A stretch of DNA of 35,278 bases, taken from the IMG/VR virus record IMGVR_UViG_3300046458_000135, positions 1 to 35,278 of that record. One strand, given 5' to 3'. The notes under the pieces were generated by a model. It was not told the origin of the DNA and did no database searches. It was given only the letters and a program-made list of their open reading frames with translations. Below, piece after piece: positions 1 to 35,278 of the stretch. Made by a program: the position numbers and the translations under genes. Positions within the stretch are counted from its first letter, which is position 1, and each line of letters starts with the position of its first letter. The DNA comes from a virus.

Positions 1-24
1 ATGCGCAAATTCTTCAGAAAAATG

Positions 25-48
25 AATCGGATGCGCTTTTATCCGATT
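25..48. promoter_or_regulatory. Inverted-repeat operator upstream of the early genes
   Basis: A perfect 8-bp inverted repeat, AATCGGAT (25-32) and ATCCGATT (41-48), is separated by 8 bases. Its right arm touches the -35 element of the proposed early promoter. A dimeric phage repressor or the Ner-like protein bound here would block RNA polymerase. In Mu, both c repressor and Ner bind in this control region; the assignment to either is inference. A weaker 5-bp repeat, CAGGC/GCCTG, lies at 84-102. Confidence 0.55.
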
Positions 49-75
49 GACCCGCTCATTTTTTCGCGCAATCAT
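47..75 (+). promoter_or_regulatory. Putative early promoter (sigma70-type)
   Basis: TTGACC (47-52) matches five of six -35 consensus bases. After a 17-base spacer, AATCAT (70-75) matches four of six -10 bases. Transcription would start near 82, about 50 bases before the proposed Ner start. The inverted repeat at 25-48 overlaps the -35, as expected for a repressible early promoter. Confidence 0.45.
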
Positions 76-132
76 ATCCGCAACAGGCAGTTAGACAGCC
101 TGAATAGTCACTCACAAAGACGGGTAATACCC

Positions 133-474
133 ATGGATATAACCGACTTGCCTCGCGACGTAGCTGCCCGCTGGGAATGGATCAAATTTCAGCTTCGAGT
201 TCGTGGATGCCCGCCAGCCGAGCTGGCGCGCCAGATGGGCGTTACAGACCGCGCAATACGGGCGGTTAAGCACGCACCTTACCCACGAATCGAGCGTGAA
301 ATTGCGAGCCGCCTGGGCACAACTCCGCAGTTGCTTTGGCCGGACCGCTGGGACGTGGACGGAACGCCGCACAGGCAGCGTCCAAATCGCGCGGAAAAAA
401 ATCGCCTGAAGCGGACGTTAGAGGATAGCGGTTACGTCGCTCATTCGCACTGCAAAACTGATCTGGAGATATAG
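133..474 (+). CDS. ner: Ner-like (Nlp family) winged-HTH regulator
   Basis: This 113-residue protein resembles Mu Ner, a small DNA-binding protein that turns down early and repressor transcription during lytic growth. A helix-turn-helix spans about residues 28-48 (ELARQMGVTDRAIRAV). It is followed by the LLWPDRW segment (67-73), which is typical of the end of Ner/Nlp domains. A basic tail (about 80-110) makes it longer than Mu Ner (about 75 residues). The frame is open back to base 1, giving up to 157 residues. That extension would cover the proposed promoter and operator and has no domain character, so the ATG at 133 is preferred, although its ribosome binding site is weak. The transposase gene follows after two bases. 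The family call is firm and the start is less so. Confidence 0.82.
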   Translation: MDITDLPRDVAARWEWIKFQLRVRGCPPAELARQMGVTDRAIRAVKHAPYPRIEREIASRLGTTPQLLWPDRWDVDGTPHRQRPNRAEKNRLKRTLEDSGYVAHSHCKTDLEI

Positions 475-476
475 CC

Positions 477-2522
477 ATGCGTAAGTGGCTTACTGCACAG
501 GAACTTGCTGGCCTGCCTGGTATGCCGAGCACTGATCGGAACGTGCGGGCAATGGCAGAGCGCGAGAACTGGAAAGGTCAGCGGCGCGTAGGCACCAAAG
601 CGGTGGAATATTCGTACCTGGCTCTCCCTTCGGAAACTCAGGCCGCAATCATTGCCGAGGCAGTGTCAGGTGCCGGTTCCTCTCTAGAGGCTGATACGAC
701 AGTTGTGGCTCTCCTTGAAGACGGCGGCTCTAAAACTGCGTCCCGTTTGACTGAGAAGCAACGGAAGGTGATGTCCGCCCGCCTTGCGTTCTGCCGGGAA
801 ATCGAGCGTGCATCTGTGCATTTCTCCCAAAAAGCCGCCATCGAAGCGATGGTGAAAAACGCGCAGCTTGGTTTGCTGTCGCCCTATTTGCAGGCTTGCG
901 TAGATGTAGCGAACGATAGAGCAACCGACGGTCGGGGTCTGTCAGAGCGAACGCTCAAGCGCTGGCTGTCAACTTGGCGTGCAGCAGGGCGCGACGAAAT
1001 CTCGCTTGCACCTCTGCGTCAACGCGCAAATTTGGAAGTGCCGGATTGGTTGGTAGCTTTTCTTCGGTGCTACCAGCGGCCTACCAAGCCGACGGTTGCG
1101 GCTAGCTATGCCGAATTCAAGCGCAGCTACGAAGGCGTATTGCCCAGCATTCATGCGGTCCAAAGGTTCCTCAAGAAGCTGTCGCCCGATGCCCTGAATA
1201 GCGGACGCATGAGCCCGCAGGAATTGAAGGCGCTACAGCCATTCAATCGGCGTGCAACCAAAAACCTTTTCCCTGGCGACGTTTATACCGCTGACGGACA
1301 CAAGTTCGATGCCGAGGTGGCAAACCCCATCACTGGCAAGCCGTACCGCCCGGAGATTACGACCGTATTAGATGTTGCTACCCGCAAAGTCGTGGGGGTT
1401 TCCGTAGGGGAAGCCGAATCAGCATTCGGCGTTTTGGACGCTTTGAGAGAGGCAGTGCGGGAGTGCATGTTCGCGATTTTCTATGTGGACAACGGTTCCG
1501 GCTTCGATAACCACACCGTTCGGGAGGTAGTGGATCGTCTAGGTGGGACGATGATGAATTCATTGCCCTACAACAGTCAGGCCCGAGGTTTGTCTGAGCG
1601 CGGACACCAGACAATCTGGGTGCGGGCCGCGAAGAAATTGACGAGCTACATCGGCGCAGACATGGACAAGCATGCGGGCACGCGGATTCATCGGATTGGT
1701 CGGAAAGAACTTCGTGAAACAGGCAAAACGCGTTTGATGCCTACGTTCGGGGAGTTCCTGGCTGGGATGGAAGCTGAGATTGCGGAATACAACCAGACGC
1801 CTCACAGAGGATTGCCGAAGTTTACAGACCCTGTCACCGGCTCCATTCGGCATATGAGTCCCGATGAAGCCTGGCAGATGGCGTTAGCAGAGGGCTGGGA
1901 GCCGATTGTTGCTGAGCAACACGTAGTCGACTCACTTATGCGGCCTCAAATAACGAGGACGACAAGTCGAGGAGAGATCGCGTGGGCGGGTCAGCGTTAT
2001 TTCCTTTCGGATCTAACGGCCTTTCATGGTGAAGAAATACGCATGGCCTACGACGTTAGAGATGCTAGCCATGTCTGGGCCTACACCATGGAAGGCGAAC
2101 TGATCGGCGCCGCGAAACTGGACGGAAACGTATCGGACTACATGCCCCGGAGCATGCTGGAGATTGCTCGCGATAAGCGCATCAAAGGGCAGTACAAAAG
2201 GACCGTGGACAAGATCGAGACGTTGACCGGTAACAAGGTCGATCTGATCGCCCCGACAACCGCCCCGTCAGCAAATCTTCCAGCATCTGCGCTTGAAGCG
2301 GCTTTGGAATATGCCAAGGACATGCAGTTGCAGCAGGAGGTTTTTGAGATCCCCAGTAACGATGTCGCACGGTATCGGTTGTGGAAGGACTTGAATGAGC
2401 GTCAGGCCGCAGGCGCGATCCTTAGTGCAGAGGAAGGCCGCTGGTGGAAGGGTTACTCAACCCATCCTGACCTGATTTTTCAGCGTGAGCTGATGGAAGG
2501 GTTTGAAAAAAACGCGGGCTGA
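477..2522 (+). CDS. A: Mu-type DDE transposase (MuA)
   Basis: This 681-residue protein carries out strand transfer for integration and replicative transposition, as MuA (663 residues) does. The N-terminus (about 1-60) is the winged-helix Mu DNA-binding domain, with the WLTAQEL start and a TKAVEY wing. The RNase H-like core shows the catalytic triad as D273 (TADGHKFD), D338 (YVDNGSGF) and E374 (GLSERGHQ). The last spacing of 36 residues fits a DDE enzyme. A beta-barrel domain lies at about 485-550, followed by a helical tail that in Mu contacts MuB and ClpX. It starts two bases after the Ner stop and lies at the head of the early operon. All catalytic residues are present, so the transposase looks intact. 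Confidence 0.96.
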   Translation: MRKWLTAQELAGLPGMPSTDRNVRAMAERENWKGQRRVGTKAVEYSYLALPSETQAAIIAEAVSGAGSSLEADTTVVALLEDGGSKTASRLTEKQRKVMSARLAFCREIERASVHFSQKAAIEAMVKNAQLGLLSPYLQACVDVANDRATDGRGLSERTLKRWLSTWRAAGRDEISLAPLRQRANLEVPDWLVAFLRCYQRPTKPTVAASYAEFKRSYEGVLPSIHAVQRFLKKLSPDALNSGRMSPQELKALQPFNRRATKNLFPGDVYTADGHKFDAEVANPITGKPYRPEITTVLDVATRKVVGVSVGEAESAFGVLDALREAVRECMFAIFYVDNGSGFDNHTVREVVDRLGGTMMNSLPYNSQARGLSERGHQTIWVRAAKKLTSYIGADMDKHAGTRIHRIGRKELRETGKTRLMPTFGEFLAGMEAEIAEYNQTPHRGLPKFTDPVTGSIRHMSPDEAWQMALAEGWEPIVAEQHVVDSLMRPQITRTTSRGEIAWAGQRYFLSDLTAFHGEEIRMAYDVRDASHVWAYTMEGELIGAAKLDGNVSDYMPRSMLEIARDKRIKGQYKRTVDKIETLTGNKVDLIAPTTAPSANLPASALEAALEYAKDMQLQQEVFEIPSNDVARYRLWKDLNERQAAGAILSAEEGRWWKGYSTHPDLIFQRELMEGFEKNAG

Positions 2523-2546
2523 TGGACAGCCCGCACTTAGAGCAGT

Positions 2547-2570
2547 CGGCGTGTTGGCGCACGCCGTTTT
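2547..2570 (+). terminator. Possible attenuator between transposase and activator genes
   Basis: CGGCGTG (2547-2553) and CACGCCG (2560-2566) form a perfect 7-bp GC-rich stem with a 6-base loop, followed by TTTT. This is the minimal shape of a weak intrinsic terminator. It ends just before the AGGAG ribosome binding site (2571-2575) of the next gene. It could lower expression of the activator relative to the transposase, or act as a translational structure. The short T run argues against strong termination. Confidence 0.4.
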
Positions 2571-2583
2571 AGGAGTAAGCACA

Positions 2584-3306
2584 GTGAGTGTAACCAAAGT
2601 CGTCGCTCTTACCAATGTAGGGCTATTGGGCGGTGCCATGCAGCGTGCTCAAGCACGACCTGTAGGGCTGCCGGGATTAGTTGTTATGTACGGCCCAAGC
2701 GGGCTGGGGAAAAGCGTAGCCGCGTCGTACGCCGCGAACCTTCACAGGGCGTATTACGTGGAGTGCCGGGATACCTGGTCTAAAAAGGCTTTCCTGATGG
2801 CTGTCTTGAAAGACATGGCTGTCGCGCCGGGTCGTACGCTAAGCGACATGATGGACCAGATCGCTGAGCAGCTATCGCGCTCCATGCGTCCGCTGATTGT
2901 CGATGACGTGCAGTACATGCTCGATAAGGCAATTGCGAACGTTCTGACCGACCTCTACAACGCGAGCCAAGGCACCATCGTCTTGATCGGGGAAGAGCGA
3001 GTTCCAGCCTCCTTGGCGAAGTTGGAGCGCCTTCATAACCGAGTCCTGGAATGGGTGCCAGCACAGCCGGCCACATTGGTGGACCTCAGGACGCTGGCTG
3101 AGGCGAACTACCCACAACTGAAAATGACCGATGACCTGCTTGAGGATTTGGGCCGTGCTACGCGGGGATGCCTACGTCGTGCCGCTGTAAACCTGCATCG
3201 TGTCCAAAGTGAGGCTTCGGCAAACATGTTGGATCGCATTGATCTAGCCACCTGGGGTAAGCGCGGCTGGTTCACTGGCGAAGCCCCAAGCCGGAGGGCT
3301 CATTGA
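2584..3306 (+). CDS. B: MuB-type AAA+ ATPase, transposition activator
   Basis: This 240-residue AAA+ protein follows the transposase as MuB does. MuB binds target DNA with ATP, delivers it to MuA and gives target immunity. Walker A is GPSGLGKS (37-44) and Walker B is LIVDD (D107, D108); a sensor-like TIVLIGEE segment follows. The GTG at 2584 has AGGAG eight bases upstream. An upstream ATG in the same frame (2503) has no such site and would start inside the transposase gene. At 240 residues it is shorter than Mu MuB (312) and lacks room for the N-terminal helix-turn-helix region, as in other short TniB/MuB relatives. The function is confident and its immunity behaviour is not known. Confidence 0.9.
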   Translation: MSVTKVVALTNVGLLGGAMQRAQARPVGLPGLVVMYGPSGLGKSVAASYAANLHRAYYVECRDTWSKKAFLMAVLKDMAVAPGRTLSDMMDQIAEQLSRSMRPLIVDDVQYMLDKAIANVLTDLYNASQGTIVLIGEERVPASLAKLERLHNRVLEWVPAQPATLVDLRTLAEANYPQLKMTDDLLEDLGRATRGCLRRAAVNLHRVQSEASANMLDRIDLATWGKRGWFTGEAPSRRAH

Positions 3307-4085
3307 TGGCTGGGCGGAAATCACATCTGGTCGTCACGGGTACGAAAGAGCCTCGGCAGCGTATTTGGGAGTCTATCCGTGTGCTGCGTCCCGGCTTTTC
3401 GGTCAATGACATTGCAAGGCGGAGTGGTCAGCAGCTCTATGACATCAACCGATATTTCCAAGCCTTGGCGAAGGCTGGAATTATCAAGCTTATTGAGGCT
3501 CCTGCCGGGAAGGAGGGCCGAGTGTTCGCCTTGATTCATGACGAGGGTGTTGAGCATCCGCGACTGAACAGCAAGGGGCAGCGCACTTACGCTCATTTGG
3601 CTACGGAAAACATCTGGCGAACGCTCCGAATCTTAAGCGGGAACCTAACAGTAGAGGATGTTGCTCAGACCGCATCAGTAGGTGATGTGGTGCTGACGCC
3701 TATCAAAGTGCGTCAGTACATGAACGCACTTGCTGAGGCTGGATATCTCGAAAAAACCGAGAATGGTGCCCAGGCCGCTGATACCTATCGGCTCGTGAGC
3801 GGTAAGAACACAGGGCCTCGTCCGCCTGAAATTCGGCAGCTTGAGTCTTTGCAAGTCTATGACCCGAATCTGAGCAGGCTTGTATACGCCAAGACCACGG
3901 GATCTGTTGGGGCGGACCGCAGCTTGGTGGAACCGGGGATTGCACTTATTCGCAGTCGCGACCTGCTGCAAGAATGGCTCGATCAAGCGAGCAGTGCCAA
4001 TGGGGCCTTTGCGCCATCTGAGGATCTTCAGCAGCGCACTCAATTGGAATTGGCGTCACCTAGTGACTCAGGAGGACTGCAATGA
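3306..4085 (+). CDS. Hypothetical early protein with two winged-helix-like segments
   Basis: The protein has 259 residues and starts at the ATG that overlaps the stop of the MuB-type gene (TGATG), indicating coupled translation. Two similar segments can be seen. One is near residues 15-70 (RIWESIRVLRPGFSVNDIAR, then a GIIKL wing). The other is near 95-155 (IWRTLRILSGNLTVEDVAQ, then a GYLEK wing). Each looks like a winged helix, suggesting an internally duplicated DNA-binding protein. The C-terminal 80 residues are unassigned and end in a Gln/Ser-rich tail. Its place in the early operon fits a transposition or regulatory accessory role, but no specific function can be given. Confidence 0.75.
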   Translation: MAGRKSHLVVTGTKEPRQRIWESIRVLRPGFSVNDIARRSGQQLYDINRYFQALAKAGIIKLIEAPAGKEGRVFALIHDEGVEHPRLNSKGQRTYAHLATENIWRTLRILSGNLTVEDVAQTASVGDVVLTPIKVRQYMNALAEAGYLEKTENGAQAADTYRLVSGKNTGPRPPEIRQLESLQVYDPNLSRLVYAKTTGSVGADRSLVEPGIALIRSRDLLQEWLDQASSANGAFAPSEDLQQRTQLELASPSDSGGLQ

Positions 4086-4456
4086 CTCAAGTGAATCTCT
4101 CTGGCTGGGGCGCTGACCTCCCTATGTTTGTTCGCTTGCTGGCTGCGGAGGTAGCGGCAACGTCTCGCGCTAAAGCGGCTAAGCGCATCGGAATGAGTCG
4201 CACCGCAGTGAGCCTCGTTTTGGCGAACAAATACGCAAGCCCGAGCACGGCTGGTGTTGAACGTCGCGTAATGGATGTCCTCGGACGGATTGAATGTGCC
4301 GCTATTCGCGAAACGCTGACCGTCGAGCAGTGCCAAGGCTTCCATAAACGTTCTGCCCCTACTCACAACCCAATGGCGATGCAGCATTGGCAAGCGTGCC
4401 AGCACTGCCCAATGAATCCGAACTGCGGAGGTGATGGTTATGCAACAGTCCACTGA
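4082..4456 (+). CDS. Small HTH protein with C-terminal cysteine cluster
   Basis: The protein has 124 residues and starts in a 4-base overlap with the previous gene. A helix-turn-helix lies at about 29-50 (AAKRIGMSRTAVSLVLANKY), resembling the LacI/Cro class. The C-terminal part carries C72, C84, C106, C109 and C115, with the closing WQACQHCPMNPNC pattern. That arrangement could bind zinc or an iron-sulfur cluster. It may be an early DNA-binding regulator. Function is unknown; the metal site is inferred from cysteine spacing only. Confidence 0.75.
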   Translation: MTQVNLSGWGADLPMFVRLLAAEVAATSRAKAAKRIGMSRTAVSLVLANKYASPSTAGVERRVMDVLGRIECAAIRETLTVEQCQGFHKRSAPTHNPMAMQHWQACQHCPMNPNCGGDGYATVH

Positions 4457-4925
4457 GCCCGGAATTCAAATCGTTGTAAGAGGCGCAGGCTTGATCCAGC
4501 TGCACTGCCAGGGGCGCTGCGTAGGTTTTGCTGTGTCGTACCGCGCTGCCACGTTTCAGGCTGAAAAGTTGGGGACCCTTTTTTCTGCGCAAAACCAAAT
4601 GCGGGACGGTACTTCGATTGATCAGACGATCAAAGCTCAGTTCGGTTCCCGGAAGGTAGAAATGTCTAACGGGGATGTGATGGGTGTCACAGCGGGTGCA
4701 TGGGTGGTCGAAGCTGGCGATGGTACTGCCGTCCGTGAATTCCCTGTGAAAGAAGACGCCGAACGGTTTCGGGTTGAGCTGGAAACTTATCACTACGCAA
4801 TGCCCGCAAGCGCTGAAGACGGCGAATGGTCTGAGGCGCAAATTGCCTGGTATCGAAATCACCCTGCGCCGATGGCGTCGGCCTGCGGAGGGTCGTTCCG
4901 GGTTCGTCAGTTGGGGGTGCATTGA
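4440..4925 (+). CDS. Hypothetical early phage protein
   Basis: This is a 161-residue protein with no recognised domain. The ATG at 4440 is chosen because GGAGG (4427-4431) lies eight bases upstream; GTG 4431 and ATG 4434 in the same frame sit on top of that site. It overlaps the previous gene by 17 bases and the next by one, so it belongs to the tightly packed early operon. The sequence is mixed alpha/beta with no signal peptide or membrane segment. I do not recognise a function. Confidence 0.7.
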   Translation: MQQSTEPGIQIVVRGAGLIQLHCQGRCVGFAVSYRAATFQAEKLGTLFSAQNQMRDGTSIDQTIKAQFGSRKVEMSNGDVMGVTAGAWVVEAGDGTAVREFPVKEDAERFRVELETYHYAMPASAEDGEWSEAQIAWYRNHPAPMASACGGSFRVRQLGVH

Positions 4926-5419
4926 TGCGCACTCGTTGCCCGAACTGCGGAACCACTCTTTCGCTTGATGCGCTGATCGCGCACGACGGCGCCCGCGAAG
5001 CCCTGGGCATTGCTTTCAAAATGTCCGGTCCTCTGGGCAATGCCCTGGTGCGTTACCTCGGGCTGTTCCGACCAGAAACGCGGGAGCTGACATTGGACCG
5101 CGTGGCGAAGTTGCTCGGCGAGCTGTTGCCAGATGTTCAGGCGCAACGCATCGAGCGTAGCGGCCAAGTCTTCGAGGCTCCGCCCGAGTGTTGGGCATGG
5201 GCAATCGAGCAGACATTGGCAGCGCGCGAGGCTGGGCGTTTGGTGACTCCGCTCAAGGGGCATGGCTGGCTTTATCAGGTCATGTCGCAGTACCAGCCAG
5301 GATCGACCGGAGGTGCGATGGTTTTGGCTCCTGAGAGTCGTGTTTTGCCTCAACGTCCGAAACAGCAGAGCCAGACCATTGCCGCTATGAGCGCGTTGGA
5401 GGCGCGATTGCGTGATTGA
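4925..5419 (+). CDS. Hypothetical protein with N-terminal zinc-ribbon half site
   Basis: The protein has 164 residues. It begins with RTRCPNCGTTLSLDAL, in which C5 and C8 look like a zinc knuckle. A third cysteine lies in the PPECWAW segment, but no clear second CxxC pair is visible. The body is helical. The start overlaps the preceding stop as TGATG. The nucleic-acid-binding zinc knuckle and the position before a P-like small helical protein suggest involvement in phage DNA replication or transposition, but this is inference only. Confidence 0.72.
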   Translation: MRTRCPNCGTTLSLDALIAHDGAREALGIAFKMSGPLGNALVRYLGLFRPETRELTLDRVAKLLGELLPDVQAQRIERSGQVFEAPPECWAWAIEQTLAAREAGRLVTPLKGHGWLYQVMSQYQPGSTGGAMVLAPESRVLPQRPKQQSQTIAAMSALEARLRD

Positions 5420-5891
5420 GAAATGGCTTGAGCGTGAGGTGGGTCAGGGATTGATGGGGCTGGTTGCACTGCGTCTTGATGGGGCGCCTGCGGCTGACGC
5501 TATCACCCTGACGCTGGACATCTGGCTGGTCGCGCTGGGCAAGGGCAGCAAATGGGAAGAGTCGGTCGACGCGCTACGCATTCGCAAAGCATTCGAAACG
5601 CTCTATGCGACCTGCGAACGCTGGCCTGCCCCTGCTCGGCTCATGCGCGAACTCCGGCCAGCAGAGCCACAACGACAACTGGCTAGACCGAAACGAACAG
5701 AAGAACAACTCCAGACGGGGAACGAAGCATTGAGCCAGCTCATTGCGACGATGAGGCGCCAGGCCAGTTCCGATGCCGCTCTCAAGACAGATGAACAAAT
5801 TGAAGATTCAAAGAAACAGGCTCTGGCAGCACTTGCGGAATTGCAAAACCGGGCCTCTCAAACCAAAAACATGGAACAACCGAATCAATGA
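5412..5891 (+). CDS. Hypothetical early protein, helical
   Basis: The protein has 159 residues. The GTG at 5412 is supported by GGAGG at 5398-5402; it overlaps the previous gene by eight bases. The N-terminal half is compact and carries a WPAPARLMREL segment, recalling the Trp-Pro motif in some phage replication or helicase-loader-like small proteins. The C-terminal half is Gln/Lys/Glu-rich, probably a helical or disordered tail. The resemblance is loose and no function is claimed. Confidence 0.7.
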   Translation: MIEKWLEREVGQGLMGLVALRLDGAPAADAITLTLDIWLVALGKGSKWEESVDALRIRKAFETLYATCERWPAPARLMRELRPAEPQRQLARPKRTEEQLQTGNEALSQLIATMRRQASSDAALKTDEQIEDSKKQALAALAELQNRASQTKNMEQPNQ

Positions 5892-6532
5892 ACAACATCC
5901 CTGAAGGTTTTCGTAAGGACGCAAAAGGTCACTTGGTGCCCGAGGAATTGATTAAGCCGATTGACTTGGCCCGTGACGAGCTGGTGCTCGAACTGGTTGC
6001 AAAGGCCAAGGCTGTATCGGCGTCTTTGGCACAGTTCAAGGTCGCCGCTTTCGGCGACATCAAGGCATTCGTCGAGATGTCGGCGGAACAATACAAGGCC
6101 ACCATCGGCGGCAAGAAGGGGAACGTCACCCTGTTTGCATTCGATGGTCGTTTCAAAATCGTCCACGCCGTGCAGGACTCAATCAAGTTCGATGAACGCT
6201 TACAGGCGGCTCGCGTGTTGATCGACGAATGTGCCGCTGAGTGGACTCAGGATGCGCGTAGCGAAGTGCGCGTGCTGGTCAATGAAGCGTTTCGCACTGA
6301 CCGAGCGGGTGAGATCAGCACCGGTCGTGTGCTCGGCTTGCGCAGGCTGGAGATTCAGGACGAGCGCTGGCAGCGAGCTATGCAGGCCATTGGTGAGGCT
6401 GTCCAGGTCGTGGGTTCGAAAAGCTACGTCCGGGTTTATGAGCGTATCGGTGAGTCCGACCAATACGCCCCTATTCCGCTGGATATCGCGAGCATCTTTG
6501 TCGCAGACACTGTGCCATCGACGCTGCACTGA
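5888..6532 (+). CDS. DUF3164 family phage protein
   Basis: This 214-residue protein matches the DUF3164 family, which recurs in the early region of Mu-like phages. Recognisable parts are the N-terminal IPEGFRKDAKGHLVPEELI and the central GKKGNVTLFAFDGRFKI followed by ERLQAARVLIDECAAEW. It overlaps the preceding gene by four bases (ATGA). The family has no established biochemical role. Its constant place between the transposition genes and GemA suggests a part in early DNA metabolism, but that is inference. Confidence 0.88.
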   Translation: MNNIPEGFRKDAKGHLVPEELIKPIDLARDELVLELVAKAKAVSASLAQFKVAAFGDIKAFVEMSAEQYKATIGGKKGNVTLFAFDGRFKIVHAVQDSIKFDERLQAARVLIDECAAEWTQDARSEVRVLVNEAFRTDRAGEISTGRVLGLRRLEIQDERWQRAMQAIGEAVQVVGSKSYVRVYERIGESDQYAPIPLDIASIFVADTVPSTLH

Positions 6533-6588
6533 TTCGAAACCACAACATTAGAAAACTGCAAAACAGCCCAACCGAGAGAGTAGTACGA

Positions 6589-6822
6589 ATGGCTAAGTTC
6601 AATATCACCGTAGACGACACCACTGGCTCTGTATCCATCAGCATCGATAACAAGCATGACCTGCACAGCAGTGCGGCTGGCCGCGTCGTCGACGCCATGC
6701 TCAAAGGCGTAAAGCTGCTCGACCGCATTGCTTTGCCTATCACCTCCGCGACGCCTGGCTGCGATTGTGAGGTATGCCAAGCCACCCGCGAGCTGTACCA
6801 GACCAAACCAACTATCCATTAA
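6589..6822 (+). CDS. Small hypothetical protein with CDCEVC motif
   Basis: The protein has 77 residues. The N-terminal half is beta-rich (MAKFNITVDDTTGSVSISI), a central helix follows, and a CDCEVC cysteine cluster lies near residues 59-64. A purine-rich GAGAGAG site precedes the ATG. Its stop codon is only two bases before the first paired base of the ribozyme-like structure at 6825-6892, so the two probably share a transcript. I do not recognise a family. Confidence 0.65.
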   Translation: MAKFNITVDDTTGSVSISIDNKHDLHSSAAGRVVDAMLKGVKLLDRIALPITSATPGCDCEVCQATRELYQTKPTIH

Positions 6823-6824
6823 TT

Positions 6825-6892
6825 GAAGCGAAACCGCCTCGGGAAACCGGGGCGGTCTGCCCGCCGTGGTGGACGGGTACTGATGAGCAGCC
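6825..6892 (+). ncRNA. Type II hammerhead ribozyme candidate
   Basis: All conserved core positions are present in the type II (open stem II) order. C6829 precedes GAA (6830-6832). A6833 pairs with U6856 to open stem III, which is a continuous 10-bp helix (6833-6842 with 6847-6856, one U.G) closed by a GAAA tetraloop. The cleavage triplet G-U-C ends at C6857. Stem I pairs 6858-6863 with 6874-6879 (one G.U). CUGAUGA follows at 6880-6886, then G6887. Stem II is short: C6829-G6887 and G6828-C6888, then two purine mismatches and G6825-C6891. Predicted self-cleavage is between C6857 and U6858. The element fills the gap between an early gene and the ribosome binding site of the next. Cleavage would split the early mRNA, leaving a hairpin on each new end. 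The biological role is inference. Confidence 0.85.
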
Positions 6893-6901
6893 GAGGGAAA
6901 T

Positions 6902-7324
6902 ATGCAGCAGTCGGATTGGGACGAATTGAAGGAGCAGATGGGCCGCCCGTGGGGCGCTATGAGGCTCAAAGTTGATGGGTTCGATGTCGACCTGGTTCAG
7001 GTCACCCACCCAACCAAAAAGAGTTGGTCTACGGGTGTTTATGTCGACGGCTTCGTGAAAGGTATCTGGCTGGACTGTGACCACAAAACCGGCGAGCCCA
7101 AGCATGAAGAAACTCGGCGGTTCCTGCGCAAGATCACCCGACCTCTTCATACAAAAAAGGACATCGAGTTTTATCGGGAGCTACGCGGCAAGCGCGAAGC
7201 CACCAGACTCGCGGCCATTAAGTTCTATAGCTACGACTGGTTCTGGACCAGTTACGGCTCTCTGAAAAAACACCTGGAAGCGAATAACACCAGCATTGAG
7301 CGCGTGTCGGACACTCTCCACTAA
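6902..7324 (+). CDS. Hypothetical early protein downstream of the ribozyme
   Basis: This is a 140-residue soluble protein with GAGGG (6893-6897) just ahead of the ATG. Visible features are a beta-rich N-terminal half (VDGFDVDLVQVTHPTKKSW, then GVYVDGFVKGIWL) and a basic helical C-terminal half. It could be a small nucleic-acid-associated protein, but no family is recognised. It is the first gene after the hammerhead candidate. Its mRNA would begin 44 bases upstream of the ATG if cleavage occurs, with the stem I hairpin at its 5-prime end. Confidence 0.7.
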   Translation: MQQSDWDELKEQMGRPWGAMRLKVDGFDVDLVQVTHPTKKSWSTGVYVDGFVKGIWLDCDHKTGEPKHEETRRFLRKITRPLHTKKDIEFYRELRGKREATRLAAIKFYSYDWFWTSYGSLKKHLEANNTSIERVSDTLH

Positions 7325-7372
7325 TCAAGCATGATTCAGCCGCGCTGGCGGCGCTATTTGATGGGTAAACAT

Positions 7373-8053
7373 ATGGACCGTAAAAAGGCCCTGGACAAGA
7401 TCAAGAAATGCCTGCGGTTGGCTACCAGCGCCAATCCCAACGAGGCGGCGGCAGCGATGCGCCAGGCTCATGCCTTGATGAAGCAATACGGTATCGGCAA
7501 ATCTGACGTGGATATGGCTGATGTTGAGGAATGTACCGCTATCAGCGGTTCTAAAGTATCGCCACCGAAGTGGGAGGCGCAGCTCGCAGCCACTGTCTCA
7601 AAGGCATATGCCTGCAAAGTTATTTTCGCGGCAGGCATTGGCCGTTGGAATTTCATCGGTGAAATGGCTGAAGTGGCGGGCTACACCATGACGGTGCTTC
7701 TGCGCCAAATTCGCCAGGCGCGCCGGGACTTCATAGCAAACAAGCTTCAGCGTTGCAAAAACACCACAAAGGTGCGCCGAGCCGACGTGTTCTGCGAAGC
7801 CTGGGTAAGCGCGGTCTATGACCAGGTGATGACGTTCGCTAACGGTGAGCTGTCGCTCGCTGTAGAGCAATACCTCGCCCATCATTACCCGGATCTAACG
7901 ACGCAAAAGCCGCGTGACCGCAACGCCACGTCTCGTCGAAAGTTCGGCCTGCGAAGCATTAGTGACTCAATGCATGGTCTGCTCGCGGCGTCTGATGTTC
8001 GCTTGAATCACGGCATGAACAACTCCGCGCCTTTGGCACTGGAGGCATTGTGA
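7373..8053 (+). CDS. DUF2786 domain protein
   Basis: The protein has 226 residues. The start of the DUF2786 domain is clear (RKKALDKIKKCLRLATSANP, then EAAAAMRQAHALMKQYGI). A central part around residues 75-170 fits the second domain often found with it in phage proteins (WEAQLAATVSKAYACKV, then FIGEMAEVAGYTM). Three in-frame ATGs exist (7331, 7361, 7373); none has a strong ribosome binding site. The last is chosen because the domain starts there. The domain is common in phages and prophages and has no proven activity. The end overlaps the GemA gene. Confidence 0.82.
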   Translation: MDRKKALDKIKKCLRLATSANPNEAAAAMRQAHALMKQYGIGKSDVDMADVEECTAISGSKVSPPKWEAQLAATVSKAYACKVIFAAGIGRWNFIGEMAEVAGYTMTVLLRQIRQARRDFIANKLQRCKNTTKVRRADVFCEAWVSAVYDQVMTFANGELSLAVEQYLAHHYPDLTTQKPRDRNATSRRKFGLRSISDSMHGLLAASDVRLNHGMNNSAPLALEAL

Positions 8054-8451
8054 ATAACCGCAACCAGCAACTGAGCAAGATCCACATTGCTAAAAAAGAC
8101 CTCGCGCTTGATGACGACACCTACCGCGCCATGCTTGCGCGGGTAACCGGTAAATCGTCAGCCAAGGATCTGAGCCCGCTTGAAGCCGCAAAGGTGCTGC
8201 GCGAGCTTGAGCGTCTGGGCTGGAAGCCAAAGCAAGGCCGCGCGAAACCACAGCCTGCGCAGGATCGGGCGAAGCTTGTCGGGAAAATCGGTGCATTCCT
8301 GGCTGAAGCTAATCGAACTTGGGAGTATGCCGACGCGCTCGCGAAACGGCTTCACAAGGTCGAAAAGCTGGACTGGCTCAACCCTGAGCAACTCCGGGGC
8401 GTAGTGGCGGCTTTGGCCTATGACGCAAAACGAAACGGGAGGCGGCAATGA
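8050..8451 (+). CDS. gemA: GemA / Mu gp16 family regulatory protein
   Basis: This 133-residue protein has the family hallmark start QLSKIHIAKKDLALDDDTYR, then MLARVTGKSSAKDLS, a Lys-rich linker, and a second helical domain. The family (DUF1018, Mu gp16) includes GemA, reported in Mu to alter host gene expression and DNA supercoiling. The GTG start is in a 4-base overlap (GTGA) with the previous gene, with GGAGG four bases upstream. It lies directly before Mor, as in Mu. Confidence 0.88.
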   Translation: MNNRNQQLSKIHIAKKDLALDDDTYRAMLARVTGKSSAKDLSPLEAAKVLRELERLGWKPKQGRAKPQPAQDRAKLVGKIGAFLAEANRTWEYADALAKRLHKVEKLDWLNPEQLRGVVAALAYDAKRNGRRQ

Positions 8452-8897
8452 GTAACGGCGAACTGTTCGATAGCGACATCGATAAGCTGGACCAGGCCAA
8501 GGTTCTGGCCCATATGAACGACCCAATCGTGTTAGCACGTTGGGAAGGGACACTAATTGAGATGGCGAGCCTCGCAGAAGCGAAGCTGCGGGAAATCCTG
8601 ACTGACATGCCGGATGAGGTGCCAAAGATCGCGCGAGCTGTTGTCTACTCCATCTGTGAAACAATGGGTGGCTCAGTCGTGTATATTCCGCGCGGTGATA
8701 CTTTGCGGCGAGCCCTGCGTAATGCGGAAATTTTCCGCGAATGGCGGGAGAACAATTCCCGAGTCGATGAATTGGCGCGTAAGTTTGATCTTTCGAGTCA
8801 GGCACTTTATGACATCATTGCCCGACAGCGAGAACTACACCGGCGCAGTGAGCCGGATTTGTTCGGGTACAACGACCAGCCGCCAAGGCTGCATTAA
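8448..8897 (+). CDS. mor: Mor-type middle/late transcription activator
   Basis: This 149-residue protein matches the Mor/C family of Mu, dimeric activators that open phage promoters lacking a good -35. The dimerisation part contains GGSVVYIPRGD (about 74-84). The C-terminal helix-turn-helix is NNSRVDELARKFDLSSQALYDII (about 102-124). It is the last early gene and overlaps GemA by four bases. An intrinsic terminator follows directly. Since no second family member (C) is found before the late genes, this protein probably activates them itself; that is inference. Confidence 0.92.
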   Translation: MSNGELFDSDIDKLDQAKVLAHMNDPIVLARWEGTLIEMASLAEAKLREILTDMPDEVPKIARAVVYSICETMGGSVVYIPRGDTLRRALRNAEIFREWRENNSRVDELARKFDLSSQALYDIIARQRELHRRSEPDLFGYNDQPPRLH

Positions 8898-8911
8898 TAC
8901 TGATTCATCCA

Positions 8912-8936
8912 AGCCTCGCACTAGCGGGGCTTTTTC
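8912..8936 (+). terminator. Intrinsic terminator after the early operon
   Basis: AGCCTCGC (8912-8919) pairs with GCGGGGCT (8924-8931) through a 4-base loop, with a single T.G pair, and is followed directly by a T tract (ending TTTTTC). It lies 15 bases after the Mor stop. It would end early transcription, so late genes need their own promoter in 8937-9013 or an antitermination mechanism. Confidence 0.85.
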
Positions 8937-8942
8937 TTGCGT

Positions 8943-8960
8943 GTGCTGGAAATACAGCAC
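8943..8960. promoter_or_regulatory. Inverted repeat, candidate activator site
   Basis: GTGCTG (8943-8948) and CAGCAC (8955-8960) are perfect 6-base arms around a 6-base A/T-rich spacer. It lies just downstream of the early terminator and about 55-70 bases before the first late gene. That is a plausible distance for a Mor-type dimer to bind upstream of a promoter. No clear -35/-10 pair is visible nearby, as expected for an activator-dependent promoter. The assignment is inference. Confidence 0.4.
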
Positions 8961-8974
8961 TGTCCCATAGCGAG

Positions 8975-9010
8975 CGAATCTAGCCAGGTCCAAAACTTCT
9001 GGCAGATTCG
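8975..9010 (+). promoter_or_regulatory. Long hairpin immediately before the first late gene
   Basis: CGAATCTAGCCAG (8975-8987) and CTGGCAGATTCG (8999-9010) are complementary over 12 pairs with one bulged A (8982) and an 11-base loop. The stem ends three bases before the ATG at 9014 and covers the place where a ribosome binding site should be; none is otherwise visible. In DNA it is an imperfect palindrome that could be a protein site. In RNA it could block or shape translation start. Confidence 0.5.
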
Positions 9011-9013
9011 ACC

Positions 9014-9334
9014 ATGTTTGAATACGAACCTCTCTCTGCGGCATATGCCCAGCGCGTCATTGACGAACGCTGTGAGAAAGCGCGTAAACAACTTATTGAT
9101 GAATGCCGGGATGACTGGAGAACTTACGTCATCTCGCGGCTTGCCGCGCATAAACGCGACGTTGCGCTGAAAGCCAGCCAGCGTGGCGCGTACCAACCAC
9201 GAACTGAAATCGCAGCCTTTGAGCCTGGTCGCTATCGAGCACCGGCAAACGTGCGGGGCAATCCCGCCGTCGCTGCACATTCACTCTCCGATATCCGCTC
9301 CATCCTCAAACCAACTAAGGAAGTTCGTCGATGA
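9014..9334 (+). CDS. Hypothetical protein, first gene of the late/lysis operon
   Basis: This is a 106-residue basic protein. It has a helical first half (AYAQRVIDERCEKARKQLID, then DDWRTYVISRLAAHKRDVAL), and a looser second half ending in SLSDIRSILKPTKEV. No membrane segment or signal peptide is present. The start is the only plausible ATG but lies against the hairpin at 8975-9010. The stop overlaps the holin start by four bases, tying it to the lysis genes. I do not recognise a family. Confidence 0.65.
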   Translation: MFEYEPLSAAYAQRVIDERCEKARKQLIDECRDDWRTYVISRLAAHKRDVALKASQRGAYQPRTEIAAFEPGRYRAPANVRGNPAVAAHSLSDIRSILKPTKEVRR

Positions 9335-9633
9335 ACAACTTTCGCAGTCGTCTGCGCACGCGTCCGCGTCGAACGCCGCGCCTGACCAATTGGGCGCTAA
9401 TTACTGTTGTCCTGCTGATCGCGCTTTATCTGATCGCACCAACCAAGATTCCGGTCGTGCTTTACAAAGTCGTCCTGGTAACAGGTGGCGGTGTGTTGGG
9501 TTACTGGATCGACCGTGCTTTGTTTCCTTACGCCCGTCCTGATCGCGTCAGAGCTGCACATCAACCGTGGGCGGGTTTGCGCCGGGCTGTGGTGGTACTG
9601 GCGTGCGTTCTCGGCCTGACACTGGGGCTGTGA
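9331..9633 (+). CDS. Putative phage holin (2-3 transmembrane segments)
   Basis: The protein has 100 residues. A strongly basic N-terminus (RSRLRTRPRRTPR) is followed by hydrophobic segments at about 20-37 and 41-60. A short loop containing YWIDRALFPYARP and a third hydrophobic segment at 84-100 follow. This matches the layout of the small Pseudomonas-phage holins described as 2/3-transmembrane. It would disrupt the inner membrane at lysis. Position is decisive: it lies directly before an exported lytic transglycosylase and the spanins. The family match is from pattern, not from a search. Confidence 0.78.
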   Translation: MNNFRSRLRTRPRRTPRLTNWALITVVLLIALYLIAPTKIPVVLYKVVLVTGGGVLGYWIDRALFPYARPDRVRAAHQPWAGLRRAVVVLACVLGLTLGL

Positions 9634-9635
9634 AT

Positions 9636-10280
9636 ATGATTCAGAAATCGACTTTTCGTCCCCTTCTCTGGCTATTGCTGGTGCCTCTGGCGGTGCTAAG
9701 CAGCGGCGCGCCCGGTCCGGCTTACGCGGCTGTAGCGCCTGAGGCGGACCAGTATCGCCGCGAGCTGACTCGCATTGTCCAGGCGGAATGGGGCATTGAC
9801 GGCCCGGTTGCTGCATTTGCTGCTCAGGTTCACCAGGAATCACGCTGGCGCTTCAATGCCAAATCTCCCGTAGGCGCGCAAGGCTTGGGCCAGGTGATGC
9901 CCTCGACCGCCGCTTGGCTTGCGCAAGTGTTCCCGGAAACCTTGGGCAACGTTGAGCCCTATAACCCTGCGTGGTCGTTGATGGCCCTGGTCAGCTATGA
10001 CCGCTGGCTGGCTGATCGAATCAAAGCCCGCGATGCGTGCGAGCTGCATGCAATGGTCCTGTCTTCTTATAACGGCGGCCTCGGTTGGCTGATCCGCGAC
10101 CGTGCGTTGGCATCGGCTAAGGGGGCCGACCCGCTGACGTGGTTCGGATCGATTGAGCGGTTCAACTCGGGCCGCTCTGCCGCTGCCTTTCGCGAAAACC
10201 GTGGCTACCCCCAACTCATTCTCAAGCGCTTCGAAGCTGACTACATCGCCGCTGGCTGGGGTGAAGGGGTTTGCTCATGA
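9636..10280 (+). CDS. Exported lytic transglycosylase (endolysin), SLT domain
   Basis: The protein has 214 residues and starts at ATG 9636, two bases after the holin stop. A signal peptide is visible: MIQK, a Leu-rich core (10-22) and a likely cleavage after AYA (29-31). The SLT fold follows with catalytic E68 in QVHQESRWR, then SPVGAQGLGQVMP and SSYNGGLGW, the usual family motifs. It would cleave peptidoglycan glycan strands. With a Sec signal the enzyme reaches the periplasm without the holin, so the holin may mainly set lysis time. In Mu the endolysin sits in the same region. Confidence 0.9.
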   Translation: MIQKSTFRPLLWLLLVPLAVLSSGAPGPAYAAVAPEADQYRRELTRIVQAEWGIDGPVAAFAAQVHQESRWRFNAKSPVGAQGLGQVMPSTAAWLAQVFPETLGNVEPYNPAWSLMALVSYDRWLADRIKARDACELHAMVLSSYNGGLGWLIRDRALASAKGADPLTWFGSIERFNSGRSAAAFRENRGYPQLILKRFEADYIAAGWGEGVCS

Positions 10281-10927
10281 AGAGCCTGGTTGAATCCTTC
10301 GCCCCTGTCGCGCTCGGTCTGTTGCTCATTGCTTTGGTCGCAGTCGGCCTGGTCACCGTTTATGACACTGGACACAGCGCAGGTTTCGCCTCGGCGAAAG
10401 CTCAAGGCGACACGGCCTTGGCTGCGCTGCGTCTTGCGAATGAATCCGAGAAGGCCCGTGCCGCCGATGCTGCTGCCAAAGACATGCAGGCGGCAGCGGA
10501 AAACCTGCTCGCTGAGCAGGCTCGCGGCAATCAGTTGGCTGCGGACCTTGGTGCCAAAAAGACCGAACTGCGCACCGTCACCGACAAGCTCAATCGAGAA
10601 ATCCAGAATGTTACGACCCTCTACCGCCGCGCAATCGGCGCACAAGCCGAGCCGTTGCCTCCTGCTTTGTTCACTGCTGGCTTTGTCCGCGTGTGGAACG
10701 ACGCCCTCAGTGGCGCCGTTTCCCCAGTCCCAATGCCTGCCTCCGGCACCGCCACCGGCGGAACTGATGCAACGCCCAACGGAGCCGGAACCGCTGACGA
10801 CCTAATTGTTGGCATAACCCGCGCTGACCTCCTGACCAACCATGTGCGCAACGGTGAGGGCTACGCCTCATGCCGCGCCCAGCTCAATGCTCTGATCGAC
10901 TGGAACACTAACCATGGACGTAACTGA
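10277..10927 (+). CDS. Rz: Rz-like i-spanin
   Basis: The protein has 216 residues. A single N-terminal membrane anchor (about 9-29, VALGLLLIALVAVGLVTVYD) is followed by a long Ala/Lys/Glu-rich helical region (35-115) typical of spanin coiled coils. It would reach across the periplasm and, with the lipoprotein o-spanin, fuse inner and outer membranes at the last step of lysis. The ATG at 10277 overlaps the endolysin stop (ATGA). An o-spanin gene is embedded in a different frame in its 3-prime half. At 216 residues it is longer than many Rz proteins; the extra part lies beyond the embedded gene. Confidence 0.88.
   Translation: MKSLVESFAPVALGLLLIALVAVGLVTVYDTGHSAGFASAKAQGDTALAALRLANESEKARAADAAAKDMQAAAENLLAEQARGNQLAADLGAKKTELRTVTDKLNREIQNVTTLYRRAIGAQAEPLPPALFTAGFVRVWNDALSGAVSPVPMPASGTATGGTDATPNGAGTADDLIVGITRADLLTNHVRNGEGYASCRAQLNALIDWNTNHGRN
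10608..10805 (+). CDS. Rz1: Rz1-like o-spanin lipoprotein, embedded in Rz
   Basis: This 65-residue protein is read in another frame wholly inside the i-spanin gene. The signal CLLLCSLLALSAC ends in the lipobox LSAC, so C29 should be lipidated. The mature part is short and proline-rich (LPPAPPPAELMQRPTEPEP), as in Rz1 proteins. Nested Rz/Rz1 genes are a known lysis arrangement. The ATG at 10608 is chosen because it leaves a normal lipoprotein signal. The frame is open further upstream (to 10290), but that part is just the shadow of Rz. Confidence 0.9.
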   Translation: MLRPSTAAQSAHKPSRCLLLCSLLALSACGTTPSVAPFPQSQCLPPAPPPAELMQRPTEPEPLTT

Positions 10928-11126
10928 TATCGCCTCCGAGCTGGAAGACTCCTTTCGCGAGCAGGCACTGGAAGCACTTCGCTCTGTACAAACCCACCAC
11001 ACCGGAGTTTCCGCCACGCACTGCGAGTGCTGTGGGGAGGCGATTCCCGAGGCGCGCCGAGTGATTTTGCCGGGTGTTGACCTGTGCGTGGGCTGCAAAA
11101 GCGACATGGAACGGATGGGGCGCTAA
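10914..11126 (+). CDS. TraR/DksA-family C4 zinc-finger protein
   Basis: The protein has 70 residues. A short helical N-terminus is followed by a C4 zinc finger: C37-x2-C40 and C58-x2-C61 (HCECCGEAIPEARR, then DLCVGCKSD). That is the TraR/DksA signature. Family members bind the secondary channel of RNA polymerase; TraR-size proteins act without ppGpp. It overlaps the i-spanin end by 14 bases and the next gene by one. It could adjust host or phage transcription late in infection. Confidence 0.9.
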   Translation: MDVTDIASELEDSFREQALEALRSVQTHHTGVSATHCECCGEAIPEARRVILPGVDLCVGCKSDMERMGR

Positions 11127-11458
11127 TGAGCACTGTTGAACTTCCGATTTGGCAACTCATCACCGCAGGCGCTGGCCTCCTGGGGTGTTTTGTCGGCGTG
11201 CTCAAGGTTCTTTTCTCTGCGGTTGAAAGACGACTCGACCAGCGTTTTGCGGTCATGGATGGCCGCTTTGAAGAACTCGCCAAAGACTCTGACCGACTGC
11301 GCCAGGTTGAGCTTGGCCTGGAGCGCCTGAGAGGCGAAATGCCGCTCCACTACGTGCGCCGCGAAGACTTCGTGCGCAACCAAACCGTTATCGAAGCCAA
11401 GCTCGATGCCTTGGCTCTGAAGCTTGAAAACGTCCAGCTCAAAGGAGCGCGTCAATGA
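11126..11458 (+). CDS. DUF2730 / Mu gp25-like membrane-anchored coiled-coil protein
   Basis: The protein has 110 residues. One N-terminal membrane segment (about 9-32, LITAGAGLLGCFVGVLKVLF) is followed by charged heptad-like helices (RRLDQRFAVMDGRFEELA and a second at 75-108). It starts at the TAATG overlap with the zinc-finger gene. Position and build match Mu gp25 (DUF2730), whose role is unknown. Because it follows the spanins it could also play a part in lysis, but nothing specific supports that. Confidence 0.8.
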   Translation: MSTVELPIWQLITAGAGLLGCFVGVLKVLFSAVERRLDQRFAVMDGRFEELAKDSDRLRQVELGLERLRGEMPLHYVRREDFVRNQTVIEAKLDALALKLENVQLKGARQ

Positions 11459-11766
11459 ACATCGACCCCGCGAAGGCCCGGCGCGAAGCCCTGCGCTGGT
11501 ACATCCTGTTGACTCTAAATACCAGCCGCCCAGTCGATCCGCATGAAGCGGTGGTGCTGTCGACCATTCAGGGAATCTATCCAGATGCAACCGCCATGGA
11601 GCTACGTCGCGAGCTGGACTACCTGGCAGACCGCTCGTTAGTGACGCTCGTTAAGCAGCCAAGCGGCGTCTGGATCTGCGGCTTGACGCATTACGGAGTA
11701 GATATCGCGGAGTACACCATTGAGTGCAATCCGGGTATTGCTCGTCCTCAAAAATACTGGTCCTGA
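11455..11766 (+). CDS. Mu gp26-like winged-helix protein
   Basis: The protein has 103 residues. Helices at about 5-24 and 30-62 and a closing beta wing (LVTLVKQPSGVWICGLTHYG) suggest a winged-helix fold. It lies between the gp25-like and gp27-like genes, exactly where Mu has gp26. It overlaps the previous gene by four bases. Function is unproven; DNA binding near the packaging genes is plausible. The clear tail NPGIARPQKYW fits this phage family. Confidence 0.78.
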   Translation: MNIDPAKARREALRWYILLTLNTSRPVDPHEAVVLSTIQGIYPDATAMELRRELDYLADRSLVTLVKQPSGVWICGLTHYGVDIAEYTIECNPGIARPQKYWS

Positions 11767-11768
11767 CC

Positions 11769-12281
11769 ATGCCCCCGCGTAGCAAGGTCGCAGCCCTGCC
11801 GCCCGAGCTGAAAGCTTGGCTCGATCAGAACCTGGTCGCGAACAACTTCAGCGGATACGAGGCCCTGTCCGCAGAGCTGGAATCACGCGGTTATTCAATC
11901 GGCAAGAGCGCACTGCACCGCTATGGCAGTGAGTTCGAAGACAAGCTTGCCGCGTTGAAGATGTCCAGCGAGCAGGCTAAAGCAGTGGTTCAGGCCGCGC
12001 CAGATGACGAAGGCGCAGTCAACGAGGCGCTGATGCGTCTTGTCCAGGAACACTTATTCAAACTGCTGATGGCGTCGGATGGGAAAATGGATTTGCCCAA
12101 GGTCGCAAAGGCCGTCGCCGAACTGGGGCGAGCGTCTGTTGTGCAGGCGAAATGGAAAACTGAGGTCCGCGCCCGAGCGGAAATGGCTGCGAGCCAGGTC
12201 GAGAAGATCGCCAAGAAAGGTGGGCTTAACGCAGAGACAGTGGCTGAAATCCGGCGTGAGATTTTGGGGGTGGCGTCGTGA
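11769..12281 (+). CDS. DUF3486 / Mu gp27-like, probable small terminase subunit
   Basis: The protein has 170 residues. An N-terminal helix-turn-helix (PRSKVAALPPELKAWLDQNL, then ALSAELESRGYSIGKSALHR) is followed by helical oligomerisation regions with EHLFKLLMASDGKMDLPKVA. DUF3486 members lie directly before the large terminase in Mu-like phages and act as DNA-recognition (small terminase) subunits. It starts two bases after the previous stop and overlaps the terminase gene by four bases. Confidence 0.87.
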   Translation: MPPRSKVAALPPELKAWLDQNLVANNFSGYEALSAELESRGYSIGKSALHRYGSEFEDKLAALKMSSEQAKAVVQAAPDDEGAVNEALMRLVQEHLFKLLMASDGKMDLPKVAKAVAELGRASVVQAKWKTEVRARAEMAASQVEKIAKKGGLNAETVAEIRREILGVAS

Positions 12282-13861
12282 GCCCCATGCTTCGTGAATC
12301 AGTCCCATCTGAGCGTTCTCCCCTCGCTGACATCATCAGCGTTGGGCAGGTAGTAGACGTTCCTTCGGTGCTCCTGGAGTACCAGAAAGATTGGATCGGC
12401 ATCCGTGCCCCGCTCAAGATTGCCGAAAAATCTCGCCGTATTGGCCTGACATGGGCTGAGGCTGCCGACAACGTACTGGTCGCCGCCTCCGAAAAGATGG
12501 CCGGAGGGCAGACGGTTTATTACCTGGGATACAACCAGGACATGACCGTCGAGTACATTCAAGCGTGTGCTATGTGGTCGCGGGCGTTCAACTACGCGGC
12601 GGGCGAGATTGAAGAAGGCATTTGGCCTGATGAAGATCCTGACAAGCACATCAAGACCTTCACCATTACGTTTCCAAGCGGGCACCGCATCGTTGCCCTG
12701 ACCAGTCGCCCGAGTAACCTGCGGGGCCGTCAGGGCGTGGTTGTGATTGACGAAGCGGCATTCCACCAGGATCTAGCCGAGCTGCTAAAGGCTGCACTTG
12801 CGCTGCTGATCTGGGGCGGTGAGGTGCATGTGATCAGCACGCATGATGGCGCTGACAACGCGTTCAATGAGTTGCTAGAAGACGTTCGCGCAGGCAAACG
12901 CAAAGGTGTGGTTTTCCGCTGCACATTCCGTGAAGCAGTCGAGGACGGGCTTTATGATCGCGTCTGCTTGCGAAAGGGCATCCCGTTCGTTGAGTCAGAG
13001 CGTGATGCGTGGGTCCAAGACGTTTACGACTTTTACGGCGAAGCTGCCAACGAAGAGCTTGATTGCATCCCTAGCCAGGGTGGCGGCGCATACCTGTCAC
13101 TTGCGCTGGTCGAGAGTCGCACCAGCCGCGAAGTCCCTGTGGTGCGTCTGGCGTACCCTCAAGGCTATGAAACCATCGCTGAACATCTTCGTTTAGCAGA
13201 GTCGCTGGAGTGGTGCGAGCGCGAGCTGTTGCCGCTGCTGGCTCAGATTCCTACCGACGTTCAATCGTTCTACGGGATGGACTTTGGCCGATCTGGCGAC
13301 CTTTCGGTGTTCTGGCCGCTGCTCCTGGAGCAGAACTTGCGCAAGCGCACACCGTTTGTGGTCGAGCTTCGCAACGTACCTTTCGCCCAGCAGAAACAAA
13401 TCAAGTTCTACATCATCGACCGCCTGCCAAACTTCCACAAAGGCGCGGACGATGCGCGAGGTAACGGATCGCAGATTTCTGAAGACACTGCGGTGCGATA
13501 CGGCTTCAACCGAATCGAGCGGGTGATGTTCACCGAGAGTTGGTATCGGGACAACATGCCCCCGTTCAAGGCTGCGCTTGAAGACGACACCCTATACGGC
13601 ATCCCTGCCGACAAGGACGTGACCGGTGACATCCGGGCTTTCCGGGTTGTGAAAGGCGTAGCCCGTATCCCCGAGCAGCGCACGACCGAAAAGGGCGGTG
13701 CCAAACGCCACGGCGACGCTGGCATTGCACTGGTTTTGGCTGACTTTGCCAGCCGCCAGGACGTTGAAATATTCGAATATCACCGCGTACAGCCATCCGC
13801 CCAGCATGACCGTCAGGTTCAGCTAGGTGCGGGCTGGCGCTCTGCAAAAGGCATCTGGTAA
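12278..13861 (+). CDS. Large terminase (Mu gp28-like) ATPase/nuclease
   Basis: The protein has 527 residues. It packages DNA into proheads and cuts it by a headful mechanism. The ATPase part has an atypical Walker A-like KSRRIGLTW (51-59), Walker B VVVIDEA (D158, E159) and a coupling motif STHDG (187-191). The nuclease domain begins near 332 with GMDFGRSGDLS (D335 is a likely metal ligand). The GTG at 12278 overlaps the previous stop (GTGA) with a G-rich site upstream; the ATG at 12287 is an alternative. All expected parts are present. Confidence 0.94.
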   Translation: MSPMLRESVPSERSPLADIISVGQVVDVPSVLLEYQKDWIGIRAPLKIAEKSRRIGLTWAEAADNVLVAASEKMAGGQTVYYLGYNQDMTVEYIQACAMWSRAFNYAAGEIEEGIWPDEDPDKHIKTFTITFPSGHRIVALTSRPSNLRGRQGVVVIDEAAFHQDLAELLKAALALLIWGGEVHVISTHDGADNAFNELLEDVRAGKRKGVVFRCTFREAVEDGLYDRVCLRKGIPFVESERDAWVQDVYDFYGEAANEELDCIPSQGGGAYLSLALVESRTSREVPVVRLAYPQGYETIAEHLRLAESLEWCERELLPLLAQIPTDVQSFYGMDFGRSGDLSVFWPLLLEQNLRKRTPFVVELRNVPFAQQKQIKFYIIDRLPNFHKGADDARGNGSQISEDTAVRYGFNRIERVMFTESWYRDNMPPFKAALEDDTLYGIPADKDVTGDIRAFRVVKGVARIPEQRTTEKGGAKRHGDAGIALVLADFASRQDVEIFEYHRVQPSAQHDRQVQLGAGWRSAKGIW

Positions 13862-15405
13862 TGGCTCGCTCTCCCATCGTCGACCAATACGGTCGCGGTA
13901 TTGAATACGATCAGCTCACAGCAGAGGTTGCCGCTCCGCGAGTCACCGGCGTGCGGCAGGTTTGGCATCCTTCTGTCGCGGGCGGCCTGACACCGGGTCG
14001 CCTTGCGAGCTTGTTGCAGGCCGCGACTGAGGGCGATGCCCGCGACTACCTGACACTCGCCGAGGAAATGGAAGAGCGTGACCTGCATTACGCTTCAGTG
14101 CTCGGCACGCGCAAGCTCGCGGTTGCTGGGTTGAACGTTCGTGTAGAGGCTGCAACAGACGAAGCGGAAGACATTCGCCGTGCCGATATCGTTCGCGAGG
14201 TCGTGGAGTCTCCGGAGTTCGGCGAGCTACAGACTGACCTCACTGACGCTTTGAGCAAAGGCTACTCGGTTGCTGAAATCATCTGGGACCGCAGCGGCAG
14301 GACATGGACACCGCAGCGTTTTGAATGGCGTGATCCCCGCTTTTTCATGTTCGACCGCGCGACCGGGCAAGAGCTGCGCCTGCTCGATGAGTCGGATGTT
14401 GTGAACGGCCTGCAATTGGCGCCTTACAAGTTCATTGTCCATAAGCCTCGCCTGCGTACAGGCCTGCCGATTCGCGGTGGCCTTGCACGCTTGGCCGCAG
14501 TGGCCTACATGTGCAAAGCGTGGACGTGGAAAGACTGGATGGGGTTCGCGGACATCTACGGCATTCCAATGCGTGTCGGTCGCTACGGGCCGAACGCCAG
14601 TAAAGAAGATATTGGCGTGCTGATGTCCGCAGTGGCGAACCTGGGCAGCGATGCGGCAGCGGTCATTCCCGAGTCAATGCGCATTGACTTCACTCAGGCC
14701 GCAAATGTCGCCGGGGCTGGCGACTTCTTCAAGGGTCTGGCCGAGTGGTGGGACAAGCAAATCAGTAAAGCCGTAGTCGGCCAGACGATGAGTGCCGACG
14801 ATGGGGCAAGCTTGGCGCAGGCCAAGGTTCACAATGAGGTGCGCCTAGACCTGCTCGATGCCGATGCAAAGGCCGAGAGCAATACGCTCAACCGCATGTT
14901 TGTCCGACCGTTCTGCGATCTGAACTTTGCGCCTGGTCGAAAATACCCGCGTCTGGTCATCGATGTACCAAAGCCGGAGAACCTTGAGTTGCTAATTAAG
15001 GCAGTTCAAGTGTTCGTGCCGCTTGGCCTGCGGGTGGAGCAGTCCGTGATTCGGGATAAGTTCGGGTTGCCCGAGCCAGCCGAAGGCGCAGAAATCATGG
15101 GGACTGCGAAGGCGCCTGCCGTTGCGACCGCAGCCAACCGCGAGCAGTCGGCCAGCGCAACGCCTCTGCCTGACGTTGTAGATAACCAGGTCAACACGTT
15201 GGCGGCAGCTGCCGCAGCACCTATGGATGACATGGTAGATGCCATCCGCGAACTGCTCGATTCGGCATCGAGCCTGGAGGACTTCCGGGACCGACTGATT
15301 GAGGCGTACCCGAACATGACTAGCGGCCAGCTCGCAAACGCCATGGCGGACGGTATGACAGCTGCGAGCATGGCTGGTCGATACGATGTGTTAAGGGGGC
15401 TTTAG
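13861..15405 (+). CDS. Portal protein (DUF935, Mu gp29-like)
   Basis: This 514-residue protein forms the dodecameric DNA gate of the head. The DUF935 family is recognisable from AEEMEERDLHYASVLGTRKL, KGYSVAEIIWDRSG, the WTWKDWMGFADIYGIPMRVG segment and TMSADDGASLAQAKVH. It starts on the stop codon of the terminase gene (TAATG). In Mu the minor head gene follows directly. Here a gene on the opposite strand is inserted and its stop codon overlaps the portal stop by four bases. The C-terminal 90 residues are Ala-rich and end in the helix-rich DFRDRLIEAYPNMTSGQLAN. Confidence 0.94.
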   Translation: MARSPIVDQYGRGIEYDQLTAEVAAPRVTGVRQVWHPSVAGGLTPGRLASLLQAATEGDARDYLTLAEEMEERDLHYASVLGTRKLAVAGLNVRVEAATDEAEDIRRADIVREVVESPEFGELQTDLTDALSKGYSVAEIIWDRSGRTWTPQRFEWRDPRFFMFDRATGQELRLLDESDVVNGLQLAPYKFIVHKPRLRTGLPIRGGLARLAAVAYMCKAWTWKDWMGFADIYGIPMRVGRYGPNASKEDIGVLMSAVANLGSDAAAVIPESMRIDFTQAANVAGAGDFFKGLAEWWDKQISKAVVGQTMSADDGASLAQAKVHNEVRLDLLDADAKAESNTLNRMFVRPFCDLNFAPGRKYPRLVIDVPKPENLELLIKAVQVFVPLGLRVEQSVIRDKFGLPEPAEGAEIMGTAKAPAVATAANREQSASATPLPDVVDNQVNTLAAAAAAPMDDMVDAIRELLDSASSLEDFRDRLIEAYPNMTSGQLANAMADGMTAASMAGRYDVLRGL

Positions 15406-16061
15406 TCATCTTCTAAAGGGGACGAGACTTTCAACATTCCAATGGCTTGCTTTTTAGCCAGCGGTTCAGCTCGACGGTAAACAGACATTAAAAGCTTCAT
15501 CTTCATGAGTTTATTGCCCTTGGTTCTTGCGTCTAACATTTGGTCCTCCTCCGGGGATAGGCCAAGCACCCGAACCATGTCTGCACAAGATTTTTCGCAA
15601 AAGTCGAGCGTACTTTTCGCGAGTTTCAGCTCTTCAAGATTCGCTTCCAACGAGCTCAATTTGCGCTCTCGAATGCCTTTTTGAATGTGGTGGTAAACGT
15701 CATGACAAGCTCTGATGCTGCCCGCGATGTGTCCTACTATTTTGTAAACGGTGAAGGCGACTCCTGCCAACGTTGCCAGCTCAATGAAGCCGGGAGATGC
15801 ATAGGTGATTCGCTTCACCTGTGGCTGGTATTCCTCCGGGATCTTTCTAAAAACATCATGGAAAAAATTCACCGTGCTGAAGCCGCCACGCCACGGGAGG
15901 TTCGAATAGCTGAGCTCAACCTCTAGGTCGCCACGGTCAGCTAGGTTCGGCGCCAGCGAGTAGGCGAAAGCGTATAGCTGGTTATATAGCTTGCTGACTT
16001 CGCCGAAGTTTTCCAGTGTCCATTCTTTATCCAGCAACAGCTTTACCCGTTCAGACTCCAT
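15402..16061 (-). CDS. Cargo (moron) gene of unknown function, opposite strand
   Basis: The protein has 219 residues and is read against all neighbours. The ATG at 16061 has AAGGAG six to seven bases upstream (AAAAAGGAGCTGGTT), the clearest such site in the window. The frame continues 33 codons upstream, but that part overlaps the start of the minor head gene. A hand count over 15421-15660 gives about 47% GC, against about 60% in the portal gene, a sign of separate acquisition. The N-terminal 85 residues are soluble (about 60-90: FSTVNFFHDVFRKIPEEY). A hydrophobic segment follows ASPGFIEL (about 91-117), and the C-terminal half (130-205) is charged and helical. No family is recognised. Superinfection exclusion or defence is a guess from its position and form. 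Confidence 0.85.
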   Translation of the reverse strand: MESERVKLLLDKEWTLENFGEVSKLYNQLYAFAYSLAPNLADRGDLEVELSYSNLPWRGGFSTVNFFHDVFRKIPEEYQPQVKRITYASPGFIELATLAGVAFTVYKIVGHIAGSIRACHDVYHHIQKGIRERKLSSLEANLEELKLAKSTLDFCEKSCADMVRVLGLSPEEDQMLDARTKGNKLMKMKLLMSVYRRAEPLAKKQAIGMLKVSSPLEDD

Positions 16062-16086
16062 AACCAGCTCCTTTTTAATTGCACCG

Positions 16087-16115
16087 ATAGTGCCCGGTTC
16101 TATAACCCCGTTCAA
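16087..16115 (-). promoter_or_regulatory. Possible promoter and operator of the cargo gene
   Basis: On the minus strand TTGAAC (16115-16110) is a good -35. After 17 bases CACTAT (16092-16087) is a poor -10, three of six. The spacer holds a 12-base inverted repeat, GGTT-ATAG-AACC (16107-16096), which could be an operator. Transcription would start about 20 bases before the cargo ATG. The evidence is weak but the location, a 67-base gap between two divergent starts, fits. Confidence 0.35.
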
Positions 16116-16128
16116 TCGCAGGAAGACT

Positions 16129-17412
16129 ATGGCTGTATCCCACGGTTCGTTACCCTTCAAAGAACAAATCGACTATTTCAAGGGCAAGACCAACTTGCCA
16201 ACCCGTGCATGGACGGACATTTACGCCGCAGAGCATGACTGGGCTTTCGTGGTCGCCGGAACCACGCGACGGGATCTGCTGGCCGACATGCGCGGTGCGG
16301 TCGAAAAGGCAATCACCACGGGCGGCACGCTTGAGCAGTTCCGCAAGGACTTCGACAAGATCGTCAGCCAACACGGCTGGGAATATAAAGGAAGCCGGGG
16401 ATGGCGAACCCGGACCATCTTCGAAACGAACCTGCGTCAGTCCTATAACGCTGGCCGCGAAGCTCAGATGGCCGATCCTGAGCTACGCAAGCGCCGGCCC
16501 TTCGGCCTTTACCGGCATGGCGACAGCGCGAACCCTCGACCGCAGCACCTCGCTTGGGATGGGACCGTGCTGCCGCTCGATGACGCCTGGTGGTCGACGC
16601 ACAGTCCGCAGAACGGCTGGGGTTGCAAGTGCAAAAAGTTCATGGTTAGCGAAAGGGATGTAGAGCGGCAGGGCTTAAAAGTTGGACCCGCTCCGGCTGT
16701 TGAATACGAAACCCGCACCATTGGCGTCACCAGTCCGAATGGGCCGCGCACTGTGCGGGTGCCGGTGGGCATTGATCCAGGCTTTGAGTCTGCACCAGGT
16801 CAATCAAGACTGACGACAGCCGTGCCACCGTTACGGGCATTCGATCCTCTACCTGAGCCGGGCAGTCGTTCCAGCTCCGCGCAAGGGGCCGGGCTGCCGA
16901 ATCGGCGGCCACCAGCTCCGTTACCCGAACCCCGCACCGCGTCGGCTGATCGGCTGTTGCCGTCTGGGCTCACCGACCAAGAGTACGTCGGACGCTTCTT
17001 GAGCGAGTTCGGTGCCTCCGATGCTGCTCCGGCTGTTTTCAAGGATGTGACAGGCGATGCTGTAGTGATAGGTCGTGACCTGTTCACCAGTGCCAAAACG
17101 GGCGCTTTGAAGGTGAGCAAGCGCGGGCATGCGCGTGAGCTGCTGCTATTGGCTGATGCCCTTAAAGAGCCGGACGAGGTATGGGTAAGGCTGGAGTGGC
17201 AGTATGCGCAGAACAAGGCCGTAGTGCGCCGCCGCTATATAAGCCGGTTCCAAGTCGAAGGCGAGCCGGTGCCCGCGCTGGCGGTGTTCGAGGTTGGGAG
17301 TGATGGCTGGGACGGCATCACCACTTTCGCACCAGATGCGGACAATCCTGAGTACCTGGAGCGTCTGAGGTTAGGCGTTCGCCTGTACCGCCGTCCGCCA
17401 AGCAAGCAATAA
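16129..17412 (+). CDS. F: MuF-type minor head protein with C-terminal PBECR-like nuclease domain
   Basis: The protein has 427 residues. The N-terminal part (about 20-200) is the head-morphogenesis (MuF/SPP1 gp7) domain. It contains RTIFETNLRQSYNAGREAQM and the closing WGCKCKKFMVSERDVERQG, equivalent to the usual CxC turn. A Pro-rich linker (about 225-280) follows. The last 120 residues (about 303-423, ELLLLADALKEPDEVWVRLE, then RRRYISRF and DGWDGITTF) resemble the phage Barnase-EndoU-ColicinE5/RelE-like (PBECR) nuclease fold found fused to MuF proteins. Such domains are thought to be delivered with the virion DNA. The ATG at 16129 has GGA upstream; the open frame further upstream is antisense to the cargo gene. 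Confidence 0.88.
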   Translation: MAVSHGSLPFKEQIDYFKGKTNLPTRAWTDIYAAEHDWAFVVAGTTRRDLLADMRGAVEKAITTGGTLEQFRKDFDKIVSQHGWEYKGSRGWRTRTIFETNLRQSYNAGREAQMADPELRKRRPFGLYRHGDSANPRPQHLAWDGTVLPLDDAWWSTHSPQNGWGCKCKKFMVSERDVERQGLKVGPAPAVEYETRTIGVTSPNGPRTVRVPVGIDPGFESAPGQSRLTTAVPPLRAFDPLPEPGSRSSSAQGAGLPNRRPPAPLPEPRTASADRLLPSGLTDQEYVGRFLSEFGASDAAPAVFKDVTGDAVVIGRDLFTSAKTGALKVSKRGHARELLLLADALKEPDEVWVRLEWQYAQNKAVVRRRYISRFQVEGEPVPALAVFEVGSDGWDGITTFAPDADNPEYLERLRLGVRLYRRPPSKQ

Positions 17413-17515
17413 AAAACCCCGCGCCGCCACACGAGGTCACACCCTGGCTGTAGGCTTGGAGGTTCTGGCGGGAACTGCTCAACCAATGGGCGTTTATAGA
17501 TAGTAGGAGGCATCC

Positions 17516-18064
17516 ATGTCCGGTGCAATGCTTGATGTAACTGTCGATGCCTCAACAGTAGGTCAAGCGCTGGAGCAACTGATAGAGCGCTTGGGGTCGT
17601 TGCGTACACCCTTGCTCGACATCGCCGAGTATCTGCACCAATCCACCGATGCCCGAGCACGTCGCCAGGTAGGGCCGGATGGCACTCCCTGGGCACCTTT
17701 GTCGGCTCGGACCCTCGCCAGGAAGAAAGGCAAAAAGATCCTGCGTGAGTCCGGCGCTTTGCTCGATACCCTGCGTCACCAGGTCAGCGGCGACGAATTG
17801 CAGTTCGGTACTGATCGGCCATACGGTGCCATCCACCAGTTCGGCGGCACCATCGAGCATGCGGCTCGATCACAGCAGGTTTACTTCAAGGAAAAAGGCG
17901 GAGTTGTCGGCAACCGTTTCGTGAAGAAGCGGCAGTCCAACTTTTCCCAATGGGTGACGCACGGAGAGCGATCCACTCAAATGCCCGCTCGACCCTATCT
18001 CGGCCTCTCCCGCGAAGACGAAACAGAGGTGTTGGAGATCGTTTCGAGCTATCTCAAGGGCTAA
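17516..18064 (+). CDS. G: Virion morphogenesis protein (Mu gpG-like tail completion)
   Basis: The protein has 182 residues. It matches the phage virion morphogenesis family (Mu G, P2 S-like), which completes the tail end that joins the head. Hallmarks are GPDGTPWAPLSARTLARKK, ILRESGALLDTLRHQV and YGAIHQFGG, then the closing MPARPYLGLSREDE. The ATG at 17516 follows AGGAGG (17505-17510). A 103-base gap separates it from the minor head gene; nothing recognisable is seen there. Confidence 0.9.
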   Translation: MSGAMLDVTVDASTVGQALEQLIERLGSLRTPLLDIAEYLHQSTDARARRQVGPDGTPWAPLSARTLARKKGKKILRESGALLDTLRHQVSGDELQFGTDRPYGAIHQFGGTIEHAARSQQVYFKEKGGVVGNRFVKKRQSNFSQWVTHGERSTQMPARPYLGLSREDETEVLEIVSSYLKG

Positions 18065-18357
18065 AAAGTCTCGCCCGCACGCGCGCCGTTTTAAGCGCGT
18101 CGGACGGGTTAGCCTGTGCATCCGGCAGGAATTCGATTCTGAACACCGTTAGACCAGCGTTAGATTTGGTTTCAGGCGCAAGCATGGCCTCTGGGTGGCG
18201 ATGGATTTCTAGGATGGACCAGAAAAAGTAAAACCCTATGCCGCAAAACTGCAATTGCGGTTAGCATTGCGACCCCTCCGCTTTAATCCCCCAATCGACC
18301 GTTTTCTTGCGTCGAGCTTAAAAACACTTCCCTGCGCATGCCCCACAAACTGGCGGC
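18065..18357. other. 293-base gap before the protease gene: possible late promoter and repeat remnant
   Basis: No + strand gene is convincing here. Two inverted repeats are seen: ACGCGC/GCGCGT (18079-18084, 18095-18100) and CCGCAA/TTGCGG (18241-18246, 18255-18260). In Mu a C-dependent late promoter lies before gene I, so a Mor-type promoter here is plausible. On the minus strand an open frame (18254-18054, TTG start, 66 codons) includes IHRHPEAMLAPETKSNAG. That phrase reminds me of short hypotheticals repeated in Pseudomonas genomes; this is memory, unverified. The stretch may be a dispersed-repeat fragment. Confidence 0.4.
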
Positions 18358-19329
18358 ATGAAAACATTACTCGCTCTCAATACTGACCTCTCTGCACTGC
18401 TCGCCACTGACGGGCAGGCGCCGGATTGGATTGAACTGATTCCCGCTGGCCCCACTGTTGCCGGTCGCGATGGCCGCACCTGGTTGTTTGATGAGCTGGC
18501 TCAACAATTGGTGCTCAGTTCGTTCGCCGCCCGTGGAATCGATCTGGCTATTGATTGGGAGCACGCCTCTGAGGTGTCCGCTCCGCGAGGCGAGCCAGCC
18601 CCCGCGGCAGGTTGGATTGATCAACTGGAGATCCGCGACGGCGCTTTGTGGGGCCACGTCAGTTGGACCCCGCGCGCCGGTGAGCAAGTCGCCACACGCG
18701 AATACCGTTTTGTATCCCCCGTCTTCGACTACGACGAAGCAGACCGGCGAATCCTGCGCATGGTCAGCGTCGGCCTGACCAACAAACCCAACCTGGTGCT
18801 AACCGCACTCAATCACGAAAACCCGGAGCCTAAGAAATTGACAATCTCTGTCGCATTAGCGGCGTTGCTCGGCTTGTCCGAAGCGGCGACCGATGAACAG
18901 GCCATTGCGGCCATTACTCAACTGAAGGCCAGCGCCACTGCTCGCAACAACGAGCAACCGAGCCTGGACAAGTTCGTGCCCCGTCCCGAATACGAGCAGG
19001 TTGTTGCGCGCGCAACGAACGCCGAGCAGGCGTTGGTAGATCGCCAGGCAGCCGACCACAAGGCAGTGGTTGATACCGAGATCGATGCCGCGCTCAAGGC
19101 CGGGAAGATTACCCCGGCAACCGTCGATTTCTACCGAGCGACATGCAGCGATCAATCGGGCCTGGAATCGTTCCGCAAGTTCGTCACCGCTGCACCCGTA
19201 GTTGGTGAAGCGTCTTCCCTGGGCGACCGCAAGGGCGAAAACACCGCTACGGCTCTCAACACCGAAGAACGCCAGGCTGCAAAGCTGCTGGGGTTGAGCG
19301 ACGCCGATTTCATCAAGGGCCGCGCGTAA
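18358..19329 (+). CDS. I: Prohead protease with C-terminal scaffold (Mu gpI-like)
   Basis: The protein has 323 residues. The N-terminal half is the protease: IDLAIDWEHA (61-70, with H69) and YRFVSPVFDYDE (116-127) are the family motifs. The C-terminal half (from about 160) is Ala/Glu/Gln-rich and helical, as for scaffolds. In Mu the scaffold gpZ is made separately from an internal start in gene I, and here a good internal start exists at 18838. The protease trims scaffold and itself during head maturation. The major capsid gene follows after 22 bases. Confidence 0.92.
   Translation: MKTLLALNTDLSALLATDGQAPDWIELIPAGPTVAGRDGRTWLFDELAQQLVLSSFAARGIDLAIDWEHASEVSAPRGEPAPAAGWIDQLEIRDGALWGHVSWTPRAGEQVATREYRFVSPVFDYDEADRRILRMVSVGLTNKPNLVLTALNHENPEPKKLTISVALAALLGLSEAATDEQAIAAITQLKASATARNNEQPSLDKFVPRPEYEQVVARATNAEQALVDRQAADHKAVVDTEIDAALKAGKITPATVDFYRATCSDQSGLESFRKFVTAAPVVGEASSLGDRKGENTATALNTEERQAAKLLGLSDADFIKGRA
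18838..19329 (+). CDS. Internal in-frame scaffold protein (Mu gpZ-like), proposed
   Basis: The TTG at 18838 (codon 161 of the protease gene) is preceded by GGAG at 18825-18828 with nine bases spacing. From here the product is 163 residues, nearly all helical, ending in LLGLSDADFIKGRA. It corresponds to the nested scaffold known in Mu. No ATG lies in the right region, so the rare TTG is the best candidate. The start is inference from the ribosome binding site and the domain edge. Confidence 0.45.
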   Translation: MTISVALAALLGLSEAATDEQAIAAITQLKASATARNNEQPSLDKFVPRPEYEQVVARATNAEQALVDRQAADHKAVVDTEIDAALKAGKITPATVDFYRATCSDQSGLESFRKFVTAAPVVGEASSLGDRKGENTATALNTEERQAAKLLGLSDADFIKGRA

Positions 19330-19351
19330 GCGCACCAAAGGAAGCTATTAC

Positions 19352-20245
19352 ATGCTGATTACCCCTCAATCGCTCGCCGCGCTGTTCACTGGATACCGCA
19401 GCGAATACCAGCGCGCACTCGCCGATACGCCTACCGACTGGCAGCGCATCGCAACCGAAGTCCCTTCGTCAAGTTCCAGCAACACTTACGGCTGGCTCGG
19501 CCAGTTCCCGACATTCCGCGAATGGCTGGGCGAGCGCGTGCTCAAGGACATGGCGAGCCATGCCTACACCATCACGAACAAAAAGTTTGAATCGTCGGTC
19601 AGCGTCCCCCGCGATGCCATCGAAGATGATCAGGTGGGTGTCTACGGGCCGTTGTTCCAGGAAATGGGGCGTGCTGCGAAAACTCACCCCGATGAGCTGG
19701 TTTTCGCGTTACTGAAAGCGGGCCTGACCACGGCATGTTTCGACGGCCAGAACTTCTTCGACACCGACCACCCGCTGTATCCGAACACCGACGGGACAGG
19801 TACGGCGGTATCCGTCAGTAACTACCAGGACGGCACAGGTCCGGCTTGGTATCTGCTGGACGTTAGCCGCGCAATCAAGCCGATCATCTTTCAGAATCGC
19901 CGGAATTACGACCTCAAGGCCCTGACCAAGGCCGAGGACGAAGCGGTGTTTATGAAAGACGAATACCGCTATGGCGTCGATGCCCGCGTCAACGTTGGTT
20001 TCGGCTTCTGGCAGTTCGCGTTCTGCTCGAAAGCGCCTCTCAACGCTGACAACTACGCGGCGGCTCGCGCAGCCATGAAAGCCTTCAAGGCCGATGGCGG
20101 TCGCCCGCTGGGTGTGAATCCTGGTCTGCTTGTAGTGCCGTCCAGCCTGGAGGGCGCTGCACGCAAGTTGGTCGTCAAGGATGCTGATGGCGGCAACGAA
20201 TGGGCCGGTTCGGCTGAAGTTCTGTCCCCTAGCTGGTTGGGCTAA
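19352..20245 (+). CDS. T: Major capsid protein (Mu gpT-like)
   Basis: The protein has 297 residues. The Mu T family is recognised from ITPQSLAALFTGYRSEYQ, GWLGQFPTFREWLGERV, VSVPRDAIEDDQVGVYGPLF and FFDTDHPLYPN. It forms the HK97-fold shell. AAAGGAAG lies upstream of the ATG. It follows the protease/scaffold gene directly as in all Mu-like phages. Length is close to Mu gpT (about 305). Confidence 0.95.
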   Translation: MLITPQSLAALFTGYRSEYQRALADTPTDWQRIATEVPSSSSSNTYGWLGQFPTFREWLGERVLKDMASHAYTITNKKFESSVSVPRDAIEDDQVGVYGPLFQEMGRAAKTHPDELVFALLKAGLTTACFDGQNFFDTDHPLYPNTDGTGTAVSVSNYQDGTGPAWYLLDVSRAIKPIIFQNRRNYDLKALTKAEDEAVFMKDEYRYGVDARVNVGFGFWQFAFCSKAPLNADNYAAARAAMKAFKADGGRPLGVNPGLLVVPSSLEGAARKLVVKDADGGNEWAGSAEVLSPSWLG

Positions 20246-20250
20246 CGGTC

Positions 20251-20886
20251 ATGGGTACGGTTATCAAAGCCAAGCGCGACGGGTTTCGTCGCGCCGGGAT
20301 CGTCCATCTTGCGGCAGGGACGTTCTATCCCGACGGTGAATTGTCCGAAAGCCAACTGGCCGTGTTTCGTTCCGAGCCTCAATTGCTGGTTGTTGAGGGC
20401 GTCCAGGAAGACGCGTTGCAGTCGGATTCAGAGGACATGGCTGAGCTGATGCAGGAGATGGGCGACACCATCGCCTCTCTACAGCATCAGTTGGAGGTCG
20501 CGCACGATCAGTACGACGCGGCGGCTGTACTGCTAGCCGATATGCATGCGCAGCAGTCGGTCGCTCCTGGGTTGATCTTGGCTGCGGCGCAAGCACTGAC
20601 CCCTGCCGATCCAGCCGCTGAAGGCGTGATTTGCATCGAGCCTGACAAGCTGGCCGCGCTGATCATCGAGCATCTTCAAATCAACCAGGCCAGCTCTGAG
20701 GCGTCTACCGATGGAAACGAATCGCCGCTCAACAATTCCGTCGGTCCTGAAACGCCGCCGAACTCGGCGCCGGTTGCGCCAGTTCCTCCGGCAACTGGTC
20801 CTGACTCAGAACCTGTGAAGGGTGAAAAGTCGGTCAGCAAGCGCGGGGCTGCGGACAAGGCAGGCAAGAAAGGAACCGGCGCATGA
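20251..20886 (+). CDS. Mu gp35 / FluMu N-terminal-domain protein
   Basis: The protein has 211 residues. The first 50 residues (IKAKRDGFRRAGIVHLAAG, then FYPDGELSESQLAVFRSEP) match the FluMu-type N-terminal domain. A Gln/Met-rich helix (about 68-100) and a second helical segment (about 115-150) follow. The tail is Pro/Ser-rich, then Lys-rich, and looks disordered. It lies just after the capsid gene, as Mu gp35 does. Role unknown; a capsid-associated or decoration function is possible. Confidence 0.8.
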   Translation: MGTVIKAKRDGFRRAGIVHLAAGTFYPDGELSESQLAVFRSEPQLLVVEGVQEDALQSDSEDMAELMQEMGDTIASLQHQLEVAHDQYDAAAVLLADMHAQQSVAPGLILAAAQALTPADPAAEGVICIEPDKLAALIIEHLQINQASSEASTDGNESPLNNSVGPETPPNSAPVAPVPPATGPDSEPVKGEKSVSKRGAADKAGKKGTGA

Positions 20887-21374
20887 ATCTCCTGCTGCCG
20901 AGTGCCATCGCCCTGATTACCCGTTTCGGTGCCAAAGAGATGGCGGAACTTGCCGTTCCCGAAATCTACCGCCCCATCGAAGGTGAGTTGCTGGAAGCCG
21001 CCGCCAAGGGTGATCCGCTGGGAGGTTGGGACGCTGAGGATGTGGCGTCTGCTGTTGCGGCATTGGCGCGGATTGCCGACGCCGCAACGCGCGCTCGCAG
21101 CGAGGTTCAGTTCTACCTTCGTTATCGCCAGCCGGGAGAGGACGCCCCGGCATGGGTGGCCGACGACCTCCCGGAACTGACCCGCTTCCATTTATATGGG
21201 GAGAAAGCCACTGCTGAGTCGGCTGTGCGTTTGCGTTATCGGGACGTCATCAAACGACTTGAAAGCCTGGCTGCCGAGGATGAAAAGCGCGGCGCGGCGG
21301 AGTCGGGTCAATCCGGCTTGCAAATCAGTCATCAACCGCGGCTGTTCAGCCGCAACACCATGAGGGCACTTTGA
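20883..21374 (+). CDS. Mu gp36-like head-tail connector protein (DUF1320)
   Basis: The protein has 163 residues. Hallmarks of the gp36 family are LITRFGAKEMAELAVP near the N-terminus, ARIADAATRARSEVQFYLRY in the middle, and LTRFHLYG. It probably forms part of the connector below the portal. It overlaps the previous gene by four bases and the next by one. The C-terminal 45 residues, after ESAVRLRYRDVIKRLESLA, are polar and variable. Confidence 0.88.
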   Translation: MNLLLPSAIALITRFGAKEMAELAVPEIYRPIEGELLEAAAKGDPLGGWDAEDVASAVAALARIADAATRARSEVQFYLRYRQPGEDAPAWVADDLPELTRFHLYGEKATAESAVRLRYRDVIKRLESLAAEDEKRGAAESGQSGLQISHQPRLFSRNTMRAL

Positions 21375-21946
21375 TGCTCGGCGAATTGGAGGATGCGGTT
21401 CAAACCCGCCTCGCCGAGCTGAAAAAGCGCCTGCCACGCCTGAGCATTGAAAGCTACGGCGGCGAGCTGAGCGACGAAGAATTGCTCGTTGACCTGCTCA
21501 AGCGCACGCCCAACGTAATGATTACAACGCCCAAGGTTGTGTTCAGGCCGAAAGGCAACAACCGATATCAAGCCGCATTGGTGTTTCGCCTTGTCATCTC
21601 CAGCACATCGGTACGCGGTGAGCGAGAAACCCGGCGCGGCACCGTTGCCAACGACCCCGGCAGTTACTGGATTTGGGAGCGTTGCATGGAGCTGCTGACC
21701 AACTGGCCGCACAAGCCTGGTGGGGCTCGGGTGATACCGACCGAGTTCACCAACCTGGTCAACAGCAAGTTCCAGACCAGCCACCTGTCTGTGCTGGGGC
21801 AGAGCTTCGCCATCGACCTCGACTGGCTGGTGCCGGAATACAGCGCTGATACACCGGACTTGGAAGGCGTCGACCTGAGCTTCCATGTGCCAGCAAATAA
21901 CCCCGAGCCCGTGGCTCATGACCATATCGACTTGAAGGAGTTGTGA
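21374..21946 (+). CDS. Mu gp37-like protein (DUF1834)
   Basis: This 190-residue protein of the gp37 family is thought to act at the head-tail junction or tail end. Recognised by LGELEDAVQTRLAELKKRLP at the start, RYQAALVFRLVISSTSVRG with the following ERETRRG, and a closing FAIDLDWLVPEY. The ATG at 21374 lies in the stop of the preceding gene (TGATG); a TTG three bases upstream is less likely. The end overlaps the next gene by one base. Confidence 0.85.
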   Translation: MLGELEDAVQTRLAELKKRLPRLSIESYGGELSDEELLVDLLKRTPNVMITTPKVVFRPKGNNRYQAALVFRLVISSTSVRGERETRRGTVANDPGSYWIWERCMELLTNWPHKPGGARVIPTEFTNLVNSKFQTSHLSVLGQSFAIDLDWLVPEYSADTPDLEGVDLSFHVPANNPEPVAHDHIDLKEL

Positions 21947-22170
21947 TGCTTGTTACCGCCGCATCCGGGCATCGGGTGCCAAGGGCTGAAAAGCCGCGCA
22001 CCTACATCGAGTGTGCGCCTGACGAGCCTGTAGACGTACCCGACACCTCTTATTACCGCCGCCGAGTTGAGGCTGGCGAACTGGTACAGGTTCGCCGCGT
22101 TGAGGCTGGCGAACCGGTACAGGTCAAAAAACGCGGTGCCAAAGCCGCCGCCAAAGGAGCATCGGAATGA
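21946..22170 (+). CDS. Mu gp38-like small protein (DUF2635)
   Basis: The protein has 74 residues. The DUF2635 pattern is clear: a start LVTAASGHRVPRAEKPRTYI, then VDVPDTSYYRRRV and a variable basic tail. GAAGGAG lies five bases before the ATG at 21946. The tail holds a tandem 11-residue repeat (EAGELVQV, EAGEPVQV; DNA at 22060-22125). It is found directly before the sheath gene in Mu-like phages; role unknown. Confidence 0.82.
   Translation: MLVTAASGHRVPRAEKPRTYIECAPDEPVDVPDTSYYRRRVEAGELVQVRRVEAGEPVQVKKRGAKAAAKGASE
22060..22125 (+). repeat. Tandem 33-bp duplication inside the gp38-like gene
   Basis: Two head-to-tail copies of 33 bases (22060-22092, 22093-22125) differ at only three positions. 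They keep the frame, coding two 11-residue units. The near-identity indicates a recent duplication, probably by replication slippage. Confidence 0.9.
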
Positions 22171-23264
22171 CCATTGAATTTGACACGATCCCGGCCAGTA
22201 TCAGAAAGCCGGGTGCTTACATGGAGTTCAACACCAAGCTTGCGGTACGCACCTTGCCCACCAATGCTCAGAGCATTTGCCTGGTCGTGCCTTTGGGCAG
22301 CGGCGCAACGGCGCTGGCGAACGTTGTGGCTCAGGTCTACAGCGCAGATGATGCGAAAGCCCAGTTCGGTGACATTGCTGCCGAGATGGTTGCAGCGGCT
22401 ATTGCAACCTACCGTTACGTTGCCATCTCCTGTGTGGGTGTGACCGTAAATGGTGAAACCGAGCCGGATATCTCCGCAGCGCTCGCGGCGACCGCATTGG
22501 GCAAGTTCACCATTCTGGTTCCTGCCTGGTACAGCCAGGCGGCGATGACAGCGTTGAAGCTGCACATCGACACCTACACCGATTCCATCGAACAGCAATC
22601 CATCATCGGCATCGGCGCACTTGTGTCGACGCTTTCGGCGGCAACTACGCTCGCTGACCAGGTCAACTCTGGCGCCATCTGTCTGGCCGTATTGCCAGGT
22701 ACGACGTCTACGGCCCGCCAGGTAGCAGCGGCCTTCGCGGCAATGGTTGCGTCTGAGGAAGATCCAGCCCGCCCACTGAACACGCTGGAGCTGATCGGAA
22801 TCGCCCCGCCGCCAATCGCGAAACGGCTCGGGCGCACTGAGCAAGAGACGTGCCTGGCTAACGGCGTCACTCCGCTTGAGGTCGGACCAGGTGAAACCGT
22901 CCAGATTGTCCGTGCAGTCACCACCTACACCCAGTCGGCAAACGGTGCTGACGACGTGTCGCTGTTGGACCTGACGACGATTCGGACGCTGTACTACGTG
23001 CGCCAGGCTTGCCGGGATCGCATTCGCCTGCGCTTCCCTCGGGCAAAACTGTCCAGTCGGACCCCGGCTGCGGTGCGCGGGGAACTGCTCGACGTGCTGA
23101 AAAAGTGCGAAGACTTGGAGATTGTTGAGGAAGTCGACGCCAATGCACCTGGTCTGGTAGTCGAGCGGTCTGCTCAGGACGTGAATCGTCTCAACGCCTC
23201 GATCCCCACCGACGTTGTCAACGGCCTGCATGTGTTTGCCGGTCGCATCGACCTTCTGCTGTAA
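22167..23264 (+). CDS. L: Contractile tail sheath protein (Mu gpL-like)
   Basis: The protein has 365 residues. The phage tail sheath fold is indicated by FDTIPASIRKPGAYMEFNT at the start, a Rossmann-like middle, and the closing segment DVVNGLHVFAGRIDLLL, typical of sheath C-termini that join neighbouring subunits. At 365 residues it is shorter than Mu gpL (about 495). It shows that the tail is contractile, unlike the flexible tails of the Pseudomonas Mu-like phages B3 and D3112. It overlaps the preceding gene by four bases; the tube gene follows. Confidence 0.92.
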   Translation: MTIEFDTIPASIRKPGAYMEFNTKLAVRTLPTNAQSICLVVPLGSGATALANVVAQVYSADDAKAQFGDIAAEMVAAAIATYRYVAISCVGVTVNGETEPDISAALAATALGKFTILVPAWYSQAAMTALKLHIDTYTDSIEQQSIIGIGALVSTLSAATTLADQVNSGAICLAVLPGTTSTARQVAAAFAAMVASEEDPARPLNTLELIGIAPPPIAKRLGRTEQETCLANGVTPLEVGPGETVQIVRAVTTYTQSANGADDVSLLDLTTIRTLYYVRQACRDRIRLRFPRAKLSSRTPAAVRGELLDVLKKCEDLEIVEEVDANAPGLVVERSAQDVNRLNASIPTDVVNGLHVFAGRIDLLL

Positions 23265-23276
23265 CCGGAGATACCC

Positions 23277-23648
23277 ATGTCAGACATTTACGTTGGACAG
23301 ATTGTCCTGTCTATCAACGGCTCGGACTACGAGATTAAAAGCCTCGATGACACCCTGAAGACTGGGCGTTCTGTGGTTAAGACCATGAACCGTACCGGTC
23401 GCCCAAAGGGCACGGCGGCTGGAGTCGAGGAATACGACCTGCGGGTTGCCGTTGCGATTCCGAAGAGTGGGGAGCCGAACTGGCGGGCAATGGTTGACGC
23501 CAAAATCACCATCGAGCCTCTGGACGGTGGCGGCAAGCGTCAAACCTGGACGGGCGTATCGCTGGTCGAGATGGGCAGCAAATACCAGCTCGAAGGCGAA
23601 GCAACCCGCGACCTCACCCTGATCGCACTCAACTACTACGACGAGTAA
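23277..23648 (+). CDS. M: Tail tube protein (Mu gpM-like)
   Basis: The protein has 123 residues. A start YVGQIVLSINGSDYEIKSLD, the TMNRTGRPKGTAAGVEEYDL segment and the final YQLEGEATRDLTLIALNYYD fit the Mu-type tail tube, a beta-barrel forming the inner tube. GGAG lies eight bases before the ATG. It directly follows the sheath gene, as expected. Confidence 0.9.
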   Translation: MSDIYVGQIVLSINGSDYEIKSLDDTLKTGRSVVKTMNRTGRPKGTAAGVEEYDLRVAVAIPKSGEPNWRAMVDAKITIEPLDGGGKRQTWTGVSLVEMGSKYQLEGEATRDLTLIALNYYDE

Positions 23649-23653
23649 CGGCA

Positions 23654-24055
23654 ATGTCGACGACTGAAAAACGTTGGGAAGGACTCACTGTTTCGGGTGA
23701 GCTGGCAATCGGTGTGTTTTTCGCGGGCGTCCGGCACAAGCGATTCACTCTGCGCGTTGCAATGAGCGGTGACCTGATCGCAGCGCAGGAAGCGCACCCG
23801 ACTGGGCCATTGCAACTGGTGACGCTGGAGGTCTACCGGCAGCAGCTTCTTTCGCTGGGCGATATCCCGTCGGAAAACCTGACCACGCAGCTCCTGCGTG
23901 ACGAACTGACCGAAGGCGATTTGGCGCTGATTGCGAACGCGGATGAGGCGTTGGAAAAAAAGCTCGCGCCGCAGAACGCGGCAACAGCGACTGGAGAAGC
24001 ATCGAGCACGCCCTCGTCCGACACGGCTACAGACTCGACGAAATTAGATACATGA
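23654..24055 (+). CDS. Tail assembly chaperone, unshifted product (Mu gp41-like)
   Basis: The protein has 133 residues. It is the short form of the chaperone pair that binds the tape measure during tail assembly. The N-terminal 100 residues contain VRHKRFTLRVAMSGDLIAAQ and AHPTGPLQLVTLEVYRQQLL. The C-terminal tail is Ala/Ser/Thr-rich and looks unstructured. At 23956-23962 the frame passes through A AAA AAG, where a part of ribosomes should slip to make the long form. It stands between the tube and tape-measure genes, the usual place. Confidence 0.85.
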   Translation: MSTTEKRWEGLTVSGELAIGVFFAGVRHKRFTLRVAMSGDLIAAQEAHPTGPLQLVTLEVYRQQLLSLGDIPSENLTTQLLRDELTEGDLALIANADEALEKKLAPQNAATATGEASSTPSSDTATDSTKLDT

Positions 24056-24150
24056 CCAAGCCTGAGATCGAAGCTCGCATAGAGCTTCTGGTCGGTCGCA
24101 AGCCAGGTCGGAAACGGTACGTTGCCAAGGGGAAGCGGAAAAATGCGTGA
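23654..24150 (+). CDS. Tail assembly chaperone, -1 frameshift product
   Basis: Proposed join 23654-23962 with 23962-24150, giving 165 residues. After the slip the new frame is open for 62 codons and reads as real protein: DWRSIEHALVRHGYRLDEI, then YMTKPEIEARIELLVGRK and a basic end. Such a gpG/gpGT-type pair is conserved in long-tailed phages, including Mu. The ATG at 24052 within the second part could give a separate 32-residue protein, but the open frame before it favours the fusion. Confidence 0.85.
23956..23962 (+). promoter_or_regulatory. Programmed -1 ribosomal frameshift site A AAA AAG
   Basis: The heptamer is in the right phase (codons GAA AAA AAG at 23954-23962) and fits the X XXY YYZ rule. 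It is in a seven-A run, which also favours slipping. No obvious strong stem-loop was found just downstream by eye. The shifted frame leads to a protein-like extension that ends at 24150. Confidence 0.85.
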
Positions 24151-24403
24151 GTCGTTCGAGGTGCCAATTTCCGATCAGGAAGCGGAGATTCTGGACATAG
24201 CCTGGCGCGCACAGCGCGACGCGGCGCATATGGTTCCAGGTCAGCCGGATGTTGGGGCAGCGTTTCAGCAGGACTTGGCCAAGTCCGCAATGCGCATGGG
24301 TTTGTATGAGGCTGCACCAGGACAGTACAGCCTCGGTGTTCAGCCAAGCGGTTGCAGAGTTCTGCGTTGGCACCCTGCAGCAACGCTTCAAAAGGCCCAG
24401 TGA
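24143..24403 (+). CDS. Small hypothetical protein before the tape measure
   Basis: The protein has 86 residues. It starts at ATG 24143, overlapping the end of the frameshift frame, with GGGGAAG upstream. The sequence is helical in the first half (DQEAEILDIAWRAQRDAAHM) and contains DVGAAFQQDLAKSAMRMGLYEA. The stop codon is inside the loop of a terminator-like hairpin. No family is recognised; the place suggests a tail assembly role. Confidence 0.62.
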   Translation: MRESFEVPISDQEAEILDIAWRAQRDAAHMVPGQPDVGAAFQQDLAKSAMRMGLYEAAPGQYSLGVQPSGCRVLRWHPAATLQKAQ

Positions 24404-24418
24404 TGGGCCTTTCTTCTT
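24391..24418 (+). terminator. Terminator-like hairpin before the tape-measure gene
   Basis: AAAGGCCC (24391-24398) and GGGCCTTT (24405-24412) form a perfect 8-bp stem with a 6-base loop, followed by CTTCTTT. The preceding stop codon (24401-24403) is within the loop, so a ribosome that ends there would cover the hairpin. It may reduce tape-measure transcription without stopping it. Confidence 0.65.
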
Positions 24419-24445
24419 TATATCGCTTCACTGGAGTGAACCCCG

Positions 24446-26653
24446 ATGAGTGATTTGCGTATTGCCCTCCGCATCCAGGCAAATGCCGGGAGCAGTCGCC
24501 GGGAAATTCAGGCGATTGAGCGGGATCTGCGCAAGGCCGGAAAGGACGGTGCCAAAGCGCTCGCAGATGAGAGCGCCAAGGCAGGCACAGCGCTGACCAA
24601 AACCGGCCAGGCCGGTGCGGCGAGTTACAAGATTATCCGCCAGGCAATGCGCGACACCGCCACGCAAGGAACTGGCGTTTTCCGCCAGGGCGTGATTCAG
24701 ACCCAATCCGACCTCAAGCAACTGGGCCAGGTTGGCAGGCAGGTTGCGCGGGATACAAAAAACGAACTGGTCCGTGCTGACCGTGACGGTGTTGAGCCGT
24801 TGCGTCGTAGCGTTGAGCGCACAGAGGGCAGCTTCCGGCGTCTCGCTCAGAATGGAGGCCGGAACCTGCGTGCGTTGAAGGCATTAGCCACGGGCATCCG
24901 TTCTGAATTCGACCGTATTAAGGGATTGGGGAGCAGCGCTCAAGGCAAGCTGGCAGGTTTGGGCGTTGGTGTCGGTGCCGTCGCGGGACTCACAGGCAGT
25001 GCAACCCTCGACCGCCAGTTGATCCGTACCCAACAAACGGCGGGGATGACCAACGCGCAGCGCGAGGAATGGCGCGAGGAAGGTTTCCGTATCGCCAAAA
25101 AATACGGCCTTGGGCGCGAGGGCGTTGATAGCGGTTTCAACACGCTGATCGCCTCAGGCGTGAATTATGAAGCCGCCAAAAAGACAGGCGATGCCATCGG
25201 GCAAGCCACGGCGGTAACTGGTGCCGACTCTGCCGTACTGGGCAAAGCCGTGGTTTCCGGGGCGAGTGCTTTCAACATCGACCTCAACAAGGACGGCGCT
25301 GCGCTGGAACTGCTCCAGAAAATGACCGTGGCCGGTCGCCTGGGCAATGCGGAGCTTGAGAACCTGGCTGACCTGTTTCCCAAGATCGGCGGCGCTGCCC
25401 AGTCTGCGGGCATGTCCATTTCCCAAGCGCTGGCGTTCACTGAAACGTTGTCGACGGTCGAGATGCAGCCTGACCGGCTGGGCACGTTGGCTGAATCGAC
25501 ATTGCGTGTGTTCAGCAACAAGCAGTACCGCGATCAGGTCACCAAATCAACGGGCGTGAAGTTCTTTGACAAGGCAGGCGCTTCCCGAAACCCCGAGGCC
25601 GTGTTGGCCGACCTCAAGCGCAAATATGACGGCATGAAAACCGACGAGCAGCGCGCGAGGTTTTTGGGGGTGGCCTTCAAAGGCATGGACCAGGACACCG
25701 TGCGCGGGATGAAGATCATGCTTAGCGGGAACCGACTGAGCACCTTCAAAGATCAGGCGGCGCAAATCAAGGCTTCTGGCCCTGTGTTTGATACGGACCT
25801 CAAAGACAACCTCGAAAGCACGAGCGCAGTCGCCAGCCGAATGAAATCGACACTCGGCCAGGCCATTGATCGCATGGCAAGGCCGCTCAACAAAGGTTTC
25901 GCTGATATGGGCAGTTACCTGCTCGACGACCTGAATCTGTCAGGGGAGCAGATGTTAGCGGGCGGCGCTGCATTGGGAGTGGGTGGCTATTACGCCGGTC
26001 GAGGTGTGAAGGCAGGCGGTGGCGCGCTCCTGAACAAGTTCCTGGGCGGCCCAGAAACCCTCAAGAACATCGCTGTGGGCAAAGTGCTGTCGGAGGCTAC
26101 CGGCGTTACATCCGTATTTGTAACCAACTGGCCGAATGGTGCGGTGAATGGCACCAATGGCGTGCCTGAGGTCGAGTCGGGCAAGCGCAATAAGGATGGG
26201 AGCTATCTCGGGCTTGGCGTCCTCGCGCTGGCGACCGCAACTGTAGGCGGCGCATCTGAAAATACAGATGAAGGACGATTGAGAGCGGCGCAGAACAGCA
26301 AGTTACTCAATAGCAATCAGCGCAACTATTACACAGAGTTTTATCGCAACCGAATCAGCCTTGCCGAACAGAACCCGAAACAGAGTGATAGTTGGGTGTC
26401 GGAGCAGGCACAGCGACTTACTCAAAACAGCACGGGACTGACAGCCAGCGGCAGCACAGTCGAAGACTCAAAAAACTGGGCAGGCGGTGTCGCGGGTCGC
26501 GCGGTTAATGCAGGTATGGAAACATTTGCCGCCGCTGAGAGACTTCGCGCGATGCTGGATAAGCCGTTAATTATTGAAGTGAGAACAAACTCCGACTTGA
26601 TTCAGGCCGAAGTGGAACGCAAAGCGAATATTCAAGTGAGGCGCGGCCAATGA
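24446..26653 (+). CDS. Tail tape measure protein
   Basis: The protein has 735 residues. It sets tail length and passes into the cell with DNA. The N-terminal 160 residues are Arg/Gln/Ala-rich coiled-coil. The TP901-type core lies at about 175-460 (TRTQQTAGM-like start, then AFTETLSTVEMQPDRLGTLA). Hydrophobic stretches are at about 170-190 and in the C-terminal third (GAALGVGGYYAGRG; LGLGVLALATATVGG). By the usual 1.5 angstrom per residue the tail would be roughly 110 nm. GGAG is nine bases before the ATG. Confidence 0.9.
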   Translation: MSDLRIALRIQANAGSSRREIQAIERDLRKAGKDGAKALADESAKAGTALTKTGQAGAASYKIIRQAMRDTATQGTGVFRQGVIQTQSDLKQLGQVGRQVARDTKNELVRADRDGVEPLRRSVERTEGSFRRLAQNGGRNLRALKALATGIRSEFDRIKGLGSSAQGKLAGLGVGVGAVAGLTGSATLDRQLIRTQQTAGMTNAQREEWREEGFRIAKKYGLGREGVDSGFNTLIASGVNYEAAKKTGDAIGQATAVTGADSAVLGKAVVSGASAFNIDLNKDGAALELLQKMTVAGRLGNAELENLADLFPKIGGAAQSAGMSISQALAFTETLSTVEMQPDRLGTLAESTLRVFSNKQYRDQVTKSTGVKFFDKAGASRNPEAVLADLKRKYDGMKTDEQRARFLGVAFKGMDQDTVRGMKIMLSGNRLSTFKDQAAQIKASGPVFDTDLKDNLESTSAVASRMKSTLGQAIDRMARPLNKGFADMGSYLLDDLNLSGEQMLAGGAALGVGGYYAGRGVKAGGGALLNKFLGGPETLKNIAVGKVLSEATGVTSVFVTNWPNGAVNGTNGVPEVESGKRNKDGSYLGLGVLALATATVGGASENTDEGRLRAAQNSKLLNSNQRNYYTEFYRNRISLAEQNPKQSDSWVSEQAQRLTQNSTGLTASGSTVEDSKNWAGGVAGRAVNAGMETFAAAERLRAMLDKPLIIEVRTNSDLIQAEVERKANIQVRRGQ

Positions 26654-27975
26654 CATGGGCAGATAATCTTTTAGATTCCTCCTTCCGTGGCGTTCCGATG
26701 AACATCATGGGCGAGGATCTTGAGGCTGAGAGGTCGCTCGCCCAGCACGGTGTTCCCTATGTAGACGGCGATGACGTTGAAGACCTTGGGCGAGGTGCCA
26801 GGATTTTCGCGATGAAAGCGGTCGCGTTTGGTCAGAACTATCTGATTGAGCTTCAAAACATATTGGCCGCATTAGATACGCGCGGTGTGGGTGAGTTGAT
26901 CCACCCTATATATGGGAGCGTTCAGGTAGTTAGTGGAAACTACAAAGTCAGTCACGATGCGAGCCGACCAGATTACGCCGAAATATCAATGCGATTTGTC
27001 GAGCGGTCAGCACGCGAACCGTTCTTTACGCAGCAGTTTCAGTTCGTGGACGTTGGTACGCTTGATCCCGACGATGAAGAAACATGGCAGGAGGGGTTTC
27101 TGGACCTTGTTGCCCGTGTTGATTCTTTGGTGGCAACAGTACAGTCATGGATTGGCGGTGGCTGGACCGGTTTGATTGAGCGCGCAATTGGCCTTCCGGG
27201 AATCGTGCTGCGCTTGCAGCAGATGCGCTCTCAAATACTCGGCGTGGTTTCCGGGGTTGCATCAATGGCGGGCAACGTGGGTGCAATATTCGACCCGCTT
27301 CAGGACTTGGCTCGCACTCCCGCCGAACTGCGCGCTGCGATTCAGAGCGGCACGCCCAGTTCTGCCCCGGATCTGCTAAGCCGGTCCGGGTTGCCTTCCA
27401 CCATGCCTGGTGCCGCGAGCCTGACACCTGAGGTCGCCCGACTTGGAAGTGCGCTGCTGGCGGGTGCCCGTCAAGGCGATCAGCCTGATGAGGCTTCGTT
27501 GCCGGACGCGCTTCCAGATGATCCGTTGGCAGCGTCGGGTTACGCGCTGGTCACATTAGTCATCACCGAATGGGCCTTGAGCTATGCATCAGCCGTCAGC
27601 GTTGTATTCGAGGCAGACGCGGACGATTTGGCACTGAGCCCGCAGGATCTGGAGCGACTGGTGAACCTGGTCCGCAGCTTGATACAAGCCGCGATCCTGT
27701 TGCACCGCCGCTTCTATGAGATCGAAACCGCGCTGCCCATCATTGAAGGGTTGCGGACTACCGCTGCGCTTATCCAGGTGCGCGCCCGACAGTTGATATT
27801 GCAACGACCGCCCCTGGTCGAGAGAACGGTTGAAACGGCGGCAAGCCTTCGCCTTCTTGCGTATCGCTGGTACGGAGACAACACGCGTGCTGGCGAGCTG
27901 CTGAGGCTCAACCCTACGATGCGCGCGCCTCATAGCATCGCTCCAGGAACAGTGGTGAAAGCTTATGCAAAATGA
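26650..27975 (+). CDS. N: DNA circularisation / tail protein (Mu gpN-like)
   Basis: The protein has 441 residues. The N-terminal DNA-circulation domain is clear from WADNLLDSSFRGVPMNIMG and the following tract, with VVSGNYKVSHDASRPDYAEI and RFVERSAREPFF. Mu gpN is a baseplate/tail component; the N name comes from a role in circularising incoming Mu DNA. It overlaps the tape measure by four bases and the hub gene by 11. The middle (about 160-270) is Gly/Ser/Pro-rich. Confidence 0.9.
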   Translation: MTWADNLLDSSFRGVPMNIMGEDLEAERSLAQHGVPYVDGDDVEDLGRGARIFAMKAVAFGQNYLIELQNILAALDTRGVGELIHPIYGSVQVVSGNYKVSHDASRPDYAEISMRFVERSAREPFFTQQFQFVDVGTLDPDDEETWQEGFLDLVARVDSLVATVQSWIGGGWTGLIERAIGLPGIVLRLQQMRSQILGVVSGVASMAGNVGAIFDPLQDLARTPAELRAAIQSGTPSSAPDLLSRSGLPSTMPGAASLTPEVARLGSALLAGARQGDQPDEASLPDALPDDPLAASGYALVTLVITEWALSYASAVSVVFEADADDLALSPQDLERLVNLVRSLIQAAILLHRRFYEIETALPIIEGLRTTAALIQVRARQLILQRPPLVERTVETAASLRLLAYRWYGDNTRAGELLRLNPTMRAPHSIAPGTVVKAYAK

Positions 27976-29080
27976 AGAGTCCATCCGACTATCTATTGGC
28001 GGCATGATCTACGACACCTGGAACGGTTGGTCGGTGGAGTCGGACCTGCTGACTCCGGCAGATGCCTTCGAATTGGAGCTGTTCACACGCGACACCGTGA
28101 GACTTCCGACGGCGCTTGCAGAGGGTGCGGCATGCGAACTGTATCTGGGAAAGGACCGGGTTCTAACTGGGCAAATCGACGAGTTTGAACACGACATCTC
28201 AAGGCGTGGAATAAACATCCGGGTCAATGGACGAGATAATGCCGCTGTCCTGGTCGACTGCTCCTCGCCGTTCGTTGCAATGCGTGAAGCCTCGTTGAAA
28301 GACATCATCAAGGAGGTGGTCACGCCACTGGGGATAACTCGGGTAGAGGTCCGAGCCGCCGATGCGAAGATTCGTCGCCGTATTCAGATTGAGCCCGGCC
28401 AGTCCGCTTGGGAGTCACTGCTACAGGCGGCAGAGGCGAATGGACTGTGGCCGTGGGTTGAGCCTGACGGCCTTCTGGTGGTGGGTGGGCCGGACTACAC
28501 AGCCTCGCCGGTTGGCGCTCTGATCCTCACTGAAGACGGGGCGAAAAACAACGTCGAGCGGCTTTCAGTTCGTCGCTCGATAGCAGGTCGATTCAGCCGG
28601 GTCACGGTGTTGGGGCAGCACGGCCAGTACGACAACGATGGGCTCGATACGTCGCGCTCCCACCTGCGCTCAGTGATCCAGGATGAAACGTTAGCGCGTC
28701 GAGGGATCTTCCGTCCGAAAGTGGTGATCGACAGTTCAAGCGAAAGTCAGGACATGGCGACAACCAGGGCGCGAAAGATACTTGCTGACAGCCGACTTGA
28801 AGGCTTTGAAGCCAGGGCAATCGTGCAAGGGCACCGTGCTGACAATGGGGAGGTGTGGAAGCCAGGCCAGCGCGTTCGGATAGTGAGCGAGCCGCATGGC
28901 TTGGATGCGATCTATTTCATCATGTCCCGGACGTTGCGCCTGACCCGTGGAGAGGGCTCGATATCCGAGCTTCGTCTGCGTGAAGACAAGATGTGGGTGC
29001 TCGATGGCAACCCGCTCAAGAAGCACAAAGGCAAGGCAAACCCGGACGCTGCGTTCATCGAAAAGGTTAAGGCACTCTGA
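27965..29080 (+). CDS. P: Baseplate hub protein (Mu gpP-like, T4 gp27 fold)
   Basis: The protein has 371 residues. It forms the trimeric hub that holds the spike. Family patterns are [53 protein letters not shown] and [20 protein letters not shown]. It overlaps gpN by 11 bases and its stop contains the A of the gp45 start (TGATG). No defects seen. Confidence 0.92.
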
Positions 29081-29640
29081 TGACCACATTGGCAAAGACG
29101 GTTCGAGAGCAGGTTGCTCGATCCATGCGCGGCGTGCGCCAGGCATTCAGGGCTGTCGCTGCTCGCAACACACATGGGCCCCTTATCGGCGTGGACATGG
29201 AAGGGCTGGCCGGTGAGTCAGTGGCGGGCGAATTGTTCCAGCACTATGGCTTTTCGAGTGCTCCGCTGGGGGGCGCCGAGTACATTGGCCTGCCGATTGG
29301 TGGCAACAGTAAGCACGTCGTCGTGGTTGCGACCGAGGACGCCAGGTATCGCATTGCGGTCAAAGATGGCGAGGTATCCATCTACACGGACGAGGGCGAT
29401 TACATCCATCTCAAGCGTGGCCGGTTGATCGAGGTCGAAACCGATACCCTGTTGGTGAAGGCTCATTCCAAGGTCAGGTTCGAGACGCCGCTCGTTGAGG
29501 CGTCTGGAGAGGTTCACGCCACACTGAACATCAAGTCAGACGCCGATGTGATCGACAAGGTTCGAAGCATGCAAGCCGACCGCGATATCTACAACGGTCA
29601 TGACCACGGCGGAAGCCCGCCACCCTCACAGCCCCAATAA
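29080..29640 (+). CDS. Baseplate spike protein (Mu gp45-like)
   Basis: The protein has 186 residues. It matches the Mu gp45/P2 V spike that pierces the outer membrane. An OB-like N-terminal half contains [21 protein letters not shown] beta-helix half runs [20 protein letters not shown]. The end YNGHDHGG holds the His-x-His motif that binds an iron ion in gpV-like tips. It starts in the stop of the hub gene. After its stop an 86-base gap carries a long palindrome. Confidence 0.92.
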
Positions 29641-29651
29641 CCTCCCTCTCT

Positions 29652-29690
29652 ATTTCTTGACGATGCAAGCAGCTTGCGTCGTCAGGAAAT
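29652..29690 (+). repeat. 39-bp near-perfect palindrome between gp45 and gp46
   Basis: Left arm 29652-29670 and right arm 29672-29690, 19 bases each, flank a single A. Seventeen pairs are Watson-Crick; the other two (29657/29685 and 29664/29678) are T opposite G, which pair in + strand RNA but not in minus-strand RNA. No T tract follows, so it is not a normal terminator. It could be an mRNA processing or stabilising hairpin, or a site for a late regulator. Confidence 0.85.
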
Positions 29691-29726
29691 ACGCCCTCCT
29701 GCGCGCGCGATGCATGCTCCTTATCT

Positions 29727-30074
29727 ATGGACGCAGGCATAAACCCCACCTCAGGCGATTTGACTGGACAGCGCATTAGCTCGCTGGGTAACGCCGTGTA
29801 TCTCCGAATCATGACGCCGCTGGGCAGCTATTGGGCAGACCCTGCGCTTGGCTCGCGACTGCACGAACTGAAGCGTGAGAAAGACAAAACGCGGGTGGGT
29901 CAACTTGCCGTTCAGTACGCCAAGGCCGCACTTAAAGGGCTTGTCGACGATGGGCGAGCCACTGCGATTGAGGTCACGGCGGAGCAGCGTCACGACGGCT
30001 GGCTTCGGCTTTCGGTCGAGGTGCAATCCTCGGCAGGTCGGGAAACCTTTGAGCACCTGGTGAGCGTGATTTAA
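29727..30074 (+). CDS. Baseplate protein gp46 family (gp25-like wedge)
   Basis: The protein has 115 residues. The GP46 family is recognisable from LGNAVYLRIMTPLGSYWADP, then GSRLHELKREKDKTRVGQLA and the closing helix. It relates to the T4 gp25 wedge protein that starts sheath assembly. No good ribosome binding site is seen before the ATG at 29727, an unusual point since the gap before it has a long hairpin. The stop overlaps the next start. Confidence 0.9.
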   Translation: MDAGINPTSGDLTGQRISSLGNAVYLRIMTPLGSYWADPALGSRLHELKREKDKTRVGQLAVQYAKAALKGLVDDGRATAIEVTAEQRHDGWLRLSVEVQSSAGRETFEHLVSVI

Positions 30075-31141
30075 TGCCATATACAGCGCCAACCTTCGAA
30101 TCCATCCGCAGTCGATTCCTTCGCGATGTTCGGTCGAAGTTGCCCGATGCAGACATCTCCACCGATAGCGATAACCACGTCCGCGCAAGCTCGGTCGCAG
30201 CACTTGCCGAAGGTATCCATCAGCAGGCGAGCTGGACCGCCCGCCAGATATTCCCTGATACGGCAGACTTCGAAGAGCTGAAAAAGCACGCAGCTCTGCG
30301 CGATGTCTACCCCAAGAGCGCGACCCCGGCGAGCGGTCTTGCAGCTCTGACCGGTACGGCTGGCACCACACTCGCGGCGGGCTCACAACTACGCCACGTT
30401 GCGACCGGCGCAATGCTGGTCACTACACTGGCCGTCACGTTCAGCGCCTCGGGTGCTGCCTCTGCGCCGGTAGCCACAACCGGCACGGGTATCGCCAACA
30501 ATGGCCTGGAAGGTGCTGCGACGCTGATCAGCCCGCCGTTGGGCGTTAGCAGCAACTGTACACTCTCCAAGCTGATCGGCGGCACTGATGATGAGTCGCC
30601 CGAATCGCTGTTGTCGCGATACCTGGACGTGCTTCGAAACCCGCCGAGCGGCGGCAATGAGAGTGACTATCGGCGCTGGGCGCTATCGGTCGACGGCGTA
30701 TCGACGGTGTTGGTCATTCCTAAGCGCCGAGGAGGTAATACGGTTGATATCGTTATCACCTCTGCGGGCGGTCCGTCATCCGATGCTGTGATTGCTGCAT
30801 GTCAGGCTTACATCAACTCGGTGATGCCCGCAGGTGCGGACGTTTGGGTGTTTACCCCGGCGATTCTGCTGGCGAACATCAAGCTGGGCATGTCCGTCGC
30901 GACTGGATACACCCTTGAGTCAATCTTTGCCTCCGCCTCGGCGGCGTTGAAAGCCGTCATCGATCCGTTGTCACCGCGTGAAATGCTCTACCGGCAGCGA
31001 CTGGTTGCGGCGGTCAGTGCTGTGCCAGGCGTTGTAGACATCAACGTCATCACTCCGGTGAGCAACGTAGACGCCAGCAACGATCCGGCGATCATCGGAT
31101 GGGTACGTCTGGGCTCTGTCAGTCTGGTGCCGCTGTCATGA
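30074..31141 (+). CDS. Baseplate J-like protein (Mu gp47)
   Basis: The protein has 355 residues. The J-like start YTAPTFESIRSRFLRDVRSK and ADISTDSDNHVRASSVAALA are typical. GGTDDESPESLLSRYLDVLR and GGNESDYRRWALSVDGVSTV are the core family motifs. It is the wedge protein that links hub and fibres. It overlaps gp46 by one base and gp48 by four. Confidence 0.94.
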   Translation: MPYTAPTFESIRSRFLRDVRSKLPDADISTDSDNHVRASSVAALAEGIHQQASWTARQIFPDTADFEELKKHAALRDVYPKSATPASGLAALTGTAGTTLAAGSQLRHVATGAMLVTTLAVTFSASGAASAPVATTGTGIANNGLEGAATLISPPLGVSSNCTLSKLIGGTDDESPESLLSRYLDVLRNPPSGGNESDYRRWALSVDGVSTVLVIPKRRGGNTVDIVITSAGGPSSDAVIAACQAYINSVMPAGADVWVFTPAILLANIKLGMSVATGYTLESIFASASAALKAVIDPLSPREMLYRQRLVAAVSAVPGVVDINVITPVSNVDASNDPAIIGWVRLGSVSLVPLS

Positions 31142-31734
31142 GCGATGTCCTGATAGAGCAGCTACAGGCGCTTTTGCCTCCGGTCGTTTACAACCCGATG
31201 GCCCCCGGAGTTATTGCCGAACTCAACGCCGAGGCCAACGCCCTTGGCGAAGCCCTTGCCCTGCTCGAAGGCGCCGAGGGCGCGATTTTTCCCGAAACCG
31301 CTGGTGATTACATCGCGGATTGGGAGCGGGTTTATGCGCTGACCCCTGCACCAGGTGAGAGCCAAGAGGACCGGGTTAACGCGGTGATCGCCGCCCTGGG
31401 CGATTTGGGCGGCCAGTCCATTCCTTACTTCATTGCCTTAGCGAGAAGGCTTGGCGTGGTGGTGAGCGTAGACGTGAACCGCCCAGCCCTTACGGACATT
31501 GCAGTGGTCGGAGATCCGGCCACGGACGGCGATGCCTTGTATGAGTGGCGCGTTAACGCCCCCTTGTCCGCTTACCGCAAACCCGCACTCGAAACCTTGA
31601 TCAGCCTACGCAAGCCAGCCAACACCGAAGCCTCTGTGGGCTACGGCAAGTCTGTGGCCGTGCTTCTTGCCGCAAGCGCTGATCGCCTGTTCAACGCTAC
31701 CCATTACGTCACCCCTGAGGCAATCAATGGCTGA
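31138..31734 (+). CDS. Baseplate protein gp48 / YmfQ family (DUF2313)
   Basis: The protein has 198 residues. It corresponds to Mu gp48, a wedge/fibre-connecting protein (P2 I-like role). Visible family features are LIEQLQALLPPVVYNPMAPG and WERVYALTPAPGESQEDRVN, followed by AVIAALGDLGGQSIPYFIAL. The ATG at 31138 is in a 4-base overlap with the J-like gene. It overlaps the spike gene by eight bases. Confidence 0.9.
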   Translation: MSDVLIEQLQALLPPVVYNPMAPGVIAELNAEANALGEALALLEGAEGAIFPETAGDYIADWERVYALTPAPGESQEDRVNAVIAALGDLGGQSIPYFIALARRLGVVVSVDVNRPALTDIAVVGDPATDGDALYEWRVNAPLSAYRKPALETLISLRKPANTEASVGYGKSVAVLLAASADRLFNATHYVTPEAING

Positions 31735-33700
31735 AACTACTATCCAGGCGCTTGAGGGCTATGCGGCGCTGCTCGATGAGGCTGCGCAGAGCGCACAAAA
31801 CTCCGCTGCCAAACAGCACGAGTACATTCATGGCGGCGCTGACGTTGATGTCGACACGGAAAGCGGACTCGTACCGAGCATGGCAAAGCAGGCCCGTCTC
31901 TACCTGGAGTCGATTCCAGACGCCGTGGCCGATTTAAGCGCGCAAATGGCGAACGGACGCATTTACGACACGTTTGCAGCCGGTCGCGCTGCAACTGCCC
32001 TCAATCAATATTTCTGGGTGACTCCTGCCGGTTCGGGGTTGCTGCGGGTTGCTGCGTTCAAGAAGATCAGCGACACAGACCAGGTGTTTTCTTTCAGTTA
32101 CGCGGAGGGCTCGGAACTCGACGCCGTAGTACGCAAGAGCGCCAACGATGATGACCTAGCACACACCTTCGAAGACGGGCACGGCTTTCTGCTGGGCTGG
32201 ATTACCCTGTCGCGCATGCTGTCTTTCAAGGGCGGTGTGGATGTCGGCAGTGCTCGCTTGCAGGAAGGGCCAGACGGCTTTGAACTGAATGATGTGAGCG
32301 GTTTTAACATCGCCCGCTTGGGCATGCAGAAGTCTGTTGTCAGTGGCCTGCACATTCAGTCCAGGCCGATCCCTGGCATGGAAATCACCGACGAGTCTGG
32401 CTTTGTTCTGGCGCGATTTGACAACGATCCGCCCGCCGCAAATCTTGCTGGTGCGGTGCCATGCGTGCCGCAATTAGGGCAGCAGCAGCGAACCCAAATC
32501 ATGCATGTGATTGGCTACGGACAGTCGCTCAGTCGCGGGATTAACTCTATCCCCGCGATCAGCACCGCGCAGCCTTACAGCAACCTCATGGTCGCCAGTG
32601 GCACGAAGGTTCGAAACAGCGAGTCTGGCTACAACGCAAGTTCGTTTGTCGCCCTGGTTGAGCTGACCCAAGCGTCCGAGGGGGAAACCCCCGTGACCGG
32701 CTTGTGTAATGGCCTGGTGCGCCGAGCTGTTGCAGACGGTGAGGTTGCAAGCGACTGGGTTATGTTGGGTTCGTCACCTGGCCGAAGCGCGCGGTCGGTT
32801 GAGCAGCTTGGCCCGTCCGCTGATCCGCTGGCCGACTTCAACAAACTGGTGCGCCATATCCAGGACTGCAAAGGCACTGCGGATTCGATGGGCAAAAGCT
32901 ATTCGGTCTGGGCGTACACCTGGGACCAGGGCGAGTCCAACTACGTCGGCGCTTACACGCGTTCCCCCTACCAGTACGCTCAGTTGATGCTGTCGCTGTT
33001 CGACACATTGACCAAGCAGGTCGTCGCCCTGACCGGCCAGAATTTCCAGCCGTACATTTTCAGCTATCAGGTAGGCGGGCACCGGTTCTACAGCGTCGAT
33101 AAAAATACCGTTGCCTTGGCTCAATGGCGCATCAGCAAAGAGCGCCCAGACGTTGTGCTGGCGGTGCCCGTATATGCGATCCCTACGCTGTCCGGCGACG
33201 TTCACCTGACGAATGAAGGTTCGTGGTTGCTGGGCGAGTACCGCAGCCGAGCCATGTACCACACCATGATCCGCCGTGGCAGCAAATGGCGCCCGTTGGA
33301 GCCCGTAAGTGTGGATTGGAAGTCCGACCACATCGACATCCGTTTCAACGTCCCGAAAGGTCCTCTGGTGCTGGATACCGCCCTGTGCGCCATGGCTCCG
33401 AATTACGGCTTTGATGTCCGCGAAAACGACGTGGTGGCGGACATTGTTTCGAGCGTGTCCGTTGTGGCTGACGACACGGTTCGAATCAGTCTTTCGCGTC
33501 CTGCCAGCCTTGACGCTGTCGTGAGCTACGCCCGAGGTCGTAACGGAGATCCGGTGGGCTCGGGGCCGGTGCAAGGCGCTCGCGGCAACCTTCGAGACTC
33601 TCACGGGCTCTACGACACCGCTGTTTCGCCGCTGGGCAATACCTTCGCGCTACACAACCCGTGCGTGATGTTTCAGTACGACCGTCGTACCGGTTTCTAA
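31727..33700 (+). CDS. Tail spike/fibre with SGNH (sialate esterase-like) hydrolase domain
   Basis: The protein has 657 residues. Residues 1-100 attach to the baseplate (helical start QALEGYAALLDEAAQSAQNS). A beta-rich part follows (about 100-250). A hydrolase of the SGNH/sialate O-acetylesterase type begins with VIGYGQSLSRG (nucleophile S267) and has AYTWDQGESNYVG (Q401-N405) and GDVHLTNEG (D491, H493). These give the Ser-Asp-His catalytic set. The likely substrate is an O-acetylated surface polysaccharide such as O-antigen, removed during adsorption. A C-terminal beta domain (about 530-657) ends the protein. Substrate choice is inference; an intact triad is seen. Confidence 0.85.
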   Translation: MAETTIQALEGYAALLDEAAQSAQNSAAKQHEYIHGGADVDVDTESGLVPSMAKQARLYLESIPDAVADLSAQMANGRIYDTFAAGRAATALNQYFWVTPAGSGLLRVAAFKKISDTDQVFSFSYAEGSELDAVVRKSANDDDLAHTFEDGHGFLLGWITLSRMLSFKGGVDVGSARLQEGPDGFELNDVSGFNIARLGMQKSVVSGLHIQSRPIPGMEITDESGFVLARFDNDPPAANLAGAVPCVPQLGQQQRTQIMHVIGYGQSLSRGINSIPAISTAQPYSNLMVASGTKVRNSESGYNASSFVALVELTQASEGETPVTGLCNGLVRRAVADGEVASDWVMLGSSPGRSARSVEQLGPSADPLADFNKLVRHIQDCKGTADSMGKSYSVWAYTWDQGESNYVGAYTRSPYQYAQLMLSLFDTLTKQVVALTGQNFQPYIFSYQVGGHRFYSVDKNTVALAQWRISKERPDVVLAVPVYAIPTLSGDVHLTNEGSWLLGEYRSRAMYHTMIRRGSKWRPLEPVSVDWKSDHIDIRFNVPKGPLVLDTALCAMAPNYGFDVRENDVVADIVSSVSVVADDTVRISLSRPASLDAVVSYARGRNGDPVGSGPVQGARGNLRDSHGLYDTAVSPLGNTFALHNPCVMFQYDRRTGF

Positions 33701-33719
33701 CCAGATAGGAAGTTGAAAA

Positions 33720-34463
33720 ATGGGTGTTCGTTTAATCGCAAAAGACGTTGATGCAGAAGCCTTCGCGACAGAGTATTCCGCGCCGGTCAGGCGTGGCCTT
33801 GAGGGGATTCATTTCCTCAATACCAGCATTCAGAAGGCCGCGCACAACTACGCTCCGGGTAAAAAATCCGGCAGTGTCGTCGGTGTGCCAGTGGCACTGG
33901 CCGACCGGCTGACAACTGTCGGCCTGGTCAGCTACGTTCAGTCAGAAGTTGCCGAAAGCGACTCGATGACCTTTTTCTGTATTGCCCGCTCCGGTGATGC
34001 CAATACCTCCGGAGGAACCCGTCCAGGCTTCTTCGGCACTTATACCGGTCTGGGCGCCGACGGTGGCGCAGCGGATGGGATCGCGATGTTTTTCAGCGGT
34101 CCAGGTGCTATCGCTGTGAACGGTGGCTACGGGAACACTGCCGCCGATAAGGTTTTCCCTCGGGCGTCCCTGTCGTCAGCAGATGCCGCCAAATGGGCGC
34201 TTTACGTCGTCATCGTTGGCCCGACAGGTATCACGTTCCGAGATATCACCAATAACCGGGCCGCGACTCAAACAGCCACCAGCGGCCTCCCTCGGCGCCG
34301 TACCCTGAACAAGCTCCGGCTCGGCAGTCTGTTCCAAGACTTCGGCGGAACCTGTGACCTCGCGGTCTGGCAGGCCCATTCGGTGGTTCTGACCGAAGAC
34401 GAGATCAGTACGACCATTGCCGATTTGCGTGCCTATGCGTTGCGCAAAGGCATCGTTGTCTAA
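33720..34463 (+). CDS. Probable tail-fibre-associated lectin-like protein
   Basis: The protein has 247 residues with AGGAAG before the ATG. It is beta-rich and Gly-rich (TRPGFFGTYTGLGADGGAAD). The C-terminal part (NKLRLGSLFQDFGGTCDLAV, then HSVVLTEDEISTTIADLRAY) resembles the last strands and helix of LamG/concanavalin-type lectin domains. Between two fibre genes it probably binds cell-surface sugar or decorates the fibre. The fold call is by pattern only. Confidence 0.7.
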   Translation: MGVRLIAKDVDAEAFATEYSAPVRRGLEGIHFLNTSIQKAAHNYAPGKKSGSVVGVPVALADRLTTVGLVSYVQSEVAESDSMTFFCIARSGDANTSGGTRPGFFGTYTGLGADGGAADGIAMFFSGPGAIAVNGGYGNTAADKVFPRASLSSADAAKWALYVVIVGPTGITFRDITNNRAATQTATSGLPRRRTLNKLRLGSLFQDFGGTCDLAVWQAHSVVLTEDEISTTIADLRAYALRKGIVV

Positions 34464-34474
34464 GGGGGAGCATC

Positions 34475-35278
34475 ATGGATAGGGTTTCAGCGTGGACTAC
34501 TCTGCACACGCCCCCCGGCCTGTTCAGACAGGGTGCGCAGGCTGGCGGTAAGGCGCCCACGCCCCTGACGGCAGGTTGGCTGAACATGATGCAAGAAGAA
34601 ATTGCATCGGTTGTTCTCGCGTACCTTCCTAATCTCGACTCCGCAGACAATACCCAGCTCTTGCAGGCGCTGAGGGCGATGGTAGCGAACTTCGCTACCA
34701 AGGCCACCACATTGGCGGGGTACGGAATTCTTGACGCTTATACCAAGCCTCAGGTCGATAGCATGCTTGCCCAGAAAGCTAACTGGGCGATAACGCTGGG
34801 CGGATACGGCATTACCGATGCCTATACCAAAGCGGCCGCAGATGCGTTGCTCGCGGCTAAAGCGGCGAAGGCAACAACGCTCGGGGGCTATGGGATTACC
34901 GACGCCTATACGACCGCACAGACCGACACCAAGCTGGCGGCAAAGCAGGACAAGAACACGGCGACTCTAGGGGTCAACGGCTCGTTCGTGGACTCGGCCA
35001 CGGGGCGCGTGGAGGTCTGGGGGACGGTAACGCTTGAGGTGGCAACTGCGACCGGTAGTCGCTCTGACGCGGCTGTTGTGTTCCCTACGCCGTTTCCCAA
35101 CGCGGCGTTCAACGTGAGCTTTTCCAGCACGGGTGGGAACAGCTCAGAGGTCGTTGAGAACGTGATTGGGTTCACCTCTCTGACCAAAACCGGCATGACA
35201 GTCTCCGCACAGCGGGTAAGCGGTACTCAAACCGGTGGGGAGAAGGTAGTTGTTCACTATCGGGTGATAGGCAACTAG
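34475..35278 (+). CDS. Tail fibre protein with 28-residue repeats and gp53-like C-terminal domain
   Basis: The protein has 267 residues, complete, with its stop at the last base. GGGGGAG precedes the ATG by five to six bases. The N-terminal 75 residues (APTPLTAGWLNMMQEEIASV) match the phage fibre attachment domain seen in several Mu- and P2-like fibres. Three repeats (77-160) of the ATTLGGYGITDAYTKAQ type follow, which often form fibre shafts. The last 100 residues (FPTPFPNAAFNVSFSSTGGN, closing with VVVHYRVIGN) are like the trimeric receptor-binding tip of Mu-type fibre gp53. No assembly chaperone is in the window. Confidence 0.88.
   Translation: MDRVSAWTTLHTPPGLFRQGAQAGGKAPTPLTAGWLNMMQEEIASVVLAYLPNLDSADNTQLLQALRAMVANFATKATTLAGYGILDAYTKPQVDSMLAQKANWAITLGGYGITDAYTKAAADALLAAKAAKATTLGGYGITDAYTTAQTDTKLAAKQDKNTATLGVNGSFVDSATGRVEVWGTVTLEVATATGSRSDAAVVFPTPFPNAAFNVSFSSTGGNSSEVVENVIGFTSLTKTGMTVSAQRVSGTQTGGEKVVVHYRVIGN
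34703..34954 (+). repeat. Three 84-bp repeats in the tail-fibre gene
   Basis: Units at 34703-34786, 34787-34870 and 34871-34954 each code for 28 residues with the core TLGGYGITDAYT. They are diverged, most at the last third. Such repeats form the shaft and can change in number by recombination, altering fibre length. Confidence 0.85.

Follow-up and report, generated by a model that had tools for sequence, protein, structure and literature searches.

The early operon of a Mu-like phage carries a complete type II hammerhead ribozyme between its transposition genes and the genes for GemA and Mor, and many related phages carry the same RNA at the same place. The window, meaning the whole 35,278-bp IMG/VR record analyzed here, encodes transposase A, transposition protein B, a DUF3164 protein, GemA, Mor, a Mu gp27-like protein and a Mu-type portal. 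Our best explanation, which we hold with a probability of about 0.72 from sequence comparisons, is that the hammerhead is active and would cut the early operon RNA once, between C6857 and U6858, giving the transposition genes and the GemA/Mor genes separate fates.

A complete type II hammerhead between early genes

Rfam covariance models placed a single RNA family in the 35,278-bp window, Hammerhead_II (RF02276), which matched positions 6826-6896 of the + strand over model positions 1-66 of 66 with 67.5 bits (E 3.9e-12; gathering cut-off, 37 bits). The match bears out a preliminary description of the window, which had placed a full type II hammerhead among the early genes of a Mu-like prophage, and a base-by-base check found every core base where that description had placed it. 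The type II core (C3 U4 G5 A6 N7 G8 A9, G12 A13 A14, A15.1-U16.1 and H17) is complete. According to the sequence and the Rfam structure line, stems I and III are closed by loops and stem II is open at both ends.

Read 5' to 3' on the + strand, the element starts with the 3' strand of stem II (6828-6829), in which G6828 and C11.1 (C6829) pair to C6888 and G6887, followed by the catalytic G12 A13 A14 (6830-6832). The stem III hairpin (6833-6856) has ten pairs, 6833-6842 with 6847-6856, counted from A15.1-U16.1 (A6833/U6856), and a GAAA loop at 6843-6846. The cleavage triplet is G6855-U6856-C6857, and hammerhead numbering predicts cleavage between C17 (6857) and U1.1 (6858). The stem I hairpin (6858-6879) consists of six pairs, 6858-6863 with 6874-6879, two more (C6864-G6872 and C6865-G6871) above a bulged A6873, and the loop GUGGU at 6866-6870. 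The catalytic CUGAUGA (6880-6886) and the 5' strand of stem II (6887-6888, G10.1 at G6887 and C6888) complete the core. A free-energy fold recovered the two closed stems, I and III, and missed the two-pair stem II, and its z-score of -2.1 is weak support taken alone.

A feature missed by the preliminary description is a pseudoknot between loop I and the 3' tail, which is part of the type II consensus as published (PMC3088659). By comparison with that consensus, UGGU at 6867-6870 is predicted to pair with GCCG at 6890-6893, and relatives show covariation there from GG/CC to AG/CU. The last pair of the pseudoknot uses G6893, the first G of the Shine-Dalgarno sequence GAGGG. Two of the four pseudoknot pairs in the window are G-U, and these, together with a stem II of two pairs, may slow cutting. 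Neither the sequence nor the Rfam match showed an extra aptamer-like domain in this element of about 70 nt. The site was also considered as a terminator and rejected, as the consensus terminator scan did not list it.

The surrounding genes follow the Mu-like early operon order in Pfam matches, with transposase A and B and then GemA and Mor on one strand. Mu-type transposase A (477-2522; PF02316, PF09299; phrog_310) and transposition protein B, an AAA ATPase (2503-3306; PF13401, PF05621), lie upstream, as do the DUF3164 protein (5888-6532; PF11363, 1.9e-82) and a 77-aa gene with a PHROG match to phrog_3652 (6589-6822). Downstream of the ribozyme, the ribosome binding site GAGGG (6893-6897) serves a 140-aa gene starting at ATG 6902 (6902-7324; PHROG match to phrog_5671), followed by a DUF2786/DUF7168 protein identified by domain match (7331-8053), GemA (8050-8451; PF06252, 1.4e-27) and Mor, the activator of middle transcription (8448-8897; PF08765, 1.1e-21). 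Immediately after Mor, a consensus scan predicted a terminator-like hairpin on the + strand (8911-8942; nine pairs, then TTTCTT), where the early operon probably ends. A scan of the window between 6300 and 9400 turned up no promoter-like site and, given this and the strong hairpin at 8911, a single early transcript plausibly crosses the ribozyme. The preliminary description had the element filling the whole space from stop codon to ribosome binding site. This is nearly so: five nucleotides (TTGAA) separate the upstream stop, which ends at 6822, from stem II, which starts at 6828. It also took the downstream mRNA to be that of GemA and Mor; both are indeed downstream, but the phrog_5671 and DUF2786/DUF7168 genes come before them.

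A fixed place among Mu-like phages

The same RNA family was found in 30 of 31 related records (26 collected through DUF3164 and five named phages through blast with the ribozyme region) and in 48 of 50 further records collected by transposase or GemA. Named phages with RF02276 matches include DMS3 (NC_008717.1, 8950-9021; 66.2 bits), D3112 (NC_005178.1, 9439-9510; 66.2 bits), JBD24 (8476-8547; 68.1 bits), RcapMu (11131-11201; 71.9 bits), Chromohalobacter YPCBV-1 (7490-7554; 78.3 bits) and Shewanella MuM16-1 (6550-6622; 62.2 bits). By blastn, the ribozyme is common to more than 100 Pseudomonas phage records, and the flanking genes have no DNA-level match.

To count copies by position, we used a home-made descriptor consisting of the core and minimum stems. 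Run on 308 loci (3.7 Mb), it matched 357 times; an equally long first-order Markov control gave 2 matches. A ribozyme pattern had brought in some of the loci, so later tests were limited to those retrieved by protein (DUF3164, transposase or GemA) and a few named phages; the locus counts rest on IMG/VR fragments, on this descriptor and on HMMs for which four or five proteins were the input. We had 107 distinct loci in which both transposase and GemA occur, nearly all of them protein-collected, and 91 had a descriptor match between the two genes on the coding strand. Five of the 16 descriptor-negative loci, in which Rfam finds the ribozyme (L135, L147, L221, L274 and L275), raise the count to 96/107, and leaving out the five phages found through the ribozyme gives an unbiased rate of about 91/102; three of the five Rfam-positive loci were read and have an intact core upstream of GemA, with the longest GemA frame running back over the core in two. 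On the opposite strand of the transposase-GemA interval, the descriptor found no hammerhead in any of the 107 loci.

The position within the operon is narrowly set. The last copy lies at 0.69-1.0 of the transposase-GemA interval, and the gene before the first copy belongs to the phrog_3652 family, kin of D3112 orf16, in 64 of the 91 positive loci and is HU-like in 12. The downstream side is mostly occupied by one or another of four families: phrog_5671, the DUF2786/7168 gene, a gene of 92 aa, or GemA itself. Stem II directly adjoins the stop codon in 85 of about 120 copies, and the end of CUGANGA is often 9-16 nt upstream of a start codon.

A gene of 92-98 aa after the last hammerhead (at about 9022 in DMS3, about 9511 in D3112, and in about 30 relatives) starts 9-11 nt past CUGANGA; it has no recognizable ribosome binding site, yet its N-terminus, MT(D/N/Q)ET...RLAR, is conserved. 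DMS3 gp17 is annotated from a later start and may be missing its N-terminus. In D3112 (NC_005178.1, about 9511-9660), the gene shifts frame after MTNE relative to its relatives and may be frameshifted or missequenced.

RF02276 was not found above cut-off in Mu, B3, SuMu, VW-6B, Kp4866-3, POA1180, BalMu-1 or StopSmel, and no other Rfam family was found in the early regions of the ribozyme-free Mu, B3, SuMu, VW-6B, Kp4866-3, POA1180, StopSmel, L151, L222 and L229. Because Mu, B3 and SuMu lack it, the ribozyme step is dispensable for Mu-type growth as such. Such dispensability in some lineages is what would be expected of a decayed or neutral hammerhead carried as a passenger of phage mosaicism. 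We strongly disfavor that view: on a transposase tree of 76 rows made by a quick method, 60 of 61 members of the large clade that includes the window are positive, and the presence/absence label changes five times, compared with 10.5 times in shuffles, none of 500 of which was as low. The invariance of the core, described below, likewise speaks against a passenger. The deeper history of the element is unsure, given the long branches outside the large transposase clade.

Paired copies and arrays

The descriptor found one copy in 60 of the 91 positive loci and two in 31. In the two-copy loci (for example L128, L143 and L180), one or two exchangeable genes lie between the copies, at spacings mostly of about 430, 700 and 1117 nt. 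Recent duplication as the source of this arrangement was rejected, since copies from the same genome are 0.85 alike, compared with 0.87 for first copies between genomes.

The pairs raise the possibility that the cut serves a small RNA or an RNA circle: two flanking cuts would release an RNA the length of a gene, whose ends, a 5'-OH and a 2',3'-cyclic phosphate, RtcB ligase would join into a circular mRNA. The 31 loci whose copies enclose one or two genes at a spacing of 429-1117 nt have the geometry for this, but a single copy is found in the window and in most loci (60 of 91), and Perreault et al. sought circular or spliced products and found none (PMC3088659). We regard this explanation as quite improbable.

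Larger arrays also occur. The record IMGVR_UViG_3300017605_000570 (L025; bases 6000-22000 are L325) has 24 tandem type II hammerheads on one strand between 9.9 and 17.5 kb, far exceeding the pairs and triples reported in 2011. Each small gene has roughly one hammerhead, and most of the hammerheads are succeeded by a ribosome binding site and an ATG; two of ten scanned proteins gave weak PHROG matches, both of unknown function. A second record of 6146 bp, IMGVR_UViG_3300046664_000025 (L006), has nine type II hammerheads in 6.1 kb, eight of them above the Rfam cut-off.

Compensatory changes and an invariant core

For covariation, we used 33 representatives picked by core letters, with no pairing demanded of the pairs under test. 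Compensatory changes were seen in stem III pairs 3-8, stem I pair 5 and pseudoknot pair 2, in agreement with the comparison of relatives suggested in the preliminary description, which looked to stems I and III. Both sides of stem I pair 5 are changed in 18 of the 33 representatives, and three pseudoknot positions are paired in all 33, with GC replaced by AU or CG at one. Covariation of stem III pairs 3-6 and 8, stem I pair 5 and pseudoknot pair 2 each exceeded all of 1000 shuffles, a significance that is overstated because the shuffles ignore relatedness; the occurrence of GC, CG, AU and UA as pair types is independent of them. In L180, L187, L192, L269, L272 and L293, a small internal loop that recurs among these copies breaks stem III (for example CCUAGCCCC...GGGGCGAUGG); it may be a motif of tandem non-Watson-Crick pairs.

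In the reverse selection, candidates were picked by stems and pseudoknot only, leaving the core free. They fell into two groups: 78 differ from the core at no more than one position, and 15, which we take as noise, differ at seven or more; none lay between. The 73 distinct true sequences keep all catalytic bases, including U16.1-C17 at the predicted cleavage site, with variation confined to N7 (U, C, G or A) and one C at U4. Two of the findings that the preliminary description said would refute it, a missing covariance-model match and altered core bases in related phages, were thus looked for and not seen. N7 is the sole position of CUGANGA left free in the published consensus (PMC3088659). 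This invariant catalytic core with variation at N7 is the strongest evidence here that selection acts on cutting and not on folding alone.

These observations bear on two further explanations. The RNA might fold and remain uncut, its hairpin stabilizing the message or tuning translation with the ribosome binding site held in the pseudoknot, and cutting being slow or absent in the cell. The place of the first Shine-Dalgarno base in the last pseudoknot pair suits this idea, and folding could be impeded by ribosomes on the neighboring stop and start codons, but an uncut RNA would have no need for invariant G12, A14, G5, G8 and C17 across 73 sequences, and we consider it unlikely. Alternatively, the ribozyme could be kept as a segment of DNA homology for cassette swapping, with its fold as inherited baggage. 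The near-constant upstream gene family, the alternation of four families downstream, and the fact that DNA similarity with D3112-type phages lies mainly in the ribozyme are all compatible with this. Compensatory changes and a core varying only at N7 fit RNA function instead, and two copies within a genome resemble each other no more closely than copies from different genomes do, leaving this the least credible explanation after that of a neutral passenger.

Predicted processing of the early transcript

In the reading that we prefer, an active hammerhead, cleavage would occur during or soon after transcription. The upstream piece, from transposase A and B to the 77-aa gene, would end 35 nt past the last stop codon with a 10-bp hairpin and a 2',3'-cyclic phosphate. 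The downstream piece, with the cassette genes, GemA and Mor, would start 35 nt ahead of the ribosome binding site, with a 5'-OH followed by an 8-bp hairpin. In DMS3 and D3112 the corresponding new 5' end is predicted at 8983 of NC_008717.1 and 9472 of NC_005178.1. The suggestion of the preliminary description that cutting would part transposition genes from GemA and Mor, with a hairpin near each new end, agrees with this anatomy and with the gene order. In bacteria, exonucleases that degrade RNA from the 3' end are impeded by a hairpin there, and RNase E, a sensor of 5'-monophosphate, is evaded by a structured 5'-OH end. Both new ends should resist the main decay routes because one bears a hairpin at its 3' end and the other a structured 5'-OH, and the two pieces would gain separate lifetimes and translation with no host nuclease. 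The likeliest role is RNA processing that parts the transposition genes from the cassette-GemA-Mor block. Counting against this explanation, 4 of the 18 consensus hammerheads tested by Perreault et al. were uncut in vitro (PMC3088659).

Translation should compete with folding, because a ribosome at the adjoining stop or start overlaps core bases. This competition is offered as an idea and does not amount to evidence for the switch of which the preliminary description spoke; we saw no sign that cutting is conditional. A broader proposal, tentative and on balance doubtful, is that self-cleavage may be a built-in, selected step of the lytic program in a large Mu-like group, which would set the ratio and timing of transposition proteins relative to Mor while competing with ribosomes on the stop and start codons beside the element.

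Relation to known systems and implications

Type II hammerheads are known from prophages, often several around single genes, with cleavage observed in vitro and, for one set, in E. coli (PMC3088659). The element described here resembles these RF02276 prophage hammerheads in topology, core, two-pair stem II, pseudoknot, intergenic place in a prophage operon and proposed processing into gene-length RNAs. Perreault et al. (2011) found that the genes next to hammerheads were not constant, and the main text of that study includes no transposable phage (PMC3088659), whereas here the ribozyme has one place in one phage group and is near universal in the sample. The hammerheads of PaP3, Bcep176 and the A. 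tumefaciens ardA triple are also intergenic in phages, and the ardA set cut in vitro and in E. coli (PMC3088659), but all belong to other phage groups, and the cores of PaP3 and Bcep176 are variant. A 2017 review treats the role of prokaryotic hammerheads, which it links to phages, as an open question (PMC6155905).

A literature search covering article main texts found no report linking hammerheads with Mu-like, D3112, DMS3, RcapMu or Pseudomonas phages; these copies may already be among those annotated by Rfam itself. Novelty is narrower than the preliminary description supposed, since prophage-operon hammerheads beside genes were published in 2011 (PMC3088659); the new part appears to be their fixed place in Mu-like, transposable phages. 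For transcriptomes of P. aeruginosa transposable phages, we found one paper, on the B3-like Fc02; B3 lacks the ribozyme.

In the early polycistronic RNA of phage T7, RNase III cuts fixed intergenic hairpins to yield stable gene-sized mRNAs. The working proposed here is similar, except that T7 requires the host RNase III, whereas the Mu-like RNA would cut itself. Because a conserved copy sits at a fixed place in DMS3, D3112 and JBD24, which are lab-grown and editable, the purpose of bacterial hammerheads is open to test: one stem-preserving base change could reveal the role of cutting in RNA stability, Mor timing, lysogeny and burst size. If cutting matters, the early control of Mu-like phages would gain a step that is absent from Mu itself, and their RNA-seq data would need to be read with a built-in cut in mind.
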